Shown in pieces: positions 1 to 64,000 of a DNA stretch of 64,000 nt. The position numbers and the translations under genes are program-made. The stretch lies in contig NZ_CP024123.1 in the NCBI RefSeq assembly GCF_002736105.1, positions 2,534,001 through 2,598,000 of the forward strand, in the 5' to 3' direction. Numbering within the stretch: the stretch's first letter is position 1; the number at the start of each line of letters is the position of its first letter. Source of the stretch: Solibacillus sp. R5-41. GTDB taxonomy: Bacteria; Bacillota; Bacilli; Bacillales_A; Planococcaceae. The notes under the pieces are model-generated. The model did not search any database and had not been told where the DNA came from. It saw only the letters and a list, made by a program, of their open reading frames with translations.

Positions 1-102
1 ATCAAATAACGCATATTCTAAATCTTCTATGTCCGCGAAAAAATGAGGATGTTGATCATAAAAGTATTTTCTTTTTTTCAAGTGTAGTTCGGTATTAATC
101 AT
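1..102 (-). CDS. N-terminus of a gene running off the window
   Basis: The first 34 residues of a minus-strand protein are visible and the rest lies outside the window. The ATG is preceded by AAGGGGG at good spacing. The fragment is rich in charged and aromatic residues and has no signal peptide. It lies 160 bp downstream of a lipoprotein gene on the same strand. In enterobacteria the YgiB lipoprotein is followed by the ATP-grasp protein YgiC, so a glutathionylspermidine-synthase-like protein is one possibility, but the fragment is too short to decide. Partial, function unassigned. Confidence 0.5.
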   Translation of the reverse strand, partial: MINTELHLKKRKYFYDQHPHFFADIEDLEYALFD

Positions 103-265
103 AAGATGATTATCCCCCTTGCATCATCTCTTTTAATGGCCGTTATTAAATATGGAGATTTGGAATGATGTGTGGAAACATCTATTCCAACCTCCCCCAG
201 CAATTAAAGAATTACTTTTTTATAAACCCAATAAATTTATTTCCAAAAGAAAAACAGGTTATTTC

Positions 266-1000
266 TCATGAACCCGAAGAACCACCACGTCCTGCTCCAC
301 CTGAACTAAATCCAGATTTACCACTGTTACTGTTGTTGCTATTTGTAGTAGGATTCAACGTACTGTTATTACTGTTGTTACTATTTGTAGGAGAATTCGA
401 CGTACTGTTATTACTGTTGTTACTATTTGTAGGAGAATTCGACGTACTGTTATTAGAGTTATTTTTATTTAGGTTGATCCCGTTATTACTAGTATTTTTA
501 GAAGGATTAGTTGTTGTGTCATTCTTAATAGTAGTCGAACTAGAATTATTGTTAGTATTGTTGTTATTCGGTTTTACTGGCGGTGGTACAACTACCCCAT
601 TACTATTTTTTTTCGTTTTTTCTATTTTTGTTTTATACATAGCGCTACCTGCCATTGCACCTAATGTAGCAAACATAAGCCCATTAAAGAAGTGTTGAGA
701 ATAGTAAGGCGAGTTTTCATCAATGCATTGCGCGGAGCCGTCTTCTGCTTCTTTCCATTCAGCACATGATTGTGAATAATCACTGTCCATTACATTTTCG
801 ACTTTATCATCAACAGTATTATTTTCTGTACCCGGAGAAATATTTGTTTCTTCCTCCATATTTTTTTGTACATCTTTAGTCATATCCTCTACTTGCGGTG
901 CAGGTGACGTTTGAGCGGGCGCTCCACAAGCAGCAAGTTGTAATGTCATAAAAGATGCTGTTGTAATAACCGAGTATTTTCTAAGTTGTTTTTTTTTCAT
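266..1000 (-). CDS. Asn/Ser-rich lipoprotein with 14-residue tandem repeats
   Basis: A 244-residue predicted lipoprotein. A basic N-terminus and hydrophobic stretch end in the lipobox LAAC with Cys25, so it should be lipidated and anchored outside the membrane. Residues 30-75 are acidic, and a hydrophobic segment near residues 105-125 (GLMFATLGAMAGSAM) may touch the membrane. From about residue 140 the protein is a low-complexity Asn/Ser/Thr tail with repeats of 14 residues (NSNNSNNSTSNSPT type), ending in a Gly/Ser-rich tip. No enzyme motif is visible. The ATG is preceded by GGAGG. It could be a YgiB-type envelope protein, but this is weak. Confidence 0.75.
   Translation of the reverse strand: MKKKQLRKYSVITTASFMTLQLAACGAPAQTSPAPQVEDMTKDVQKNMEEETNISPGTENNTVDDKVENVMDSDYSQSCAEWKEAEDGSAQCIDENSPYYSQHFFNGLMFATLGAMAGSAMYKTKIEKTKKNSNGVVVPPPVKPNNNNTNNNSSSTTIKNDTTTNPSKNTSNNGINLNKNNSNNSTSNSPTNSNNSNNSTSNSPTNSNNSNNSTLNPTTNSNNSNSGKSGFSSGGAGRGGSSGS
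345..470. repeat. 42-bp tandem repeat inside the lipoprotein gene
   Basis: About three copies of a 42-bp unit, two nearly identical and one diverged, encode the 14-residue Asn/Ser repeats. The unit keeps the reading frame, so copy-number change would alter tail length without breaking the gene. Confidence 0.8.
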
Positions 1001-1196
1001 AATAGGTTCCTCCGTAATATAACTTGATTTTAGATTTAAATTTGGTTTAATAATTAATCCAAAGAACTTTCTTAACCTTTAACACTTAAACATAATAACA
1101 TGAAAGTCCCGTTGTAATCCCATAATAGGTAATTTTAGTAAATAAAAAACTTTCTGCAGTTATATTTATGTTAGATAGTTAAGGCAGTGGATAATA

Positions 1197-1249
1197 AAAG
1201 GACCACACATTTTAGATATGTCTAATATGTGTGGATGTGTGGTCCTTTA
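1197..1249. terminator. Strong hairpin, likely bidirectional terminator
   Basis: The arms AAAGGACCACACAT and ATGTGTGGTCCTTT are complementary around an AT-rich loop and are flanked by A and T runs. It sits directly before the composite repeat that follows the 189-residue gene, so it most likely ends that minus-strand transcript. Confidence 0.7.
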
Positions 1250-1258
1250 TTTAATTCC

Positions 1259-1291
1259 TTCTTCAACTAAAGCCCCCGGTTAGTGGAAGAA
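1259..1291 (-). repeat. Composite cassette-boundary repeat, short palindromic form
   Basis: Arms TTCTTCAACTAA and TTAGTGGAAGAA flank AGCCCCCGG, pairing at 11 of 12 positions. It lies 2 bp beyond the stop codon of the minus-strand gene at 1293. Confidence 0.75.
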
Positions 1292-1292
1292 C

Positions 1293-1862
1293 TTATTCAA
1301 TTGCACTTAACAATAAATTTAATTCTTCTTCAATTACAGTACCACTATTTTTCTTTGTTATCTCAAAGGTTTTTTTATAAAGGCACGCATATTTCAAGGC
1401 AAGGAAACCATCAATTGGGAACGTATTACTTTGCCATTCTTGACGATATCCTAAAATGCCACGTTGTTTAATAACTCGGTCTAACTCTTTCACTACGCAT
1501 AAAACAAACTCTTCAAAGTTGCATTTTGTTTTTAATACTACTCTAGGTAAATTATTATTAATTTTTCTCTCTACTATGAAATTTTGTTTTTCTGTAATAG
1601 TAATTTCTAAGTCTTCAAAATCACGCTTAAATTCCCAGCATAATAAAAAAGGACCCGTATGCCATTCGATACCTCCATTTCTTTTGTTAAAAGCTCCTTC
1701 CTTCCAATTTAATTTACATAGGGGATGTATCGATGCAAGATATGTAACAAAGTCGCCTAGAGCATCCGAATGAAAAGAAGGATAAAATTCCATCTTTTTA
1801 TTATTGATTTCAAATGTACAAGTTGCACTACCACTTCTAATATCATCATAATAAAACTTCAA
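1293..1862 (-). CDS. Hypothetical cytosolic protein, 189 aa
   Basis: I do not recognise this protein. It is 189 residues, soluble, with many aromatic and acidic residues and no membrane segment or signal peptide. The start is TTG, with GGAGGTGA five bases upstream. The stop codon lies 2 bp from a boundary repeat, and another repeat lies about 115 bp upstream of the start, so the gene forms a single-ORF unit between two repeats. The predicted alternation of strands in the N-terminal half suggests a beta-rich fold. It could be an immunity-like or DUF protein, but nothing specific supports that. Confidence 0.7.
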   Translation of the reverse strand: MKFYYDDIRSGSATCTFEINNKKMEFYPSFHSDALGDFVTYLASIHPLCKLNWKEGAFNKRNGGIEWHTGPFLLCWEFKRDFEDLEITITEKQNFIVERKINNNLPRVVLKTKCNFEEFVLCVVKELDRVIKQRGILGYRQEWQSNTFPIDGFLALKYACLYKKTFEITKKNSGTVIEEELNLLLSAIE

Positions 1863-1976
1863 TTAGCTCACCTCCACAATTATCTTCTGACATCAAAACA
1901 GACGCTCCATTTTCAATCGTAACCTCTGAATTTTTATTTATATTCCTTTCATTCTATATCTTGTGAATATAATCCT

Positions 1977-2046
1977 ACTTAAACTAAACTGCTGCGTTAG
2001 TAAAAAAAAGACTGCTCTATTGAACAATCGCCCCCGTTAGTTAATA
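1977..2046 (-). repeat. Composite boundary repeat with its own terminator
   Basis: Reading on the minus strand: AACTAACGGGGGCGATTG, then AGAGCAGTC plus a T8 run, then the second box ACTAACGCAGCAGTTTAG. The TAA stop of the gene at 2041 overlaps the first AACTAAC box. Confidence 0.75.
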
Positions 2047-2682
2047 AAATGCTATGACAATAATAATGAACAAATTAGCGATAAAATGTGAAATTGCACT
2101 TATCCATACATTGTTTGTTTTGTAAAATGCGACACCGTACAAAATACTATTTATGAATATGAAGAAAATATCATAACTGACTATCACAATATTACCGACT
2201 GTGAAATGACCTAGTGAGAATAGTATAGATGTCAAAATTAACGTTGGAATGATTGGTAACCATTTGCTTATTAGCTTTTGGAAAAAACCCCGCCACGCGA
2301 TTTCTTCACCTAATGCTAAAATGGCAACTTGAAGGACGAGTAATAATAGCTTATCTAATGAAACCATAGATTCTGTTCTGTGATAAATGTGTTCTATGAA
2401 TTCAGGTAATAACAGTGTTGCTAAAATAAAACAGACAATATTAATTATAGATGGTAAAACAATCCAAAATAATATTGATTTATCTTTTAGACTTGTTCCA
2501 ATTGCTTTCACATTTAGTCCATTATGAGAAGAAGTATTTTTTTCTAAAACTCTATTGATAAAGTAAAATGTGATACCAACAATAACAGATATTCCAGCAA
2601 TACCAAATCCCCAAAAGTTAGAAACGGACACAATGGTCATAACTACCATCGCTACTAAACATATACTATTAATTTTAGACAA
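2041..2682 (-). CDS. CPBP family intramembrane metalloprotease
   Basis: A 213-residue polytopic membrane protein of the CPBP (CAAX protease/bacteriocin-processing, Abi) family, a glutamic-type intramembrane protease related to Rce1. The diagnostic motifs are present in order: EEIAWRGF (EExxxR) near residue 126, LGHF about 30 residues later, and SHFIANLF near the C-terminus. It has roughly six hydrophobic segments, and the N-terminal ones lack a cleavable signal. The start TTG has GGGGAG six bases upstream. The TAA stop overlaps a boundary repeat. In Gram-positive bacteria relatives often act in bacteriocin self-immunity or protein maturation. The substrate here is unknown. Confidence 0.88.
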   Translation of the reverse strand: MSKINSICLVAMVVMTIVSVSNFWGFGIAGISVIVGITFYFINRVLEKNTSSHNGLNVKAIGTSLKDKSILFWIVLPSIINIVCFILATLLLPEFIEHIYHRTESMVSLDKLLLLVLQVAILALGEEIAWRGFFQKLISKWLPIIPTLILTSILFSLGHFTVGNIVIVSYDIFFIFINSILYGVAFYKTNNVWISAISHFIANLFIIIVIAFY

Positions 2683-2723
2683 ATTTATCTCCCCTTTTCA
2701 ATAAATCTTTAATATAAAGCTTT

Positions 2724-2822
2724 TTCTTATTGAACTAACCTGCTCCGTTAGTTTAATAAGAAAAAAGAGTTGCATATGCAACTCAATGAATTCAAGTAAA
2801 GCCCCCGTTAGTTCAATAAGAA
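2724..2822 (-). repeat. Composite boundary repeat, full-length canonical copy
   Basis: A model copy of 99 bp. Outer arms TTCTTATTGAACTAAC and GTTAGTTCAATAAGAA are perfectly complementary. Inside are a second GTTAGTTTAATAAGAA arm, the 18-bp perfect stem GAGTTGCATATGCAACTC followed on the minus strand by a T-rich run, and the box CTTTACTTGAA. It lies 5 bp past the stop of the gene at 2827. Confidence 0.9.
2743..2787 (-). terminator. Rho-independent terminator inside the boundary repeat
   Basis: On the minus strand the stem GAGTTGCATATGCAACTC is followed by TTTTTTCTTATT. This is the commonest of several terminator modules found in the repeats and would end the 89-residue gene at 2827. Confidence 0.75.
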
Positions 2823-2826
2823 TTTT

Positions 2827-3096
2827 TTAAAAATATAAGAAATATGATAAAGAAAAAACTAAAACCATATACACACTATTTTTAATCCAAATGATTTTTT
2901 TACTTATTCCAGCTTTTTTTTCTAAGTAATTGATATAGTTAATCGTTAATATAAATCCAAGAATTATCATTAAGTATCCCTTAGGTTCATTTACCTTAAC
3001 AAGATACCCTATTATACCTAAAGCAATGAGTATGGTTCCGATAGTGACCAAAATCATATAAAAATAAAGAACTTTCTTATCATTTTTCAAAAACAA
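2827..3096 (-). CDS. Small membrane protein, 89 aa
   Basis: Three hydrophobic segments (about residues 9-31, 38-55 and 70-88), separated by short basic loops, predict a small integral membrane protein. I see no family motif. A TTG start is preceded by GGGGAGG; a second TTG two codons later is equally possible. Boundary repeats lie on both sides, the downstream one 5 bp from the stop, so this is a one-gene unit. Function unknown. Confidence 0.65.
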   Translation of the reverse strand: MFLKNDKKVLYFYMILVTIGTILIALGIIGYLVKVNEPKGYLMIILGFILTINYINYLEKKAGISKKIIWIKNSVYMVLVFSLSYFLYF

Positions 3097-3129
3097 GCCC
3101 TCCCCAAATAAGGTTTACCATATAAAACC

Positions 3130-3222
3130 AATTACACTAACCTGCTTCTTTATTTGAATAAAAAAAGAGCCGATTGAACAGCTCAAAGATCTTCAAATAA
3201 AGTCACTGTTAGTTTAATAAGA
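3130..3222 (-). repeat. Composite boundary repeat, diverged
   Basis: Keeps the two-box plan with a different terminator: GAGCTGTTCAATCGGCTC followed by T7 on the minus strand. The outer box is degenerate (AACAGTGAC instead of AACGGGGGC). Confidence 0.75.
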
Positions 3223-3227
3223 GATGT

Positions 3228-3752
3228 TTATTTAATGTACATTTCCTTCAAAGCTATTTCGATAATAGTTTTAATAAACGGTTCCTTCTTCTTTGTATAT
3301 GTTGGTCTATCGAACATATATTTAGAGGCAAGTTTTTTTTTTAATGAAGCATACTCTTTAGCTACATGGGGGTGTAACCTAAGATAATCTCGAAACAATA
3401 ATTTTTCAATCCACTCACTACTGTTAATTTCACAGATATGCAGATGACAAGTACCCTGACCCCATAATCCCTTCCTAAAAAACCTTCTATCTTTTAACTC
3501 AGGTTTATGAACATATTCATATTCAATTTCACTAAGAGGAATAACAAAATTGGATACTTCATCTAAATCTTGTACGCCCACAATAATATCAATTATTGGT
3601 TTCGCTTCTAATTCCTTTATAGAAGTGCTTCCAATATGTTCAATTCCAACAACTTTATCACCTATAACATCAACAATTCTTTTTTTCTCATATTCAAATT
3701 CTTTTTCCCAATTAACGTTATAATCACTAAGATTAACAATTGGTTTCCTCAT
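3228..3752 (-). CDS. GrpB family protein (UPF0157)
   Basis: A 174-residue protein of the GrpB/UPF0157 family, a branch of the nucleotidyltransferase superfamily. The family signature is clear: an N-terminal NVNWEKEFEYEKKRI segment, GIEHIGSTSI near residue 38 and AKPIIDIIVGV near residue 51, the nucleotidyltransferase-like core. A later HLHICE motif near residue 105 is also typical. Length is normal for the family. Some relatives are fused to dephospho-CoA kinase, but the activity of free GrpB proteins is not settled. ATG with GGTGGG upstream. A boundary repeat ends 6 bp after the stop. Confidence 0.9.
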   Translation of the reverse strand: MRKPIVNLSDYNVNWEKEFEYEKKRIVDVIGDKVVGIEHIGSTSIKELEAKPIIDIIVGVQDLDEVSNFVIPLSEIEYEYVHKPELKDRRFFRKGLWGQGTCHLHICEINSSEWIEKLLFRDYLRLHPHVAKEYASLKKKLASKYMFDRPTYTKKKEPFIKTIIEIALKEMYIK

Positions 3753-4181
3753 TTTGTTCCCACCTATAAAATAATACTTCTTATATCTAATTCTATAAAG
3801 CTTAGCGAAAACCTTCCAATCACAAAAGGATACTTCCAGCTGTTAAATGACAATAAATTTATTTTATTTCGTGCTTTGTTATAAACGATAGTCTTTTTAC
3901 AAGGCTACAGTTCATAAGACGTTTGAATTAATGAATGGGTAAGTCTATTGTGGTATTTCTATTTTCGCGTTTTGGTGAGATCCTAAGAAAATACATAGAA
4001 TGATGAAAAAATTCTTTTCATTAGGACACGAACTTGTTATAATTTTTTAGTTTTCAAGTAAATGGGGTGCATAGTTAACAATTTAAATTGGTTAAACTTA
4101 ATGTGAGTAACCAATGAAGGGGAAATGTTAGACAGAGGACGTAATTGTTATAGAAGATCGACATAAAAGGAGTTTGTTGGC
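3753..4181. other. Intergenic region upstream of the DASS carrier
   Basis: This 429-bp gap separates divergent genes. A TATAAT-like hexamer near 4036 could belong to the promoter of the carrier, but no good -35 is evident. No repeat copy or further ORF seen. Confidence 0.4.
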
Positions 4182-5606
4182 ATGAAAGAAACATCAGGAA
4201 GTACGATAAAATGGATTCCTTTCTTCATTACCATTGCAATTGGTATTATTATTTGGTTTATACCGGCACCTGCTGGAGTAGAAGAAAGTGCATGGCATTT
4301 GTTTGCTGTATTTGTTGCGACAATTGTCGGTTTTATTTCAAAACCATTACCTATGGGAGCTATTTCAATTATTGCTATGGCAGTGATCGCGGTGACTAAC
4401 ACGCTAACAATTGAAGAAACGCTAAGTGGGTTTGGTAATTCGACGATTTGGCTTATCGTTATTGCGTTCTTTATTTCGCGTGGATTTATTAAGACGGGGT
4501 TAGGTGAACGTATAGCTTATGTATTTGTTCGGTTATTTGGGAAGAAAACGTTAAGCTTGTCGTATTCTTTATTGCTAAGTGATTTAATTTTGGCACCTGC
4601 TATTCCGAGTAATACGGCACGTGCAGGTGGTGTGATTTTTCCTATTATCCAATCCTTATCACGTACATTTGGTTCTAAACCAGAAGATGGTACAGAACGT
4701 AAAATGGGAGCCTTTCTTTTGACGGTAGGATTTCAAGGGAACTTGATTACATCTGCTATGTTTATGACAGCTATGGCAGCCAATCCTTTAATTGCTAAGC
4801 TAGCGAGTGATACGGCTGGTGTAACAATAACGTGGTTTGGGTGGGCAACTGCTATGATTGTTCCAGGATTAGTAGCATTGATTGTTGTTCCATTTATTAT
4901 CTATAAGATTTTTCCTCCAGAGATTAAACAAACTCCAGAAGCAAGTCGAATTGCCAAAGAGAAATTAGATGAGTTTGGGCCATTAAAAAGCTCTGAGAAA
5001 CGCATGATTGCCGTGTTTATTGTTGTTTTAGGACTTTGGATTGGTGGGGATTCTTTAGGCATTGGTGCCACAACTGCTGCTTTAATAGGGCTTTCCTTAC
5101 TTTTATTATTAGAAGTACTAACATGGTCAGATATTAAAAATGAACAAGGAGCCTGGGATACGCTTGTTTGGTTTGCGACGCTCTTTATGATGGCCTCTTA
5201 CATGAACAAGCTTGGACTGATTCCGTGGTTTAGTAAAGAGGTCAGTTCGTTTGTGTCTGGCTATAATTGGATGTTTGCGGTATTGATATTAGCACTTGTC
5301 TATTTCTATTCACACTATTTCTTTGCAAGTTCTACAGCGCATATTAGTGCCATGTATGCCGCGTTTCTATCTGTTATGCTTCAAGCGGGAGCACCAGCCA
5401 TGCTTTCGGTAATCCTATTAGCAGCATTCAGTAATTTATTTGGTGCCACAACTCATTACGGTTCTGGTCCTGCTCCTGTATTCTTTGGCGCAGGTTATAT
5501 TGAACAGAAAAAATGGTGGACGGTAGGCTTTATTGTCTCTATCGTTACGATTCTCATTTTTGTTATAATCGGCGGCTTATGGTGGAAGCTACTTGGCTAT
5601 TGGTAA
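4182..5606 (+). CDS. DASS family sodium/dicarboxylate or 2-oxoglutarate/malate transporter
   Basis: A 474-residue carrier with about 12 hydrophobic segments, belonging to the divalent anion:Na+ symporter (DASS/SLC13) family. The conserved SNTARAGG segment after the first scaffold half, the FISRGFIKTGLGERIAY region and the second-half motif FGATTHYGSGPAP correspond to the two substrate and sodium binding SNT-type hairpins. It resembles Bacillus YflS and the plant-type 2-oxoglutarate/malate translocators, so uptake of C4/C5 dicarboxylates is likely. ATG with AAAGGAG upstream. It is monocistronic, followed by a strong terminator, and lacks nearby cassette repeats, so it looks like resident chromosome. 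Confidence 0.92.
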   Translation: MKETSGSTIKWIPFFITIAIGIIIWFIPAPAGVEESAWHLFAVFVATIVGFISKPLPMGAISIIAMAVIAVTNTLTIEETLSGFGNSTIWLIVIAFFISRGFIKTGLGERIAYVFVRLFGKKTLSLSYSLLLSDLILAPAIPSNTARAGGVIFPIIQSLSRTFGSKPEDGTERKMGAFLLTVGFQGNLITSAMFMTAMAANPLIAKLASDTAGVTITWFGWATAMIVPGLVALIVVPFIIYKIFPPEIKQTPEASRIAKEKLDEFGPLKSSEKRMIAVFIVVLGLWIGGDSLGIGATTAALIGLSLLLLLEVLTWSDIKNEQGAWDTLVWFATLFMMASYMNKLGLIPWFSKEVSSFVSGYNWMFAVLILALVYFYSHYFFASSTAHISAMYAAFLSVMLQAGAPAMLSVILLAAFSNLFGATTHYGSGPAPVFFGAGYIEQKKWWTVGFIVSIVTILIFVIIGGLWWKLLGYW

Positions 5607-5614
5607 GATAGATT

Positions 5615-5665
5615 TGAGCACGGCTACACAAGGATAAAAAGGCTTTTTAGCCGTGCTCAAGTAAA
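5615..5665 (+). terminator. Terminator of the DASS carrier gene
   Basis: Stem GAGCACGGCT / AGCCGTGCTC with a longer loop, followed by a T-rich run, starting 9 bp after the stop codon. Confidence 0.85.
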
Positions 5666-5743
5666 TTTTTTTCCTAATTTAGAGTCTCTTCCTGCTTCGC
5701 CAAATCCCATAGCCTTGGATTTCCATAATGAAGTGAAAAGAGC

Positions 5744-6289
5744 TTACACATCCAAGCTGTTGATGATAGCCAATATTTGATGATCTGTCCATTTGCCATT
5801 AATCTTCAGATTTCCTTTAGCTATACCTTCTTTTTCAAACCCTACTTTTTCTAATACACGAATAGATGCTATGTTGTCAGGCATAGCTCCTGCCTCAATT
5901 CTATGGAGTTTTAATTCTTTAAAAGCAAAGTCTACAACAAGTTTAAGAGCTTCCGTTGTATAGCCCTTTCCATTATACCCCTTATCTAAAGTAAATCCCG
6001 TATAACAGCTTTGTAGGTCTCCCCTTGAAATTTGAGTTAATGAAATGTCTCCGATAAGTTTATCAGTTGCTTTTAAAAAGATTCCAAAGGGATATAATTG
6101 CCCTTCATCTGACTTTTTCAATGCCTGTTGAAGGCGTTGTTTTTGAAATTCCTCTGTATAAAAGGCTTCTGGAATTAATGGGCTAACTCGTTGAAAAAAT
6201 TCGCGATTTCTATAATGCAAGCTTGCTAACTCGCTGGAGTCAGAAATTTTGTAAAGTCGGAGATAAATTTGTTCCCCTACTAGCTTCAT
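5744..6289 (-). CDS. GNAT acetyltransferase, RimJ/RimL type
   Basis: A 181-residue acetyl-CoA dependent N-acetyltransferase of the Acetyltransf_3 (RimJ/RimL) group. Features in order: N-terminal strand LRLYKISDSSELASLH, central GDISLTQISRG, the acetyl-CoA loop GYNGKGYTTEALK (Q/RxxGxG/A type) near residue 120, and the C-terminal DNIASIRVLEKVGFEKEG motif. This group modifies N-terminal amines of ribosomal proteins or small-molecule amines. I chose the ATG at 6289 because GGAGGGG lies 5 bp upstream; an upstream ATG at 6328 has no ribosome binding site. Confidence 0.9.
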   Translation of the reverse strand: MKLVGEQIYLRLYKISDSSELASLHYRNREFFQRVSPLIPEAFYTEEFQKQRLQQALKKSDEGQLYPFGIFLKATDKLIGDISLTQISRGDLQSCYTGFTLDKGYNGKGYTTEALKLVVDFAFKELKLHRIEAGAMPDNIASIRVLEKVGFEKEGIAKGNLKINGKWTDHQILAIINSLDV

Positions 6290-6370
6290 AGTACCCCTCC
6301 AATTTCTTTTTACAACCATTTTATTCAATTTAATAATAGAGTATGATGTATATTACTCTTTTAATGTAAA

Positions 6371-6409
6371 TTCTTATTGCACTAACCTGCAGCTTTAGTT
6401 CAATAAGAA
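6371..6409 (-). repeat. Boundary repeat, single-hairpin form
   Basis: Arms TTCTTATTGCACTAAC and TTTAGTTCAATAAGAA, loop CTGCAGC. It has no separate terminator module; the hairpin lies 13 bp past the stop at 6422. Confidence 0.75.
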
Positions 6410-6421
6410 TTATTTATATTT

Positions 6422-6910
6422 TTATCTTTCTAATATTATACAATATTGTTCTTTAAATTTTTCATAGTTCCAATTGTACAGTTTCACCAGGTGATTTAGA
6501 GATAATTCTTCATAGTAACATCTAATATACGGTATATTTATTTCATTATCGTCAAGACCAATCCATACTTTCCATAGTTCTAAAATCTGTCCTTCTCTAA
6601 TATTTTCTTTTAGGTACTCCAGTAATTGCTTTGCCCTCAATTCCGAATAGATAAAATTCACTTCATAAATGAATGGATAACTTGTATATCCACTTACATC
6701 ATAGTAAGCGTCCTTTTTAATGACCAATTCATTTAAGTCATCTTCATTTTCAACAAATAATATTTTGCTATTAGGGTCCATCTTCTCCCAAGGTACCAAC
6801 TCATGTGGTTTTATTTCTAATTCTATAGCTTCCTTAACAGTAATATACTTCGCTTTTGTTTCTACTTCTGGCATTTCATAATTTGTTGCTATAAATGAAC
6901 AAAAACTCAT
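6422..6910 (-). CDS. Hypothetical protein, 162 aa
   Basis: Not recognised. A soluble, acidic 162-residue protein rich in Glu, Tyr and Trp, with no signal, membrane segment or catalytic motif I can name. ATG with a strong AGGAGGTGG site. It lies between two boundary repeats as a single-gene unit. The composition and lack of motifs resemble the orphan proteins common in variable regions of Bacilli; an immunity protein is conceivable but unsupported. Confidence 0.65.
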   Translation of the reverse strand: MSFCSFIATNYEMPEVETKAKYITVKEAIELEIKPHELVPWEKMDPNSKILFVENEDDLNELVIKKDAYYDVSGYTSYPFIYEVNFIYSELRAKQLLEYLKENIREGQILELWKVWIGLDDNEINIPYIRCYYEELSLNHLVKLYNWNYEKFKEQYCIILER

Positions 6911-6930
6911 TTAACCACCTCCTAAATCAA

Positions 6931-7041
6931 TCCTTATTAAATTATCCTGCTTCGTTAGTTCAATAAGAAAAAAGGAGTTGCATATGCACCTCAATGATCT
7001 TCAAGTAAAGCTCCGTTAGTTTAAGTGTAATCATTCACAAG
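6931..7041 (-). repeat. Composite boundary repeat, full length
   Basis: Two-box plan with the stem GAGTTGCATATGCACCTC (one mismatch from canonical) and the extended tail TTTAAGTGTAATCATTCAC seen on many copies. Confidence 0.85.
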
Positions 7042-7154
7042 CTCTATTAACTTATCTAAAATTTTTAAATAATGAACAAAAACTACACTTTGCCACCACA
7101 CAGAGTATGGAGATTATTTCAAGTAAAATAAAACTACCAATATAATTTTAAAAC

Positions 7155-7787
7155 TCATTTATTTATTGAGTTCATTAACTGGAAGAAGTATTCAAGCTTG
7201 TGAGTCTTATTTAGGCTATACCACGAATGTAATGTATCTGGTGCAAGTACATCTAATTTTTTCAGTACTTCCATCGCAAATTCCAAAGGAGCTACTCCTG
7301 ATGCAGTAATCAAATTTCCACCAACTACCACAGATTCTATCTCATACAAATTTTCCCCTTTATAATTAGGACAGACCATTTTAATATACTCTAAGCTATT
7401 ACTAGTGTGCTTTCTAGAATCTAGATATCCCATATTCGCTAGTCCCTCAGTTGCACCACATATAGCAGCAACAATAGTGCCAAGTTTTAAAGCCTCACCG
7501 ATTTCTTTCAAGATAGTGTGATGAATATCTTCTCCCCAAGTATTCCCCCCAGGCAGAATTACAAGATCATTACTATCAAAGTTACATTCATCAAGAGAAA
7601 TATCTGGTTTTATACTCAGTCCCCCCATTGTAGTAATAATTTCTTTATTCGATCCTACTGTAATTACTTTTAAAGGAGCTAAATCCTTTTTGAAGTATCT
7701 TCCTGAGTTTAATTCAGCAATTAAATATCCATATTCCCAGTCTGACATTGTATTAAATACATAAAGATAAACCTTTTTTATTTGCAT
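7155..7787 (-). CDS. DJ-1/PfpI family (class I glutamine amidotransferase-like) protein
   Basis: A 210-residue DJ-1/PfpI superfamily protein. The nucleophile elbow is VAAICGATEGLANMGYL with Cys near residue 110, preceded by the conserved LVILPGGNTWGE strand-turn. The N-terminus (VYLYVFNTMSDWEYGY) carries the family's Asp/Glu-containing first helix. Relatives such as Bacillus YoaZ are stress-associated deglycase, hydrolase or chaperone-like proteins; which activity applies here cannot be read from sequence. ATG with GGAGGGTG upstream. The downstream repeat is 114 bp from the stop. Confidence 0.87.
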   Translation of the reverse strand: MQIKKVYLYVFNTMSDWEYGYLIAELNSGRYFKKDLAPLKVITVGSNKEIITTMGGLSIKPDISLDECNFDSNDLVILPGGNTWGEDIHHTILKEIGEALKLGTIVAAICGATEGLANMGYLDSRKHTSNSLEYIKMVCPNYKGENLYEIESVVVGGNLITASGVAPLEFAMEVLKKLDVLAPDTLHSWYSLNKTHKLEYFFQLMNSINK

Positions 7788-7910
7788 CCACTAACACCCT
7801 CCTATCAAATTTTCATAGTTTATTCTTTTCTACATTAAAATCTACCACTCCCAAAAGAACATATGTTCTTCAAAATGTAATTATATACCACAATTAACTA
7901 ATAATCTATT

Positions 7911-8008
7911 TCTTTCTCAACTAAACTGCTCCGTTAGACCAATAAGAAAAAAGAGCTGCATATGCAACTCAATGATTTTCAAGAAAAGCCCCCGTTAGTG
8001 ATAAAGGC
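7911..8008 (-). repeat. Composite boundary repeat, full length
   Basis: Canonical terminator stem GAGCTGCATATGCAACTC. Outer arms are TTTCTCAACTAA and TTAGTGATAAAG, different in sequence from neighbours but still partly complementary. Confidence 0.85.
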
Positions 8009-8058
8009 AACTGCACTACTTCTGAAATCACCAATCTATGAATCGCTTTTTGTCACAC

Positions 8059-8235
8059 TTAATTTTTCTTAGTTATTTCTTTAAGTAAAGAAATAATTTC
8101 TTTGTTTTGTTCAATTTGAATTTCACTATTCACTCGAATGATTCTAACCCATCTTAATACTAAAGCTACTAACAAAATTGGTATTAATGTAAACAACGCT
8201 CCTACCAAACCTACCGTATCCCCAGAAAAATTCAT
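8059..8235 (-). CDS. Small single-pass membrane protein, 58 aa
   Basis: A 58-codon gene. One hydrophobic segment (about residues 9-30, GLVGALFTLIPILLVALVLR) is followed by a charged, helical C-terminal tail with Lys and Glu, probably cytoplasmic. The ATG has GGAAGGG upstream. The form (short lumenal end, one helix, coiled-coil-like tail) recalls DUF4083-type small proteins of Bacilli. It sits between boundary repeats, so it is the sole gene of its unit. Confidence 0.6.
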   Translation of the reverse strand: MNFSGDTVGLVGALFTLIPILLVALVLRWVRIIRVNSEIQIEQNKEIISLLKEITKKN

Positions 8236-8282
8236 TTTGAAAGCCCTTCCTTTTAATCAATTTTACCATAATAATACAACCT

Positions 8283-8390
8283 CTTTGTTTAACTATCCTG
8301 CTCCATTAGTTCAAAAAAAAAAGCTGCCTATGCAACTCAATGATCTTCAAGTAAAGCCCCCGTTAGTTGAAGTATATTCTTTCACAATGT
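8283..8390 (-). repeat. Composite boundary repeat, full length
   Basis: Has both boxes and the extended tail TTGAAGTATATTCTTTCAC. The terminator stem is partly decayed (GCTGCCTATGCAACTC). No intact gene follows on the minus-strand upstream side before 8.77 kb. Confidence 0.8.
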
Positions 8391-8550
8391 CTTATGAGGT
8401 TTTTATTTATTGATATACCAATCTCAATCCGATCACTCATAAGGCTCCGCTTTTTTTAATAATTCGTTTTTACTGGGTCTATTTTGTTTTGCTCTTTTTG
8501 GGGTTTTGAGCTTTTAAAATTTCCACAGGAGTATCAATCTTATTGACGTG

Positions 8551-8583
8551 AAAGGGTAGCCCACAACGTCGGCTACCCTTTAA
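8551..8583. terminator. Hairpin terminator, GGGTAGCC/GGCTACCC
   Basis: Stem AAAGGGTAGCC / GGCTACCCTTT, GC-rich with A and T flanks. It lies in a 540-bp stretch (8236-8774) with no intact gene and could end a lost gene. Confidence 0.65.
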
Positions 8584-8691
8584 TGTTCAACTATCGTTCT
8601 TCTCTTCTTTAGTTCAATGACCTTCACTATTTTTCTATGAAAACTTATGATTCTAATTATAAGGTTCACCGTAATTTCTGTAACGGCAAGT

Positions 8692-8730
8692 GAAAAGACC
8701 ATCCTTGCATTGAAGGATGGTCTTTTCTTT
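8692..8730. terminator. Hairpin terminator next to the SDR remnant
   Basis: Arms GAAAAGACCATCCTT and AAGGATGGTCTTTTC pair perfectly. It is placed to end the minus-strand SDR gene at 8775. Confidence 0.8.
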
Positions 8731-8774
8731 AGGGTAAAGGTAAATATCTTTGCTCTAACTATCTTCCCATAGTT

Positions 8775-9066
8775 TTAATATTTTAAATGCTTACTCAAAT
8801 CTGGATAACCACTCGTTGCCCATGCACCATCAACGATTAAACTTGCACCATTAACATACGATGCATCATCACTTACTAATAATAGCGCAGGACCAGCCAC
8901 TTCCTCTGGATCGGCAGCACGTTTCATTGGAATACGTTCCATGTAGGCTTCTTGAATCGCTTCTTCGTGTGTTAATCCAGCTGTAAGAGGTGTTGATACA
9001 AGTCCTGGAAAAATTGCATTTACACGAATGTTGTGACGGGCTAATTCTAGCGCCGCATCACCTTAG
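8775..9066 (-). pseudogene. C-terminal remnant of a short-chain dehydrogenase
   Basis: About 97 codons match the C-terminal third of a classical SDR oxidoreductase: the RVNAIFPGLVSTPLT segment after the lost catalytic Tyr-Lys, KRAADPEEVAGPALLLVSDDASYVNG and the terminal DGAWATSGYPDLS. The glycine-rich NAD(P) site and catalytic triad are absent. The remnant ends abruptly at 9066, against the 3' end of the DUF2812 gene, so an upstream deletion fused the two loci. Confidence 0.85.
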
Positions 9067-9087
9067 CTTTTTAATAAAAAGCCCTAG

Positions 9088-10287
9088 CTAAAATTGAAAG
9101 TCATAACGCTTTTTAAGTCGCAAGTAATACAGCCAAGTTCTTACTGTGAATGAACCAAAAATAAGAATACAGAATAAAAACATAACAGTGTTTAGTATAT
9201 TCAATGTCGTTGTGCCGTTATTAAACATCCCACCAATGAATAACCCTAAATTTAAAATATACATGATGGTCAAAGGTAGAAACAAAATTGTATATGCGAT
9301 TGCTACCCTTCTAGCCTGTTTTAAGTGATATGATTGGTCACTATAGATTTGGGGTCTTTCCTCGGCTTCTGAATATTCTTGGCTCCATATCGTCCACTTT
9401 TGTAAAGAGGAGTAGGAAATAAAAACACTATTCCATCCAGCATCTCTGTGCATGTCGTAATAGCTTTCATCAGAGATGTTTTGATAATCAGCACAGTAGC
9501 TTACCTTACGAGGGGTACCAATGATAAAATAGAAAGTTGTTCCTGTTCTACTTACTCGGTAAAGGTTATACCCAAGTTCCTCCATTGTTTCGAGCCATTT
9601 TTCAAGTCTATCAGGAGAATACATCCACCCAAGCTTTCTTTTGACAACCATTTGGCCAGTACGTTTCAACTGCTTTTCTTTTTCTTTACTTAGTCTTCCT
9701 TCAGTATGCTTTACGCCTTGAAGTTTGTTTGATTTGTCACTAATCAAATATTTGTTTGTTTTCTTAATTTTAAGAACTGAATAGATAGCAAGAACAAATA
9801 TTGCTACAGCTAATCCTAATAAAGAATAGGTTAAAATCCACATAGGACTTTCGACAACTTCAACAGGTTCATTTTGAAACAAAGTAAAGCTTATTATAGT
9901 GAGATTAAATATAGCAATACATGTAAAATAAATTAAAATAGCACTAAAAATGTACATAATTATCTTATTACGTTTAATAATACCTTCACGAACGGATGTG
10001 GTTTTTATTTGTAGAAGAGGCTTTTCATTCGATATTACATACCAGTTCCCACTCTGTATAACCTTTTCCCAACCTTCATCTACTAAAGAATTAGACAATG
10101 AAGCACCTTGCATTTTATCGTAACCTATTCTATATGTTATATTTTCCGACTGACTTTCACGAAAGAAAAAGTAACGTGTCCATCGATTCAATCCCACTAA
10201 TAAGTAACCATTTTTTGCCATGTCAGAAAGCCATACTTCAGTTTTTTTTACGTCATAGCTCCAGAATGGTCTAAATACTTTCATCAT
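9088..10287 (-). CDS. DUF2812 domain membrane protein paired with PadR
   Basis: A 399-residue protein with two DUF2812 copies. The first begins KVFRPFWSYDVKKTEVWLSDMAKNGYLL; the second (about residue 218) begins KRKLGWMYSPDRLEKWLETMEELGY. Each is followed by a pair of membrane helices (about residues 107-170 and 328-385). DUF2812 proteins are almost always encoded next to a PadR regulator, as here, and the ATG overlaps the TGA of that gene by 4 bp. Their function is not established; a membrane-stress sensing role is only a guess. Confidence 0.87.
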   Translation of the reverse strand: MMKVFRPFWSYDVKKTEVWLSDMAKNGYLLVGLNRWTRYFFFRESQSENITYRIGYDKMQGASLSNSLVDEGWEKVIQSGNWYVISNEKPLLQIKTTSVREGIIKRNKIIMYIFSAILIYFTCIAIFNLTIISFTLFQNEPVEVVESPMWILTYSLLGLAVAIFVLAIYSVLKIKKTNKYLISDKSNKLQGVKHTEGRLSKEKEKQLKRTGQMVVKRKLGWMYSPDRLEKWLETMEELGYNLYRVSRTGTTFYFIIGTPRKVSYCADYQNISDESYYDMHRDAGWNSVFISYSSLQKWTIWSQEYSEAEERPQIYSDQSYHLKQARRVAIAYTILFLPLTIMYILNLGLFIGGMFNNGTTTLNILNTVMFLFCILIFGSFTVRTWLYYLRLKKRYDFQF

Positions 10288-10613
10288 AAGAAATCCTCCT
10301 CGTATTTAATTGCATTTTGATGCAGCTCTTCAAGGCGATTAATCTCGGCAACCATTAATTTTTTTCCAATTTCAGTAACCTCATAAACTGTTTTTCTTTC
10401 TTCATCTGCAAATACAGTTATAACCCCATCTTTTTGCATTTTTGTCAGAGTGCCATAAACGGTACCAGATCCTAATCGAACTCGTAATCCTGAAATTTCT
10501 TCTACATGTTTGACAATTCCATATCCGTGGCGCGGTTTTGTTAAGGATAGAAGGATATAAAACGCGGTTTCTGTCATAGGAACGTATTTTTTTAAGACTT
10601 TATTAATGTCCAA
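10284..10613 (-). CDS. PadR family transcriptional regulator
   Basis: A 109-residue winged-helix repressor of the short PadR type. Core motifs: ETAFYILLSLTKPRHGYGIVKHV, then the recognition region LGSGTVYGTLTKMQKDGVI and the wing VFADEERKTVYEVTEIGKK. I prefer the TTG at 10613, five bases after GAGGTGG, over a GTG at 10622 with no site. It is the first gene of the operon with DUF2812 and probably represses its own promoter. Confidence 0.9.
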   Translation of the reverse strand: MDINKVLKKYVPMTETAFYILLSLTKPRHGYGIVKHVEEISGLRVRLGSGTVYGTLTKMQKDGVITVFADEERKTVYEVTEIGKKLMVAEINRLEELHQNAIKYEEDFL

Positions 10614-10703
10614 AATGACCACCTCAGTTGGTTTTACTTTTATATATTTTTCAAATTAAAGTAGCACATAAATATTTCGCAAGTAGATATGTCTTGTTAC
10701 GAC

Positions 10704-10724
10704 TATATCACGATGCGACATATA
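10704..10724. promoter_or_regulatory. Imperfect palindrome, candidate PadR operator
   Basis: TATATCACGATGC followed by GACATATA is an imperfect inverted repeat about 90 bp upstream of the PadR gene. A second arm ATATGTC (10687-10693) mirrors GACATAT. PadR proteins commonly bind such AT-rich palindromes upstream of their own operon; binding here is inferred. Confidence 0.45.
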
Positions 10725-11014
10725 TAACAATAGAAAACAACCCACATATTGGATGTTTATTAAAAATAAGGTAATATTTATATCAGTGATTATTTGGGAA
10801 AATTAAGCGAATGTTTAGATGGTTTGTGATAAAAATGAATCTCTTTATTTTGAATAACGAATGCCATTATTTTTATGCGTTCACAAGGTTATGAAAAACT
10901 ATATTCCCAAACAACGCTTTGGTAACTTTTATAATTCAAATAACAAGCATAATCACACAAGTGAGATTAATAGTTTATAATTAATTAAATGGTAAATAAA
11001 GGAGTGATATTGTT
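10725..11014. other. Intergenic region between PadR and signal peptidase genes
   Basis: AT-rich divergent promoter region of about 290 bp. No repeat copy, RNA gene or ORF can be supported. Confidence 0.35.
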
Positions 11015-11579
11015 TTGGATAACTCAAAGATAAAAGAATTATTAGACTGGATTAAGTCTACTGCGGTAGCATGTGTTTTTGTTATTGCTACGATAACGTT
11101 TTATTTTTTCACCAATTTTAGTAGATGGTGCTTCAATGATGCCCACATATGAAGATGGAGACATAGTTATAGTAAATAAAATTGGTAAGAAAATTTCTGG
11201 TATCGAAAGATTTGATGTTATCGTATTCGAAACCCCTATTGGTGAGATTTATATTAAACGTGTCATAGGATTACCAGGAGACCATATTGCTTATGAGAAT
11301 GACACGCTTTATATAAACGACGAAGCTTTAGAAGAATCATATTTAGACTTGTATAAAGAACAATTGCTAGACAATGGTACACTAACACAAGATTTCACTT
11401 TACAGTCTTTAACAGATTATTCAACAATACCAGAAGGCTATTTTTTTGTTTTAGGTGATAATCGTAGAAATAGTGTTGATAGTAGATATCCTAGCGTGGG
11501 ATTAGTACCAATGGAAAAGGTAATAGGAAAAGTCAATATTAGATTTTATCCACTTGATAGTATCGGTATTGTTAAATAA
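11015..11579 (+). pseudogene. Type I signal peptidase with one frameshift
   Basis: Signal peptidase I (S26 family), which cleaves secretory signal peptides at the outer membrane face. The 5' part starts with TTG at 11015 after AAAGGAG and encodes DNSKIKELLDWIKST plus one membrane anchor. Frame is then lost at a T6 run near 11105-11112. The +1 frame resumes with SPILVDGASMMPT, containing the catalytic Ser, then YIKRVIGLPGD with the catalytic Lys and the C-terminal GDNRRNSVDSRYP box. All catalytic parts are intact, so a single extra base separates this from a complete gene of about 187 codons. Sequencing error or slippage at the run could also explain it. Confidence 0.88.
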
Positions 11580-11608
11580 CCGTATTTTTCGGAGCCGATA
11601 AGTTAGAT

Positions 11609-11680
11609 GGTTAGTGTTACAAGGATTTATAAAGCATACAAACTAAACCTTATAAACGTTCCCAAATGAAAGTTAGGGAA
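11609..11680 (+). repeat. Boundary repeat, GTTCCCAAA module, + orientation
   Basis: Contains GTTACAAGGATTTATAAAG, then ACGTTCCCAAAT with an imperfect partner AGGGAAC. It follows a + strand gene and is in the reverse sense of copies following minus-strand genes. Confidence 0.7.
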
Positions 11681-11718
11681 CCAACAACCTCTTTCAATTG
11701 AATGAGGTTGTTTTGGCT
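11681..11718 (+). terminator. Terminator after the signal peptidase gene
   Basis: Arms AACAACCTC and GAGGTTGTT flank an AT-rich loop, followed by TTTTGG. Confidence 0.7.
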
Positions 11719-11798
11719 GCTTATGAACTGCGAAGGATATATCTTTGCAAATATTGAATAAAGTATCATTAAGAGATATTCGATATGGGGTGATTTCT

Positions 11799-12116
11799 TT
11801 GGAAGAATTGAAAAAAATTGTACTTATATTGATTGAAATCATTGTAACTTTATTAATTGGTTTACTTTTCACGCTTTATATTTTAAGACCTATTTATGAG
11901 AACTATGGAATCTCATTCACTGGAAACGTATGGGTAAATTGGTTTGGAGTTGCTTATATTTTATTTGTATTATACACATTGATTTTTGGTTTGTTTATTT
12001 TTAAGGGAAATAATCTCTTTAAACAGCGACTTACATCGGTAATCTTTTGGCTTCTTTTTATTGGTTCAAATTATGTAGTCTTTATCCCTTTTATAAAAGG
12101 GGGAAATCCATTCTAA
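11799..12116 (+). CDS. Membrane protein with three helices, 105 aa
   Basis: A small integral membrane protein of unknown family. Hydrophobic segments lie at about residues 5-30, 50-72 and 85-100. The TTG at 11799 is chosen because GGGGTGA lies six bases upstream; an upstream ATG at 11745 would overlap the preceding terminator and repeat. It is followed 22 bp after the stop by a + oriented boundary repeat and terminator, so it is its own unit. Confidence 0.65.
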   Translation: MEELKKIVLILIEIIVTLLIGLLFTLYILRPIYENYGISFTGNVWVNWFGVAYILFVLYTLIFGLFIFKGNNLFKQRLTSVIFWLLFIGSNYVVFIPFIKGGNPF

Positions 12117-12137
12117 GCAAAAAAATAAGACGGAGCT

Positions 12138-12212
12138 TATAGTGCAGCAATGATTTATAAAACATACAAAAATAAACCGAATAACGTTCCCAAACGCAAG
12201 TTTGGGAGCGCC
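12138..12212 (+). repeat. Boundary repeat, GTTCCCAAA module, + orientation
   Basis: Shares TGATTTATAAAACATACAAA and ACGTTCCCAAACGCAAG with copies near 11.6, 27.2, 52.7 and (inverted) 40.5, 46.8, 61.0 and 61.8 kb. The stem CCCAAACGCAAGTTTGGG is near-perfect. Confidence 0.75.
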
Positions 12213-12216
12213 AAAA

Positions 12217-12256
12217 AGAGAGACAAACGTTGATGTAACAGCGTTTGTCTCTTTTT
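12217..12256 (+). terminator. Terminator after the 105-aa membrane protein
   Basis: Arms AGAGACAAACG and CGTTTGTCTCT followed by T6. Confidence 0.8.
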
Positions 12257-12387
12257 TAGAGTAAATTTTTTATACAACTTTTTATACAGGTAGCATAAAC
12301 AGTTGAAGTAGCTGCATTTATAATTGCAGGGCTTGTTCATTTATTTGCATAAAAACTCGTATAACATATTTCTTATCGTCGAAAATG

Positions 12388-12479
12388 TTATTAAACAATA
12401 TGGCCCGATTGTTGAACACAAGTTAAAGAACGCTATTGAACTAACCTGCCCCGTTAGTTTAAGTACATTTCTTCACAAG
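12388..12479 (-). repeat. Composite boundary repeat, no gene attached
   Basis: Starts with the variant palindrome ATTAAACAATA / GATTGTTGAAC around TGGCCC, then the ATTGAACTAACCTG box and the tail TTTAAGTACATTTCTTCAC. The 12257-12679 stretch around it has no intact gene. Confidence 0.75.
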
Positions 12480-12679
12480 ATAAACATCTACTTTAACATA
12501 ATTATCCAACTAAAAACTCATCTCAAAGAAAAACAGCTAATGAGAGAATTTTGTCAATATTAATTATAAATTAACAATCTTTTTTATAAACAATCAATCT
12601 TTATTTCAAAGTACCATTAAGCCGAATCTATCACTTTTAAGAAAGCAGACCATTTCAATGCAAGCCTTAAACGACATGA

Positions 12680-12722
12680 AGAGCGGAATCATCAACATTT
12701 ACAAAAAGTAGATAATTCCGCT
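12680..12722. terminator. Terminator of the 222-aa gene
   Basis: Arms GAGCGGAATCATC and GATAATTCCGCTC (one mismatch), 30 bp past the stop codon at 12752. Confidence 0.7.
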
Positions 12723-12751
12723 CCTTCATCGATTTCAATTTTAATGTTCAA

Positions 12752-13420
12752 CTACTTTCGCATCAAAAATTTATGCTGTTCCGGAGACCATTCAAATGAG
12801 TTTATATCTGAAACGTATTTTTCCAATAAACGATGTCCCTCGTCAATACTACATCCCTTAGGTAGTTCAATTCCACCAAAGGCTACATTTGAAATTGTCG
12901 CATCAAACTCATAATCATAATCAATTTCTCCAGAATAGTTTAATGCAATCTGACCAGTCCAATGCACGGTAAAGGCTGAAATACTTTGATCCTTTTCAAA
13001 GCGAATATGATGACCAGCGACAGCGTCATGACCCAATAAATAAATTCCGAAAGCGCTGTCGTCAAAACTCTCATTTGACTCCACTGGTAACATTTCTACT
13101 TGAAATGTCGTTGTTTTGTTATTATAAAAATCTAGTTTATTCATTTCTGTTCCAGCCAAAAATCCTTTATTCCCCCAATATGTGGAGGATATTATCGCTT
13201 GATGGTAGTTATTCCATACCCCTTTGTGAAGCCAACTGTGTGTATCTTCAGGTATGTCGTCCTCCTCAATATCCTCTGAGTCCTCTTCGTAATAGTCTGC
13301 TGATTTCAAATGCAAGTCGAACCAAATCCCACTATCAGGATTCAACCTAGCGAGCCATTCAAACTCCTTAATGCCATGTCCACTAGGCCACGGGTTGTCT
13401 TTAAAATAAATCCGATTCAT
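12752..13420 (-). CDS. Hypothetical protein, 222 aa
   Basis: Not recognised by family. A 222-residue soluble protein with an acidic cluster at residues 45-60 (EEDSEDIEEDD). It is rich in Tyr, Trp and His, with predicted beta strands in the C-terminal two thirds. The N-terminus reads MNRIYFKDNPWPSGHGIKEF, a pattern I associate only with other hypothetical proteins of Bacilli. ATG with AAAGGAGAAG upstream. It has no close boundary repeat on its 3' side but has its own terminator. Confidence 0.7.
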   Translation of the reverse strand: MNRIYFKDNPWPSGHGIKEFEWLARLNPDSGIWFDLHLKSADYYEEDSEDIEEDDIPEDTHSWLHKGVWNNYHQAIISSTYWGNKGFLAGTEMNKLDFYNNKTTTFQVEMLPVESNESFDDSAFGIYLLGHDAVAGHHIRFEKDQSISAFTVHWTGQIALNYSGEIDYDYEFDATISNVAFGGIELPKGCSIDEGHRLLEKYVSDINSFEWSPEQHKFLMRK

Positions 13421-13451
13421 AAGTACTTCTCCTTTTCTCCTAATCTAAATT

Positions 13452-13560
13452 TTATTTACTATATTCCCCGAAATATTTCTCCAAACGTTCTTCATTAATT
13501 GCATACTCTCCACGCCATGAGATAATTTTGAAAGAAAACAATATAAAAACTAAAAGGGGT
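13452..13560 (-). pseudogene. Possible C-terminal fragment of a lost gene
   Basis: A frame on the minus strand encodes a hydrophobic stretch and then WRGEYAINEERLEKYFGEYSK before TAA, just upstream of the 222-residue gene. It has no start or ribosome site and looks like the tail of a deleted membrane protein. Weak evidence. Confidence 0.3.
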
Positions 13561-13696
13561 TGTATTCATGAAAAAATGCGTTTATCTCCATCCATAAACC
13601 AGCGATTCGATAGCGGCTTTGTATGTTCTATTCACAACAGGATAACATAACGCCACTTCACGGAAGTAGTCAACTCCATTAAGCAATAAAGATTTA

Positions 13697-13897
13697 TTAT
13701 TTTTTCAAATCTTTACTCTCTGGAATTTTGAAATAAAAATCATATAAATCCCTTACCGTTTGTTGGATAAATTCATCTCCGCCACTTCCATTTATAGCGG
13801 TATCCAGTCTTGCATACGTAATTAGTAAAAGAGTTTTAGCTTCTGATTCACTTAATTGTTGAATCCTTTCCTTCACTTTCTCAATCTCTAACAACAA
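13697..13897 (-). CDS. Small helical protein, 66 aa
   Basis: A 66-residue, charged, mostly helical protein of unknown function. Its length and helical periodicity suggest a two-helix bundle. The TTG start follows GGGAGG. No cysteine or catalytic motif. It precedes a boundary repeat on the 5' side (13924). Confidence 0.55.
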   Translation of the reverse strand: MLLEIEKVKERIQQLSESEAKTLLLITYARLDTAINGSGGDEFIQQTVRDLYDFYFKIPESKDLKK

Positions 13898-13923
13898 AAG
13901 AACCTCCCAATAATCAATTATAA

Positions 13924-13955
13924 TCTTGTACTAAACTGCTGCGTTAGTTCAATAA
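13924..13955 (-). repeat. Boundary repeat, short form
   Basis: TACTAAACTGCTGCGTTAG with TTCAATAA arm; directly abuts the stop codon at 13956. Confidence 0.7.
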
Positions 13956-14399
13956 CTAAATATCAGAACGTAGATTAATTTTTACAATCATTTCAATAAT
14001 GGGGGATGAAAATGTTTCTGGAATCATCGGAGACGGCAATTCTCCTATACGATTTGTCAAACCAAAGGATGCTTCCTCAACATCAATCCAGTCTAATTCT
14101 GGGACATCTTGAATCTCTCCGATAAAATGATAATCTGCTATATAATAATATGTACCATTATCATTTTCACAAGCTCTCCATACTTCTGCTTCTTTTCTTG
14201 GATCTATGCCAAACTGTTCAAAAAACAGTTGAATTGCTGGAGATGTGTGAACGATTACCTTTGTATAATAAGCGCATTCAGGGCATCCACAATGCTCTTT
14301 ATCAGAAATTAGTGGTAGTTTTTCATACAACGCTTTTGTTTTCTGAACGTCTACTTTAACAATCTGTCCATTTATGTTGAATTGTTCCACTATTCTCAC
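13956..14399 (-). CDS. Hypothetical protein with a CGCPEC cluster, 147 aa
   Basis: A 147-residue soluble protein. The distinctive HCGCPECAYY motif near residues 36-45 may bind zinc together with a later Cys (RACEND). The remainder is acidic, with no named domain. The start is GTG with GAAGGG just upstream. A boundary repeat touches the stop and another lies 50 bp upstream of the start, so it is a one-gene unit. Function not assigned. Confidence 0.65.
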   Translation of the reverse strand: MRIVEQFNINGQIVKVDVQKTKALYEKLPLISDKEHCGCPECAYYTKVIVHTSPAIQLFFEQFGIDPRKEAEVWRACENDNGTYYYIADYHFIGEIQDVPELDWIDVEEASFGLTNRIGELPSPMIPETFSSPIIEMIVKINLRSDI

Positions 14400-14450
14400 T
14401 TTCCCTTCTTGAGCTATATCTTCTATATGGTGAACTGTAATAGTAAGTTT

Positions 14451-14539
14451 CCTTATTCAACTAACCTGCCTCGTTAGTTGAATAAGAAAAAAGAGCCGCC
14501 AACTCAACGATTTTCAAGTAAAGCCCCAGTTTGTGAAGT
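14451..14539 (-). repeat. Composite boundary repeat, full length
   Basis: Inner arms CCTTATTCAACTAAC and GTTAGTTGAATAAG pair perfectly, with terminator stem GAGCCGCCAACTC shortened. The outer box reads CCCCAGTTTGTGAAG. Confidence 0.85.
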
Positions 14540-14597
14540 ATCTATTGTTTAATTTCAGCTAACTAAATTTTGTGTTCGAATCAAGTTGTATACTTTA

Positions 14598-15137
14598 TTA
14601 ATCCCAATAATTAAACACTAAATCTCCTACCGTTCGTGACCAAAAATAATTCATAAAACCAATTTCAACATCATTAAGTTCATTTTCATTCAAAAGGATA
14701 TTATCGCTATGACGAAGATCAACATCATTAAGTACATCTTCATTTAATAGGATATTACCACTACCTTTAGCTTGACGTACTAAGGGCTCTTCTAACTGGT
14801 ATACTGTTAATACCTCATAACGATTTTCAAACAAGGCTTTCAATAAAGAATGGTCAATAAAATCTAAGCCCCCAACATAACAATTACGTGTAAAAGCTAT
14901 ATAATCATACATATGGTTATGAAAAATATATAACTCTTGTCCATCGATTTTCACATGAGCATGGGCATAGTTACAATCAATATCTGGCTCATACCATGCC
15001 AAAATACTGCCATTTAACTGCTGAACATACAAATAACAGCATTTTTTAAATTCGGCTTTATATGCTTCCCAATCGCGTTCAAGTGATAAATCTCCTGCCG
15101 TAAAACCTGTTACTCCTCTTTTTAAAATCATGTACAT
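14598..15137 (-). CDS. Hypothetical protein with an internal duplication, 179 aa
   Basis: A 179-residue soluble protein rich in Tyr, Asp and Asn. Residues about 127-160 contain a tandem repeat: NILLNEDVLNDVDLRHS followed by NILLNENELNDVEIGF. The first 120 residues look like an alpha/beta fold with no recognised motif. ATG with GAGAGGA upstream. A boundary repeat lies 59 bp past the stop. Function unknown; the recent in-frame duplication is the notable property. Confidence 0.65.
   Translation of the reverse strand: MYMILKRGVTGFTAGDLSLERDWEAYKAEFKKCCYLYVQQLNGSILAWYEPDIDCNYAHAHVKIDGQELYIFHNHMYDYIAFTRNCYVGGLDFIDHSLLKALFENRYEVLTVYQLEEPLVRQAKGSGNILLNEDVLNDVDLRHSDNILLNENELNDVEIGFMNYFWSRTVGDLVFNYWD
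14640..14760. repeat. In-frame tandem duplication of about 57 bp
   Basis: Two adjacent diverged copies of the segment containing AACATCATTAAGT and AGGATATTA; they encode the repeated NILLNE block. Confidence 0.6.
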
Positions 15138-15173
15138 AGTATCCTCTCAAAGCTTTTTAGATAATTTTGAAAT

Positions 15174-15220
15174 GCTTGTTGCAGTAAAGCCCCCGAGAGT
15201 TTAAGTGTATTCATTCACAA
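15174..15220 (-). repeat. Boundary repeat, right half only
   Basis: TTGCAGTAAAGCCCCCGAGAG followed by the TTTAAGTGTATTCATTCAC tail. Confidence 0.7.
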
Positions 15221-15233
15221 ATTAAGTTAATTT

Positions 15234-15385
15234 TGCATAATCACATTTTTATACTGTTAAATTTTTTAATTATAGTAACTAAAATCGCAAAGTCATCACG
15301 AATAATAAAAAATGCAAATGCACCTCCTAGTCCACCAAATACACCTGCTAGTAGTAATATTATAAAAGCAGCAAAATATAGATTA
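15234..15385 (-). pseudogene. Possible small membrane protein, frameshifted start
   Basis: A minus-strand frame encodes AAFIILLLAGVFGGLGGAFA and a basic tail before TGA. The only ATG (about 15395) is out of frame by one base. It lies between two boundary repeats where a gene is expected, so it may be a broken small holin-like or membrane gene. Confidence 0.35.
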
Positions 15386-15407
15386 ATTTGTCATCTTCAA
15401 AAGCTAC

Positions 15408-15500
15408 CTTTATTAAACTAAACTGCCCCGTTTGTTTAGGTTTATTTTGGATACTTTATATCCCCTTAATGAACTAAAGCACTTGTTAAGTGGAGTAAGA
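15408..15500 (-). repeat. Composite boundary repeat, diverged
   Basis: Left box TTAAACTAAACTGCCCCG, right box AATGAACTAAAGCACTTG; the stop of the gene at 15501 is adjacent. The internal terminator stem is replaced by AT-rich sequence. Confidence 0.7.
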
Positions 15501-16331
15501 TTACTTCAACGGAAATTCATATCCTATATAGTTAAATGCAATTTTGAATCCTAAATTTTCAGCAACTGCAATAGACGGCTTGTTTGATTCCATACAATCC
15601 CAATATGGAACCAAATTATTATTTATACAATCTTCTACAAAAGATTGCGCTATTTTTTGAGCTAACTTTTTTCCTTGATGTTCTTCTAAAGTTTCAATAT
15701 TTATACAATGTACATTTCCAACGACAAAGCATGAAAAACAAACACTCACAATTTCATCTTTGTAAAGCATACAGTATCCTAGACCTTTATTAAAAAATGT
15801 TTCAGAAGAAGACCAAAACTCTAAAATTTTGGCGTGTAAAAAACCAATGTTTTTTATTGTATTCTCTTTATTTTCAAAGAGTTGTTTGGAGATTGTCACA
15901 ACTTTATATCCTTTCTCAATAATAAGTACCTTGCTATATGTATAATCATCCTTTTGTAGCGTATATACCCTTTGATTCCAGCTGCCTAATTTACGACTAT
16001 ACAATAATTTTTCAATTGTTGTATTCCAGCTTGGATGATTACCGACACCTTCAAACCAATGTAATCCAACTTTTAGTGCTTCTGGTGTAATGATTTGATC
16101 AATAAAGGCGTTTATTTCGTTATTGAATGCTTCATTGTTTTCATCTCCAATAAAGATAAAGCCATCATTATTACCTAACCAAATTAGTCCAGAAATAGGC
16201 GAATTAATATCATCTACAAAAACTCTACCTGGGTTTACTCCTTCAATTATTGCGTTTGCTTCTAATTGCCCGTGCTCATATAACAAGTCTTTGCATTTAT
16301 AAAATTCCAACTTTTTCAATTCTGTAATCAT
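15501..16331 (-). CDS. GNAT acetyltransferase, two-domain (PF12746-like)
   Basis: A 276-residue protein resembling the GNAT_acetyltran (ZmaR-like) family: an N-terminal domain of about 130 residues (GLIWLGNNDGFIFIGDE, HWFEGVG) and a C-terminal GNAT fold. In the C-terminal half, VHCINIETLEEHQGKKLAQ is the acetyl-CoA binding strand-loop (EHQGKKLA for Q/RxxGxG/A), and WDCMESNKPSIAVAENLGF is the typical late motif. ZmaR acetylates zwittermicin A; the substrate here is unknown. ATG after GAGGAGAG. It is a one-gene unit flanked by boundary repeats. Confidence 0.85.
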   Translation of the reverse strand: MITELKKLEFYKCKDLLYEHGQLEANAIIEGVNPGRVFVDDINSPISGLIWLGNNDGFIFIGDENNEAFNNEINAFIDQIITPEALKVGLHWFEGVGNHPSWNTTIEKLLYSRKLGSWNQRVYTLQKDDYTYSKVLIIEKGYKVVTISKQLFENKENTIKNIGFLHAKILEFWSSSETFFNKGLGYCMLYKDEIVSVCFSCFVVGNVHCINIETLEEHQGKKLAQKIAQSFVEDCINNNLVPYWDCMESNKPSIAVAENLGFKIAFNYIGYEFPLK

Positions 16332-16404
16332 TCAATACTCTCCTCACCTAAAATTAATTCTATTATTTTCTTGTTTTATTACATTTCGACTATACAATAC
16401 CAAT

Positions 16405-16486
16405 CCCTTTAAAAAAGGTACCCTAAGCGTCGTTTAGGAAAATTTTCTAAATGCTTGTTACACTAAAGCCCCCGTTAGTTGAAGAT
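16405..16486 (-). repeat. Boundary repeat with CCTAAGCGTCGTTTAGG stem
   Basis: Arms CCTAA/TTAGG around GCGTCG, then GCTTGTTACACTAAAGCCCCCG. The homologous arrangement recurs at 62.2 kb with CCCAAAGCGTCGTTTGGG, showing that the stem changes on both sides together. Confidence 0.8.
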
Positions 16487-16489
16487 GAA

Positions 16490-16981
16490 TTACTTTAGGA
16501 CTAAAGCATAATCAAGTATTTCTTGATAAAGTTCATTCCAATCATGATAGTATTCTATTACTTCACCTGGATTTATAAAAATTCTTTCAGCAGACTCAAA
16601 CTGTGCTTGAAAATCATGTAATCGGTCAATGTCCATACGGTAGAAAACTTGATATCCTACCTTTGGATAATTGCTACTTGCATCCCATTTTGGATTTTCA
16701 GTATGGTCAACTACAATATGACCTAAAAGAATGATACTTCCCGTTACATACCCCTCTTCATACGCTTCACGCTTTAAACAAACTTCAGGGGTTTCTTCAT
16801 ATTCAATATGACCACCTGGAAAATCCCACCCTCTATGATTTAGATTAACCAAAAGTAGCTTTTCTTCTTTTAAACAGAAGCCGTGAACGCTTGTAATTAA
16901 CTTTCTTGGAGGCAGTTGTGAATTACGCTTCCAGGTTAACTTTACTTTTGAATCTCCCCAATTCACATATTTGGTTGTCAA
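16490..16981 (-). CDS. Nudix hydrolase
   Basis: A Nudix hydrolase of about 163 residues. The Nudix box reads GHIEYEETPEVCLKREAYEE plus GYV and has all key Glu residues (Gx5Ex7REUxEExGU), preceded by GWDFPG. Members hydrolyse nucleoside diphosphates linked to another moiety. I chose the TTG at 16981, six bases after GGTGAGGGA, giving the N-terminus TTKYVNWGDSKVKLTW. An ATG at 17086 would add 35 residues but has no ribosome site and reaches toward the upstream repeat. The stop is 4 bp from a boundary repeat. Confidence 0.88.
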   Translation of the reverse strand: MTTKYVNWGDSKVKLTWKRNSQLPPRKLITSVHGFCLKEEKLLLVNLNHRGWDFPGGHIEYEETPEVCLKREAYEEGYVTGSIILLGHIVVDHTENPKWDASSNYPKVGYQVFYRMDIDRLHDFQAQFESAERIFINPGEVIEYYHDWNELYQEILDYALVLK

Positions 16982-17092
16982 TTCTTCCCTCACCGCACTT
17001 TCTCCTGTTCCTCCAGAGCTCCAATCATAAATATGAAGAAGTAAAGCACCACTTGAAAAACCAATCACTGGAGCAAGTACCATCATAATGAT

Positions 17093-17177
17093 GCTTCAAT
17101 TATCCTGCTTCTTTAGTTTATTAAGAAAAAAGGCTTTACTCCTTCTTGAAGTAAAGCCCCCGTTAGCTTAATAAGCC
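17093..17177 (-). repeat. Composite boundary repeat with a different terminator module
   Basis: On the minus strand GGGCTTTACTTCAAG and GGAGTAAAGCC form the terminator stem, followed by T6. Here the GGGGGCTTTACTT box itself is one arm. It ends 3 bp from the stop at 17180. Confidence 0.8.
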
Positions 17178-17179
17178 TT

Positions 17180-17974
17180 TTATGAATTAGATAGACTTTC
17201 ACTTTCCAATTCAACTTCCTGATTGCAATACTCATCATAAAGTAATTTCATTGTATCAATAATTATTTCATCTGCTAATTTCTCTTTAAATCGATTTGGT
17301 AACTCTTTTGCACCCAAAACAAATAATAACGGATTTTTAGAAAACTCACCTATTATCCCGATATCAACTACTACATTATCTAATCCACCAGTCATATGAT
17401 TTAAGAAATGGCTTGGTATACCTTCTATATCACCTCGTTGCCTAACTAAACCATTAATAACTGGAATCCATAAATCAGGATTAGTTTTGTATCCTTGATG
17501 TATTAATCGTAAAAGTTCTAACATCTCACTCAATTCACCATTGTTATCCAAGTCTCTTGGATTTTGAGTAATATTTATGCTTTTAAAATATGATTTTATT
17601 TTACCGTTAATCAATTCCCATCCACCACAAAATTGAACAATTCTCTCTTCGACAAAACTATCGTGACAGGCTATCATAACTTCCACCGCATCCTGGAGTG
17701 TCAGGTTTTCTCTACTTTGAAAGTGAGGATACACTTCGTTGCTATCCTCTTTTGGATTAAAAATTACATCTTCAACAATGTCTGTCCATTTATAGTGTCT
17801 TTCTTCAATCAATTTTACGATACAAAAGGCAATCGCCACTTTTGCCGCTGAAGCAAGAGGTACTAATAGCCCCTTATTTAACGATAAAACTATATCCTGT
17901 TTTACCGGAGAATAAATAATAATCCCCACTTCACCTGACTCTATTTCCTGTAATTTTTCAAGAATTTTCTCCAT
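17180..17974 (-). CDS. Class A beta-lactamase-like serine hydrolase
   Basis: A 264-residue protein with the class A beta-lactamase / penicillin-binding fold pattern. The nucleophile motif is SAAK (SxxK) near residue 41 in LVPLASAAKVAIAFCIV. The SDN-like motif is HDS in IACHDSFVEE, and the KTG-like position is MTGG near residue 200. There is no signal peptide, so it is probably cytoplasmic, unlike true beta-lactamases, and the altered second and third motifs make beta-lactam resistance unlikely. The ATG at 17974 has GAGGGG upstream. A one-gene unit between boundary repeats. Confidence 0.82.
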   Translation of the reverse strand: MEKILEKLQEIESGEVGIIIYSPVKQDIVLSLNKGLLVPLASAAKVAIAFCIVKLIEERHYKWTDIVEDVIFNPKEDSNEVYPHFQSRENLTLQDAVEVMIACHDSFVEERIVQFCGGWELINGKIKSYFKSINITQNPRDLDNNGELSEMLELLRLIHQGYKTNPDLWIPVINGLVRQRGDIEGIPSHFLNHMTGGLDNVVVDIGIIGEFSKNPLLFVLGAKELPNRFKEKLADEIIIDTMKLLYDEYCNQEVELESESLSNS

Positions 17975-18030
17975 ATCCAAACCCCTCTTCACAGTATTTT
18001 CTATTCACTTGTTCTCTTTGTAAACTTGTC

Positions 18031-18128
18031 CTTGTTCAACTAACCTGCTGCGTTAATTTAATAAAGAAAAAAGAGCTGCATATACAACTCAATGTTTTTC
18101 AAGTAAAGCCCCCGTTAGTTGAACAAGA
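18031..18128 (-). repeat. Composite boundary repeat, full length, covarying outer arms
   Basis: Outer arms CTTGTTCAACTAAC and GTTAGTTGAACAAG pair perfectly, while the inner arm is TTAATTTAATAAAG. The outer pair differs from the CTTATTGAAC form of other copies on both sides at once. Confidence 0.88.
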
Positions 18129-18170
18129 ATGAAGCATTGTAAGTTCCAAATTTGTAACAGGAATAATATT

Positions 18171-18635
18171 TTATATCTCCTTTGATGCTTCGGATTTCTC
18201 CAGCCAATAATTAGCTTTCGTAGTATCTTTAGCTATTCCAATACCCATCTCATATTTCTTACCTACGTTAAACATCCCAGTTAAATCTCCACTATTAGCA
18301 GCCTTTAAATTCAATTCAAATGCTTTTGTTAAATCTTTTTCTACACCTATTCCATTTCCATAAAGATAACCTAAGTTGACCATAGCTGTTGTATTTCCAT
18401 TATTAACACTTTCTAAATACCATTTTAAACTTTCTTCATAATTAATATTTTCATTTATACCTTCTTGATAATAGTAGGCTAACATTCCTTGTACTTCTGC
18501 GTCTTCTTTTTGTGCCAAATCGTGTAACTCTTCAATTGAAAGCTGGCTATAATCCTTTTCCAAATCTAATAGTAGATACAAACCAACTACAGAAATTAAA
18601 GTTACAAAAATAAAGATGAAATTTCTTTTTTTCAT
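18171..18635 (-). CDS. Sel1-repeat (TPR-like) membrane-anchored protein
   Basis: A 154-residue protein with an N-terminal membrane anchor (residues 5-25) and an extracytoplasmic Sel1-like solenoid. Three helix-turn-helix repeats are visible: AEVQGMLAYYYQEGI, TTAMVNLGYLYGNGIGV and LTGMFNVGKKYEMGIGI, the last ending in KANYWLEKS. Sel1 repeats mediate protein-protein contacts. No partner is suggested by neighbours. ATG with GGAG upstream. Boundary repeat 43 bp past the stop. Confidence 0.88.
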   Translation of the reverse strand: MKKRNFIFIFVTLISVVGLYLLLDLEKDYSQLSIEELHDLAQKEDAEVQGMLAYYYQEGINENINYEESLKWYLESVNNGNTTAMVNLGYLYGNGIGVEKDLTKAFELNLKAANSGDLTGMFNVGKKYEMGIGIAKDTTKANYWLEKSEASKEI

Positions 18636-18790
18636 AATAATCTACTCCATTTTATCAATTTCACTCCAACTTATTGTAAGGTAAATTGTTTATATTTACA
18701 ATTAAAGTAAAATTATCCATACCATAGTGATCTTTTTAGTTAATTTAAGAAGAGAGATGAACAGTATTTTCTTGATGTACCATAATAAAT

Positions 18791-18807
18791 CCTTATTCAA
18801 CTAACCT
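18791..18807 (-). repeat. Left half of a boundary repeat split by IS
   Basis: CCTTATTCAACTAACCT; continues after the insertion at 20563 as CTGCCCCGTTAGTTGAATAAG. The two arms pair perfectly when joined. Confidence 0.9.
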
Positions 18808-18919
18808 CCCTCTATAAACATTGAGATATCAACGGTTTCCATCACTTCGTGATTTAAGAAAAATATTTTTCTCCCCTCTGATAAACAGAGTCTTGAATTT
18901 ATAGATTATATTACCAAGT

Positions 18920-19176
18920 AAAGCGTACGCTTCGCTAAAACTAATGGAAATCATTAGCTTTTTTATCCATTATTTTGATGCACAATGGATCTCTGCGATG
19001 CTTATGACGACGTACCCTCCCATGTCTCTTAGCGTCAACGCGCTTACATTCCTTCGTTCGGTCTATTCATAAGGCAGAGGCCTGCTAAGCTGCCCCGGGG
19101 ACTCATAGTCTAAGTTTAGTGATATTGCCGGCTTCTCCGTATCATCCTTTTTGCTATAGCTCTTTGATCGAAATGC
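18920..19176 (-). ncRNA. Candidate bridge RNA region of IS copy 1
   Basis: Non-coding segment after the transposase stop. It contains several short inverted repeats and a GGGGCAGCTTAG string that matches the insertion target GGGGCAGGTTAG at 11 of 12 positions. IS110-family elements encode bridge RNAs; this placement fits the IS1111 group. Confidence 0.55.
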
Positions 19177-20454
19177 TTACGCTGCCTCTCCGAGAGAGTA
19201 GAGATCTTTCATCATAAGTTGCTCGTTAAAATACACTTTCTTTTTACAAATACCATGTAATATTTTCAGTAATTTACCACAGAGAACTACCATCGATTGC
19301 TTACCCCGTAAGGGATTCTGATTCCTTGTTGTGTAGTATTCGTGAAGTTGTTTGAATGCTAGGTTATGCCGAATCAAAGGAACAATCACTTTGAAAAGGA
19401 TATGTCTAAGTCTCTTACGTCCACGTTTTGATATATGTTTTTGACCCTTATGTTGCCCAGAAGAGTTTTCACGTAATGTTAGTCCCGCTAGTTTAATGAG
19501 TTGGCGTGGATTTTCGTAAAGTGAAAAACTCCCTACTTCGGAAAGTAGATCAACAATTGTCGCATCTCCTAAACCTGGTACTGACGCGAGTAGGTCATAT
19601 TCCATCGTTGTCTTTGCCAATTCAGTTAATTGGTCATTCACTGCTTCGATTTCAGTTTCTAATAAGCGAAACTGACGTAGGAGTGTGGCGATTTCATGTT
19701 TGGCCATCTTTTGTCCTTCTGTCAGTCCTATAGAGTTTGAAGCCTTTTCAATGAGTAGCTTAGCTTTTGGTAGTTGTGGAGCTCTCATACCCCCTACCTG
19801 ACGGTAGAAAAATACAAGTTCTTCCGCGGTTTTCCCTTGAATGTCCTGTGGCATTGGTGTTCTTTCTAATGCAGTAAGTGCCATTTTTCCGAAAGTAGGA
19901 AAGACTTGAGTGAATTCAGGAAAATATCGATCGAGCCAACGAATGATTCGATTTTTAATACTTGCTAGATCTTCCGTTAACTTTAATCTAAGAGTAGAAC
20001 CAATCCGTAGTTCAGCTTCTACTTCTTTTAATATTCGTGGATAGCTAAAGCGTCCATCTTTCAATAACCGTGCGATGACTAATGCATCTTTTTTATCATT
20101 CTTAGTCGGCAAATTATCATCAAGTTCTTTCGAACGTTTGACGTGCATTGGATTCACCATGACAAGTGGGATTCCGTATTGATCTAAGAAATAGGCTAAG
20201 TTCATCCAGTAGTGGCCTGTAGGCTCAATCCCTATTATCACTTCAGTTTTCTTAGCTTCCTTCATCATTTGACGGATCTTTTCATACAAATTTTCGAAGC
20301 CTTCTTTCGATTGATGTACCGCAAAAGCTTTTTCTATTACTCGCCCGCGTTCATCGACAAAACATGCGTAATGAATACGCTTAGCAATATCCATGCCGAC
20401 AACCAGTGTATTTTCAGTAACTTGATTAATTTTGTTATTCCATTTAGAATGCAT
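19177..20454 (-). CDS. IS110 family transposase (DEDD, IS1111-like)
   Basis: A 425-residue transposase. The N-terminal RuvC-like DEDD domain shows VVGMDIAKRIHYACF (first Asp), IIGIEPTGHYW (Glu) and NDKKDALVIARLL (Asp-Asp). The C-terminal Tnp_20 domain shows VPGLGDATIVDLLSEVG and the Ser-containing SSGQHKGQKHISKRG. These enzymes cut and join at a dinucleotide core guided by a bridge RNA. The ATG at 20454 follows AAGGAGGA. Intact and nearly identical to the second copy, so both may be active or recently so. Confidence 0.95.
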   Translation of the reverse strand: MHSKWNNKINQVTENTLVVGMDIAKRIHYACFVDERGRVIEKAFAVHQSKEGFENLYEKIRQMMKEAKKTEVIIGIEPTGHYWMNLAYFLDQYGIPLVMVNPMHVKRSKELDDNLPTKNDKKDALVIARLLKDGRFSYPRILKEVEAELRIGSTLRLKLTEDLASIKNRIIRWLDRYFPEFTQVFPTFGKMALTALERTPMPQDIQGKTAEELVFFYRQVGGMRAPQLPKAKLLIEKASNSIGLTEGQKMAKHEIATLLRQFRLLETEIEAVNDQLTELAKTTMEYDLLASVPGLGDATIVDLLSEVGSFSLYENPRQLIKLAGLTLRENSSGQHKGQKHISKRGRKRLRHILFKVIVPLIRHNLAFKQLHEYYTTRNQNPLRGKQSMVVLCGKLLKILHGICKKKVYFNEQLMMKDLYSLGEAA

Positions 20455-20562
20455 AAAGGAGTCCTCCTTGTTTGATGATGGGTCAATGGTCGTTGACACT
20501 CATGCATCATACTAGAGGGCTGCTTTTCTTTCAAGACCTCGAACATCCTTCAAACAGGAATG

Positions 20563-20583
20563 CTGCCCCGTTAGTTGAATAAG
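20563..20583 (-). repeat. Right half of a boundary repeat split by IS
   Basis: CTGCCCCGTTAGTTGAATAA; partner of the half at 18791. Confidence 0.9.
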
Positions 20584-20707
20584 CACCTTTTCTTCTACTG
20601 CACATTTTGATCGCACTGTGGCTTACTGTTTTTTCTTCTGAAATAACTGAAAATTCTGTATAATAATTATTAGGTGTAAATTTCATTGTGAAAAAAGGAG
20701 AAGATTT

Positions 20708-20866
20708 ATGAATATTTTGAGTGGAACAATAGCTTTCTCAACATCTTTTATTTTGTTCATCTATTTATATGGTCTAAAAGCTGATTACTCGGTTAAATAC
20801 AGTTCAGGCTTTTTCTTTTTTCCAATCTTCAACAAACGGTCCATTTTGATGTTTATCTTTTTGTAG
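20708..20866 (+). CDS. Small membrane protein, 52 aa
   Basis: A 52-codon gene with ATG after AAAAAAGGAG. Hydrophobic segments about residues 4-22 (SGTIAFSTSFILFIYLYG) and 34-52 predict a hairpin membrane protein. No family recognised. It precedes the ROK-like gene on the same strand by about 95 bp. Confidence 0.5.
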   Translation: MNILSGTIAFSTSFILFIYLYGLKADYSVKYSSGFFFFPIFNKRSILMFIFL

Positions 20867-20962
20867 GTGGCAATAATTAAGAGGGATTTCAAGGACTCTT
20901 ATTTATTAAGATGCAAGTGCATAAAACTGAAATCCAGAAAATAAAATATGGGAGTGAATCAG

Positions 20963-21802
20963 ATGAATAAAATTATTGGTGTTGATGCCGGCAGTACAAA
21001 AATGTTAATGACGGCAGAATATGAGGGTGAATATATTGATAAGACAGTGCCTACAGGTTCCGATGTAACGCCAGAGTATCTAAAAAGCGAAATTTTTAAA
21101 TTTATAGATCGTTTACCGTTCGTACCCGAAGGAATGGGTATGGGCGTTGTAGGACTTGTTGGAGATGAAACATTAAAAATGAGTCATCTTCAGAATTTGT
21201 GTGGTATGAAAACGGAGTACTTCAGTACTGAAACCTTTAAAGCACATTTTATAAATGATGTAAAAGCCGCTATGGTTTGTGAGGAACAATTTTATAGTCA
21301 AAATACAGCTTTTGCATTAATAATGGCAGGCACAGGTTTTGCAATGTCAGTTCGAACACAGGGAGTAAATGTGTTAGGTCAAGATGGTTGGGCCGGAGAA
21401 ATTGGATCTAGTCCTTATCCTATAAATGGCGAAATTAAAACATTAGATGGTATATCAGGTGGAAAGGCAATACTTAATAAAGCAGGCTGCAGTATTGATG
21501 AGTTGATAAAAGCTCTAAACAATAACGAGAAATTTGCTACGGATATTATTAAGCAAGGGGGGTATTACTTCGGCTTGGCATTAAGCAATGTCATACATAC
21601 ATTTAATCCGGAATTCATTGTTGTTGGGGGAGGATGTACTAAATTTAAAGGATATATGGATCAAGCGATCTTAACGGCTAAACAATATACATTAGAAGAC
21701 ATGTTTAATAATTGTAAGATCATTGAACCTTCTGATGCCAAAAGAATTGTTGCTCTAGGAGCTGCTAAATTTGCTGAAATAAAACTAAATCCAGAATATT
21801 AA
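20963..21802 (+). CDS. ROK-like / BadF-type sugar kinase or ATPase
   Basis: A 279-residue protein of the actin-like ATPase (ASKHA) superfamily. Phosphate-1 loop: IIGVDAGSTKMLMTAE. Phosphate-2 region: LIMAGTGFAMSVRTQGVNVLGQDGWAGEIGSSP. Adenosine-type motif: FNPEFIVVGGGCTKFKGY. The GWAGEIG segment recalls ROK kinases, but the usual Cys-rich zinc motif is absent; BadF/N-acetylglucosamine-kinase-like proteins are the alternative. A sugar kinase role is likely, substrate unknown. ATG at 20963 follows GGGAGTG; an ATG at 20948 lies before that site. Confidence 0.8.
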   Translation: MNKIIGVDAGSTKMLMTAEYEGEYIDKTVPTGSDVTPEYLKSEIFKFIDRLPFVPEGMGMGVVGLVGDETLKMSHLQNLCGMKTEYFSTETFKAHFINDVKAAMVCEEQFYSQNTAFALIMAGTGFAMSVRTQGVNVLGQDGWAGEIGSSPYPINGEIKTLDGISGGKAILNKAGCSIDELIKALNNNEKFATDIIKQGGYYFGLALSNVIHTFNPEFIVVGGGCTKFKGYMDQAILTAKQYTLEDMFNNCKIIEPSDAKRIVALGAAKFAEIKLNPEY

Positions 21803-21976
21803 GGGATTGTGTATCCTTAGGTCTCACTTCTAAAATGACACAATTGTCCGCGTGCCAACTCGTTAGGTAATCGTGCACCATAAAATAAATGCCTCTTTTT
21901 ATTTGCTTCCTTCTATGTAATTATAGGCGTTTGTGTTTTCCTAATAGGGGTATTTAAGACTGCTCCAAAAACCATT

Positions 21977-22084
21977 TTAGTTATGAATGCTTTTTCCATT
22001 ATTTAGGTTCTTCAAGAAAGTAGTAAAATTTAAAAACCCGAAAACCCCTAATAATGGAGTGACAAGCAAAAGCATAAATAACAT
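21977..22084 (-). CDS. Possible 35-residue membrane peptide
   Basis: A short frame with ATG after AGGAGAGG and the sequence MLFMLLLVTPLLGVFGFLNF, a single hydrophobic helix, followed by a short polar tail. It occupies the position of a cassette gene upstream of a boundary repeat. Coding status uncertain. Confidence 0.4.
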   Translation of the reverse strand: MLFMLLLVTPLLGVFGFLNFTTFLKNLNNGKSIHN

Positions 22085-22114
22085 AAATTAGTCCTCTCCT
22101 TCCCATTAACAAAG

Positions 22115-22171
22115 TCTTATTGAACTAACCTGCCCCGTTAGTTTAATAAGAAAAAAGAGCTGCTTAAGCAA
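22115..22171 (-). repeat. Left part of a boundary repeat split by IS3
   Basis: TCTTATTGAACTAACCTG, then CCCCGTTAGTTTAATAAGA and GAGCTGCTTAAGCAA; the stem is interrupted after GCAA. The remainder continues at 23448. Confidence 0.9.
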
Positions 22172-22212
22172 GGCACTGACTACCCTTTTTGAGACAAGAA
22201 TAAAACACCCTT

Positions 22213-23052
22213 TTATGCAGCCAATTGACGGTATTGAACCGGCGATTGGCTGTTTAGTTTCGTTTGAATACGGATATTATTATAATAAGTAATGTATTCT
22301 TCGACAATCTGTATCACACGTGCATTCGTTGTGCGATAGATATCGTCGAGATAAAACGTTTCAGACTTTAGCGTGGAATGAAACGATTCGATTGGGGAAT
22401 TATCAGCTGGCGTGCCTTTGCGGGACATGCTCATGGTAATTCCTTTTTCTTTGGCTGCTTTTTGATAAGCATAGGATGTATAAACGGAACCTTGGTCACT
22501 ATGCAGAATGCATCCTTCTGGTAGCTTAGGCAATTGATAGAGCGTATCCAACACAAAATCAGTGTCTTGTTTGATACCAGTAGTTTGTGCCACAATTTCG
22601 CCATTGTAGACATCGAGAATACTAGAAAGATACATCATCGATTGACCAAAAGGCAAGTACGTAATATCCGTGACTAGCTTCTCCATGGGCTTAGATGCTG
22701 TAAAATCGCGTGCTAATAAATTCGGTGCAACGTATGCCGGCTGTCCGGTACGCTTTCGTTTCTTCACCTTTACTTTACATTGCCAACCATATTTTTGCAT
22801 AACACGCTGCACAGTCTTCCTACAAACTCCTGGGTACAGATTAGCAATCTTTCGATAACCATATCGAAATTTATTCTGTTTGCACAAGTCGCCAATCTGC
22901 TGATCTCGAATCTCCTTTTGAGTGGATTGATCCACATCCTTTCTCCAACGATAGTATGACGAGCGACCTACGCCTAAATGACGACAGATTTCACCAATTG
23001 GCATAACATCTTTTAATTCTTCAACTAATTGAAGTACTACTTTTGGCGCCAC
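22213..23052 (-). CDS. IS3 transposase OrfB (DDE integrase domain)
   Basis: A 279-residue OrfB. N-terminal HTH_21 segment (YGYRKIANLYPGVCRKTVQRVM) is followed by the rve DDE core: TDITYLPF (first Asp), LHSDQGSVYTS (second Asp) and SPIESFHSTLKSE (Glu). It overlaps OrfA by 16 bp in another frame and is probably made as an OrfAB fusion by -1 frameshifting. Intact in this copy. Confidence 0.95.
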   Translation of the reverse strand: MAPKVVLQLVEELKDVMPIGEICRHLGVGRSSYYRWRKDVDQSTQKEIRDQQIGDLCKQNKFRYGYRKIANLYPGVCRKTVQRVMQKYGWQCKVKVKKRKRTGQPAYVAPNLLARDFTASKPMEKLVTDITYLPFGQSMMYLSSILDVYNGEIVAQTTGIKQDTDFVLDTLYQLPKLPEGCILHSDQGSVYTSYAYQKAAKEKGITMSMSRKGTPADNSPIESFHSTLKSETFYLDDIYRTTNARVIQIVEEYITYYNNIRIQTKLNSQSPVQYRQLAA

Positions 23053-23372
23053 TTCCCTTCCAATTCCGCGTACTTTTTTAAAACTTCAATCTGTTGTTTC
23101 AACTCCAAATTCTCTGCCTGTAGCTTGGCTGTCTCGCTTTCAAATTCCGGTCCTTTGCCGAAAGCATATTGTTTACCAACTGGTTGTTTAAGACGGTGCA
23201 TTTCACCATTTCGATACCAATGCATCCATCGCTTCAACTGCGTATAGTTTCGAATGTCCAATTCTTCCATTACTTCTTTTACCGGTACGTTAGCCAATCG
23301 CATTTCAATTGCCTTCATTTTCACTTCTACTGGATAACTGACTCTTGTTCCCATAAAAAAACACCTCCACAT
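23037..23372 (-). CDS. IS3 transposase OrfA (HTH/leucine zipper)
   Basis: A 111-residue OrfA: a helix-turn-helix (RLANVPVKEVMEELDIRNYTQLKRW region) and a C-terminal leucine-zipper coiled coil (AKLQAENLELKQQIEVLKKYAE). The end of the zipper is encoded over an A6G slippery heptamer (23073-23079), the usual -1 frameshift site for OrfAB. GGAGGTG precedes the start; an in-frame ATG four codons later is also possible. Confidence 0.93.
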   Translation of the reverse strand: MWRCFFMGTRVSYPVEVKMKAIEMRLANVPVKEVMEELDIRNYTQLKRWMHWYRNGEMHRLKQPVGKQYAFGKGPEFESETAKLQAENLELKQQIEVLKKYAELEGKWRQK

Positions 23373-23447
23373 TGATTATTTCAGGTTTAAGTCCCCGTTA
23401 TTCAATGAAAGGTGTTTTTATTTGTCTCATGTTATTAGGTCAGTGCC

Positions 23448-23490
23448 CAACTCAATGATCTTCAAGTAAAGCCCCTGTTAGTTTAAGAAG
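23448..23490 (-). repeat. Right part of the boundary repeat split by IS3
   Basis: CAACTCAATGATCTTCAAG then AAAGCCCCTGTTAGTTTAAG; 29 bp past the stop of the gene at 23519. Confidence 0.9.
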
Positions 23491-23518
23491 AAGTTGTTTT
23501 GAAATTAAAGGACAGTAC

Positions 23519-24460
23519 TCATAAAGAGTTTAGGTGCATTTCTATGGACTTTGCCTTATCATAGATCAATTTTTTTAACATTACAGGACTAATAGAATTA
23601 ATTGATTGTCCAAATTTTAAAAAATAGTTAGCTATAAAATCCTCCTCAGCTTTATTAAAATAGCCAGTTATTATGAAATTTTCATTGTCACTTTGAATTT
23701 TCATAGAAGGGTAATTTTCCTTATCAAAGATATCTTTCCCCTGTTTATTAACGATGACAGTAAAATCAATGGCATTAGGTTCTTTATGAAAATTATCAAG
23801 ATAATCTAATAGTTCTTCCAATTTTTTAGATTTGAAATCATTAGTTTCTGTTATTAAGAGGATTTTATCACATCGAAGAATTTGTATCTTTTCTGTTTTA
23901 ATATTGAAAATTTTAGCATACCATTGCCCAAATTTAGAGTGTATTCGAATAAACTGTGCGACCATTTGTTTGTTTGTCTCTTTTTTTGAATAGGTTAAAC
24001 AATAAACCTTTTCTGTAAAAATCCCTTGTAAAATTTCTTTTAAGTACGGACTAAAATTACTATGATTTGTGACCTCTAATGAGAGTACTTGATTCATAAT
24101 TGAAATATTATTACGCACATTTTCAGGTAATACATTTCTAAATTTATTTTCTAGTGCGATGTTTTCTATTTCAAATGGCTTTGTTTTGTATCCATTTAAA
24201 GTGAGTAGAGAGAAATATAATCCATACATTTCATCGACAGTAAAAAAAACCGGTGACAATATACTACTATCTAATATCTCATACCTTCCATTTCGACCTA
24301 ATTCCGAATATATCGGCATACCTATTTGTTCTAATGATTGAATATCTCGAAGTGCTGTACTTTTTGAAATGTTATACCTCTCCATTAAATCTTTTAAATT
24401 AAATGTTCTCTTATTATTCAAAAAAATAAGTAAATCATTTATGCGTTCGGTTTTCTTCAT
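23519..24460 (-). CDS. HTH regulator with WYL-like C-terminus, copy A
   Basis: A 313-residue transcription regulator of the DeoR/YafY type. N-terminal HTH_11 (residues 1-60: INDLLIFLNNKRTFNLKDLM, YNISKSTALRDIQSLEQIGM), then a middle region and a WYL-like sensor domain (VYCLTYSKKETNKQM, HSKFGQWYAKIFNI). It is nearly identical to the copy at 50784 (substitutions at about three residues). It is divergent from a peptidase E gene, from which it is now separated by an IS element. A palindrome lies just upstream of the ATG, suggesting autoregulation. Confidence 0.87.
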   Translation of the reverse strand: MKKTERINDLLIFLNNKRTFNLKDLMERYNISKSTALRDIQSLEQIGMPIYSELGRNGRYEILDSSILSPVFFTVDEMYGLYFSLLTLNGYKTKPFEIENIALENKFRNVLPENVRNNISIMNQVLSLEVTNHSNFSPYLKEILQGIFTEKVYCLTYSKKETNKQMVAQFIRIHSKFGQWYAKIFNIKTEKIQILRCDKILLITETNDFKSKKLEELLDYLDNFHKEPNAIDFTVIVNKQGKDIFDKENYPSMKIQSDNENFIITGYFNKAEEDFIANYFLKFGQSINSISPVMLKKLIYDKAKSIEMHLNSL

Positions 24461-24473
24461 AAATTTTCTCCAT

Positions 24474-24501
24474 AAAAGGTGTCATATATTGATACCTTTT
24501 T
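24474..24501. promoter_or_regulatory. Inverted repeat upstream of regulator copy A, likely operator
   Basis: AAAAGGTGTCA and TGATACCTTTT pair around TATAT, 14 bp upstream of the ATG. Identical in the second copy at 51739. Confidence 0.65.
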
Positions 24502-24543
24502 ATCTTATACTAAGACTATCAATTAAAAAAGGCGCTAGAAATC

Positions 24544-24557
24544 TACTAACGGGGCAG
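24544..24557. repeat. Boundary-repeat half split by IS copy 2 (left)
   Basis: CTAACGGGGCAG flank. The paralogous uninterrupted site is at 51808-51836. Confidence 0.9.
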
Positions 24558-24665
24558 CATTCCTGTTTGAAAGATGTTCGAGGTCTTGAAAGAAAAGGAG
24601 CCCTCTAGTATGATGCATGAGTGTCAACGACCATTGACCCATCATCAAACAAGGAGGACTCCTTT

Positions 24666-25943
24666 ATGCATTCTAAATGGAATAACAAAATTAATCAAGT
24701 TACTGAAAATACACTGGTTGTCGGCATGGATATTGCTAAGCGTATTCATTACGCATGTTTTGTCGATGAACGCGGGCGAGTAATAGAAAAAGCTTTTGCG
24801 GTACATCAATCGAAAGAAGGCTTCGAAAATTTGTATGAAAAGATTCGTCAAATGATGAAGGAAGCTAAGAAAACTGAAGTAATAATAGGGATTGAGCCTA
24901 CAGGCCACTACTGGATGAACTTAGCCTATTTCTTAGATCAATACGGAATCCCACTTGTCATGGTGAATCCAATGCACGTCAAACGTTCGAAAGAACTTGA
25001 TGATAATTTGCCGACTAAGAATGATAAAAAAGATGCATTAGTCATCGCACGGTTATTGAAAGATGGACGCTTTAGCTATCCACGAATATTAAAAGAAGTA
25101 GAAGCTGAACTACGGATTGGTTCTACTCTTAGATTAAAGTTAACGGAAGATCTAGCAAGTATTAAAAATCGAATCATTCGTTGGCTCGATCGATATTTTC
25201 CTGAATTCACTCAAGTCTTTCCTACTTTCGGAAAAATGGCACTTACTGCATTAGAAAGAACACCAATGCCACAGGACATTCAAGGGAAAACCGCGGAAGA
25301 ACTTGTATTTTTCTACCGTCAGGTAGGGGGTATGAGAGCTCCACAACTACCAAAAGCTAAGCTACTCATTGAAAAGGCTTCAAACTCTATAGGACTGACA
25401 GAAGGACAAAAGATGGCCAAACATGAAATCGCCACACTCCTACGTCAGTTTCGCTTATTAGAAACTGAAATCGAAGCAGTGAATGACCAATTAACTGAAT
25501 TGGCAAAGACAACGATGGAATATGACCTACTCGCGTCAGTACCAGGTTTAGGAGATGCGACAATTGTTGATCTACTTTCCGAAGTAGGGAGTTTTTCACT
25601 TTACGAAAATCCACGCCAACTCATTAAACTAGCGGGACTAACATTACGTGAAAACTCTTCTGGTCAACATAAGGGTCAAAAACATATATCAAAACGTGGA
25701 CGTAAGAGACTTAGACATATCCTTTTCAAAGTGATTGTTCCTTTGATTCGGCATAACCTAGCATTCAAACAACTTCACGAATACTACACCACAAGGAATC
25801 AGAATCCCTTACGGGGTAAGCAATCGATGGTAGTTCTCTGTGGTAAATTACTGAAAATATTACATGGTATTTGTAAAAAGAAAGTGTATTTTAACGAGCA
25901 ACTTATGATGAAAGATCTCTACTCTCTCGGAGAGGCAGCGTAA
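24666..25943 (+). CDS. IS110 family transposase (DEDD, IS1111-like), copy 2
   Basis: Same 425-residue transposase as the copy ending at 19177, with no amino acid difference that I can see. ATG after AAGGAGGA. The RuvC-like DEDD residues and the Ser-containing Tnp_20 domain are intact. Confidence 0.95.
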   Translation: MHSKWNNKINQVTENTLVVGMDIAKRIHYACFVDERGRVIEKAFAVHQSKEGFENLYEKIRQMMKEAKKTEVIIGIEPTGHYWMNLAYFLDQYGIPLVMVNPMHVKRSKELDDNLPTKNDKKDALVIARLLKDGRFSYPRILKEVEAELRIGSTLRLKLTEDLASIKNRIIRWLDRYFPEFTQVFPTFGKMALTALERTPMPQDIQGKTAEELVFFYRQVGGMRAPQLPKAKLLIEKASNSIGLTEGQKMAKHEIATLLRQFRLLETEIEAVNDQLTELAKTTMEYDLLASVPGLGDATIVDLLSEVGSFSLYENPRQLIKLAGLTLRENSSGQHKGQKHISKRGRKRLRHILFKVIVPLIRHNLAFKQLHEYYTTRNQNPLRGKQSMVVLCGKLLKILHGICKKKVYFNEQLMMKDLYSLGEAA

Positions 25944-26200
25944 GCATTTCGATCAAAGAGCTATAACAAAAAGGATGATACGGAGAAGCCGGCAATATCA
26001 CTAAACTTAGACTATGAGTCCCCGGGGCAGCTTAGCAGGCCTCTGCCTTATGAATAGACCGAACGAAGGAATGTAAGCGCGTTGACGCTAAGAGACATGG
26101 GAGGGTACGTCGTCATAAGCATCGCAGAGATCCATTGTGCATCAAAATAATGGATAAAAAAGCTAATGATTTCCATTAGTTTTAGCGAAGCGTACGCTTT
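25944..26200 (+). ncRNA. Candidate bridge RNA region of IS copy 2
   Basis: Non-coding, structured-looking tail after the transposase stop. GGGGCAGCTTAG at 26024-26035 nearly repeats the target GGGGCAGGTTAG. Further inverted pairs include GCTAATGATTTCC / near GGAAA and AGCGAAGCGTACGCT downstream. Assignment rests on the known genetics of the IS110 family. Confidence 0.55.
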
Positions 26201-26314
26201 AATTGGTAATATAATCTATAAATTCAAGACTCTGTTTATCAGAGGGGAGAAAAATATTTTTCTTAAATCACGAAGTGATGGAAACCGTTGATATCTCAAT
26301 GTTTATAGAGGGAG

Positions 26315-26328
26315 GTTAGTTGAACAAG
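26315..26328 (+). repeat. Boundary-repeat half split by IS copy 2 (right)
   Basis: GTTAGTTGAACAAG, partner of 24544-24557. Confidence 0.88.
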
Positions 26329-26394
26329 TGAAACGAATTTTAGTTAGGGAAATAATAAATAAGGAAACAAATACTTTGGAGTTGAAAGGGAAGA

Positions 26395-26490
26395 ACCTTT
26401 CAATAAGACTTTGTTGACTCTACGAGGAAAGCTTTCCAAACCAAGCTTTGGGTGTGTTTTCTTATTCAACAAACGGGCCAAATTGTGTTA
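26395..26490 (+). repeat. Boundary-type module upstream of peptidase E, copy A
   Basis: Contains GACTCTACGAGGAAAGCTTT, CAAACCAAGCTTTGG and TTCTTATTCAACAAACGGGC. The same block occurs inverted near 61.7 kb and directly at 51.9 kb. Confidence 0.65.
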
Positions 26491-26540
26491 AAGAAATTTT
26501 CATTTCTGTATAAAAGCAATAACAAAAAAGGAGAATTAAT

Positions 26541-27152
26541 ATGCTTAAAATGTTTTTAGCATCTTCGTTTAAAGATGTAGTTGATCTATTTAGAAAATTT
26601 GTTGATGAAGACTTAAAAGGGAAAACTCTAACGTTTATTCCTACTGCGAGTATTCCAGAAGAGGTAGTTCACTATGTTAATACAGCAAAAGAAGAATTCA
26701 AAAAGTTGGGCGTGGTCCTTGAAGAACTCGATGTTGCTGTAGCATCGCCAGAAGAGATTAAAGAAAAATTGGAACGAAACGATTTTATCTATGTATCAGG
26801 AGGAAATACTTTTTTCTTGTTGCAAGAGTTGAGAAGATCAGGAGCAGATAAGATAATGAAAGAGCAAGTTGATTCAGGAAAATTGTATATTGGAGAATCA
26901 GCAGGAGCTATAGTAACTTCCCCTAATATAGAGTATATAAGATTTATGGACGATAAAGAAAAAGCTACTCAATTGAAAACGTTTGAAGGTTTAAACTTAA
27001 TGGAATTTTATCCAGTTCCTCACTATAGTAACGAGCCATTTAAGGACTCGGCATCGGCTATAATTGCTCATTATGGTTCCACGTTAAACCTTTTACCCAT
27101 CTCAAATACACAAGTAATTAAAGTTAAAGAAAACGATGTAATTGTTTGTTAA
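26541..27152 (+). CDS. Peptidase E (S51)-like hydrolase, copy A
   Basis: A 203-residue protein of the peptidase S51 (aspartyl dipeptidase E) family, part of the class I glutamine amidotransferase-like fold. YVSGGNTFFLLQELR is the conserved GGNT turn, and LYIGESAGAIV carries the nucleophile Ser in the elbow; EFYPVPHYSNEP supplies the likely catalytic His. Such enzymes cut Asp-X dipeptides or cyanophycin-like substrates. ATG after AAAAAGGAG. The copy at 52048 differs at about two residues. A + oriented boundary repeat starts 4 bp after the stop. Confidence 0.9.
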   Translation: MLKMFLASSFKDVVDLFRKFVDEDLKGKTLTFIPTASIPEEVVHYVNTAKEEFKKLGVVLEELDVAVASPEEIKEKLERNDFIYVSGGNTFFLLQELRRSGADKIMKEQVDSGKLYIGESAGAIVTSPNIEYIRFMDDKEKATQLKTFEGLNLMEFYPVPHYSNEPFKDSASAIIAHYGSTLNLLPISNTQVIKVKENDVIVC

Positions 27153-27156
27153 TAAA

Positions 27157-27308
27157 CTCAACTAACGGGCGCGTTTGTTGAATAAGCTCCACTTTTCTGA
27201 TTCAACAAATGGGTGCTTTAGTGCAACAAGGATTTATAACGTATACATAAATAAAGCGAATAATGTTCCCAAATGAGTGATCCCAAGAGTAACGGGTTCC
27301 GTTTCCTA
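27157..27308 (+). repeat. Composite boundary repeat in + orientation
   Basis: CTCAACTAACGGGCGCG then TTTGTTGAATAAG, GTGCTTTAGTGCAACAAGG, ATTTATAACGTATACATA and AATGTTCCCAAATGAG. Its sense follows the + strand peptidase E gene. Confidence 0.85.
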
Positions 27309-27350
27309 TCGCAAAACTTTAATTTCCCTTATTTATTAATTTATTTAATG

Positions 27351-27440
27351 TTCTTATTGAACTAACCTACTTACGTTCGTTCAATAAAAAAAGAGCTGCC
27401 CAACTCTATGATCTTCTAGTAAAGCCCCTTTAGTTTAAGT
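27351..27440 (-). repeat. Composite boundary repeat following the 78-aa gene
   Basis: TTCTTATTGAACTAACCTAC, AGAGCTGCCCAACTCT stem and the TAAAGCCCCTTTAGTTTAAG box. It faces opposite to the copy at 27157, marking the meeting point of genes on different strands. Confidence 0.82.
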
Positions 27441-27569
27441 ATTATATTTAACTGTATAAGTAGATTTTTCAATTTACTTCTATTCAAACACCAATAAAAC
27501 ACTAAAGAAAAGTAGAAGTCAGAACCCTACTTTTCCTTATAACTAAACAGCTTTCATCTAAGATTAAGA

Positions 27570-27806
27570 TTAACCTAAATGAATACCCGTTGTAACACAA
27601 CCTGATTGTAAATTATCAGAAAATGTAACTTCACCTTCAAGAACTATTGGGACTCTAATAGTTAAATTTTTATTAACAGGGTCTAATTCCGTTTGTAGTC
27701 TACATGTTCCACAATCAATGAAAGAATCTACAAGTAAGCGAGAACTTAAATTGTAGATAATTGTTAAACAAACTGGTTGAGTTAAATCTGTTAGAGTACA
27801 TGGCAT
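27570..27806 (-). CDS. Cysteine-containing small protein, 78 aa
   Basis: A 78-residue protein with five Cys (residues 3, 13, 32, 35 and 70 approximately), including CGTC, and alternating hydrophobic residues suggesting a beta-rich fold. ATG after AAAGGAGTG. It resembles small cysteine-rich spore-surface or appendage proteins of Bacilli in general character, but I cannot assign a family. Confidence 0.6.
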   Translation of the reverse strand: MPCTLTDLTQPVCLTIIYNLSSRLLVDSFIDCGTCRLQTELDPVNKNLTIRVPIVLEGEVTFSDNLQSGCVTTGIHLG

Positions 27807-27851
27807 TCTATTTCACTCCTTTCTAGTTAATATATTAATAGGATATACATT

Positions 27852-28244
27852 ATGGATAAGTTTGATATGGACAAATATAATGAGAACGACAAAAAATATT
27901 TGATTGCCTCTCCAAACCCTATAACTAAAAAAGAGAAAAAAGTATGGAATTACGTTTCTTTCACGGCAGGAGTCACTGAAGAAATTATATATAGAGGTTT
28001 TTTAATCTTTGCTTTTTCTTACATATTTCCTAATTACTCAGTTTGGTTAATTTTAATTCTTTCTTCATTGTTATTTGGACTAGCATACACTTATCAAGGG
28101 TTATCAGATATAGTAAAAACAACGATTGTCGGGTTACTTTTTTCTATGCTTTATATAGGACTAAATTCAATTTTACCAATCATCATCTTTCATTTTTTGA
28201 TAGACTTAGTAGCAAAACTTGGAGAACCGGAAACCCAAAAATAA
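27852..28244 (+). CDS. Truncated CPBP-type membrane protein lacking a catalytic His
   Basis: A 130-residue fragment of a CPBP family protease. EEIIYRGFLIFAF is the EExxxR motif and IIIFHFLIDL the last conserved His, but the middle motif reads FGLAYTYQG where the family has a His (FGLAHxYQG). The usual N-terminal three helices are missing, replaced by a polar start. Either a decayed copy or a non-proteolytic relative. No clear ribosome site; the ATG at 27852 is uncertain. Confidence 0.65.
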   Translation: MDKFDMDKYNENDKKYLIASPNPITKKEKKVWNYVSFTAGVTEEIIYRGFLIFAFSYIFPNYSVWLILILSSLLFGLAYTYQGLSDIVKTTIVGLLFSMLYIGLNSILPIIIFHFLIDLVAKLGEPETQK

Positions 28245-28340
28245 CATCGGTACGCTTGATTTATTTCAGGCGTATGTATTTTGTGTATTTACAGGATTGA
28301 TGTATTTGTTCTACGCGATTATCAAATGCATCAATCCTGC

Positions 28341-28479
28341 TAGTTCAACTAAACTGCCCCGTTAGTTTAAGTGTAACATTTCACACTGGATCACCGAAGC
28401 CTACTTGATGTTTTAGACATAAAAATAGACCATCGAAATGATGGTCTTGTTTAACTAAAGCCCCCGTTAGTTGAACAAC
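28341..28479 (-). repeat. Composite boundary repeat with GACCATC terminator
   Basis: Outer arms TTCAACTAAA and TTAGTTGAA pair. Tail TAAGTGTAACATTTCAC and, on the minus strand, GACCATCATTTCGATGGTC plus T-run. Copies with the same terminator occur at 28.9 and 38.3 kb. Confidence 0.88.
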
Positions 28480-28481
28480 AT

Positions 28482-28837
28482 CTATTTCTTTAATGACATA
28501 AATAAGGAAGGATTTAACTCAACACTTTCAATTACAATAGCAGTTAATCCTTATCTGATTTCGTTTCATGCCATTCATCTTTTTCCCAAAATACAGCATC
28601 TCCAGACTGAACTTTAAAATATTCTTCTTTATCATTACGAACATACCCTTCTCCTGTTATTATTACCAAAAGTTGAGGTACTACTGCTTGATGGTACCCT
28701 ACAACGCCATTTTCTTCTAAGTGCATACATCCTATATTAGTTGCTTTATCTGTTTGAATAACACGAGACATAATAAAATTTGAATTAAATTTTGAAATCC
28801 TCTTACCACTATCTTTACTAAATTTATAAACCTCCAT
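28482..28837 (-). pseudogene. Cupin-domain protein with a C-terminal frameshift
   Basis: The N-terminal 97 codons (ATG at 28837 after GGGGGT) encode a cupin: QLLVIITGEGYVRND and GDAVFWEKDEWHETKSDK with metal-site-like His and Glu residues. The frame then hits TAA near 28544. Shifting by one base restores LTAIVIESVELNPSLFMSLKK and a stop at 28482, 2 bp from the boundary repeat, as in intact cassettes. So a single base was probably lost in an AAGG run. Confidence 0.8.
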
Positions 28838-28900
28838 TATGTACCCCCAAAGAATTAGTATATATAACACTTATTCAAACACGTTGAACGATAATCCTTT

Positions 28901-29024
28901 AATTCTTATTAAGCTAAACTGCCCCGTTAGTTTATGTGTAACATTTCACAATGGATCACCGAAGCCTACTTGTTGTTTTAGACATAAAAATAGACAATTG
29001 AAATGATGGTCTTGTTTAACTAAA
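28901..29024 (-). repeat. Composite boundary repeat cut by the second IS110
   Basis: TTCTTATTAAGCTAAACTG, GCCCCGTTAGTTTATGTG, and AAATGATGGTCTTGTTTAAC as in the copy at 28341, then TAAA where the second IS110 begins. The expected GCCCCCGTTAG appears beyond it. Confidence 0.75.
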
Positions 29025-30469
29025 CCAGCTAATAGGTTGTCAATATCTTTCTGTAAAAAAGTACTTTTCTTTATGTTATACTTTTTTGGGCATACCAAAT
29101 AACCCTCCAGATGTATTATGGAAGGTTTTTCATCTAATGGTCAATTTAACGAATCAAGCTAAATCAAGGAAAACTTCTTTTCTCTTTAATAAGGCATATA
29201 TCCATTGAAGAAGTTTATTAATACAAGCAACTAACGCAACTTTTGAAGGTTTACCATCTGACCGTTTCTTGTCATAAAACTCTTTGAGTTTTTTATTTCT
29301 AGAGCTTCTTATTCCACACAAAACAGCTAAGTATAAACTGCGCCTTAGCCTACTGGAACCACGTTTAGTAATCCGATTCGTTGTCGCTGTGAATTTTCCT
29401 GAAGAATAAACACTCGGATCAATTCCAGCATAGGCCACCAATTTCTTAGGGTGATTAAACCGATCAATTTCCCCAATTTCAGAAATTATCGTGGCAGCGA
29501 TTTTTTCACCGATTCCAGGTATTGATTGGATAATCTTATATTCTTCTATTTCACTTGCCAGGGATATCATTTGGCTCTCTAATTCCGAAAGGTGTCCTTG
29601 GTAATGAACTACATTACCTTCTGAAAAGGATTTTGATTGGCTGAATCGATCAATTTTCTTGCCTTTTCCCTTGCCCATAGGGCAGAACGACTTGGACAAT
29701 ACTCACGTATACTATTTACCAGTTCCTCCTCGTTATAATCTAGAACTTTCTCCGACGTTGGATATTCTTTCAATATCAACAAAGATACTTTAGAAAAAAG
29801 ATTTCCAAAGACTTTTTTATATTCAGGGAAAACCTGATCTAAAATAGTATGGAATTGCAGCATAGCTTCCACATACATATTCGTTACAATCTCCTGTTGT
29901 CTCGATAGATTACGAAGGTTTAGAAGCTGAATCCCTCTCATTTTATAAGGTTCAAATTCCTCTTTGTAATAGAGAACGCATAATTGATAGGCATCGAAGG
30001 CATCAGTCTTTACCTTTCTTAAGCTTGACTTCTTTGCTTGGTAAGAGATGATTGGATTTAACAATATATAAAGTATTTCATTTTCTTCTAAACATTGAAT
30101 AATCGGTGTATGATAATGACCTGTTGATTCCAAAATGACAACAGGCTTACTCGCTGTTATCGATCTAATCTCTCCTAAAAATCTTATAAACTTGTCTAAC
30201 TCTTCACGATTATGCTTAATTGAAAAACTTTTCCCATATGGCTTTCCCTTTTCTAAAAAAGCTTGTACTTCACTTTCATCCTTAGCTACATCAATACCCA
30301 CTACTGGGTTCATTTTTTCTCCCCCTCTAACGTATTCACCAGTAACCCCTATTACCTTCAAGTAGTATTATAGCTTCGCTTGTTATACGAGATCTTAGTC
30401 CCAACCAGCCTCAAACATATTTCTACAAGTAGGGGGTGAACAGTTTAATTGACGGGATCAATGTCCCAC
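29025..30469 (-). mobile_element. IS110 family element, degenerate
   Basis: About 1.45 kb holding a frameshifted IS110 transposase. The left junction interrupts a boundary repeat after AACTAAA; on the right GCCCCCGT resumes at 30470. Both ends are inferred from the repeat consensus, so boundaries are approximate. The long non-coding end lies upstream of the transposase (30314-30469), the IS110-group position for a bridge RNA. Confidence 0.7.
29154..30313 (-). pseudogene. IS110 transposase broken by one frameshift
   Basis: The N-terminal DEDD half starts at ATG 30313 after GGGGGAG (NPVVGIDVAKDESEVQ, VVILESTGHYHTP, KTDAFDAYQL). The C-terminal half (SIPGIGEKIAATIISEIG, SSGKFTATTNRITKRG) is in another frame. 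Frame is lost near 29622-29630 around the NQNPF/SEGN junction, a one-base change. A different lineage from the pair at 18.8 and 24.6 kb. Confidence 0.9.
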
Positions 30470-30520
30470 GCCCCCGTACGTTCTACCCTGGTTACTGATA
30501 GCTTAAATCTAAATAAAAAA

Positions 30521-30548
30521 AGTTCAACCAGAAAGTTCTGGCTGAACT
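30521..30548 (-). terminator. Terminator module of the MarR unit
   Basis: AGTTCA/TGAACT and CCAGAA/TTCTGG arms with one mismatched pair, followed on the minus strand by T7. Confidence 0.75.
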
Positions 30549-30550
30549 AT

Positions 30551-30595
30551 ATAATACGAAGCCCCCGTTAGTTTAAGTACAATTATTCACAAACA
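30551..30595 (-). repeat. Boundary repeat, right box with extended tail
   Basis: GAAGCCCCCGTTAGTTTAAG then TACAATTATTCACAAAC, located 85 bp past the stop of the MarR gene. Confidence 0.8.
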
Positions 30596-30679
30596 TTGCT
30601 GCTAATTTATATAATCACTGGAATGTTGCGATGGTTAGTTCTAATTTAAACTCGATTATCCCTTTTAAAAATTCTATTT

Positions 30680-31153
30680 TTACCAAATAGGTCTTAATCT
30701 CAATGATAATTTATCTTCATTTTCTTTATTAACAAATGTCGATAAATCTTCTTTTAGCATGTGCATTCTTTCAGTGCCAATGTATTCCATCCAACGTGCC
30801 TCAATCTCAGTGAGGATCTTCTCTTTTGCATTTACTACTAACCAACCTCGTTCGGTCAAAACAATAATTTTTCCTCTCTTATCAGTGGGATGTGCTTTAC
30901 GCATTACATAACCACTTTTCTCAAGATAATCCACCATAGTACTCACAGCTTGCTTGGTAATTCCTAAATATTCGGCTAAATCTATTCCAGTTGCCCCATT
31001 GGGAGTGATGCATTTAAACAGAAAGCCATGTATAGGTCTAATATCCTCAAATCCATATTCACTCAATCTGTCATGTAGTTCACTAATTGACGTACTAAAA
31101 GATAAGGACAAAAGTGATGTAAGGTCCAACTCATTATCTACAGAATTATTCAT
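30680..31153 (-). CDS. MarR family transcriptional regulator
   Basis: A 157-residue winged-helix MarR protein: DLAEYLGITKQAVSTMVDYL is the recognition helix region, and YVMRKAHPTDKRGKIIVLTERG the wing with the conserved DKR. ATG after GGAGGT. It is divergent from a DUF3238 gene and an azoreductase, with two matching palindromes between them, so it probably represses both directions and is relieved by an electrophile or quinone-like inducer, by analogy with other MarR-azoreductase loci. Confidence 0.92.
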   Translation of the reverse strand: MNNSVDNELDLTSLLSLSFSTSISELHDRLSEYGFEDIRPIHGFLFKCITPNGATGIDLAEYLGITKQAVSTMVDYLEKSGYVMRKAHPTDKRGKIIVLTERGWLVVNAKEKILTEIEARWMEYIGTERMHMLKEDLSTFVNKENEDKLSLRLRPIW

Positions 31154-31172
31154 ATTTTACCTCCGTTATATA

Positions 31173-31191
31173 TAGTCAACTTAGTTGACTA
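31173..31191. promoter_or_regulatory. MarR operator palindrome 1
   Basis: TAGTCAACTTAGTTGACTA, arms TAGTCAA/TTGACTA, 20 bp upstream of the MarR start. Confidence 0.85.
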
Positions 31192-31221
31192 TGTATCAAA
31201 TCTATTGTACCATACTCAAAG

Positions 31222-31240
31222 TAGTCAACCAAATTGACTA
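31222..31240. promoter_or_regulatory. MarR operator palindrome 2
   Basis: TAGTCAACCAAATTGACTA, identical arms to operator 1, centres 49 bp apart (near five helical turns). Confidence 0.85.
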
Positions 31241-31288
31241 TATTTCAATTATAAAAGAAATAAATAGATTTAATTATGGAGGTTTCTC

Positions 31289-31873
31289 ATGGCTAACATC
31301 GTTAAAATTAGAGCAAGTGCATTTATTCCAATGGCCTGGACTGAACCTAAAACAGATGCTCAAACAGGAAACGTCATTCAATACGAAGGTGACTCACGTG
31401 AATTTACACCATATGCTGTCAACGTTATGCGTTCCAGAGTTGAACAAGAGGTAGTTGTAGATTTTTATAAAAAAGAAATTTTCACATATGCGAATACTGG
31501 CATAACAACAGAAAGAATCACAAATTCTGATGGTTCTGTTAATAGTAGAACAGGAAAAGCTAGTACGGAACGTATTTTATGTACAAATATTGAATGGGGA
31601 GAGGATGACGTCACATTTCATATGAGTGCTAGTGCTAGCAACCCATTAAATGTATATGCACCTCCTGCTGATTATCTTTTAATTGTACATGTTAAAAAAG
31701 ATGGTACAGGCGATATACACGGTGAACATGATGGATTCCCTTGTTATGAAATTTATAAGCAAGTAAATTTTGATCCGTTTGAGAAAATTCATATACATGA
31801 CTTCAGAGAAACTGGTGATACACCTGAAGCTTTAGGTGGAGATATGGAATATAGTTTTAAAAAGATATTGTAA
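31289..31873 (+). CDS. DUF3238-like protein, 194 aa
   Basis: A 194-residue soluble protein that I place, with moderate confidence, in the DUF3238 family of Bacilli. It is beta-rich, with AFIPMAWTEPKTDAQTGN near the N-terminus, EGDSREFTPYAVNVMRSRVE, FHMSASASNPLN and a C-terminal GEHDGFPCYEIYKQVNFDPF block. No catalytic motif is known. ATG after GGAGG. It is the first gene after the MarR operators and lies 49 bp upstream of the azoreductase, so the two are likely co-transcribed. Confidence 0.75.
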   Translation: MANIVKIRASAFIPMAWTEPKTDAQTGNVIQYEGDSREFTPYAVNVMRSRVEQEVVVDFYKKEIFTYANTGITTERITNSDGSVNSRTGKASTERILCTNIEWGEDDVTFHMSASASNPLNVYAPPADYLLIVHVKKDGTGDIHGEHDGFPCYEIYKQVNFDPFEKIHIHDFRETGDTPEALGGDMEYSFKKIL

Positions 31874-31922
31874 AAACAATCAAAATATAACAACATAAGA
31901 GTTAGCAACAGGAGGAAAAATA

Positions 31923-32549
31923 ATGACAACAGTTTTATTTGTAAAAGCAAACAATCGCCCGGCCGCCCAATCGGTGAGTGTGAAATTATATGAGGCTTTT
32001 TTAGCAAGTTATAAAGAATCCCATCCAGATGATATCGTGGTAGAACTTGATCTATACAATGAAGAATTGCCATATGTCGGAGTAGATATGATTAACGGTA
32101 CATTTAAGGCTAGTAGAGGATTTGATTTAACGGTTGAAGAAGCAAACACAGTAGCAGTTGCTGATAAATATTTAGACCAATTCCTTGCTGCTGATAAAAT
32201 TGTGTTTGGTTTCCCACTATGGAACTTAACAATTCCAGCTGTACTACACACATATATTGATTATTTAAACCGTGCGGGAAAAACATTTAAATATACGCCA
32301 GAGGGTCCAGTAGGTCTTATTGGAAATAAGAAAATTGCATTACTAAATGCAAGTGGCGGTGTGTATTCTACGGGACCAGCAGCTGAAATAGAAATGGCTG
32401 TTAAATATGTAGCAAGTATGATGGACTTTTTCGGTGTAAAAGATATAGAGAAAGTAGTGATTGAAGGTCACAACCAATTCCCAGATAAAGCAGAAGGAAT
32501 TATTGCTACTGGGCTTGAAAAAGCTGTTAAAGTAGCAAGTACGTTCTGA
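31923..32549 (+). CDS. azoR: FMN-dependent NADH-azoreductase
   Basis: A 208-residue flavodoxin-fold azoreductase. FVKANNRPAAQSVSVKLYEA forms the FMN phosphate loop, FGFPLWNLTIPAVLHTYIDY contacts the flavin ring, and LNASGGVYSTG is the third FMN loop. AzoR-type enzymes reduce azo dyes and quinones with NADH and protect against quinone stress. ATG after AGGAGG. The MarR operators upstream suggest induction by quinones or related electrophiles. Confidence 0.92.
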   Translation: MTTVLFVKANNRPAAQSVSVKLYEAFLASYKESHPDDIVVELDLYNEELPYVGVDMINGTFKASRGFDLTVEEANTVAVADKYLDQFLAADKIVFGFPLWNLTIPAVLHTYIDYLNRAGKTFKYTPEGPVGLIGNKKIALLNASGGVYSTGPAAEIEMAVKYVASMMDFFGVKDIEKVVIEGHNQFPDKAEGIIATGLEKAVKVASTF

Positions 32550-32639
32550 TTAAAAAAACATAATGGTTGAAACACAATTAAAGCGTGCTTTTCATTATCA
32601 TCCTATTGAACTGTATTGAACCGGCGATTGGCTGTTTAG

Positions 32640-33433
32640 TTTCGTTTGAATACGGATATTGTTATAATAAGTAATGTATTCTTCGACAATCTGTATCACA
32701 CGTGCATTCGTTGTGCGATAGATATCGTCGAGATAGAACGTTTAGACTTTAGCGTGGAATGAAACGATTCGATTGGGGAATTATCAGCTGGCGTGCCTTT
32801 GCGGGACATGCTCATGGTAATTCCTTTTTCTTTGGCTGCTTTTTGATAAGCATAGGATGTATAAACGGACCCTTGGTCACTATGCAGAATGCATCCTTCT
32901 GGTAGCTTAGGCAATTGATAGAGCGTATCCAACACAAAATCAGTGTCTTGTTTGATACCAGTAGTTTGTGCCACAATTTCTCCATTGTAGACATCGAGAA
33001 TACTAGAAAGATACATCATCGATTGACCAAAAGGCAAGTACGTAATATCCGTGACTAGCTTCTCCATGGGCTTAGATGCTGTAAAATCACGTGCTAATAA
33101 ATTCGGTGCAACGTATGCTGGCTGCCCGGTACGCTTCCGTTTCTTCACCTTTACTTTACATTGCCAACCATATTTTTGCATAACACGTTGCACAGTCTTC
33201 CTACAAACTCCTGGATACAAATTAGCAATCTTTCTATAACCATATCGAAATTTATTCTGTTTGCACAAGTCACCAATCTGCTGATCTCGAATCTCCTTTT
33301 GTGTGGATTGATCCACATCATTTCTCCAACGATAGTATGACGAGCGACCTACGCCTAAATGACGACAGATTTCACCAATTGGCAAAACATCTTTTAATTC
33401 TTCAACTAATTGAAGTACTACTTTTGGCGCCAC
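32640..33433 (-). pseudogene. IS3 OrfB, frameshifted
   Basis: Matches the intact 279-residue OrfB until residue 236. A one-base deletion (GTTTAGAC where the other copies have GTTTCAGAC) shifts the frame after the catalytic Glu region, giving a 245-residue product. Confidence 0.9.
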
Positions 33434-33753
33434 TTCCCTTCCAATTCCGCGTACTTTTTTAAAACTTCAATCTGTTGTTTCAACTCCAAATTCTCTGCCT
33501 GTAGCTTGGCTGTCTCGCTTTCAAATTCCGGTCCTTTGCCGAAGGCATATTGTTTACCAACTGGTTGTTTAAGACGGTGCATTTCACCATTTCGATACCA
33601 ATGCATCCATCGCTTCAACTGCGTATAGTTTCGAATGTCCAATTCTTCCATTACTTCTTTTACCGGTACGTTAGCCAATCGCATTTCAATTGCCTTCATT
33701 TTCACTTCTACTGGATAACTGACTCTTGTTCCCATAGAAAAACACCTCCACAT
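33418..33753 (-). CDS. IS3 transposase OrfA, copy 2
   Basis: Intact 111-codon OrfA, HTH plus leucine zipper. It shares the MWRCFSMG N-terminal variant with copy 3 rather than MWRCFFMG of copy 1, so copies 2 and 3 are closer relatives. Confidence 0.9.
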   Translation of the reverse strand: MWRCFSMGTRVSYPVEVKMKAIEMRLANVPVKEVMEELDIRNYTQLKRWMHWYRNGEMHRLKQPVGKQYAFGKGPEFESETAKLQAENLELKQQIEVLKKYAELEGKWRQK

Positions 33754-33828
33754 TGATTATTTCAGGTTTAAGTCCCCGTTATTCAATGAAAGGTGTTTTT
33801 ATTTGTCTCATATTATTAGGTCAGTGCC

Positions 33829-33874
33829 CAACTCAATGATCTTCAAGTAAAGCACCCCGTTAGTTTAAGAAGAA
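33829..33874 (-). repeat. Right part of a boundary repeat next to IS3 copy 2
   Basis: CAACTCAATGATCTTCAAG then AAAGCACCCCGTTAG. No gene on the minus strand ends here; a TetR gene follows on the other strand. Confidence 0.85.
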
Positions 33875-34026
33875 CAGTGACTTTTATTAAACAATCGCGC
33901 CGATTGATCATTTATAATAAAGTTTGATTAAAAATAACACTTGAATTTGATAAGGGGTCATTTTAATCATTCGAAATCTAAAATAATCAAATTTTATTTT
34001 AGAGTTATAATAAAATATCTTTATTG

Positions 34027-34039
34027 ACCAATCGGTACA
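34027..34039. promoter_or_regulatory. Candidate TetR operator 1
   Basis: ACCAATCGGTACA, 49 bp before the TetR start. Shares ACCnAnCGnTACA with a site ahead of the MFS gene. Confidence 0.55.
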
Positions 34040-34087
34040 AAAAGTGTATTCTACTAATGTTATCTTTAAAATGAGAGGAGAATAAGA

Positions 34088-34684
34088 TTGAATAATCGTG
34101 GCAGACCCAGAGAGTTTAATTATTCCTCAACTATAGATGTTGCAATGAAAACATTCTGGATAAGAGGATATGAGGGGTGTTCTACGCAAGATTTATGCAA
34201 TGATACAGGACTTGGAAAAGGAAGTTTATACAATACTTTCGGCAGTAAACATGAACTGTATAAACAAGTATTAGAACGTTACCATGAAATTGGTATTAGG
34301 GAACAAAAGAAACTGTTAGATATTCCAATTCCAGTTAAAGAACGATTAAGTAATTTTTTTGAATGGGCATTGAAAGAAGACTTTGAGAATATTGATCAAA
34401 AAGGATGTTTATTGATTAATGCCAGTGTAGAACGTGCTAAAAGCGATATAATGGTGCAAGAAATTTTCTCAAAGCATGTTGAGCTTCTTAAACAAGTTAT
34501 CGAAACAGTGATGGAGGAAGGATTGCAAACAGGTGAAATTTCAAAAAATCAATCAGCTGAAGAATTAGCAAGTCTGCTTATAAGTAGTTATTACGGATTC
34601 CGTGTTCTTAATGTATCGATGCAAAATCGAATGTTAGCTCAACAGGTTATCAAAGGAACATTGGAGTCTATTTTTGGCGCTTAG
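34088..34684 (+). CDS. TetR family transcriptional regulator
   Basis: A 198-residue TetR/AcrR repressor. The N-terminal HTH reads FWIRGYEGCSTQDLCNDTGLGKGSLYNTFGSKHELY, with the typical KGSLYNTFGSK recognition helix. The C-terminal domain matches the TetR_C pattern seen with efflux genes. The TTG start follows AGAGGAG. It lies 64 bp upstream of an MFS exporter, and both have similar ACC-CG-TACA sites, so it probably represses itself and the exporter. Confidence 0.92.
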   Translation: MNNRGRPREFNYSSTIDVAMKTFWIRGYEGCSTQDLCNDTGLGKGSLYNTFGSKHELYKQVLERYHEIGIREQKKLLDIPIPVKERLSNFFEWALKEDFENIDQKGCLLINASVERAKSDIMVQEIFSKHVELLKQVIETVMEEGLQTGEISKNQSAEELASLLISSYYGFRVLNVSMQNRMLAQQVIKGTLESIFGA

Positions 34685-34711
34685 TGCGCTCTTTTTTAGC
34701 ACTATTTTTGT

Positions 34712-34724
34712 ACCGAACGTTACA
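34712..34724. promoter_or_regulatory. Candidate TetR operator 2
   Basis: ACCGAACGTTACA between the TetR and MFS genes, similar to 34027-34039. Confidence 0.5.
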
Positions 34725-34748
34725 ATAATATTTTAGGAGTGGTTTTTT

Positions 34749-35891
34749 GTGCCATCGATTATTTATTTACTAGCTTTAGCAATCTTTTGTATGACTACAT
34801 CAGAATTTATGGTTGCAGGTATGATGAACGAACTTGCTATTGCATTCCAGGTTTCTGTATCATCTATTGGTTATTTAATAACAGCTTATGCAGGAGCAAT
34901 GGTGGTAGGAGGGCCCATTTTAACTGCAATTCTCTTACGAATGCGTAGCAAACAAGCACTATTGTTTTTAATGTTTATATTTTTAATTGGTCAATCGCTA
35001 GGAGCTATTGCATGGAACTATGATATTATGATGATTTCACGTATTATAACTGGTATTGCTTCAGCTTCAGCTTTTGGAGTTGCGATTTCCTTTTCTACAA
35101 CATTGGTTCACTCTGATTCAATGGGAAAAGCTGCATCAATTGTACTTGGAGGTTTAATGGTTGCAACTGTATTAGGTTTACCTATAACAACCATTATTTC
35201 GCAATATTTTGGTTGGCGTATTAGTTTTTGGGCTGTTTCTGTTCTTGTGCTAGTATCAGGGATTATGATTCAGTTGTTGCTACCATCATTATCAAACAAA
35301 GAGCAACTGAACTGGAAAGACGAACTTATGCATTTTAAAAACAGACATCTTTGGGCAGCGTACACAACAAGTATGTTTATTATTGGTGGTACGTTTGCAG
35401 CATTTAGTTATTTCACTCCTATTTTTACAAATGTCACAGGCTTTACAAGTGCAAGTATTCCATATTTACTTGCTCTCTATGGTAGCGCGACGGTAGTTGG
35501 GAATATAGTGATTGGCAAGTTTGCTGATAAATATACAATGAAAATACTGATGAGCGGATTGATTATATTAATAGTAGCATTGTCTTTATTTGCTTTAGGT
35601 GCAGAGAATAAATACATTGCGGTTATTTCGATGATTTTTATTGGTTTAACTGGTGTAGCATTGAATCCTGCAATGGTTGCGAGAGTAATGAAAACAGCTA
35701 GTAATGGAACAATGATAAATACCGTTCATAGTTCTTTTATTACTCTGGGTGTTGTTATTGGTTCGTCACTGGGTGGTCTTGGAATCAGTAAAGGATATGG
35801 ATTTGTATCTCCGTTATGGATTGGATCTTGTTTATCTATCCTTGGGGCAATTTCGTTATTACCATATTTTTACTACAGAAAGACGAATTAA
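34749..35891 (+). CDS. MFS drug:H+ antiporter, DHA1 type
   Basis: A 380-residue, 12-helix major facilitator transporter of the AraJ/YtfF-like DHA1 group. The N-terminus has the typical FCMTTSEFMVAGMMNELA (helix 1) and motif A-like LLRMRSKQALLFL between helices 2 and 3; motif C-like GLMVATVLGLPI lies in helix 5. Likely an efflux pump for a drug or metabolite, under control of the adjacent TetR. GTG start after TAGGAG. Confidence 0.9.
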   Translation: MPSIIYLLALAIFCMTTSEFMVAGMMNELAIAFQVSVSSIGYLITAYAGAMVVGGPILTAILLRMRSKQALLFLMFIFLIGQSLGAIAWNYDIMMISRIITGIASASAFGVAISFSTTLVHSDSMGKAASIVLGGLMVATVLGLPITTIISQYFGWRISFWAVSVLVLVSGIMIQLLLPSLSNKEQLNWKDELMHFKNRHLWAAYTTSMFIIGGTFAAFSYFTPIFTNVTGFTSASIPYLLALYGSATVVGNIVIGKFADKYTMKILMSGLIILIVALSLFALGAENKYIAVISMIFIGLTGVALNPAMVARVMKTASNGTMINTVHSSFITLGVVIGSSLGGLGISKGYGFVSPLWIGSCLSILGAISLLPYFYYRKTN

Positions 35892-36206
35892 GTGGTTTAA
35901 TGTTTCTTTATACCTTTTCGCAATTTACTTTTTGATTATGCATTGATAATGATAGTTTTTTGCTAGGTATCTAGTCAACAATCCGATAGCTATATTATTC
36001 TTATAAAAAAGTATTTTTTTGTTAGCTTATATTACAAAAAAGATGTAGTGTTTATAAAAAATTGTAATCAAACTTTGTAATAAAAATGAATTAAATTGAA
36101 AAACGTAGCCCTCTTATTTTGATCAAACTTTATTTTAAACCAACATCAGACTTGGAATAATGATTGATTAAAATACAGCTATAAATGATGATTCTTATAG
36201 AAAATC
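35892..36206. other. AT-rich intergenic region after the MFS gene
   Basis: No gene or repeat box. Contains poly-AT stretches and phrases (TTGATCAAACTTTATTTTA) reminiscent of 33.9 kb, perhaps remnants of a common element. Confidence 0.3.
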
Positions 36207-36252
36207 ATAGCCCCTTTTTGAACAAAGATTGTTCAAAAAGGGGCTATTTTTC
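36207..36252. terminator. Perfect 19-bp hairpin terminator
   Basis: Arms ATAGCCCCTTTTTGAACAA and TTGTTCAAAAAGGGGCTAT around AGAT... followed by T5. Confidence 0.8.
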
Positions 36253-36301
36253 ATATCTGTATAGGTTTTTTATAATAAAGATTGAACATTTCGAAAACCA
36301 A

Positions 36302-36347
36302 ATATTCAACTAAGCCCCCGTTAGTTTAAGTACATTTATTCACAAAC
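36302..36347 (-). repeat. Boundary repeat, single box with extended tail
   Basis: ATTCAACTAAGCCCCCGTTAG, then TTTAAGTACATTTATTCAC. Confidence 0.8.
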
Positions 36348-36383
36348 TTAATTGTTTTACAATGAACAGTCCGTTCACTTATT

Positions 36384-36416
36384 ACAGGAACGCTGCTCCG
36401 TGAGTTGAAGAATAAC
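36384..36416 (-). repeat. Boundary-repeat half next to an IS-end-like sequence
   Basis: ACAGGAACGCTGCTCCGTGAG resembles the copy-1 junction ACAGGAATGCTGCCCCGTTAG, where ACAGGAATG is the IS1111-type end. May be a scar of an older insertion. Confidence 0.5.
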
Positions 36417-36446
36417 ATTCTTTCAGAAAAAAGCCTAAAACAAAAA

Positions 36447-36481
36447 AACCACCAAATTTTTAATTTGATGGTTTTTGTCTA
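36447..36481. terminator. Hairpin terminator
   Basis: AAACCACCAAATT and AATTTGATGGTTT with A and T flanks. Confidence 0.7.
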
Positions 36482-36563
36482 TTTTCTGGACTTTTAGAGT
36501 TAAGCCTCCTATAACTAAAACTAGACCAAAAAGTGTATACATAAAGTCATTAATTGTGTATTT

Positions 36564-36650
36564 TTACATAAAAACTTTTTCATAAAATTCTACAGCTTCT
36601 CGATAATTCCCATTAAACGTTAGATACACATCTACTGCCAATTCCAACAT
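36564..36650 (-). pseudogene. N-terminal remnant of a VOC/PhnB-like protein
   Basis: 28 codons reading VYLTFNGNYREAVEFYEKVF match the very start of PhnB-type vicinal oxygen chelate proteins. A stop follows at once; the rest is deleted. An ATG with GGA upstream remains. Confidence 0.7.
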
Positions 36651-36740
36651 TCCTTTGTTATAACTAACAAGTATATTGTAGCATTTGTACATATTATGCC
36701 GTCAAATGAGAACACTAATTTACAAAATTATAAAAAGCGT

Positions 36741-36769
36741 TTGACATTAACTCAAAAATCATGTAAATT
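36741..36769 (+). promoter_or_regulatory. guaC promoter (sigma-A type)
   Basis: -35 TTGACA, 17-bp spacer, -10 TAAATT. Just downstream, ACGGCGAACAATTA (36775-36788) resembles a PurR box (CCGAACAATT core). Confidence 0.65.
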
Positions 36770-36831
36770 ACAAAACGGCGAACAATTACAATTAAAATTT
36801 AAAAAATATTCGTATTTTAGGAGTGTATATA

Positions 36832-37815
36832 ATGGATAACGTATTTGATTATGAAGATATTCAACTAATTCCCGCAAAATGTATCGTAGAGAGTCGTTCT
36901 GATTGTGATACTTCAGTTACCTTAGGTGAGCATACATTTAAACTACCTGTCGTACCTGCAAACATGCAAACCATCATGGATGAAAATATTGCTATGAAAC
37001 TGGCTGAAAATGGTTACTTTTACATCATGCACCGTTTTAACCCTGAAAAGCGTGCAGATTTCATTAAAACTATGCAAGATCATAGCCTAATCGCTTCAAT
37101 CAGTGTTGGAGTAAAGGAAGAGGAGTATACTTTTGTAGAAGAGCTTACAGCCGCTAATTTAATACCTGAATTTATCACGATTGATATTGCGCATGGTCAC
37201 TCAAATGCTGTCATCCGTATGATTCAACACATTAAAAAGTATTTACCAACCAGTTTTGTTATCGCTGGTAATGTTGGTACACCAGAAGCTGTGCGTGAAC
37301 TTGAAAACGCTGGCGCTGACGCAACGAAAGTCGGTATTGGCCCAGGTAAAGTTTGTATTACAAAAATCAAAACGGGTTTTGGTACAGGCGGTTGGCAGTT
37401 AGCAGCACTTCGTTGGTGTGCAAAAGCTGCTACAAAACCAATCATTGCTGACGGTGGTATCCGTACAAATGGTGATATCGCAAAATCAGTACGCTTCGGT
37501 GCTTCAATGGTAATGATCGGCTCACTATTTGCTGGTCATGAAGAATCTCCAGGCGAAACGATCGAAGTTGATGGCAAGCTCGTAAAAGAGTATTTCGGGT
37601 CTGCCTCAGAATTCCAAAAAGGCGAAAAGAAAAACGTTGAAGGTAAGAAAATGTACGTTGAACACAAAGGTAATTTAAAAGATACACTTACTGAAATGCA
37701 ACAAGATCTTCAATCATCGATTTCTTACGCAGGTGGTAACAAACTAGACGCAATCCGTAATGTAGACTATGTTATTGTAAAAAACTCAATCTTTAACGGC
37801 GATAAAGTATACTAA
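36832..37815 (+). CDS. guaC: GMP reductase
   Basis: A 327-residue GMP reductase, converting GMP to IMP with NADPH and ammonia release in purine salvage. It is almost superposable on Bacillus Gua[19 protein letters not shown] at the start, [20 protein letters not shown] (the IMPDH/GMPR active-site loop with catalytic Cys), [14 protein letters not shown] and the phosphate site [14 protein letters not shown] chose the ATG at 36832 after TAGGAG; the ATG at 36823 adds three residues only. It has a good promoter with a PurR-box-like site and its own terminator. Core chromosomal gene, no cassette repeat attached. Confidence 0.97.
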
Positions 37816-37831
37816 ATTTTGTTTTTTAAAA

Positions 37832-37870
37832 TCCCAACCAAGAATTTGATAAACTTGGTTGGGATTTTAT
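37832..37870 (+). terminator. guaC terminator
   Basis: Arms AAATCCCAACCAAG and CTTGGTTGGGATTT followed by T-rich sequence. Confidence 0.9.
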
Positions 37871-38044
37871 TATTTTTAACTTTAGTTAAGATAATAAAAT
37901 AAACATCTACTATCTCCTTATAAACTTTATCGTGATACATACTATGTAATCCACAATAAAATTAAGGACGCAAGCATTGATTTCCCTTTGTCTTTCCTTT
38001 ATATTATCAATTATTTTACTCACTTTGGATACGTGCCATTCCCT

Positions 38045-38226
38045 TTAAAAAGAAAACAATTGTTCTAGATTTAATGGCTTACTAATATAATCAGAAGTTC
38101 CAGCCTCTAGAGATTTATTCTGATCATTTTTCATAGCTTTCGCTGTTAAAGCAATAATTATATCGTAAGTTCCTGGGGTTCTTCGTCTAATGTTCTATAT
38201 CCACAAAAAGGACAAGTATATTTCAT
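38045..38226 (-). pseudogene. Chimeric remnant: CPCC protein start fused to a REC-domain end
   Basis: The ATG at 38226 (GGAG upstream) begins KYTCPFCGYRTLDEE, the N-terminus of CPCC cysteine-rich proteins. After one frame change, PGTYDI passes directly into IIALTAKAMKNDQNKSLEAG and TSDYISKPLNLEQLF, the end of a response-regulator receiver domain as found in hybrid kinases. The two families meet at the shared TYDII stretch, so a deletion joined them through microhomology. Confidence 0.75.
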
Positions 38227-38266
38227 ATAATCTCTCCGCCCCTTTTTTAACTAAATTTTATCATAC

Positions 38267-38420
38267 TTCTTATTAAACTAAATGCTCCGTTAGTTTAAGT
38301 GTAACATTTCACAATGGATCACCGAAGCCTACATGATGTTTTAGACATAAAAATAGACCATCGAAATGATGGTCTTGTTTAACTAAGCCCCGTTAGTTTA
38401 AGTGAATTACTTTACAAACT
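38267..38420 (-). repeat. Composite boundary repeat with GACCATC terminator
   Basis: TCTTATTAAACTAAATGCTC, GTTAGTTTAAGTGTAACATT, terminator arms GACCATC/GATGGTC, and the TAAGCCCCGTTAGTTTAAG end. Close match to 28341-28479. Confidence 0.87.
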
Positions 38421-38480
38421 TTATGTTAAAGTGTTCATTGTAATATAGTTTCATAACTGAAAAATACGTTAATCAAAAGA

Positions 38481-39106
38481 TTAACGCACTAACTCGACTA
38501 GATGTGAAGTATCATACTTAAATATTACTTCTTGCTGATTATCTTTTTCTATTTCTACCAAAGTTAAACTTGTTGAAGGGATAGCTGGAGTTGACCATAA
38601 ATCTTTTAGTTCATTTTTTTTCAAAGTAATCCATTAGTAGTTTAAGTGCAATAGAATGTGTAACTATAAGTACATTATCAAATGGATGTTGTTTTACTAT
38701 TTTATTCACCATACCAACCATTCTTTCTTGGACTTTTAAAAACGGCTCTACTGATTCATTATAAAACAGGTGAGGAGTTTTCCAAAAAGTCATCCACTCT
38801 TCTGGATTTCCTTTTCGTTATCTTCCGAAGTCTTGCCTTCCCATTTGCCAAAAGAAATTTCTCTTAAATCGTCATATTTAAGACTTCGAGGTTTCTTTCT
38901 GCGTTTGCTATTTCTGCTGTTTGGACAGCCCTTTTACTTGTACTTGAATAAATAGCACTTAATGTTACATTAGATAATCTTTCCGATAACTGACTTGCTT
39001 GTTTTATTCCATTGTCTGTCAGTGGAGAATCCTTCCACCCCTGCATAAGTTTTTTTGTGTTCCACACCGTCTCTCCGTGTCTTGTTAAATATAAATATGT
39101 ACTCAT
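38481..39106 (-). pseudogene. Histidine phosphatase (phosphoglycerate mutase-like) with several frameshifts
   Basis: Starts with YLYLTRHGETVWN, the RHG phosphohistidine motif of the histidine phosphatase superfamily, and continues AIYSSTSKRAVQTAEI. Frame is lost near 38870, again near 38800 and near 38615; the pieces DLREISFGKWEG, FDNVLIVTHSIALKLLM (second catalytic His) and a C-terminal LVELVR are in different frames. Three one-base changes are needed to restore it, so this is a real pseudogene. Confidence 0.9.
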
Positions 39107-39162
39107 TATTTCCCCCCTATATTCGAATAAAAAAATTTAAACTCTACTCCCCAACTACATCA

Positions 39163-39345
39163 TTAAAACTCTTCTTTTAAGATAGAGTACATTTTTAAAT
39201 CTCGATGTTTCCCTTTTACAAATATATACCTTTTCTAATTATCCCTTCAAAAGACATTCCTGCTTTTTCCATTACTCGTGCTGAACCGATATTTTCTACA
39301 TCACACCTTGCTTGAATACGAACTAAATCCATTTCCTTCAACTAC
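39163..39345 (-). pseudogene. C-terminal remnant of a RimJ-type GNAT acetyltransferase
   Basis: RIQARCDVENIGSARVMEKAG plus MSFEGIIRKG matches the end of GNAT enzymes, then a frame change before KGKHRDLKMYSILKEEF. The acetyl-CoA binding loop is missing. Confidence 0.8.
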
Positions 39346-39424
39346 ACCCATCTTTCATGAATAAATTTCATTATAGTTCGCGGAATAATAGAAGCACACC
39401 CATTCTCTAGGTATGCTCATTCAG

Positions 39425-39834
39425 CTATGTTTCAATCGGTTCTTTTATTTGATTTTTTTCTAATTTAATTCTTTCTTTATCGTGGAATTGTTTTTTACCC
39501 AGTAAAATAGTTAACACAATATTCGTAACGATGAAATATATAAAACTACCAAAGGTCATCAGTATAAGCATGACTATCTCTAAATTCAATTCAACCTCTG
39601 TTATACTCGTGAGACCTGTGCCAAAGATATACCAGTAATAACCATAAATGGTAGTATAACGACCAATATACTTAAACATAACGCAATGATATTGACCACT
39701 ATAATCAAAGTTTTCCATAATTTTACGTTATTTATCGTTTTTTTTGATAAAAAAACAATATTAATTATATATAAAAGTGTCACTAAGATAAAAGGTAATA
39801 TAAATTTTAATAGGAACATTAACATACTAAGCAC
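39425..39834 (-). pseudogene. Membrane protein split by a frameshift
   Basis: The first 70 codons (from 39834) encode two or three hydrophobic helices ending PFMVITGISL; the second part (VELNLEIVMLILMTFGSFIYF...) is in another frame and ends with a charged tail (KEPIET). One base lost near 39615 explains both. Family not recognised. Confidence 0.65.
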
Positions 39835-39894
39835 CTCGCTGTGTGAAATAATCGATCAGCTTTTCCTCACTTTTCATTATTTAATGACAAAGAT

Positions 39895-39928
39895 GCTTAT
39901 TAAACAATAGCGCCCGATTGTTGGGTAA
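39895..39928 (-). repeat. Boundary repeat, CAATAGCGCCCGATTG variant
   Basis: Palindrome TTAAACAAT / GATTGTTGGG around AGCGCCC, adjacent to the stop at 39930. A second sequence class of the same hairpin. Confidence 0.65.
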
Positions 39929-39929
39929 C

Positions 39930-40289
39930 TTATGGAATTTCTTTATGTTTTTTAGCATTGCCAGCATATCCACTTTGTTCAACTTTATCTTCGACGGTTA
40001 ATTGATAATAATAAATTGCTTCGGGTTCATCAGCAAAGACAACCTTGACACTATATCCAGAAGCTGAAAAATCCGAACTTTTAGCTTTCTTTATAGATTC
40101 AATTTCTAGTATTTCACCCTCTGAAAGGTCCTTTTCTTGAATTAAATATTCTTTAACTTTCTCTTCTGTATATGTAATAAGTTGTGGATCACTTTCGGGT
40201 TCTGAAGTATTGAGAGAATATATGATAGAGAACATTAACCCAATTACAATTAAAATAATTACTCCACTGATTTTATAACCTTTGTTCAA
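39930..40289 (-). CDS. DUF3139-like small secreted/membrane-anchored protein
   Basis: A protein of about 119 residues with an N-terminal membrane helix (GVIILIVIGLMFSIIYSL) and a polar extracytoplasmic domain. The layout and length fit DUF3139 proteins of Bacilli. I prefer the TTG at 40289, six bases after GAGGAGG; an ATG at 40310 overlaps that site. The stop lies next to a boundary repeat. Function unknown. Confidence 0.65.
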   Translation of the reverse strand: MNKGYKISGVIILIVIGLMFSIIYSLNTSEPESDPQLITYTEEKVKEYLIQEKDLSEGEILEIESIKKAKSSDFSASGYSVKVVFADEPEAIYYYQLTVEDKVEQSGYAGNAKKHKEIP

Positions 40290-40418
40290 AAAAATCCTCC
40301 TCATTTTCACCTTAATACTGCTGTATTCTTAATTAAGAAACACCATAAGTGTAATTTTACACTTATGGTGTCATTTGTCAACTCTGTATCTGACCTCTTA
40401 GCTAAAATGGTACAATCC

Positions 40419-40600
40419 TTTTTCAAGAATTGCGCCCGATTGTTGAAGTTCGTTTTTTAACTAAAATCCCTAAAGGAAACCCCAAGTAATGTTGTTTTCA
40501 CAGCATTTCTTGGGGTTTTGTGTCTTCCCAAACATTCATTTGGGAACATTTATTAGATTTATTTTGTATAAATTTATAAACTCATTGTTTCATTATAGCT
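40419..40600 (-). repeat. Composite boundary repeat with CCCCAAG terminator and TTTGGGAAC module
   Basis: CAAGAATTGCGCCCGATTG palindrome, then ACCCCAAG/CTTGGGGT terminator arms, then CCCAAACATTCATTTGGG and ATTTATTAGATTTATTTTG. Lies just before the frameshifted gene ending at 40608. Confidence 0.75.
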
Positions 40601-40607
40601 CTTGTTA

Positions 40608-40842
40608 CTATGATTTTTGAAAGTTATTTCTTAATTTATCTGCAACATAAACTAACTTTACCTTTAAGTCTTCAAACCAAGCTGGAGTATCATTAAGCTC
40701 TCCACAATCTAAAGAATTTAATAATCGAGCAAACTTATATAAGTTTGCGTATCTTTGGTTTAGGTGGTTTAAGGTTAAATACAAAATAAATCCCACCTAC
40801 TAACACAACTACAGCTAATAAAGAAATTAATACCTTTTTCAT
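40608..40842 (-). pseudogene. Small membrane-anchored protein, frameshifted
   Basis: An ATG at 40842 after GGGGAG encodes KKVLISLLAVVVLVGGIYF, a membrane anchor, then KPPKPK. A frame change at the CCTAAACCAAAGATA stretch leads into YANLYKFARLLNSLDCG and a helical tail. One indel separates it from an intact gene of about 78 codons. Confidence 0.6.
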
Positions 40843-40871
40843 ACACTCCCCTCCTTATTGTTTCTAAAGAC

Positions 40872-40966
40872 ACCTTATTCCACTAAACTGCCTCGTTAGT
40901 TCAATAAGAAAAAGCTACCCTAAAGGCAGCATTGCCCTGCTAAAGCACCTGTTTGTTGAAGAAGAG
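40872..40966 (-). repeat. Composite boundary repeat with GCTGCC terminator module
   Basis: CTTATTCCACTAAACTGCC, GTTAGTTCAATAAG, and on the minus strand GCTGCCTTTAGGGTAGC plus T-run. Copies at 41.6 and 53.9 kb share this module. Confidence 0.82.
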
Positions 40967-40974
40967 AGTTAAAA

Positions 40975-41523
40975 TTATTGTGTTATCTGTTCAATTATTT
41001 TGCCGTCTGAAGACAAACCTGTAATAGTAGAGCCTATAAGTTCTTCCCCGTTAGTAACTAAAAACCACAACTTCTCGTCATTGTTATATTCGATTAGTTT
41101 GGCTTTAAACTCGTTTCCACCATTAGTTTTAACGTTCACTTCTTCTATTTGAGGGTCAAGTATCTTCCCTCTGATTAAATCGGTATAATCTGAAAAATGA
41201 AATTCTAAGTTTGAAAAACCCCAATCTAATTTATATCCATGAGAAAGTTCACCCGTGGAACTACTAACAAGTTTCCATCCAAGTAGGTTTTTCTTAAAAA
41301 GAGCACTTCCAAAATAGAGATTTTCTTGATTACCCCATTCATAAAAAGCAATTGCTTGATTGTTATCCAAAAATTCAATATGAGCAATGTTCGTCATGGG
41401 TTGATTTAATGAGTTCATAGTCTTTTTAATTTCTTGTACATCATCTTTTAATGCTAATTTCATAAAATAAATCCCTATTAAAATCGCAGTTATAGATAAG
41501 ATAATTTTTAATTTCTTTGACAT
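40975..41523 (-). CDS. Membrane-anchored hypothetical protein, 182 aa
   Basis: One N-terminal membrane segment (IILSITAILIGIYFMKLAL) and a soluble, probably extracytoplasmic beta-rich domain with GSALFKKNLLGWKLVSSS in its middle. The ATG at 41523 has GGGGGGAT upstream; a longer frame from 41577 has no site. The stop is 9 bp from a boundary repeat. It resembles hypothetical proteins found singly in Bacilli; function unknown. Confidence 0.65.
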   Translation of the reverse strand: MSKKLKIILSITAILIGIYFMKLALKDDVQEIKKTMNSLNQPMTNIAHIEFLDNNQAIAFYEWGNQENLYFGSALFKKNLLGWKLVSSSTGELSHGYKLDWGFSNLEFHFSDYTDLIRGKILDPQIEEVNVKTNGGNEFKAKLIEYNNDEKLWFLVTNGEELIGSTITGLSSDGKIIEQITQ

Positions 41524-41587
41524 AGAAACTATCCCCCCAACAAAAAGCATACCTCGAGTACCAATTGTATGTTTCATTTACCTACAT

Positions 41588-41694
41588 ATTCTTCTTCAAC
41601 TAAACTGCTCCGTTAGTTCAAAAAGAAAAAGCGACCCTAAAGGCAGCCTTATTCTGCTAAAGCCCCCGTTAGTTTAAGTACATCTCTTCACGAT
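41588..41694 (-). repeat. Composite boundary repeat, no gene on its 3' side
   Basis: TTCTTCAACTAAACTGCTCC, terminator arms GGCTGCCTTTAGGGTCGC, GCCCCCGTTAG and the TTTAAGTACATCTCTTCAC tail. Confidence 0.82.
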
Positions 41695-41730
41695 CTTTAT
41701 AGCGCAATTATTGTAAATATCCAAATAAAA

Positions 41731-41775
41731 AAATCATCTCACCCTAAGAAATCTTTAGAGAAGAGATGATTTTAT
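41731..41775. terminator. Terminator after the MFS gene
   Basis: AAATCATCTC and GAGATGATTTT arms, about 75 bp past the stop at 41849. Confidence 0.7.
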
Positions 41776-41848
41776 TCAGACTTTATTACAAACTATCTAT
41801 CTTAATTATAAATCATCATTCTTTTTTATAAAGCTACATTATTCTATT

Positions 41849-43018
41849 TTATTTTTCTTTAATTAACATAACATTGTTCATTCTTGTGAATAGCAAAATG
41901 GCTAGAAAGAGTGCGATACACACTGCACCGAGACCTACCCGATTTAAATACAAAATAGATGCACTGCTGATGATAAGTCCACCCAATCCAGAACCTAATG
42001 CAAAGCCAAATTGTATGAAGGATGTATTCACACTCAACGCGATATCCGGATACCGAGGTACCAAAGTGACTAGATATAGCTGTTGGGCAGGAGATATGCT
42101 CCAGGTTGCCAACATGAAAATCATGAAAATCACTATCAAGAACAAGAGATTAGTACCAGAAAGAGCAAGTAAAGTGAGCATTGCTCCTTGTAAAAGGAGT
42201 CCAAAACAAATTGTAAATTTTGATCCTTTTATATCTGCCAATTGTCCGCCTATTCTTGAGCCAACAAAGCTGCAAATTCCTGCAAGGAATAGAATGCCGC
42301 TTATTTCCGCTATGGAAAGTGAGGATGTAGCATGCAAGAAAGGTGTAATATAAGTGAATAGCGTTGAATAACCGGCGATATAAAATAATGTGATAGCCAG
42401 TGCAGTCAGAATCCTTGAATTTTTTAAAATTGAGAGCTGCATGCCTAGGCTAACTGGTTCTTCTTCCTTGATTACCGGAACTTTTTTGTGAACAACCAGG
42501 AATGGAAAAATGCATAATAGGCCAATCAAAATAAACAAAACTCTCCAGCCAAAGATCTCACTAAAAAAGGTGCCAATCGGAACACCTAGCACAAGCGAAC
42601 TGCTAAGACCCATCAAAATAATACCGATAGCACGACCCCTTCTTTCTTTTTCAACCAGTCGAGTGGCTACTGCCATGGCTACCACTGTAGCGATTCCTCC
42701 GCTAGCTCCCTGAACAATTCGTACTAAAAAAACGGTTTCATAAGAAGGACTTATAAACATCAGTCCGTTACTCGCTATAAAAATACCCAGGGTAATTAAT
42801 AATAGCTTCTTACGATCCACATTAATTGTTAAGGCGATAAGAATCGGAGCGACAATGGCTGCTGCAAGGGCAAATACAGTTACCAATAGTCCAATTTTAG
42901 ATGTAGACACACCCAAATCCACGGCAATCATTTCAATTATTCCTGTGATAATGTATTCAACGGTCCCAATTAAAAAAACTGCAAGAGCCATAATATAGAT
43001 AATAGTGTTGTTTTTCAA
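41849..43018 (-). CDS. MFS transporter, DHA1/AraJ type
   Basis: A 389-residue, 12-helix major facilitator. Helix 1 is ALAVFLIGTVEYIITGIIEM, motif A-like NVDRKKLLLITLG follows helix 2, and GRAIGIILMGLSSSLVLGVP is the antiporter motif C region. Closest general type: arabinose/chloramphenicol/purine exporters of the NepI/YbcL group. The TTG start is preceded by GAGGAGGG at a rather long spacing. A MerR fragment runs into its start region, so its original regulator was probably lost. Confidence 0.88.
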   Translation of the reverse strand: MKNNTIIYIMALAVFLIGTVEYIITGIIEMIAVDLGVSTSKIGLLVTVFALAAAIVAPILIALTINVDRKKLLLITLGIFIASNGLMFISPSYETVFLVRIVQGASGGIATVVAMAVATRLVEKERRGRAIGIILMGLSSSLVLGVPIGTFFSEIFGWRVLFILIGLLCIFPFLVVHKKVPVIKEEEPVSLGMQLSILKNSRILTALAITLFYIAGYSTLFTYITPFLHATSSLSIAEISGILFLAGICSFVGSRIGGQLADIKGSKFTICFGLLLQGAMLTLLALSGTNLLFLIVIFMIFMLATWSISPAQQLYLVTLVPRYPDIALSVNTSFIQFGFALGSGLGGLIISSASILYLNRVGLGAVCIALFLAILLFTRMNNVMLIKEK

Positions 43019-43129
43019 TTCGCATCGTCCCTCCTCTTATCGGCTTTAACATGTCAATCTGGTCATTATAGAGCAATGTTTTTAATGAAAACTTGCTTAA
43101 GCGAGCAAATTCTTTAATTTGGAACAAAG
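42957..43129 (-). pseudogene. MerR-type HTH remnant fused upstream of the MFS gene
   Basis: FQIKEFARLSKFSLKTLLYN plus DQIDMLKPI is the first half of a MerR DNA-binding domain, preceded by GGAGGTG. It then leaves the family and overlaps the MFS start. A deletion removed the rest. Confidence 0.65.
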
Positions 43130-43165
43130 TTTCACCTCCAATCAATAAGGTAAGTGCTTTATCCA

Positions 43166-44176
43166 TCATTCAAGCAAGAACTGCTTGAGACGTTCATCTA
43201 TACATTCCGAATCCTGTTTATGCTGTCCGATGCCCGCGCAATGTCCCCAGTTAGATTCAATAGGGAGGAAAGTGGCGTTTGGCATATGTCGTGTTTCATA
43301 TTCGTTGTCTTGTGGAGGAAAGAACAGGTCTGTGCTTCCAGGCATGACCAGAGCCCTTGCTGTAATTCTGCTTAATGCAAGCTCGAAGTTGCCGTTGTAA
43401 ACCGGGTTTGCACTAATATCCCCGGTGATACCAGTACGTAGCATGGTGATTAAGTTATTGGCGTCAAAGCTGAAAAACACTTGATCCCAGTAATCTACGA
43501 GATACTCTTCCAAGTTGGCAAAGCCCTCTTGCTGGTAAAGCTGTTCCAAATAATAAGCCTGAGAGAAGCCCCAAGCTGCATAAACTCGTCCCATGGCCGC
43601 CAATCCAACCCTCGGTTGCTCTTTGTAATAACCATCTTTCCAGCCAGCATCCGCTTGAAGAGCAGCAATCATTCCCTCGAATACTACCTTTGCATGAGGT
43701 CGGGTTTTAGCAGTTCCTCCGAATGGAGCGATTCGCTCGACCATATCGGGATAACTAGTCCCCCACTGAAAGGTCTGAACTGCGCCAAGTGACCAACCGA
43801 CAACGAGGGCGATTTTTGTAATGCCAAATTTCTTCGTAACTAGTTGATGCTGTATTCGCACATTGTCATAAATAGAGATGTGTGGAAAATGTGCCTGATG
43901 ATATGGCGGTGGTGTATTACTTGGTGAAGATGACAACCCGTTTCCCAGCATATTGGGTACAATGATAAAATACTTTTCCGGATCCAGTGCCTTACCAGTT
44001 CCGATTAACCATTCGTTATCGGTATGTAGTCCTGCAAACCAGGTAGGATAAACGATCACATTATTTTTGGCCTCATTCAACTTACCGTAGGTTTTGTACG
44101 CTAAAATGGCATTGGGTAGGGTGTCACCCGATTGGAGCGACACATCGCCCAGTTCAAACAGTTCATAATCTTTCAT
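43166..44176 (-). CDS. Alpha/beta hydrolase of the MetX (homoserine acetyltransferase)-like type
   Basis: A 336-residue alpha/beta hydrolase-fold protein. LALVVGWSLGAVQTFQWG (nucleophile Ser in GWSLG), PGSTDLFFPPQDNE (Asp) and ESNWGHCAG (His) form the triad; NPLNG-type early region GKLNEAKNNVIVYPTWFAG resembles MetX. Without the full MetX signature it may be a hydrolase rather than an acyltransferase. ATG after GGAGAGGAG. It is divergent from a LysR gene, its likely regulator. Base composition is higher in GC than the cassette genes. Confidence 0.85.
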   Translation of the reverse strand: MKDYELFELGDVSLQSGDTLPNAILAYKTYGKLNEAKNNVIVYPTWFAGLHTDNEWLIGTGKALDPEKYFIIVPNMLGNGLSSSPSNTPPPYHQAHFPHISIYDNVRIQHQLVTKKFGITKIALVVGWSLGAVQTFQWGTSYPDMVERIAPFGGTAKTRPHAKVVFEGMIAALQADAGWKDGYYKEQPRVGLAAMGRVYAAWGFSQAYYLEQLYQQEGFANLEEYLVDYWDQVFFSFDANNLITMLRTGITGDISANPVYNGNFELALSRITARALVMPGSTDLFFPPQDNEYETRHMPNATFLPIESNWGHCAGIGQHKQDSECIDERLKQFLLE

Positions 44177-44311
44177 ATCAAAATCTCCTCTCCATAATCA
44201 AAGACATAAATGTCTTTCTTGTCATAACTTTACGGCGATGTTATTGTTAAGTCAAAGAAACATTTTTGAATTGAATGTTCATTTTTTTTGAACTACTGGA
44301 GGTTTTTTAGT

Positions 44312-45205
44312 ATGGAATTGCGTCAACTCAAAACGTTTCATACCCTTGCTTCTACACTCAATTTTAGCCGCGCAGCAGAAGTGCAAAACTACGTTCCCTC
44401 AACAGTTACGATGCAGATGAAATCATTGGAGGATGAACTTGGAGTCAAACTGGTGGACCGACTTGGGAAAAAGGTGGTTCTGACCGATGCGGGTAGAAGT
44501 TTTCTGGGCTATGTGGATCACATCTTGAGTGAACTAGAAGAAGCGCAGCATGCAGTCAAGCAATCTGGCGAAATGACCGGTACTCTGACCATAAGTGCGG
44601 ATGAAACCTTGTGTACGTACCGACTTCCGGCTGTACTTCGTCGATTTCGTTTACGTTTCCCAGGGGTTCGATTGATGTTTCGTCCTCTCACTGAGCCGAA
44701 CCTAAAGCAGAACTTGCGGGAAGGGAACGCGGACATTATTTTTATGTTAGATGAGATTAAGGGAGAGGCGGGAATTTGCGGAGAAAAGGTGCTTGATGAG
44801 CCCTTTCATCTATTGGTCTCACCTGAGCACTCGTTAGCTTTGAAAACTGCTTTGACGATTGAGGATTTTGATGGCGAGACTTTCCTACTTACAGAGCAGG
44901 GCTGCTCATATCGAATGTTTTTTGAGCGGAGCCTTTCTCAGAAGTCCATGGGAGGCATTACAGAATTGGAGTTTAGCAGTGCAGAGGCGATTAAGCAATG
45001 TGCAAAAATAGGGATGGGAGTTGCTATATTGCCTGAAATGGCCGTAGCGGCAGAGCTGAATCGGGGAGAGCTGGTTTCACTGCCGTGGGATTTGACTGCC
45101 ATATCCTTTGCTACCCAAATGTTTTGGCATGAAGAGAAATGGATTTCCCCAGCCATTGAAGCATTTTTGAATTTGACCAGGGAGAACTTCCAGATTCATC
45201 CGTAA
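44312..45205 (+). CDS. LysR family transcriptional regulator
   Basis: A 297-residue LysR regulator: N-terminal HTH ELRQLKTFHTLASTLNFSRAAEV..SLEDELGVKLVDRLGKKVVLTD and a C-terminal periplasmic-binding-like effector domain. I start at the ATG 44312, eight bases after GGAGG, giving MELRQLKTF, the usual family N-terminus. It is divergent from the MetX-like hydrolase (135 bp apart), the classic LysR arrangement. GC-richer than surrounding DNA, suggesting the pair came together from a different source. Confidence 0.93.
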   Translation: MELRQLKTFHTLASTLNFSRAAEVQNYVPSTVTMQMKSLEDELGVKLVDRLGKKVVLTDAGRSFLGYVDHILSELEEAQHAVKQSGEMTGTLTISADETLCTYRLPAVLRRFRLRFPGVRLMFRPLTEPNLKQNLREGNADIIFMLDEIKGEAGICGEKVLDEPFHLLVSPEHSLALKTALTIEDFDGETFLLTEQGCSYRMFFERSLSQKSMGGITELEFSSAEAIKQCAKIGMGVAILPEMAVAAELNRGELVSLPWDLTAISFATQMFWHEEKWISPAIEAFLNLTRENFQIHP

Positions 45206-45320
45206 TGGAAAAACTGGTTGTCATGAATAAGCAACTATAATACTAGGCTTGAGATGTAATGTTAGTCAATTAAGTGAAAAAGTTGCACCACAAGATAAAA
45301 ACTATAGATGAAGAATAGAG

Positions 45321-45360
45321 ATAGCATTCCAATTAATTTGCTAATTGGAATGCTATTTTT
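45321..45360 (+). terminator. Terminator downstream of the LysR gene
   Basis: Arms ATAGCATTCCAATTA and TAATTGGAATGCTAT with T5. Confidence 0.85.
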
Positions 45361-45534
45361 ATTTGCATTACTACCGAAGTGTAACTTTAGAATAAGGATT
45401 GATTTAAAAGTTTCCTTCAACCTATATTTAACAACAAATACATAACTCTATTTTGAAAAATGATTGTTCAAAATAGATATCTTTCTAACTAAATAAGAGA
45501 CTTTTACAAAAATGATTGATCTTTCTATTGAGTC

Positions 45535-45567
45535 TCGTTCAACTAAAGCCCACGTTAGTTGAATAAG
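45535..45567 (-). repeat. Boundary repeat, perfect single palindrome
   Basis: TTCAACTAA / TTAGTTGAA around AGCCCACG, 20 bp past the deformylase stop. Confidence 0.85.
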
Positions 45568-45586
45568 CCTATTTTATTGAACTCCG

Positions 45587-46132
45587 TCAACTATTTGGCA
45601 ATTCAAATGGATTAGATTTGTTAATTTTATCGTAAAACATAATACCATTTAAATGGTCGAATTCATGTTGTGCAACTATTGCTTCATATCCACTAAAACT
45701 ATGTGTAATAATTTCTCCATCAATATTATAAGCACTAATTTTAATTCTTTCATATCGTGGTACATAGCCTAAAACATTTCTATTTACAGACAAGCAACCT
45801 TCACCATCAGGTAAATAAACTATATTTATTGAATGACTAGTAATTTTAGGGTTAATTAAAATGTACTCTTTACCATCTATATACATAACAAACATTCGCT
45901 TGTTTAAGCCTATTTGATTAGCCGACAAGCCAACACCTGCACGAAGTTTATGTTTTTCAGCCATTATAGGGTCTTGACTATTTTTCAAGTAGTTTAACAT
46001 ACAAACTAAATTTCCCTTATCCTCATTATTTAAAGGGAAAGGGACTTCTTTTAATTTTTTTCTTAATATATTTGCTCCTTCTAATACAATGTCTTTCATT
46101 TTAATCATGTAATTTCTTTTGAATTTATTCAT
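45587..46132 (-). CDS. def: Peptide deformylase
   Basis: A 181-residue peptide deformylase, removing the formyl group from nascent N-terminal fMet. All three motifs are present: GVGLSANQIG (motif 1), EGCLSVN (motif 2, metal Cys) and HEFDHLNG (motif 3, metal His residues and catalytic Glu). The type-2 insertion typical of Gram-positives is present. The ATG at 46132 overlaps the stop of the upstream XRE gene and has GAGG upstream, suggesting translational coupling. Probably an accessory second deformylase: it sits in a cassette-like unit with its own regulator. Confidence 0.93.
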   Translation of the reverse strand: MNKFKRNYMIKMKDIVLEGANILRKKLKEVPFPLNNEDKGNLVCMLNYLKNSQDPIMAEKHKLRAGVGLSANQIGLNKRMFVMYIDGKEYILINPKITSHSINIVYLPDGEGCLSVNRNVLGYVPRYERIKISAYNIDGEIITHSFSGYEAIVAQHEFDHLNGIMFYDKINKSNPFELPNS

Positions 46133-46316
46133 ATATAAATACCTCATCTACCTTTGTATTTAGTGCTTTCGCAATTTTAAAAGCCAGTGAAATGGTGGGG
46201 TCATATTTATCATTTTCAATACAATTAATTGTTTGCCTTGATACACCACATTTTTTCGCTAACTCCTCTTGGGTAATTCCCAATTTTTTTCTTAACACCT
46301 TAATTATATTTTTCAT
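46125..46316 (-). CDS. Small XRE-family DNA-binding protein
   Basis: A 63-residue Cro/C1-type helix-turn-helix protein: LRKKLGITQEELAKKCGVSR then QTINCIENDKYDPTISLAFKIA, the YozG-like minimal form. Its stop overlaps the deformylase start. Two copies of AAATGTnCAATACTTTTGA upstream, one a perfect inverted repeat, suggest autoregulation of the XRE-def operon. Confidence 0.92.
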   Translation of the reverse strand: MKNIIKVLRKKLGITQEELAKKCGVSRQTINCIENDKYDPTISLAFKIAKALNTKVDEVFIYE

Positions 46317-46331
46317 TGTAGAAAACCCTTT

Positions 46332-46359
46332 CTAAATGTCCAATACTTTTGACATTTAG
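46332..46359. promoter_or_regulatory. XRE operator, perfect inverted repeat
   Basis: Arms CTAAATGTC and GACATTTAG with CAATACTTTT between, 16 bp upstream of the ATG. Confidence 0.75.
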
Positions 46360-46380
46360 AATTATACATATATCCTCTAT

Positions 46381-46400
46381 AAATGTTCAATACTTTTGAT
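46381..46400. promoter_or_regulatory. Second XRE operator-like site
   Basis: AAATGTTCAATACTTTTGAT repeats the left part of the first site at 49 bp spacing. Confidence 0.6.
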
Positions 46401-46502
46401 AAAAATTTCTTTTATGAACACCTTAAAAGAAAATTAACTTATTTAAGCGATTCCCTTTCAAAATGAAACAACTTTATTATTTCTACACAGCTACTTTAAC
46501 AT

Positions 46503-46826
46503 TTCCTTGTTGAACTAACCTGCTTCGTTAGTTCAATAAAGAAAAAGGCTATGTTAGGAAAAGGTTGATTTATAACGTTAGGAATCCGCTGTATATGCAA
46601 GATAGTATTCAAAATATGATCCAGTGCAATTTCTTTTGAACAGTATTGAAAGCTTTGTTGTATCTAAGTTCAAACGATAGTGATTTAAAGGGTGTATATG
46701 AATGAAATACAAAAAAAACACTTAATACATTGGTATGACAACGTTTTAAGTGTTTTATGTCGACCCAAAAACTTGCATTTGGGAACGTTATTTTTGAATG
46801 ATATGTATAAAATATACAAATGCTAT
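46503..46826 (-). repeat. Long composite boundary repeat (about 320 bp form)
   Basis: Begins CTTGTTGAACTAACCTGC and GTTAGTTCAATAAAG, then about 250 bp homologous to 60718-61010 including AAGGTTGATTTATAACG, a CACTT/AAGTG terminator and TGCATTTGGGAACG. Not consistently coding in the two copies. Confidence 0.8.
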
Positions 46827-46939
46827 TAGCATTACATTTCTGTGATCATTATTCATCAAAGCGCCTTTCGTAATGGAATAACAGATTAGTTTCTTGCTTC
46901 ATCAAATCAATAATAAAGACCCTTTCGAGTATTATCGAA

Positions 46940-47790
46940 TTATGTTCTCTGCAAAAAATAAATAAATTTTTTTAGACTTTGCGGTTGTTGTTTTCTATGT
47001 TTGATTATAAAATCTATCTTGATTGTTTCGGACAGTTCTTTATATTGAATTGTTTGTATTTCTTTTCGACTATTTGCAACGTCTGCCGGTATTATACTGA
47101 TACCAAGTCCATCATGAACTGCTTGCAGAATGGATTCAAGTGAATCAAACTCAATGATAGCTGGATCATGGAAATTATTCCTCTCGGAAAAATCTAGTGT
47201 TTTATTTCTGTATATGCAATTTGTATCACTATTAACAATTAACGTTTGATCTTGTTGCTTTTCAAGTTTACTATATTTAGGTGAAATGAGTACGATTTTC
47301 TCAAAATAACTATAAACAGTTTCGAACTGAGAGTGGTTATACGAATCATTTATAAAAACTCCATCGAGTTCGCCATAGAAAAGCATTTCTTGTAACTTTT
47401 GCTTATCATTCGTTCTTACTTTTACATCAATGTTTTATGTTCTCTCAAAAATGAAGAAAACAGCTGAGGAATTCTAATTGCAGAAATTGTTTGGGATGCA
47501 CCTATTGTTAAAGATCCTCTCCATTTTTTAGGATTAACTAATGATTTAGCTTCATCCATCAATAGTATAATTTGATTTGTATACTCTAGTAAGACGTTTC
47601 CCTCCTCAGTCAACGTTACCCCTCTATTATTACGCATAAATAATTTAACGCCTAATTCATCTTCTAAACTCCTAATTCTCTGACTAACATTAGGTTGTAC
47701 ATAACCCAATTTTTCAGCAGCTTTAGATACTGATTGTAGTTCTGCAACATGCTTAAAAATCCACAAATCATGACTTTCCAAGAATAACAT
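46940..47790 (-). pseudogene. LysR regulator broken by a frameshift
   Basis: N-terminal HTH is good: LFLESHDLWIFKHVAELQSV, SKAAEKLGYVQPNVSQRI, SLEDELGVKLFMRNNRG (ATG at 47790 after GGGAGAGGA). Frame is lost near 47430 after FSSFLREHK; the effector domain (YGELDGVFINDSY, AVHDGLGISIIPADVAN) continues in another frame. One base change restores about 283 codons. It is divergent from an SDR gene that it may once have controlled. Confidence 0.88.
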
Positions 47791-47906
47791 TCCTCTCCCT
47801 GGTATCATTTAGAATGATACCTCCTTCATTATTCAGTATTATACTCTTCCTACTCATAAAAATATAATAAAACATATTAAATCAAACACAGTAAGGATGA
47901 TTGAGA

Positions 47907-48647
47907 ATGGAATTAAGAGATAAAGTAATCCTAATAACTGGCGGTGGCACTGGTGTTGGAAAAGCAACAGCTTTGAAATTATCAGCTGAAGGTGCAAAAG
48001 TTGTGATTAATTATAGTCGATCTGAAAAAGAAGCTGTCGAAGTTGTTAATGAGATTACACTGCTAGGAGGAACAGCATTCGCTTATAGAGCGAATGTAGA
48101 GATAGAAAAAGAAGTGAATGATTTAGTATCCCATATTGTTACATCTTTTGGGACGATCGATGCTTTAGTAAACAATGCTAGTATTACAGCTCAAATAGCT
48201 ATGGATGACTTAGACGCCGTAACAGATGAAGTATGGGACTCCCTTTTCAGTGTAAATGTGAAAGGAATGTTTCATTGCGTAAAAGCTGTTGTTCCTTATA
48301 TGAAGAAGCAACAATCAGGTGTGATTGTTAATATGGGCAGTGTGGCAGGAATAACCGGAATAGGCTCATCTATCCCATATGCAGCAACAAAATCAGCAAT
48401 TCACACAATGACAAGGTCGTTAGCTATCGCATTAGCACCTTTTATTAGGGTGAATAGTATATCTCCTGGTGCAGTTGATACAAGGTGGTGGTCTGGTAAT
48501 GAAGAAAAGATGTATCAACTTGCGGGGAACTTACCACTTAAGAGAATTTCAATACCTGATGATATTGCAGAGGCTATTCTTTTTCAACTGACTCAAGAAT
48601 CTATCACGGGTCAAGTTTTTACAATTGATAATGGTCAAACACTTTGA
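47907..48647 (+). CDS. Short-chain dehydrogenase/reductase (SDR), classical type
   Basis: A 246-residue classical SDR. NAD(P) site VILITGGGTGVGKATAL, NNAS, catalytic Ser in VNMGSVAG and YAATKSA (YxxxK), then the C-terminal PGAVDTRWWSGNEE and FTIDNGQ. Similar to FabG-like 3-oxoacyl reductases and sugar dehydrogenases; substrate unknown. ATG at 47907 after AAGGATGA. Divergent from the broken LysR gene. Confidence 0.93.
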   Translation: MELRDKVILITGGGTGVGKATALKLSAEGAKVVINYSRSEKEAVEVVNEITLLGGTAFAYRANVEIEKEVNDLVSHIVTSFGTIDALVNNASITAQIAMDDLDAVTDEVWDSLFSVNVKGMFHCVKAVVPYMKKQQSGVIVNMGSVAGITGIGSSIPYAATKSAIHTMTRSLAIALAPFIRVNSISPGAVDTRWWSGNEEKMYQLAGNLPLKRISIPDDIAEAILFQLTQESITGQVFTIDNGQTL

Positions 48648-48671
48648 AGTTTAAAATTTCCCCATAATATT

Positions 48672-48712
48672 AAACACCCCCCTATGGGTATACCAAATAA
48701 GAGGGTGTTTAG
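48672..48712 (+). terminator. SDR gene terminator
   Basis: AAACACCC and GGGTGTTT arms, 25 bp after the stop. Confidence 0.8.
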
Positions 48713-48826
48713 AATGTTTTACAATAACATACAAAACATACTCTGGACAACATTTTTAAGCATACTATACCAATCTTCCTAAAAGTTATAAAAATAACAC
48801 CTTTTACTATAACTAGTTCCACAATC

Positions 48827-48985
48827 TCATAGGTATCTTATTTGCGGTTGAGAACACTCGAACCTGCATGGGCTATAGACAAGATCCTTAGTGGCAAGAA
48901 GGTCACTATGAATTGTGACAGAGGAAGCCCAGGAATTTTGATCGCTGGGGTCAGCATCTGGAAAGTCTCGATTTTTCTCATCCAT
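48827..48985 (-). pseudogene. N-terminal fragment, possibly MepB-like
   Basis: A 52-codon frame (ATG 48985, GGAGG upstream) includes LLATKDLVYSPCRFECSQPQ. The pattern of a Tyr-x-Pro-Cys followed by Cys-Ser-x-Pro recalls the start of MepB proteins, but it stops early and I am not certain. GC-rich compared with neighbours. Confidence 0.4.
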
Positions 48986-49026
48986 CTGTTCCAATCCTCC
49001 ATTGTAGTTAGTAATCTTACTGTTCA

Positions 49027-49413
49027 TTATTCAACAGACAGAAATATCCTTATACTACCGTCTTTAGAGTGAAATTGAAAATCAGTTTTGTATGCTCTTT
49101 TTAAATCACTTTTCCAGATATCCACCCAAGCGTTAAAAACACCTTGTGAATCAGTATTATCTACTTCTACAACATGATAGTTACCTGCTGGAATGATGAC
49201 ACTACTTTCATCAATAAATTTCTCTTCAGTACCAATATGCAAATCATAATCACCTGTAAAATCACTTTCATAATTATTATAAACAGCATATACATCACCT
49301 TTTAAATTTAAACGAAGAATCTCTTCCCATAGACTAAGTAGTGCATCTGTATTTTGATTATTTGTTCTTATTCTTTTTCCATAAATATGTTTCTCAGTAA
49401 CTGCTACATTCAT
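49027..49413 (-). CDS. GyrI-like / AraC effector-binding domain protein
   Basis: A 128-residue protein with the GyrI-like small-molecule binding fold (AraC_E_bind). Typical features are LSLWEEILRLNL, VYAVYNNYESDFTGDYDLHIG and the aromatic VIIPAGNYHVVEVDN. Such stand-alone domains bind hydrophobic ligands and often pair with WYL/YafY regulators, as here (62 bp downstream of one on the same strand). ATG after GGAGG. Possibly an operon with the regulator. Confidence 0.85.
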   Translation of the reverse strand: MNVAVTEKHIYGKRIRTNNQNTDALLSLWEEILRLNLKGDVYAVYNNYESDFTGDYDLHIGTEEKFIDESSVIIPAGNYHVVEVDNTDSQGVFNAWVDIWKSDLKRAYKTDFQFHSKDGSIRIFLSVE

Positions 49414-49474
49414 TGTTAATTCCTCCTACTAGTTGATATAGAAAGTGTAGCATTCATACTATGACAACAGTCTG

Positions 49475-50386
49475 TCAGCTTTTATAAATAAATTTAATTT
49501 CATTCCTATATTCATTTTTAAGCCATAGTGGAGATAGTACCTTTACATGCCTACCAAACATCAATAAAAATGGCAGTACATTTTTATTGATGTCATAATT
49601 AAAGGCTACTTTTAAACTCCCATCTTCAAGTACAGATATTTCATCCTTAGTAAAAAAATCGTATAGTTTCCCAAGTTCACTTTTCGAAAACAGTAATATA
49701 ATTTCCTCGACTTTAGCTGACTTATTAGTCAAATACTCATTTTCTTTCGTATAGACAGTTCTAGTATTGTCATGTATTACTTCCATATTTCTTATCCTAG
49801 TCAATTTAAAAAACCTTAAAGCTTTTCTGGATTCACAAAAGGCTTCTAAATACCAACTACCATTCATAAAATTTAGTTTTAAAGGTTGAATAATTCGACT
49901 AGATACATTCGCTGTTTGTGAAACATAAGAAATACAAATTTTATTTCCTTCATCAATTATAGAGAGTATTTTTTTTATCTTCACTTTTGTTTCGTCTTCT
50001 ATAATTTCTCTGTGCAGGGTAGATGATATTATCGTAATGTTAGAATGATAGTCTTCTTTATTTTCTTTCAATAGTTCTATTTTTCTTTGTAAAATTGACA
50101 GTTGATTCGTATCAAATAATTCATTTTTTAATGTTAAACCTTCTAATAAAAATTTCTTTTCCTCTTCATTAAATGTAAATTTATCTAGTTGATAGTTATC
50201 AGTTAAAGTAAATCCACCATTCTTTCCTAAATATGAAATAATAGGGATACCGATTGCCGACAAAGCATCCATATCTCTATAAATCGTTCTTGTACTTACT
50301 TCAAATTCATTGGCTAATTCTTCAGCAGACACTATGTTTTTCTTCAATAAGTAGATAAGTATTGAAAACATTCTCGCGGTTTTCAT
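49475..50386 (-). CDS. HTH-WYL (YafY/DeoR-type) transcriptional regulator
   Basis: A 303-residue regulator: N-terminal HTH_11 (ILIYLLKKNIVSAEELANEF, VSTRTIYRDMDALSAIGIP), central linker and a WYL sensor domain (ICISYVSQTANVSSRIIQPL, GSWYLEAFCESRKALRFFKL with the arginine contact). The C-terminal WCX-like extension ends SPLWLKNEYRNEIKF. It precedes the GyrI-like gene and lacks a boundary repeat. ATG after GGAGG. Confidence 0.92.
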   Translation of the reverse strand: MKTARMFSILIYLLKKNIVSAEELANEFEVSTRTIYRDMDALSAIGIPIISYLGKNGGFTLTDNYQLDKFTFNEEEKKFLLEGLTLKNELFDTNQLSILQRKIELLKENKEDYHSNITIISSTLHREIIEDETKVKIKKILSIIDEGNKICISYVSQTANVSSRIIQPLKLNFMNGSWYLEAFCESRKALRFFKLTRIRNMEVIHDNTRTVYTKENEYLTNKSAKVEEIILLFSKSELGKLYDFFTKDEISVLEDGSLKVAFNYDINKNVLPFLLMFGRHVKVLSPLWLKNEYRNEIKFIYKS

Positions 50387-50657
50387 GGCTTGTTCATCCT
50401 CCTATAGGTGTGTGAATGATTAACAGTTTGAATCGCTACATCTGAAAGTCTCTCCGATTTAACGAGCTCCTTTTTATTTTCCAAGAGCGTTGCTACAAAT
50501 AAAATAATTTGTACTACAATAACGATATAAGATAATAAATACCAGTAGCATAAACAATAGGGCCGCTTTTTTAAAAGTGGCCCTTTTTGTATTTTTAGAT
50601 ATAGTTCGATTCAACCAACACTCTATTTTATCTCCAAAGCTATGATATATATCATTT
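50387..50657. other. Intergenic region with a weak hairpin
   Basis: Contains AGGGCCGCTTTTTTAAAAGT followed by GGCCCTTTTT near 50560-50588, a terminator-like palindrome, but no gene. Confidence 0.45.
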
Positions 50658-50758
50658 TTCTAATTAAACTAAACTGCCTCGTTAGTTCAATAAGAAAAAA
50701 GTGCTGCCTAAGCAACTCAATGTTCTTCAAGTAAAGCCCCCATTAGTTTAAGAAGAAG
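50658..50758 (-). repeat. Composite boundary repeat at the left end of duplication B
   Basis: AATTAAACTAAACTGCCTC, GTTAGTTCAATAAGA, GTGCTGCCTAAGCAACTC stem, CCCCCATTAGTTTAAG. Here the terminator stem is not interrupted; in copy A the IS3 lies at this point. Confidence 0.88.
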
Positions 50759-50783
50759 TTGTTTTGAAATTAAAGGACAGTAC

Positions 50784-51725
50784 TCATAAAGAGTTTAGGT
50801 GCATTTCTATAGATTTTGCCTTATCATAGATCAATTTTTTTAACATTACAGGAATAATAGAATTAATTGATTGTCCAAATTTTAAAAAATAGTTAGCTAT
50901 AAAATCTTCCTCAGCTTTATTAAAATAGCCAGTTATTATGAAATTTTCATTGTCACTTTGAATTTTCATAGAAGGGTAATTTTCCTTATCAAAGATATCT
51001 TTCCCCTGTTTATTAACGATGACAGTAAAATCAATGGCATTAGGTTCTTTATGAAAATTATCAAGATAATCTAATAGTACTTCCAATTTTTTAGATTTGA
51101 AATCATTAGTTTCTGTTATTAAGAGGATTTTATCACATCGAAGAATTTGTATCTTTTCTGTTTTAATATTGAAAATTTTAGCATACCATTGCCCAAATTT
51201 AGAGTGTATTCGAATAAACTGTGCGACCATTTGTTTGTTTGTCTCTTTTTTTGAATAGGTTAAACAATAAACCTTTTCTGTAAAAATCCCTTGTAAAATT
51301 TCTTTTAAGTACGGACTAAAATTACTATGATTTGTGACCTCTAATGAGAGTACTTGATTCATAATTGAAATATTATTACGCACATTTTCAGGTAATACAT
51401 TTTTAAATTTATTTTCTAGTGCGATGTTTTCTATTTCAAATGGCTTTGTTTTGTATCCATTTAAAGTGAGTAGAGAGAAATATAATCCATACATTTCATC
51501 GACAGTAAAAAAAACCGGTGACAATATACTACTATCTAATATCTCATACCTTCCATTTCTACCTAATTCCGAATATATCGGCATACCTATTTGTTCTAAT
51601 GATTGAATATCTCGAAGTGCTGTACTTTTTGAAATGTTATACCTCTCCATTAAATCTTTTAAATTAAATGTTCTCTTATTATTCAAAAAAATAAGTAAAT
51701 CATTTATACGTTCGGTTTTCTTCAT
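50784..51725 (-). CDS. HTH regulator with WYL-like C-terminus, copy B
   Basis: 313 residues, nearly identical to the gene at 23519, with a few substitutions (for example KLEVLLDYL for KLEELLDYL). Same HTH_11 and sensor layout and the same upstream palindrome. Divergent from peptidase E copy B, 322 bp apart, with no IS in between, showing the original arrangement. Confidence 0.88.
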   Translation of the reverse strand: MKKTERINDLLIFLNNKRTFNLKDLMERYNISKSTALRDIQSLEQIGMPIYSELGRNGRYEILDSSILSPVFFTVDEMYGLYFSLLTLNGYKTKPFEIENIALENKFKNVLPENVRNNISIMNQVLSLEVTNHSNFSPYLKEILQGIFTEKVYCLTYSKKETNKQMVAQFIRIHSKFGQWYAKIFNIKTEKIQILRCDKILLITETNDFKSKKLEVLLDYLDNFHKEPNAIDFTVIVNKQGKDIFDKENYPSMKIQSDNENFIITGYFNKAEEDFIANYFLKFGQSINSIIPVMLKKLIYDKAKSIEMHLNSL

Positions 51726-51738
51726 AAATTATCTCCAT

Positions 51739-51766
51739 AAAAGGTGTCATATATTGATACCTTTTT
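51739..51766. promoter_or_regulatory. Operator-like inverted repeat, copy B
   Basis: Same AAAAGGTGTCA / TGATACCTTTT palindrome as at 24474. Confidence 0.65.
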
Positions 51767-51807
51767 ATCTTATACTAAGACTATCAATTAAAAAAGGAGC
51801 TAGTAAT

Positions 51808-51836
51808 CTACTAACGGGGCAGGTTAGTTGAACAAG
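51808..51836. repeat. Uninterrupted boundary palindrome (empty IS1111 site)
   Basis: CTAACGGGGCAGGTTAG with the GTTGAACAAG extension. This is the pre-insertion form of the copy A site at 24544/26315. Confidence 0.93.
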
Positions 51837-51901
51837 GCAAACGAATTTTAGTTAGGGAAATAATAATTAAGGAAACAAATACTTTGGAGTTGAAAGGGAG
51901 G

Positions 51902-51990
51902 AACCTTTCAATAAGACTTTGTTGACTCTACGAGGAAAGCTTTCAAACCAAGCTTTGGGTGTGTTTTCTTATTCAACAAACGGGCCAAAT
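51902..51990 (+). repeat. Boundary-type module upstream of peptidase E, copy B
   Basis: Second copy of the GACTCTACGAGGAAAGC block, 1-2 bases different from 26395-26490. Confidence 0.65.
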
Positions 51991-52047
51991 TGTGTTAAAG
52001 AAATTTTCATATCTGTATAAAAGCAATAACAAAAAAGGAGAATTAAT

Positions 52048-52659
52048 ATGCTTAAAATGTTTTTAGCATCTTCGTTTAAAGATGTAGTTGATCTATTTAG
52101 AAAATTTGCTGATGAAGACTTAAAAGGGAAAACTCTAACGTTTATTCCTACTGCGAGTATTCCAGAAGAGGTAGTTCACTATGTTAATACAGCAAAAGAA
52201 GAATTCAAAAAGTTGGGCGTGGTCCTTGTAGAACTCGATGTTGCTGTAGCATCGCCAGAAGAGATTAAAGAAAAATTGGAACGAAACGATTTTATCTATG
52301 TATCAGGAGGAAATACTTTTTTCTTGTTGCAAGAGTTGAGAAGATCAGGAGCAGATAAGATAATGAAAGAGCAAGTTGATTCAGGAAAATTGTATATTGG
52401 AGAATCAGCAGGAGCTATAGTAACTTCCCCTAATATAGAGTATATAAGATTTATGGACGATAAAGAAAAAGCTACTCAATTGAAAACGTTTGAAGGTTTA
52501 AACTTAATGGAATTTTATCCAGTTCCTCACTATAGTAACGAGCCATTTAAGGACTCGGCATCGGCTATAATTGCTCATTATGGTTCCACGTTAAACCTTT
52601 TACCCATCTCAAATACACAAGTAATTAAAGTTAAAGAAAACGATGTAATTGTTTGTTAA
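52048..52659 (+). CDS. Peptidase E (S51)-like hydrolase, copy B
   Basis: 203 residues, differing from copy A at two positions (Ala for Val near residue 22 and Val for Glu near residue 61). Nucleophile motif LYIGESAGAIV and GGNT turn intact. A + oriented boundary repeat starts 5 bp after the stop, as in copy A. Confidence 0.9.
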   Translation: MLKMFLASSFKDVVDLFRKFADEDLKGKTLTFIPTASIPEEVVHYVNTAKEEFKKLGVVLVELDVAVASPEEIKEKLERNDFIYVSGGNTFFLLQELRRSGADKIMKEQVDSGKLYIGESAGAIVTSPNIEYIRFMDDKEKATQLKTFEGLNLMEFYPVPHYSNEPFKDSASAIIAHYGSTLNLLPISNTQVIKVKENDVIVC

Positions 52660-52663
52660 TAAA

Positions 52664-52815
52664 CTCAACTAACGGGCGCGTTTGTTGAATAAGCTCCACT
52701 TTTCTGATTCAACAAATGGGTGCTTTAGTGCAACAAGGATTTATAACGTATACATAAATAAAGCGAATAATGTTCCCAAATGAGTGATCCCAAGAGTAAC
52801 GGGTTCCGTTTCCTA
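52664..52815 (+). repeat. Composite boundary repeat in + orientation, copy B
   Basis: Near-identical to 27157-27308. Confidence 0.85.
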
Positions 52816-52856
52816 TCGCAAAACTTTAATTTCCCTTATTTATTAATTTATTTAAT

Positions 52857-52958
52857 GTTCTTATTGAACTAACCTACTTACGTTCGTTCAATAAAAAAAA
52901 AGCTGCCTAAGCAACTCTATGATCTTCTAGTAAAGCCCCCGTTAGTTTAATAAGAACA
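52857..52958 (-). repeat. Composite boundary repeat at the right end of duplication B
   Basis: Outer arms GTTCTTATTGAACTAAC and GTTAGTTTAATAAGAAC pair (with one G-T). Stem AGCTGCCTAAGCAACT. Copy A lacks the matching right arm (TTTAAGTATTATATT there). Confidence 0.88.
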
Positions 52959-53103
52959 GCGACGCTTCTTCCACAATCGCGCCCGATAACTAAATAACGG
53001 TTAGCTTCTATTAGCTGATTGTGGAATTCCAAAGGGGTTTCTATTGGCGGTTCAGTTCAGCTAATTATTTTTCTGGTACTATAACGCTATGTTGAACTCC
53101 TTG

Positions 53104-53601
53104 TTATTCTTTTCCACTAAACTCTAAAATATTTAAACCCTCGGATGCTTCTGGTGCTTCAAAAAATTTAGTAACATGAATAAACGTCGCTTCCGTGTCA
53201 AAAGCTGCTCTTTCGGGTTGTTCGTTACGCCTTTGTGCAATTTGACTTAAGCATTGCTCGTTATTCAAATTAAGGAAAATTAGCTGATGGTTTGCATTGA
53301 CCTCTGATGCTATATCCCAAAACCACTTTCGCTGTTTTTGAGTGTTACCTGGAAAATCCATCACTACATCTGTACCAACACTTAATATGTTTTGGACAAG
53401 CTTTTTCACCATCGGCTTGAGCTGCGCTGAAAATTTTAGATAGTCCTCAAATGATGTGATTTGATTGGGATAAAGAGATGAAAGCCATTCATCCTCAGAT
53501 AACAGTACCGCATGTTTTTCTATAGCCAATTGGTTTGATTTAGTTGATTTTCCTGCTCCCATTTTTCCACAGAAAAAGTATAGAGTCCCCAATTGTTTCA
53601 T
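53104..53601 (-). CDS. P-loop kinase / AAA ATPase-like protein
   Basis: A 165-residue P-loop protein. Walker A is FFCGKMGAGKST; LLSEDEWLSSLYP follows as in zeta-toxin/chloramphenicol phosphotransferase-like kinases, and TDVVMDFPGNTQKQRKWFW serves as the Walker B/lid region. Probably phosphorylates a small molecule or nucleotide. No antitoxin gene lies beside it, so a toxin role is not supported. ATG after GGAGG. An 8-bp perfect inverted repeat AGTTACTA/TAGTAACT lies 70 bp upstream. Confidence 0.85.
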   Translation of the reverse strand: MKQLGTLYFFCGKMGAGKSTKSNQLAIEKHAVLLSEDEWLSSLYPNQITSFEDYLKFSAQLKPMVKKLVQNILSVGTDVVMDFPGNTQKQRKWFWDIASEVNANHQLIFLNLNNEQCLSQIAQRRNEQPERAAFDTEATFIHVTKFFEAPEASEGLNILEFSGKE

Positions 53602-53668
53602 ATTTTATTCCTCCGGGCTTATTATATTGGTTGTTGCCTCACCTTGTAATACTATAATTTACAACCTA

Positions 53669-53688
53669 AGTTACTAGTAATAGTAACT
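53669..53688. promoter_or_regulatory. Perfect inverted repeat upstream of the kinase gene
   Basis: AGTTACTAGTAATAGTAACT, 8-bp arms with a 4-bp loop. An operator is likelier than a terminator because no T-run follows. 53602-53809 has no other feature. Confidence 0.5.
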
Positions 53689-53809
53689 GACTTTTTTAAG
53701 TATGAATATTCAGTTTCAAAAATTCAATATCTAAATCGGGTCTTTTAATTTTAAATTTAATTTTTTAATGTTTTAGGATATCCCCCCCTAAGACCTGCTT
53801 ATTTTAACC

Positions 53810-53947
53810 TTTATTCAAGAATATGGCCCGATTGTTGAATTACAAGTTAAACAACACTCTTCAACTAAACTGCACCGTTAGTTTAATAAGAAAAAGCTAC
53901 CCTTACAGGCAGCCTTGTTCTGCTAAAGCCCCCCTTAGTTGAAGAAC
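53810..53947 (-). repeat. Composite boundary repeat, two palindrome classes joined
   Basis: TTCAAGAATA/GATTGTTGAA class palindrome, then TTCAACTAAACTGCACCG, the GGCTGCC terminator module and CCCCTTAGTTGAAGAA. The outer arms TTCTTCAACTAA-like/TTAGTTGAAGAA pair. It overlaps the DUF3147 stop. Confidence 0.85.
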
Positions 53948-54288
53948 AGAACTCTAACGTATTTTAAAGCAAGATCTTGAATCAATAAAAATATCAACAA
54001 GCCACATACTCCTAAACCAATAGATATAAATAAATGAACGGAGTTTTGCAAGGCTATATAAACGATTACTAACAAAACAGCAGTTGCAGGTAATCCCCAA
54101 AGTACCCCTAATGTAAACTTGCTTAACATTGCTGTTTGCTCCCCTTGGACATACAGCCATATAATGCTTAGTAAACTTACTAAAGGAAATGCAGCTATTA
54201 TTCCTCCATATGAAGGAAATCTTCTTGAAATCTCCGTAACAACACCAATAACGATTGCTGAAGCAATAATTTTCGTTATCACATACAT
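53935..54288 (-). CDS. DUF3147 family membrane protein
   Basis: A 117-residue protein with four hydrophobic helices, matching DUF3147 (YVITKIIASAIVIGVVTEIS, FPSYGGIIAAFPLVSLLSII). Function is not known. The ATG lies inside the end of the MarR gene (10-bp overlap), so the two are translated from one message and the MarR protein probably controls it. The stop overlaps a boundary repeat. Confidence 0.85.
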   Translation of the reverse strand: MYVITKIIASAIVIGVVTEISRRFPSYGGIIAAFPLVSLLSIIWLYVQGEQTAMLSKFTLGVLWGLPATAVLLVIVYIALQNSVHLFISIGLGVCGLLIFLLIQDLALKYVRVLFFN

Positions 54289-54695
54289 TGTTTTGCACGA
54301 TCACTTAAGATTTTTAGGGCTTGTTCTACTAAATTCTTTTCATTGTCATCAAGTTGATTCAACACTTGTTCTAATTTTTCTTCATCTAAACTAGTATTTC
54401 TATGTAAAACTTCTTTACCAAAATCCGTTAGACAAAGAATTACTTTTCTTTCATCAAGAGGATCTCTCCCCTTTATTAAATAGTTCTTTTCAATCATTCT
54501 TTTAACGTGTTCCGAGGCAGTATTATGAGAAACCTGTATGAATGAAGCAATTTCATTTACTCCTATCTCATCCTGTTTATCTACAAGTTGAAGAATACGG
54601 ACCACTTGATGAGAGATTTTTTCTTTATGAAGATAATGTAAATGGAAATAAATATCTGTCCAATATTGATTTAATAGTGAAACTTTACTGTTCAT
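54279..54695 (-). CDS. MarR family transcriptional regulator
   Basis: A 138-residue MarR protein: EIASFIQVSHNTASEHVKRMIEK recognition region and DPLDERKVILCLTDFGKEV wing (DxRxxxLxLT). ATG at 54695 after GGAGTGG, four bases away. Two palindromes upstream point to autoregulation. First gene of the marR-DUF3147 operon. Confidence 0.92.
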   Translation of the reverse strand: MNSKVSLLNQYWTDIYFHLHYLHKEKISHQVVRILQLVDKQDEIGVNEIASFIQVSHNTASEHVKRMIEKNYLIKGRDPLDERKVILCLTDFGKEVLHRNTSLDEEKLEQVLNQLDDNEKNLVEQALKILSDRAKQCM

Positions 54696-54712
54696 AAATA
54701 CCACTCCTTTAT

Positions 54713-54745
54713 ATCGTCAATTACGATTGTATCGTATATTACGAT
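54713..54745. promoter_or_regulatory. Paired MarR operators
   Basis: ATCGTCAATTACGAT and ATCGTATATTACGAT, 18 bp apart centre to centre; the second is perfectly symmetric (ATCGTA/TACGAT). They lie directly upstream of the MarR ribosome site. Confidence 0.8.
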
Positions 54746-54783
54746 GCAAAGTAAAGAGTTTGTTTTTTTCATACAAATCGGAA

Positions 54784-54842
54784 TCTCTTATTAAACTAAC
54801 CTGCCCCGTTAGTTCAATAAGAAAAAAGAGCTGCATACGCAA
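54784..54842 (-). repeat. Left part of a boundary repeat split by IS3 copy 3
   Basis: CTTATTAAACTAACCTGCC, GTTAGTTCAATAAG, GAGCTGCATACGCAA; continues at 56119. Confidence 0.92.
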
Positions 54843-54883
54843 GGCACTGACTACCCTTTTTGAGACAAAAATAAAACACCCTA

Positions 54884-55723
54884 TTATGCAGCCAATTGAC
54901 GGTATTGAACCGGCGATTGGCTGTTTAGTTTCGTTTGAATACGGATATTGTTATAATAAGTAATGTATTCTTCGACAATCTGTATCACACGTGCATTCGT
55001 TGTGCGATAGATATCGTCGAGATAGAACGTTTCAGACTTTAGCGTGGAATGAAACGATTCGATTGGGGAATTATCAGCTGGCGTGCCTTTGCGGGACATG
55101 CTCATGGTAATTCCTTTTTCTTTGGCTGCTTTTTGATAAGCATAGGATGTATAAACGGACCCTTGGTCACTATGCAGAATGCATCCTTCTGGTAGCTTAG
55201 GCAATTGATAGAGCGTATCCAACACAAAATCAGTGTCTTGTTTGATACCAGTAGTTTGTGCCACAATTTCTCCATTGTAGACATCGAGAATACTAGAAAG
55301 ATACATCATCGATTGACCAAAAGGCAAGTACGTAATATCCGTGACTAGCTTCTCCATGGGCTTAGATGCTGTAAAATCACGTGCTAATAAATTCGGTGCA
55401 ACGTATGCTGGCTGCCCGGTACGCTTCCGTTTCTTCACCTTTACTTTACATTGCCAACCATATTTTTGCATAACACGTTGCACAGTCTTCCTACAAACTC
55501 CTGGATACAGATTAGCAATCTTTCGATAACCATATCGAAATTTATTCTGTTTGCACAAGTCACCAATCTGCTGATCTCGAATCTCCTTTTGTGTGGATTG
55601 ATCCACATCATTTCTCCAACGATAGTATGACGAGCGACCTACGCCTAAATGAAGACAGATTTCACCAATTGGCAAAACATCTTTTAATTCTTCAACTAAT
55701 TGAAGTACTACTTTTGGCGCCAC
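54884..55723 (-). CDS. IS3 transposase OrfB, copy 3
   Basis: Intact 279-residue DDE transposase, a few residues different from copy 1 (CLHLGVGRSS, DVLPIGE). TDITYLPF, HSDQGSVYTS and SPIESFHSTLKSE are intact. Confidence 0.95.
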   Translation of the reverse strand: MAPKVVLQLVEELKDVLPIGEICLHLGVGRSSYYRWRNDVDQSTQKEIRDQQIGDLCKQNKFRYGYRKIANLYPGVCRKTVQRVMQKYGWQCKVKVKKRKRTGQPAYVAPNLLARDFTASKPMEKLVTDITYLPFGQSMMYLSSILDVYNGEIVAQTTGIKQDTDFVLDTLYQLPKLPEGCILHSDQGSVYTSYAYQKAAKEKGITMSMSRKGTPADNSPIESFHSTLKSETFYLDDIYRTTNARVIQIVEEYITYYNNIRIQTKLNSQSPVQYRQLAA

Positions 55724-56043
55724 TTCCCTTCCAATTCCGCGTACTTTTTTAAAACTTCAATCTGTTGTTTCAACTCCAAATTCTCTGCCTGTAGCTTGGC
55801 TGTCTCGCTTTCAAATTCCGGTCCTTTGCCGAAGGCATATTGTTTACCAACTGGTTGTTTAAGACGGTGCATTTCACCATTTCGATACCAATGCATCCAT
55901 CGCTTCAACTGCGTATAGTTTCGAATGTCCAATTCTTCCATTACTTCTTTTACCGGTACGTTAGCCAATCGCATTTCAATTGCCTTCATTTTCACTTCTA
56001 CTGGATAACTGACTCTTGTTCCCATAGAAAAACACCTCCACAT
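55708..56043 (-). CDS. IS3 transposase OrfA, copy 3
   Basis: Intact 111-residue OrfA identical in protein to copy 2; A6G slippery heptamer at the OrfA/OrfB overlap (55744-55750). Confidence 0.93.
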   Translation of the reverse strand: MWRCFSMGTRVSYPVEVKMKAIEMRLANVPVKEVMEELDIRNYTQLKRWMHWYRNGEMHRLKQPVGKQYAFGKGPEFESETAKLQAENLELKQQIEVLKKYAELEGKWRQK

Positions 56044-56118
56044 TGATTATTTCAGGTTTAAGTCCCCGTTATTCAATGAAAGGTGTTTTTATTTGTCTCA
56101 TATTATTAGGTCAGTGCC

Positions 56119-56155
56119 CAACTCAATGATCTTCAAGTAAAGCCCCCGTTAGTAA
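56119..56155 (-). repeat. Right part of the boundary repeat split by IS3 copy 3
   Basis: CAACTCAATGATCTTCAAG then AAAGCCCCCGTTAG, 6 bp from the stop at 56161. Confidence 0.92.
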
Positions 56156-56160
56156 AAAAA

Positions 56161-56430
56161 TCACTTTAAAAAGGACTTGTCAAAATACTCCATTACTAGT
56201 ATTACTAGCCCCAAAATCGACAACAACAATCCTACAACAAATGGGAAACCTAGGAATAAACTTTCAACACTTTCATTCGCATATTGCTTTCCTCCAAAAA
56301 TTGCATACCACAACTGTGAACCAGACCAACTATTCATGCTGGGAATATATAATGCTGCCACCACAATTATAGTTAATGTAGTAAATAATCCCCCTAACAT
56401 TATAAAACCGCCAATTACTGTCCTTTTCAT
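56161..56430 (-). CDS. Small membrane protein, 89 aa
   Basis: Two clear hydrophobic helices (about residues 5-30 and 60-80) joined by a polar loop with WSGSQLWYAIFGGKQY. Both ends probably cytoplasmic. ATG after GGGGG. The stop touches a boundary repeat and another repeat lies 83 bp upstream, so it is a one-gene unit. No family recognised. Confidence 0.65.
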   Translation of the reverse strand: MKRTVIGGFIMLGGLFTTLTIIVVAALYIPSMNSWSGSQLWYAIFGGKQYANESVESLFLGFPFVVGLLLSILGLVILVMEYFDKSFLK

Positions 56431-56512
56431 TCTTTCGCCCCCAATCTATAAATTTCCCCCCTTATTTTCATCCCCTTCTATTCTATCTATTTCTCCAAGC
56501 AATTTAGATTTC

Positions 56513-56560
56513 CCTTGTTCAACTAACCTGCCCCGTTAGTTTAAGTACATTTCTTCACAA
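56513..56560 (-). repeat. Boundary repeat, left box with extended tail
   Basis: CCTTGTTCAACTAACCTGCC, then CGTTAGTTTAAGTACATTTC and TTCAC. Confidence 0.82.
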
Positions 56561-56747
56561 TCTTCATTATGATATTAACGTAAATTTCCAACGAAAACCA
56601 ACTCACTTTTAGAAATTTTTAAAAGTGAGCATTTAACTGGACGGACCATTCTAATCTGTAAATTTATCAATATTTGTTATTTTTGGAAAATATGTAGGGT
56701 ATAGTAGGATTAGATTCGTCTTATAAGGTAGAAAGGGGGAGAGTGCT

Positions 56748-57290
56748 ATTCAGGATGAGATTTTAGTAGAAAAAGTGAAAGCAGGTGATGAGCAGGCGTT
56801 TCGTTTCCTTATTGAAAGATATAAAAATGATTTGTTCAAGGCGTTATATCCGATCCTCAGGAATGAGAAGGATGCAGAGGATGTAACTCAAGAAGTGTTT
56901 TTAAAAATCTATTATGCTCTCCCTCAGTACAAATCACAAGGTTTGAAGGCGTGGATGACGCGGATTGCGATTAATCATGCAATTGATTTAAAGCGCAAGA
57001 AGCAACGTCAGAATGAAACGGTTCTTGAACCAGAAGTGTTTTCAGCAATAGCTCAAACCGGTTGTAATACCATTGCTCTTCTTCTGCGAAAAGAACAGAG
57101 AGAGGTAGTACGACATCGATTAGATGAAATGCCCCCTAATTATAGAGATGTTATTTATGCGTATTACATAACTGAAAAAAGTTATAAACAAATCGCTGAT
57201 GAGCAGGAGGTTGAGGTTAAGACAATAGAAATGAAGTTGTACCGTGCAAGAAATTGGATGAAAAAACATTGGAAGGAGGATGATTTTTGA
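56748..57290 (+). CDS. ECF-type RNA polymerase sigma factor
   Basis: A sigma-70 family factor of about 180 residues. Region 2: AFRFLIERYKNDLFKALYPI, LRNEKDAEDVTQEVFLKIYY and WMTRIAINHAIDLKRKK; region 4: LDEMPPNYRDVIYAYYITEK and YKQIADEQEVEVKTIEMKLY. The frame opens at a GTG at 56775, but no ribosome site precedes it. An ATT at 56748 has AAAGGGGGAGAG four bases upstream and adds QDEILVEKV, which fits ECF N-termini, so I place the start there. First gene of a four-gene operon with its anti-sigma factor. Confidence 0.92.
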   Translation: MQDEILVEKVKAGDEQAFRFLIERYKNDLFKALYPILRNEKDAEDVTQEVFLKIYYALPQYKSQGLKAWMTRIAINHAIDLKRKKQRQNETVLEPEVFSAIAQTGCNTIALLLRKEQREVVRHRLDEMPPNYRDVIYAYYITEKSYKQIADEQEVEVKTIEMKLYRARNWMKKHWKEDDF

Positions 57291-57727
57291 TGAGGCACTT
57301 CAACAACGAAGAGTGGAGGAGTTATATAAACGATAAGTTATCAGAAACTACGTGTGAAGAGCTAGAAGATCACCTATTTTCCTGTGACCAATGTTTAGAA
57401 GTCTATATGAAAATGTTAGATAGACAGGCAGAGGAGCTACCAGTGATAGATTATACTAGCTTTACAGATGAAATAATTGCAGAACTCCCTCAAAAGATGG
57501 TACGAAATAAAACACTTTATCAGCGAACACTATTTCATTACGCGGTAGCAGCAGTAATTACATTAACACTTATGACAACTGGCTTCTTCCAAACCATTAT
57601 GGGTGTTATTACTACCGTTGAAGTATCGTCGATATCAAAGCCACAGCAAAGTGTATCGAATAGCCTAATGGAAAAATCTTTGGCACTATTTGAAATAATT
57701 GATATAAAACATAAGGAGGGTCAATAA
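57290..57727 (+). CDS. Anti-sigma factor with ZAS-type zinc motif
   Basis: A 145-residue membrane-bound anti-sigma factor. The N-terminal cytoplasmic part has the zinc-binding anti-sigma pattern (HLFSCDQCLEVYM, HxxxCxxC), followed by one membrane helix (about residues 85-108) and a short outer tail. It should bind and silence the sigma factor encoded just upstream. The ATG overlaps the sigma TGA by one base; GGAGGA lies nine bases upstream. Confidence 0.87.
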   Translation: MRHFNNEEWRSYINDKLSETTCEELEDHLFSCDQCLEVYMKMLDRQAEELPVIDYTSFTDEIIAELPQKMVRNKTLYQRTLFHYAVAAVITLTLMTTGFFQTIMGVITTVEVSSISKPQQSVSNSLMEKSLALFEIIDIKHKEGQ

Positions 57728-57729
57728 CG

Positions 57730-58830
57730 ATGACTAAAAATCCACTACTTGCGTTCTTCCTCACCTTTATTCCGGGGGTGGGACATTTCTACTTAAGTCG
57801 AAAAGTCAGAGGGTTCCTTTATGGAGCAGGGGCCATATTACCTTTCATATATGGTTTCCTCCTATATATCCAAATTTATTCAGACGAAGCACTAATTATT
57901 GGGATATTCATCGCAGCAATCGTAACGGTAATTAGTGTAATGGATATGGTACTTTACTTATTAAAAAATCAGAGACTTACGATACCAACTAACCAAACGC
58001 ACCAAACGTTAGAGGAACCAACCCAAATTAAAACGGACGAAAATGAACGCTTTTATACAATTTTACTTTCCTTTATCCCAGGGTTAGGTCATTTTCAACT
58101 AGGTTTAATGAATAGAGGATTAACATTCCTAATCGGATTTTTTGGACTTGGAACGATGGTCTTATTTATATCAGTTTTCACGGACCAAATTGCATTCTTG
58201 GTGTTTCTAGGGATTCTCCCTGTGCTTTGGGTTTATAACATGTTTGATGCAATTCAACAAGTGAGCAAAAAGTTACGAGGAGAAGAATTAATAGATAAGA
58301 CGATATTAGAGGATTTCGAAGAAACACGTCGTGAACAAGGAAAGAAAAGTAAGACTTTAGCAACGGTATTATCGATTTTTCCAGGTGCGGGACATATGTA
58401 CTTAGGGTTACAAAAACGTGGCTTACAGCTCATGGCAGCTTTTTTGTTGGGAATTTATATTTTAGACATTTTAAGACTTTCACTGTTTCTATTTTTAATC
58501 CCAATAATATGGTTTTACAGCTTTTTTGATGCATTGCAAAAGGTTTCAATGCACGAGGAGGAGGAACTAGAAGATATCCCAATGATCTCGTATTTTGTGA
58601 ATCACCAAAAATGGTTAGGTATTGGTATGTTGACGCTAGGACTTTATTATTTAATTGCAAATGTGATCATCCCTGCGTTAGCGCCGGCATTAAAGATAAA
58701 TCTAGGATTTGATATTGAATATTGGTATTATAACTACTTCCAAGTCAGTGTTATCTGTATTTTATTAATTGGCGGGGGCTTGAGGCTGTTATTCGGAAGC
58801 AAAATCCGAAAGGAGAGTCGTAATGCGTAA
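57730..58830 (+). CDS. Polytopic membrane protein with three TM2-like repeats
   Basis: A 366-residue membrane protein made of three similar units, each beginning with a Pro-Gly-x-Gly-His turn: FIPGVGHFYLSRKVRGFLYG, FIPGLGHFQLGLMNRGLTFL and FPGAGHMYLGLQKRGLQLMA. Each is followed by a hydrophobic pair, and a charged linker separates units. A final segment has two more helices. The units resemble TM2 domains. ATG after AAGGAGG, 2 bp after the anti-sigma gene. As part of the sigma operon it may act in envelope stress. Confidence 0.8.
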   Translation: MTKNPLLAFFLTFIPGVGHFYLSRKVRGFLYGAGAILPFIYGFLLYIQIYSDEALIIGIFIAAIVTVISVMDMVLYLLKNQRLTIPTNQTHQTLEEPTQIKTDENERFYTILLSFIPGLGHFQLGLMNRGLTFLIGFFGLGTMVLFISVFTDQIAFLVFLGILPVLWVYNMFDAIQQVSKKLRGEELIDKTILEDFEETRREQGKKSKTLATVLSIFPGAGHMYLGLQKRGLQLMAAFLLGIYILDILRLSLFLFLIPIIWFYSFFDALQKVSMHEEEELEDIPMISYFVNHQKWLGIGMLTLGLYYLIANVIIPALAPALKINLGFDIEYWYYNYFQVSVICILLIGGGLRLLFGSKIRKESRNA

Positions 58831-59773
58831 ATGGCGTGTTGGTACTGTATCAATGGGCTTATCTCTTATATTTCTAGGGGTTCTCTTATTTATAACTCAA
58901 ATTAAGGGGAAATTTATGTTTGAACCATTTCTTGTATGGTGGCCGATTATCCTTATTGTGTTAGGAATTGAAATTATCGTTTACCTCTTTTTATCAAAGC
59001 AAGAAAATCCAATTGTAAAGTACGATTTTATAAGCATTTTATTTGTTGGTATATTAGGTACTATTGGAATTGGCTTTACGATTTTAACTTCAACTGGTCT
59101 ATTAACCGAGCTGCAAACCCTTGTGGTGGCTGAGGATAAATCATTCAATCTACCTTCAATCGAGGAAGAGATACCAGACAACATTAAAAGAATTGTCCTG
59201 GAAACGAATGATCATGAAGCAAAAATAGAGGGTTCTGACGTAAACCAAATAAATATATTTGGTACCTATAGCGTAAAGGTTAATCCGAAAAGCAATCCTC
59301 CGATTACAGACAAGGATAATTATACGCTGACAAAAATAGTAGGCGACACAATGTATGTGACGATTAAAGCTACTTCTCGTCATTCGGGTCCTTTCTCGAC
59401 CTATATGGCAATCGAGCCTACAATTATTGTACCAGTTAATGTTCGCTTAGAGGTGAGAGGAAAGCATAATACAATTGAGCTGCATCCAGGTTCTCTTGAA
59501 AACCATTGGACCGTTGATGGACCAAGCTATGTTACCATGCATCTTGAAAAAAATAATGATGTACTACTTTCAGCTACTTCAAGAAATAACCCGCAAAATG
59601 GTAATGTGAAATGGGATTCGATTGAAATATCAGACAAAGGCGGAATCGACAAGTTTGAAGAGGAAGTAAACGACAAACTTTACAAAGGAACTTTTAAGAT
59701 AGGAAACGGAACATTTCATCTTAATATATTTAATAGTGAGCTAATTTCGGTGAATTTGGTAGAAGGGATTTAA
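58823..59773 (+). CDS. LiaI/LiaF-like membrane protein with a DUF4097-type adhesin-like domain
   Basis: A 316-residue protein. Residues 1-100 hold three or four helices resembling the DUF5668/LiaI membrane module (LSLIFLGVLLFITQI, PFLVWWPIILIVLGIEIIVY). The rest is an extracytoplasmic beta-helix-like domain (IKRIVLETNDHEAKIEGSD, PVNVRLEVRGKHNTIEL) as in DUF4097/LiaF C-terminal domains. It overlaps the previous gene by 8 bp. Probably an envelope-stress effector or sensor of the sigma system. Confidence 0.83.
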   Translation: MRKWRVGTVSMGLSLIFLGVLLFITQIKGKFMFEPFLVWWPIILIVLGIEIIVYLFLSKQENPIVKYDFISILFVGILGTIGIGFTILTSTGLLTELQTLVVAEDKSFNLPSIEEEIPDNIKRIVLETNDHEAKIEGSDVNQINIFGTYSVKVNPKSNPPITDKDNYTLTKIVGDTMYVTIKATSRHSGPFSTYMAIEPTIIVPVNVRLEVRGKHNTIELHPGSLENHWTVDGPSYVTMHLEKNNDVLLSATSRNNPQNGNVKWDSIEISDKGGIDKFEEEVNDKLYKGTFKIGNGTFHLNIFNSELISVNLVEGI

Positions 59774-59918
59774 AATCAATTTAAGGTATCCCCAAAGTGG
59801 TGGTATTCTTGTAGGATAGAGTTTTTAATAAAAAGGTATCTATTTTTCGCTATTTTTTAAAAAATTCCAATGATGTATAGCGATAATAAAGTTGTTTAAT
59901 TTCGCTATAATAAACAAG

Positions 59919-59956
59919 AGCCTTACTACATTTGATATGTAATAAGGCTTTTAAAG
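59919..59956 (+). terminator. Terminator of the sigma-factor operon
   Basis: Arms GAGCCTTACTACAT and ATGTAATAAGGCTT with a T-run; about 145 bp past the stop. Nothing else seen in 59774-60019. Confidence 0.8.
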
Positions 59957-60019
59957 TTGTTTAAAATCGAATTAATCTAAAAGAATTTTGTTGCTTAAAA
60001 AAATAATAAATTTGTGTAA

Positions 60020-60070
60020 TTCTTATTGAACTAAAGCCCCCGTTAGTTTAAGTACATTTTTTCACAAACT
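60020..60070 (-). repeat. Boundary repeat with extended tail
   Basis: TTCTTATTGAACTAAAGCCC, CCGTTAGTTTAAGTACATTT, TTTCACAAAC. Confidence 0.85.
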
Positions 60071-60161
60071 ATTAGTTTAAGTTAACAATCACGTCAATTA
60101 AAACTACTTCCTAGCTCATTACTCTGTAAACAGATTGAAGTAAATATTTGATTGAGTTCGA

Positions 60162-60548
60162 TTACTTCCTTCGAAATAAAATTAAATCGTACAACCAAAA
60201 CACTACACTACTAGAAAGTACTGTGAAATAGTAATTAGAAGTCTTATAAAAATCTACATGGTCAAGTGCATAGAAAATAGTAGTAACGATTGTTCCGGTA
60301 ATTAGATATATTAAGAATAATTTGCTGGCGCGAATATTGATTTTTTTTTCATCCAAATAAGATTGTATCAGTGCTCCTGGAATTAGATAAACAATACTAT
60401 ATATTAGACCAATAAAAAATATATCTATTGGATTAAAGTTTCTTGGAACTGTTAAGAAACATACTAATAAGCTGAGAGAAAATCCAGATAAAATTGAACA
60501 AAGTAATACTTTGAAATAAAACACAAAAATATTTATTTTTCCATGCAT
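60162..60548 (-). CDS. Four-helix membrane protein, 128 aa
   Basis: A 128-residue integral membrane protein with hydrophobic segments about residues 10-32, 42-62, 75-95 and 103-122 and a basic C-terminus. No family motif. ATG after GGGAGGT. Boundary repeat 92 bp past the stop and another 130 bp upstream. Function unknown. Confidence 0.68.
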   Translation of the reverse strand: MHGKINIFVFYFKVLLCSILSGFSLSLLVCFLTVPRNFNPIDIFFIGLIYSIVYLIPGALIQSYLDEKKINIRASKLFLIYLITGTIVTTIFYALDHVDFYKTSNYYFTVLSSSVVFWLYDLILFRRK

Positions 60549-60681
60549 CCAAATACCTCCCTCTTTTTCGTTAATTATTAAGTTGAAGAAGAAAATTAGC
60601 CTTCAAGTGAAATGCTAAAGCAACCCTAACTCGTTTTATTTCTCCTGATTTATGTATTCACTCCAATTATAACTCAGGTTA

Positions 60682-61031
60682 CTTCTTCAACTAAACTGCT
60701 GCGTTAGTTCAATAAAGATAAAGGCTATGCTGTAGGAAAAGGTTGATTTATAACGTAAAGGAATCGACTGCATTTGCAAGATTTTATTCAAAACATGAGC
60801 AGTACATTTCTTTTGGACAGCGTTGAAAGCCTTTGTTGTATCTAAGTTAAAACGACAGTGCATAAAAAGCCGTATATGAATTTAATAGAGAAAAACACTT
60901 AAAACATTGATACCACAACATTTCAAGTGTTTTATGGTGTCCCCAAACTTGTATTTGGGAACGTTATTAGGTTTAGTTATGTATACGTTATAAATCCTTG
61001 TTGCACTAAAGCGCACGTGAGTTCAATAAGT
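60682..61031 (-). repeat. Long composite boundary repeat (about 350 bp form)
   Basis: TTCTTCAACTAAACTGCTGC, then a block homologous to 46540-46826, an AACACTT/AAGTGTT terminator, CCCCAAACTTGTATTTGGG, AACGTTATTAGGTTTA and TTGCACTAAAGCGCACG with TGAGTTCAATAAG. Confidence 0.82.
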
Positions 61032-61056
61032 AATGCTATCTGTTTGAAAATTATGT

Positions 61057-61581
61057 TTAATCTAGAAAATAAGGAGTAATTCCTACTTCTCTTAAGATGT
61101 TATTTAAGTTGTTTGGAAATATGTTAGCATCAATACCCGATTCAATTAATACTTGTCTAAGTTCAATGAATAATTGCTTATCAACGGATCTAAAAATATA
61201 CTCAAAACGCTTTTGATTATCTAACCTAAGTAAATACCAAACCAAATCATCATATAAATATGGGAACTCTTGTTTAATGTTTTCTCTATTGTCGAGAAAT
61301 GATTGAACATAATCCTCAAAACGATACACTTTATTTTCATCGAAATCTTGGTATTTTTTAAGTTCTTTGATTGGTCTAAAGATATAAGCTGACCCCAATT
61401 GCCAATTACCAAGACCCACAAAAAAAACAAGTAACGAATATTTTCGTATTTCAGGATCTGGATCTGAAAAGTAAAGATAATAATTGTCATAATTATCTTT
61501 ACTCCAATCTTTAGCTAATCCTGGATCAACTTCGATTCCTGCTACAATCCTCTTAGCTTTATCAAGTACCGTTTTTGACAT
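61057..61581 (-). CDS. Hypothetical protein, 174 aa
   Basis: A 174-residue, mostly helical, soluble protein. Many Tyr, Asp and Leu residues; DNYDNYYLYFSDPDPEIRKY and FLDNRENIKQEFPYLYDDL suggest HEAT-like helices. Not assigned to a family. ATG after GAGGA. The stop is 26 bp from a boundary repeat. Confidence 0.65.
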   Translation of the reverse strand: MSKTVLDKAKRIVAGIEVDPGLAKDWSKDNYDNYYLYFSDPDPEIRKYSLLVFFVGLGNWQLGSAYIFRPIKELKKYQDFDENKVYRFEDYVQSFLDNRENIKQEFPYLYDDLVWYLLRLDNQKRFEYIFRSVDKQLFIELRQVLIESGIDANIFPNNLNNILREVGITPYFLD

Positions 61582-61660
61582 CGGTTATTCCTCATTTCCT
61601 GGCATCGTTACTTGAACAATGCTATATAATTACTACTCCAACAATTAGCAGCTTAATTTG

Positions 61661-61837
61661 CTAATTCAACTATCCTGCGCCATTAATTGAAAAAAAGTAC
61701 TCAAATCCTGGTTTGGAAAGCTTTACTTGTAGAGTCACCAAAGTCTCATTTGGGAACGTTTATTAGGTTTATTTTGTATACTTTATAAGCTTTGGTTCAC
61801 TAAAGCAACCTGTTAACTTAAGTACATTAGTTCACAA
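61661..61837 (-). repeat. Composite boundary repeat with TTTGGGAAC module
   Basis: AATTCAACTATCCTGCGCC, CTGGTTTGGAAAGCTTTACT, CATTTGGGAACG, TTTATTAGGTTTATTTTGTA and AAAGCAACCTGTTAACTTAAG. It overlaps the stop at 61832. The middle block is the inverse of that at 26395. Confidence 0.8.
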
Positions 61838-62119
61838 AGACTTCTTATAAGTAACAAGAAAAGGTGCTAACAAAGAACCAATTATACAAATAAAAAAAGC
61901 TATGCCAAGTGTCACAAGTAAATTGCTAAAAGGAGACAGGAAATAACCGAAGATGAGCATTGGAAGAATAGTAAAAAAGACAAAAATTAATCTGCCTTGT
62001 ACTGTTGTCTTATGTGTTGTATCGCATTCAATACATTTAATCGGTTTATAATTCTGCCAACAGGATTTATAGATTTCGCTCCAACTAAAATGTGCATTGC
62101 ATTTCTCGCATTTTTGCAA
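61832..62119 (-). CDS. CxxC-x-CxxC zinc-ribbon membrane protein (TIGR04104-like)
   Basis: A 95-residue protein. The N-terminal zinc ribbon has QKCEKCNAHFSW and KPIKCIECDTTHK, with roughly 20-25 residues between the two CxxC pairs, followed by two membrane helices (about 43-63 and 67-90). This layout fits the TIGR04104 family of Bacilli, whose function is unknown. The TTG start follows GGAGGTGA. The stop overlaps a boundary repeat. Confidence 0.82.
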   Translation of the reverse strand: MQKCEKCNAHFSWSEIYKSCWQNYKPIKCIECDTTHKTTVQGRLIFVFFTILPMLIFGYFLSPFSNLLVTLGIAFFICIIGSLLAPFLVTYKKSL

Positions 62120-62179
62120 AGCTAATCACCTCCGTATATTGATATATTAGTATTTCTAGATAAATCCCCCGATACCTTT

Positions 62180-62250
62180 AAAACCTTCCCAAAGCGTCGT
62201 TTGGGAAGATTCTTGAAATGATCTTTCACTAACGCCCCCGTTAGTTGAAT
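62180..62250 (-). repeat. Boundary repeat with CCCAAAGCGTCGTTTGGG stem
   Basis: Same plan as 16405-16486, with CTTTCACTAACGCCCCCG and TTAGTTGAA. Confidence 0.8.
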
Positions 62251-62284
62251 ATTAAAGAATTCCAAAATAGTTACTCTATTATTT

Positions 62285-62312
62285 TTGCTAAAGTCCCCGT
62301 TAGTACAAATAA
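62285..62312 (-). repeat. Boundary repeat, single box
   Basis: TTGCTAAAGTCCCCGTTAG; last recognisable copy in the window. 62313-62506 has nothing further. Confidence 0.65.
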
Positions 62313-62506
62313 AAAGGTTTACTTGTAACTAAATGTTACTATTATGACCCATAATCACTAGAACTCATATATAACAACCTAAAGAATTAATTAAAGTATG
62401 ATATATTTATTAAGCAAAAAAATCACATCTTTTTATCATTATCTTATTATCAATTACTTTTTCAAAATAACCAAACTTGATTCGTACAATCCTTACGTTA
62501 TTTGAA

Positions 62507-63472
62507 TTACGATTTAGATTTAGATCTCGACATGATTCCTCTTTTAGTAATATCATAATTCTCTGGTAAGCAATTTATGCCTGGATGATTTTCGCAACGT
62601 GAAAAAAGCTCTTTTAAATCTCGTTGAAAATCACTACGTGGACGCTTTGGTTCTGCAATTCCCCATTTATCCATGCACTCTAGAATCAAAGATTGAGCCT
62701 CCGGGTATATCCTTGCAGTTTCAAGAAGACAGCCGACAGCCACTGAGCGGGTAGGTTCCTCGTATCTTTTCTTCAGTTTACCAACACAGCTTGTAGTCAT
62801 ATGCCAAAGCCATACGTGGTAAGTTAGATTACTATCAGGGATAGGTGTATCAAAGAATCCCCTGCGAATGCATGCCCATAAAGCTAGTATACTATTATTA
62901 GTGAGAGTAGAAGATTCGTGGTTATCAACATTGATGACAAGTGAACTTATATGATTGGATAAATTAATGCCTCTTTCAGCCAATCTCCTCCATATACTGC
63001 AAATGAACTCTTTTGTCGGTATATCCTTTCTATAATAATCCGATAACATCAGCTCTACTACTTCTGGTGGCAACGAAACGTTTAAGGAAATTAATTCATC
63101 CAACATCGCAGCTGCCCGGTACTGGACATATCGTTCAGAATCTAATGTGTCTCGTTCCTCTTTGTCAATATACAATAATCGTGCGATTGGCGTAACGTAT
63201 GGATGCAGATCAGCATCCATACTCAGACTTTCATAAGCCGCTTCTAATAAATCAGCAATTAATTCCGGGTTATTCATTTGAGTGTAAACACCCTTATCAT
63301 GCTTGTCATGACATAAGCTCTCGATATAGCTAACTATCCAATTTGCAGCTTTCGAAGTTTCACCAGATGACAGTATAAAATCCGCAAGGCTAGTCTTCAT
63401 ACTTTGGCGTTGAATAGAGTCCCCAGAAACAAATTGCTGCAGCTTATCCAAAATAATATCATCTTTTAACAT
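62507..63472 (-). CDS. Hypothetical helical-repeat protein, 321 aa
   Basis: A 321-residue soluble protein, mostly helical, with repeated pairs of amphipathic helices (for example NPELIADLLEAAYESL, TKEFICSIWRRLAERGI, VAVGCLLETARIYPEAQSLI), suggesting a HEAT/ARM-like solenoid. The C-terminus is basic (SRSKSKS). ATG with GGGGGAT about 11 bases upstream. GC is a little higher than the cassette genes. No family assigned. Confidence 0.7.
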   Translation of the reverse strand: MLKDDIILDKLQQFVSGDSIQRQSMKTSLADFILSSGETSKAANWIVSYIESLCHDKHDKGVYTQMNNPELIADLLEAAYESLSMDADLHPYVTPIARLLYIDKEERDTLDSERYVQYRAAAMLDELISLNVSLPPEVVELMLSDYYRKDIPTKEFICSIWRRLAERGINLSNHISSLVINVDNHESSTLTNNSILALWACIRRGFFDTPIPDSNLTYHVWLWHMTTSCVGKLKKRYEEPTRSVAVGCLLETARIYPEAQSLILECMDKWGIAEPKRPRSDFQRDLKELFSRCENHPGINCLPENYDITKRGIMSRSKSKS

Positions 63473-64000
63473 ATCGAATACAGATCCCCCTTTACTGACC
63501 AGTAAAATTAGATTTTTCAGATACTAAGATTATCGCTAGTAACTCCATTTCTACACATTTTACCATATTTTAGTAATTATTAATAGAACAACTAAATAGT
63601 AATACATATTGGAACAGTCCTGCCAAACACCCCCATGAGGGATAGCACATCACCCAATGTTTAATTAAGACACTCCCCTGCTGAAACGTCAGTTCTTTTT
63701 CGCCAACAATCTGAAAAGATCCCATTTTTCTTTCAAATTTTGGTTGATGAGGTTTTTGATGTTTTTTACATTAAATGTATGTATATTTAGCCGAAGACTA
63801 GTTTGACAAACAGAGACAGTAATCAATTGTTCGACATTCACTCTGAAGATTACAAAGTCTTGGTTACATAGTTACGTTGCAAGAACCTGAAGCTTCTTAA
63901 TCTAGTCAACTATAATAATTGATCAATGAATTAGGCGTTTTCTTTTTAAAAAAATTGAATGAGCTACGTCTATTTTAGTTTTGCCTTTTTCCCTTAATTA
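63473..64000. other. Terminal intergenic stretch
   Basis: AT-rich, 528 bp. I see no convincing ORF, repeat box, RNA or terminator. TTACTGACCAGTAA (63494-63507) is a nearly perfect palindrome ahead of the 321-residue gene and might be an operator. Confidence 0.35.

Follow-up and report, generated by a model that had tools for sequence, protein, structure and literature searches.

Gene cassettes bounded by oriented sites in Solibacillus sp. R5-41: a candidate integron-like system of Bacillales

The stretch of DNA considered here (the window) covers positions 2534001-2598000 of the single-contig 4.28-Mb genome of Solibacillus sp. R5-41 (G000), 64 kb in all, and is strewn with short repeats standing after genes. 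What sets the direction in which these repeats read, and what are they for? An earlier note had proposed that each repeat takes the sense of the gene that it follows and belongs to the 3' end of that gene, as a cassette end does, rather than being inserted at random.

Site types and their orientation

Two types of repeat site can be distinguished, which in the sense of the genes read AACTAACGNNGCAGKTTAGTT (A) and AACTAACGGGNGCTTTAGTT (B). In each, a short centre, of the A or the B type, separates two inverted arms (about CTTATTGAACTAA / TTAGTTNAATAAG). An explicit scan allowing up to 3 mismatches located 49 A or B sites in the window, 44 in minus sense and 5 in plus sense. The minus-sense A sites lie at 1982-2002, 2733-2753, 6380-6400, 6940-6960, 7919-7939, 8291-8311, 12439-12459, 13929-13949, 14459-14479, 15416-15436, 18038-18058, 22123-22143, 28347-28367, 28912-28932, 40881-40901, 41598-41618, 46513-46533, 50667-50687, 53863-53883, 54794-54814, 56521-56541 and 60689-60709 and, with 3 mismatches, at 3135-3155, 17098-17118 and 61668-61688. 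The minus-sense B sites lie at 2794-2813, 8349-8368, 16461-16480, 17149-17168, 18101-18120, 23464-23483, 28453-28472, 41655-41674, 45541-45560, 50729-50748, 52928-52947, 56135-56154, 60029-60048 and 62227-62246 and, with 3 mismatches, at 2023-2042, 7981-8000, 38276-38295, 53921-53940 and 61004-61023. Rfam gave 0 matches at the gathering threshold over the window repeats, and a search for tRNA found none in the 64 kb.

Over the whole G000 genome, the A core pattern with at most 2 mismatches gave 118 and 47 matches on the two strands against 0 and 2 for a reversed control pattern; the sites are thus real and chance is ruled out. Their sense is regional: 46 of the 47 plus-sense matches fall at 1.44-1.78 Mb, the remaining one being in the window, and among the matches listed nearly all minus-sense ones fall at 2.07-2.65 Mb, with minus-sense sites standing alone at 0.34, 3.71 and 4.11 Mb. 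The strand of the genes switches as the sites do (102:23 and 244:43). Such a switch between array regions would fit opposite replichores.

Site strand was tabulated against gene strand over 331 kb, made up of the window and 14 further G000 stretches picked for their sites, with approximate gene calls from a simple home-made gene caller. Among genes on the locally predominant strand, the nearest site within 150 bp of the stop codon had the sense of the gene in 125 cases and the opposite sense in 1 (196 genes were without a site), so the rule that repeats follow their gene stood for 125 of 126 majority-strand genes. It broke down on the other strand, where 3 minority-strand genes had a site of their own sense, 7 one of opposite sense and 53 none; at 300 bp the corresponding figures were 4 and 14. 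The observation made in the note is thus confirmed for the window (44 of 49 sites in minus sense) and holds only in part as a general rule, 7 of 10 minority-strand genes disagreeing with their site. Across G000, 259 of 266 sites, and 132 of 133 A sites, have the local majority sense.

The seven inverted sites are instructive. Five of them surround two copies of a peptidase E gene and the other two surround a single gene (L049:3423-4057), which has the same sense as its inverted sites. In the window, all five plus-sense sites (27160, 27204, 51809, 52667 and 52711) bound the peptidase E (S51) copies, in agreement with the inversion claimed for both. The first copy (26541-27152, plus strand) lies in an inverted cassette in which IS110 splits the upstream A site; an inverted B site (27160-27179, plus) stands directly 3' of the gene, and a second, B-like one (27204-27223, plus) marks the start of a terminator-type element. 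The second copy (52048-52659, plus) is an intact inverted A-gene-B cassette with its A site at 51809-51829 and its B site at 52667-52686, followed by a second inverted B-like site (52711-52730), all in plus sense. Oppositely oriented sites indeed face each other tail to tail at about 27.2-27.4 and 52.7-52.9 kb, the minus-sense B site at 52928-52947 being the one that faces the inverted sites of the second copy. The block comprising a WYL regulator and peptidase E is itself duplicated in the window (23427-24560 together with 26310-27450, and 50692-52970), one copy carrying IS3 and IS110 inside its sites.

Two terminator-type elements that had been described as inverted after plus-strand genes are so indeed. 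The element at 60931-61033, which comes after a minus-strand gene, recurs in inverted form at 11611-11681 (plus), behind the signal peptidase gene that ends at 11579, and at 12140-12217 (plus), behind the gene that ends at 12116; complementarity is 77% for the former (pair I5) and 82% for the latter (pair I4).

Taken together, inverted sites whose gene shares their sense and antisense genes lying in normal cassettes make orientation a rule of the array with rare inverted units: the sense of a site belongs to its array, and the rare inverted sites bound whole inverted cassettes. A cassette is invertible as a unit, and most minority-strand genes with a site are antisense genes inside a normally oriented cassette. 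As for attachment to the 3' end of a gene, sites between genes of discordant orientation divide by type. B sites agree with the upstream gene in 22 of 27 cases and with the downstream gene in 5 of 27, and the proposal fits them; A sites agree with the upstream gene in 10 of 24 cases and with the downstream gene in 14 of 24, and precede the next gene instead.

Array anatomy and the movement of cassettes

Along the arrays the order is A-gene-B-terminator-A, with A and B alternating. In 115 loci, B followed by A within 110 bp was seen 196 times and A followed by B never (0), with 11 A-A and 5 B-B successions. The B-to-A mini-intervals mostly have 28-43 bp between core sites, and 156 of the 196 contain a stable hairpin with a run of T after it, as against 9 of 196 after shuffling; a window example is the minus-sense terminator mini-cassette at 2754-2793, between the B site at 2794 and the A site at 2733. 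The longer intervals carry genes: G000 has 174 of them with a median of 720 bp, 113 of which hold one gene. Leaving aside intervals between opposed sites (5 in G000, 2 in G026), the genes in G000 intervals are 217 in sense and 20 antisense to the array. Among 30 window proteins scanned, cassette contents include GNAT acetyltransferases, NUDIX, DJ-1/PfpI and GrpB proteins, as well as peptide deformylase, a beta-lactamase-family protein and MarR regulators.

An all-against-all comparison of the 115 loci (1.16 Mb) yielded 202 shared blocks of at least 200 bp and at least 85% identity. IS110- and IS3-like DNA was masked, blocks with more than 20% of such DNA were dropped, the overlapping loci L064, L083, L089, L119 and L123 were excluded and block ends within 60 bp of the end of a locus were left unscored. 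A site was found no more than 25 bp away in both copies for 135 of 374 scored ends, in at least one copy for 202 and in neither for 172, so that 239 are not at a site in both copies; these counts ignore the kinship of blocks, the pairs being partly non-independent. When the ends were moved inward by 60, 100, 150 and 200 bp, the number at sites in both copies was 17, 8, 3 and 5, and 5.1% of random positions are near a site. For blocks with an identity of at least 95%, 53 of 117 ends are at sites in both copies. All four ends are at sites in 22 of 173 scorable blocks, and in 13 of 50 at 95% identity or more. Movement driven by IS110 was considered as well and set aside, the scored blocks having been selected for little or no IS110.

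Twenty pairs were displayed base by base as examples. At most of their 40 ends the outside sequence changes in or beside the site, and the flanks have little or no likeness beyond it; clear exceptions are the 5' ends of L044/window, L041/L048 (14264) and L031/L033 (11814) and the 3' end of L049/L050, and some ends fall at an IS110 lying in the site. First mismatches are scattered over and around the core, so that the crossover is not narrowed to one base. One gene was found in these pairs before different terminator elements, which makes B an exchange point too.

Several blocks are far more alike than the genomes that share them, taking as yardstick a host Xer-like gene of G000, whose identity is 78% with its counterpart in S. 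palustris, 70% with the one in Viridibacillus arvi and 69% with the one in Paenisporosarcina. The minus-strand block at 53924-54826, which contains a MarR-gene cassette running from the A site at 54794 to the B site at 53921 at its 3' end, is 95.8% identical over 904 columns in Paenisporosarcina HGH0030, whereas two host Xer-like genes of these genomes are 68-69% identical. Blocks are also shared with S. palustris (G015; 657 columns, 99.5%) and V. arvi (G020; 809 columns, 96.8%), and Peribacillus butanolivorans and Bacillus sp. BA3 have in common a 559-column block of 98.0% identity. Within G000, the 698-column minus-strand block at 60026-60723, with its cassette (A site at 60689, gene at 60162-60548, B site at 60029), is 99.3% identical to L040:18649-19345, in an oppositely oriented array region. 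A clean empty site for a single cassette was not found among 16 candidate pairs; 4 of them had all three checked ends at sites, each relying on at least one block of 100-181 bp. Two near-identical Peribacillus plasmid stretches had no single-cassette difference in the block list.

That the repeats are cassette ends and not random insertions is strongly supported, though the support does not come from orientation: sites mark the ends of shared gene-sized blocks, the order of sites and terminators is fixed, and a recombinase lies in the arrays.

The structure of the sites bears on how such cassettes might move. Both arms match one consensus, and within one site they hardly covary. In an indirect test of folding, pairing was scored at the inner seven outer-arm positions of unique sites (544 A, 277 B). 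It was 0.635 in A sites, against 0.624 +- 0.005 when right arms are shuffled among sites, and 0.546 in B sites, against 0.550 +- 0.008. Arms that vary independently are expected if a junction in the centre mixes the arms of neighbouring cassettes, and they argue against selection for a folded site; the pattern suggests a double-stranded, dif-like site.

A candidate recombinase and its distribution

A search with PF00589 in eight genomes revealed near-identical tyrosine recombinases inside the arrays. G000 has two copies of 279 aa, 99% identical, besides one fragment or more. Paenisporosarcina, Viridibacillus, Psychrobacillus and other genomes have relatives of 82-99% identity, and a plasmid of Sporosarcina psychrophila has one of 94.6%. 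Between two Solibacillus species the recombinase gene is 99.2% identical, compared with 78% for their host Xer-like gene. In all nine copies displayed, the gene occupies a cassette of its own, which runs from a B-type right half through a two-way terminator and the antisense gene to a left half-site and is conserved in nine different contexts. Upstream of the recombinase start there is a degenerate conserved left arm; no attI was identified. The gene is antisense to the nearby sites in all 19 intact copies scored of the class of at least 82% identity (L155-L160, L172, L173, L187 and L228-L237; broken copies not counted). Many other copies are broken by stops or frameshifts (L163, L164, L167, L177 and others), as expected of arrays losing their enzyme.

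By profile the protein is of the XerA type (NF040815 of NCBIfam, 224.1 bits for a cut-off of 220) and stays far below the cut-off for IntI (TIGR02249, 90 bits for a cut-off of 265), which no protein in 22 genomes exceeded (0/22). R138, K162, H228, R231, H254 and Y263 are invariant in 13 recombinase sequences; we take them to be the catalytic residues, with Y263 as the active tyrosine. A structure predicted for the Psychrobacillus copy (L116), which is 94% identical to the G000 one, from a 17-row alignment (mean pLDDT 89.6, pTM 0.63) has XerA (5hxy) as its closest fold (Z 25.3, rmsd 12.2 over 264 residues), followed by XerH (5jjv; Z 21.1, rmsd 6.6 over 274 residues); for the integron integrase 2a3v the figures are Z 19.6 and rmsd 7.4 over 267 residues. 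Domain placement is the probable cause of the large rmsd. Among solved structures, the XerC-like 4a8e is the best relative in sequence.

Recombinase and sites occur together. In 261 genomes of the order, all rows being of one family, the recombinase (at least 82% identity, intact or broken) is found in 26 of the 33 genomes that have 20 A sites or more and in 12 of 228 others (p = 1.7e-20, a value that ignores kinship); genomes with at most 2 A sites were mostly entered as 0, and the lowest recombinase identity was 82%. A first sample of 101 genomes had it in 9 of 11 genomes with at least 28 sites and in 1 of 90 others. Seven of the 33 site-rich genomes (G002, G054, G141, G151, G209, G226 and G228) gave no recombinase match at E <= 1e-90, including G151 with its 115 A sites; these could be relics, or their sites could be served by another enzyme. 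By its place, conservation and co-occurrence, the 279-aa protein is the best candidate for the enzyme of the system.

More distant recombinases are found with other sites. A plasmid labelled Arthrobacter citreus (CP053689) encodes a 65%-identical recombinase, antisense beside variant A and B sites (AACAAAATGGCAGWTTAGTT and AACTAACTGATGCRTTAGTT), whose arms are similar but whose centres differ and which keep the same order, with short spacers; 14 of 14 perfect site matches, and 27 of 33 with at most 4 mismatches, are on the strand opposite the recombinase. G085, a genome outside the family, has a 51%-identical recombinase among two further site types (AGCTAACGGGCAGGTTAGTT and AACTAACGGGAAACGTTAGCT), which also come B then A; this relative is in sense, not antisense. 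A sites are few in the 27 genomes with only the 58-66% class of recombinase (entered as 0 for 18 of them and numbering 2-18 in the others), as expected if that enzyme recognises other sites. Repeated sites were not found in the 12-kb stretches around the 66% relatives of G001 and G052, and near the relative on a P. simplex plasmid there were only two copies of an A-like motif. Viral contigs contain 26 loci with recombinase relatives; in the seven where repeats were sought no array was found, and the composite element had no match in phages. Four viral-contig stretches contain an A site.

A degenerate A pattern was met in 98 stretches of the genome collection, all under Bacillales-type organism names: Peribacillus, Viridibacillus, Paenisporosarcina, Sporosarcina, Psychrobacillus, Solibacillus, Lysinibacillus, Neobacillus, Domibacillus, Anoxybacillus and Bacillus. 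The genomes compared include, besides V. arvi (G020), V. soli (G038), V. arenosi (G055), Paenisporosarcina OV554 (G060) and Paenisporosarcina HGH0030 (G026). Related sequence was found in 25 plasmid records. One of these, the Klebsiella grimontii plasmid CP079755 (212421-215457, L153), has a complete-looking A-gene-B cassette, with A and B sites of 1 and 2 mismatches around a 171-aa gene, and an SMI1/KNR4 gene that matches a G000 array region at 85% identity over 523 columns; as this is a single record, it may be an assembly error.

Explanations and known systems

On this comparative evidence, the repeats are probably recombination sites of an integron-like cassette system of Bacillales, in which a Xer-type recombinase would act on dif-like sites. 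A gene cassette would comprise the right half of an A site, usually one gene, and a left half-site at its end, and a short mini-cassette, usually with a transcription terminator, would lie between B and the next A. The 279-aa Xer-like recombinase would bind the arms as double-stranded DNA and exchange strands in the centre, excising cassettes and inserting them elsewhere. Such exchange would be directional because the centre of the site is asymmetric; and since the terminator would be active only in the sense of the gene, cassettes would mostly be kept in sense to the array.

Four other explanations were weighed against this reading. It is improbable that the repeats are MITE-like or REP-like interspersed elements with a terminator, which insert after genes and whose orientation reflects terminator function. 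Such elements would account for the terminators in 156 of 196 mini-elements and for the agreement of 125 of 126 majority-strand genes with their site, but they are disfavoured by gene-sized blocks bounded by sites: the moving unit is the gene between two sites (22 of 173 blocks with all four ends at sites), the same gene comes with different terminator elements, and minority-strand genes are mostly without own-sense sites. Little credence can be given, too, to homologous recombination after DNA uptake, shuffling genes between short repeats with no site-specific enzyme. Against it, many junctions coincide with just one site of about 20-35 bp, the displayed flanks share little or nothing past the site, and the recombinase co-occurs with the sites. 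In its favour, junctions are scattered over the core instead of falling at one base, 239 of 374 block ends are not at a site in both copies, and the composite B-terminator-A offers up to about 100 bp of shared sequence.

That the dedicated recombinase is a mere rider, and that host XerC/XerD moves the cassettes as in the pdif modules of Acinetobacter, seems unlikely. The dif-like layout of the sites and the 7 of 33 site-rich genomes without the dedicated recombinase at E <= 1e-90 speak for it. Yet Xer-like genes occur in 22 of 22 genomes tested, site-free ones included, whereas it is chiefly genomes with the dedicated recombinase that are rich in sites; in one case a recombinase that has diverged is accompanied by sites that have diverged too; and 259 of 266 sites have the local majority direction. 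Least of all do we expect a true integron or CALIN, with IntI acting on folded single-stranded attC sites. The array of single-gene cassettes with one site sense and an antisense recombinase resembles one, as do the core, which is similar to the integron core-site consensus GTTRRRY, and the site-targeting IS110 and group II introns; the IntI profile is nevertheless below its cut-off for the recombinase (90 vs 265 bits) and throughout the 22 genomes (0/22), and the pairing of the arms is scarcely above that after shuffling.

Integrons are the textbook case of single-gene capture, and the likenesses to the cassette system proposed here extend to arrays of short cassettes with one gene each and a single site sense, a tyrosine recombinase gene that reads against the array, cassettes common to several genera, arrays without a recombinase and elements inserting in the site. 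Integrons rely on IntI and folded attC, whereas here the enzyme is XerA-like and the sites are short, with inverted arms that vary independently; unlike integrons, these arrays also have the recombinase on a cassette, two alternating site types and terminator mini-cassettes. The system is thus predicted to work like an integron while departing from one in two defining properties, the IntI enzyme and the covarying folded site. Like the pdif/Xer modules of Acinetobacter plasmids, it has genes flanked by dif-like sites with inverted arms, a dif of 28 bp with 11-bp arms and a 6-bp centre being described in PMC12907356. The pdif modules have C/D and D/C site pairs, as opposed to one direction along the array here (259 of 266), and the dedicated recombinase in the arrays, the more than 100 sites in some genomes and the terminators in between set the present arrays apart. 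With the single-recombinase dif systems XerA and XerH it shares the XerA-type profile and the closest folds (5hxy and 5jjv), and it differs from them in having many sites per genome that mark cassettes.

The movement of cassettes by a tyrosine recombinase is known, and the present system has a fair chance of deserving a kind of its own. In the open-access literature searched, no description of these sites or arrays was found. We lean towards an independently evolved counterpart of integrons, in which Xer-derived recombinases, each with its own alternating site pair and itself a cassette, would build arrays of genes and terminators, with more than 100 sites in some genomes, on chromosomes and plasmids of Bacillales and with occasional passage to other phyla (one Klebsiella plasmid). 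This would be a second cassette system, applying integron logic with another enzyme, other sites and built-in terminators, in a bacterial group where integrons are almost unknown; according to IntegronFinder 2.0, all Firmicutes had only one complete integron and a few CALIN (PMC9024848). If this reading is true, part of the accessory-gene flux in soil bacilli would be explained, the minimum needs of a cassette strategy would become visible, and a cassette recombinase on simple sites would be open to direct testing.

The arrays also carry passengers. In 11 of 11 copies of at least 1500 bp, an IS110-family element interrupts the centre of an A site at one and the same position; two of these copies are in the window (18792-20578 and 24542-26328) and nine more in L037, L041, L042, L043, L044 and L049. 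The IS1111-attC group, reportedly described by Tetu and Holmes in 2008, offers a parallel in that an IS110-family element inserts at one point of a cassette site, the target being attC in that group and the A site here. IS3-family copies lie at 22213-23372, 32696-33753 and 54884-56043 of the window, the first and the last at the same point inside the hairpin of a terminator mini-cassette. Group II intron genes (ltrA) were noticed in or near arrays on plasmids of Peribacillus frigoritolerans (L154, with the intron RNA present and rRNA genes on the plasmid too) and Sporosarcina psychrophila (L187), and group II introns in or near arrays are a further parallel with integrons. Four adjacent tyrosine recombinase genes of 281, 626, 277 and 298 aa lie in an array region at 2.607-2.611 Mb of G000 (L048:8928-13479), the 626-aa product matching the XerA-type profile in four stretches; adjacent recombinase genes akin to these occur in G009 and G017. 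Finally, a mercury reductase gene and its regulator stand between two sites near the recombinase in L187 (12680-15381).
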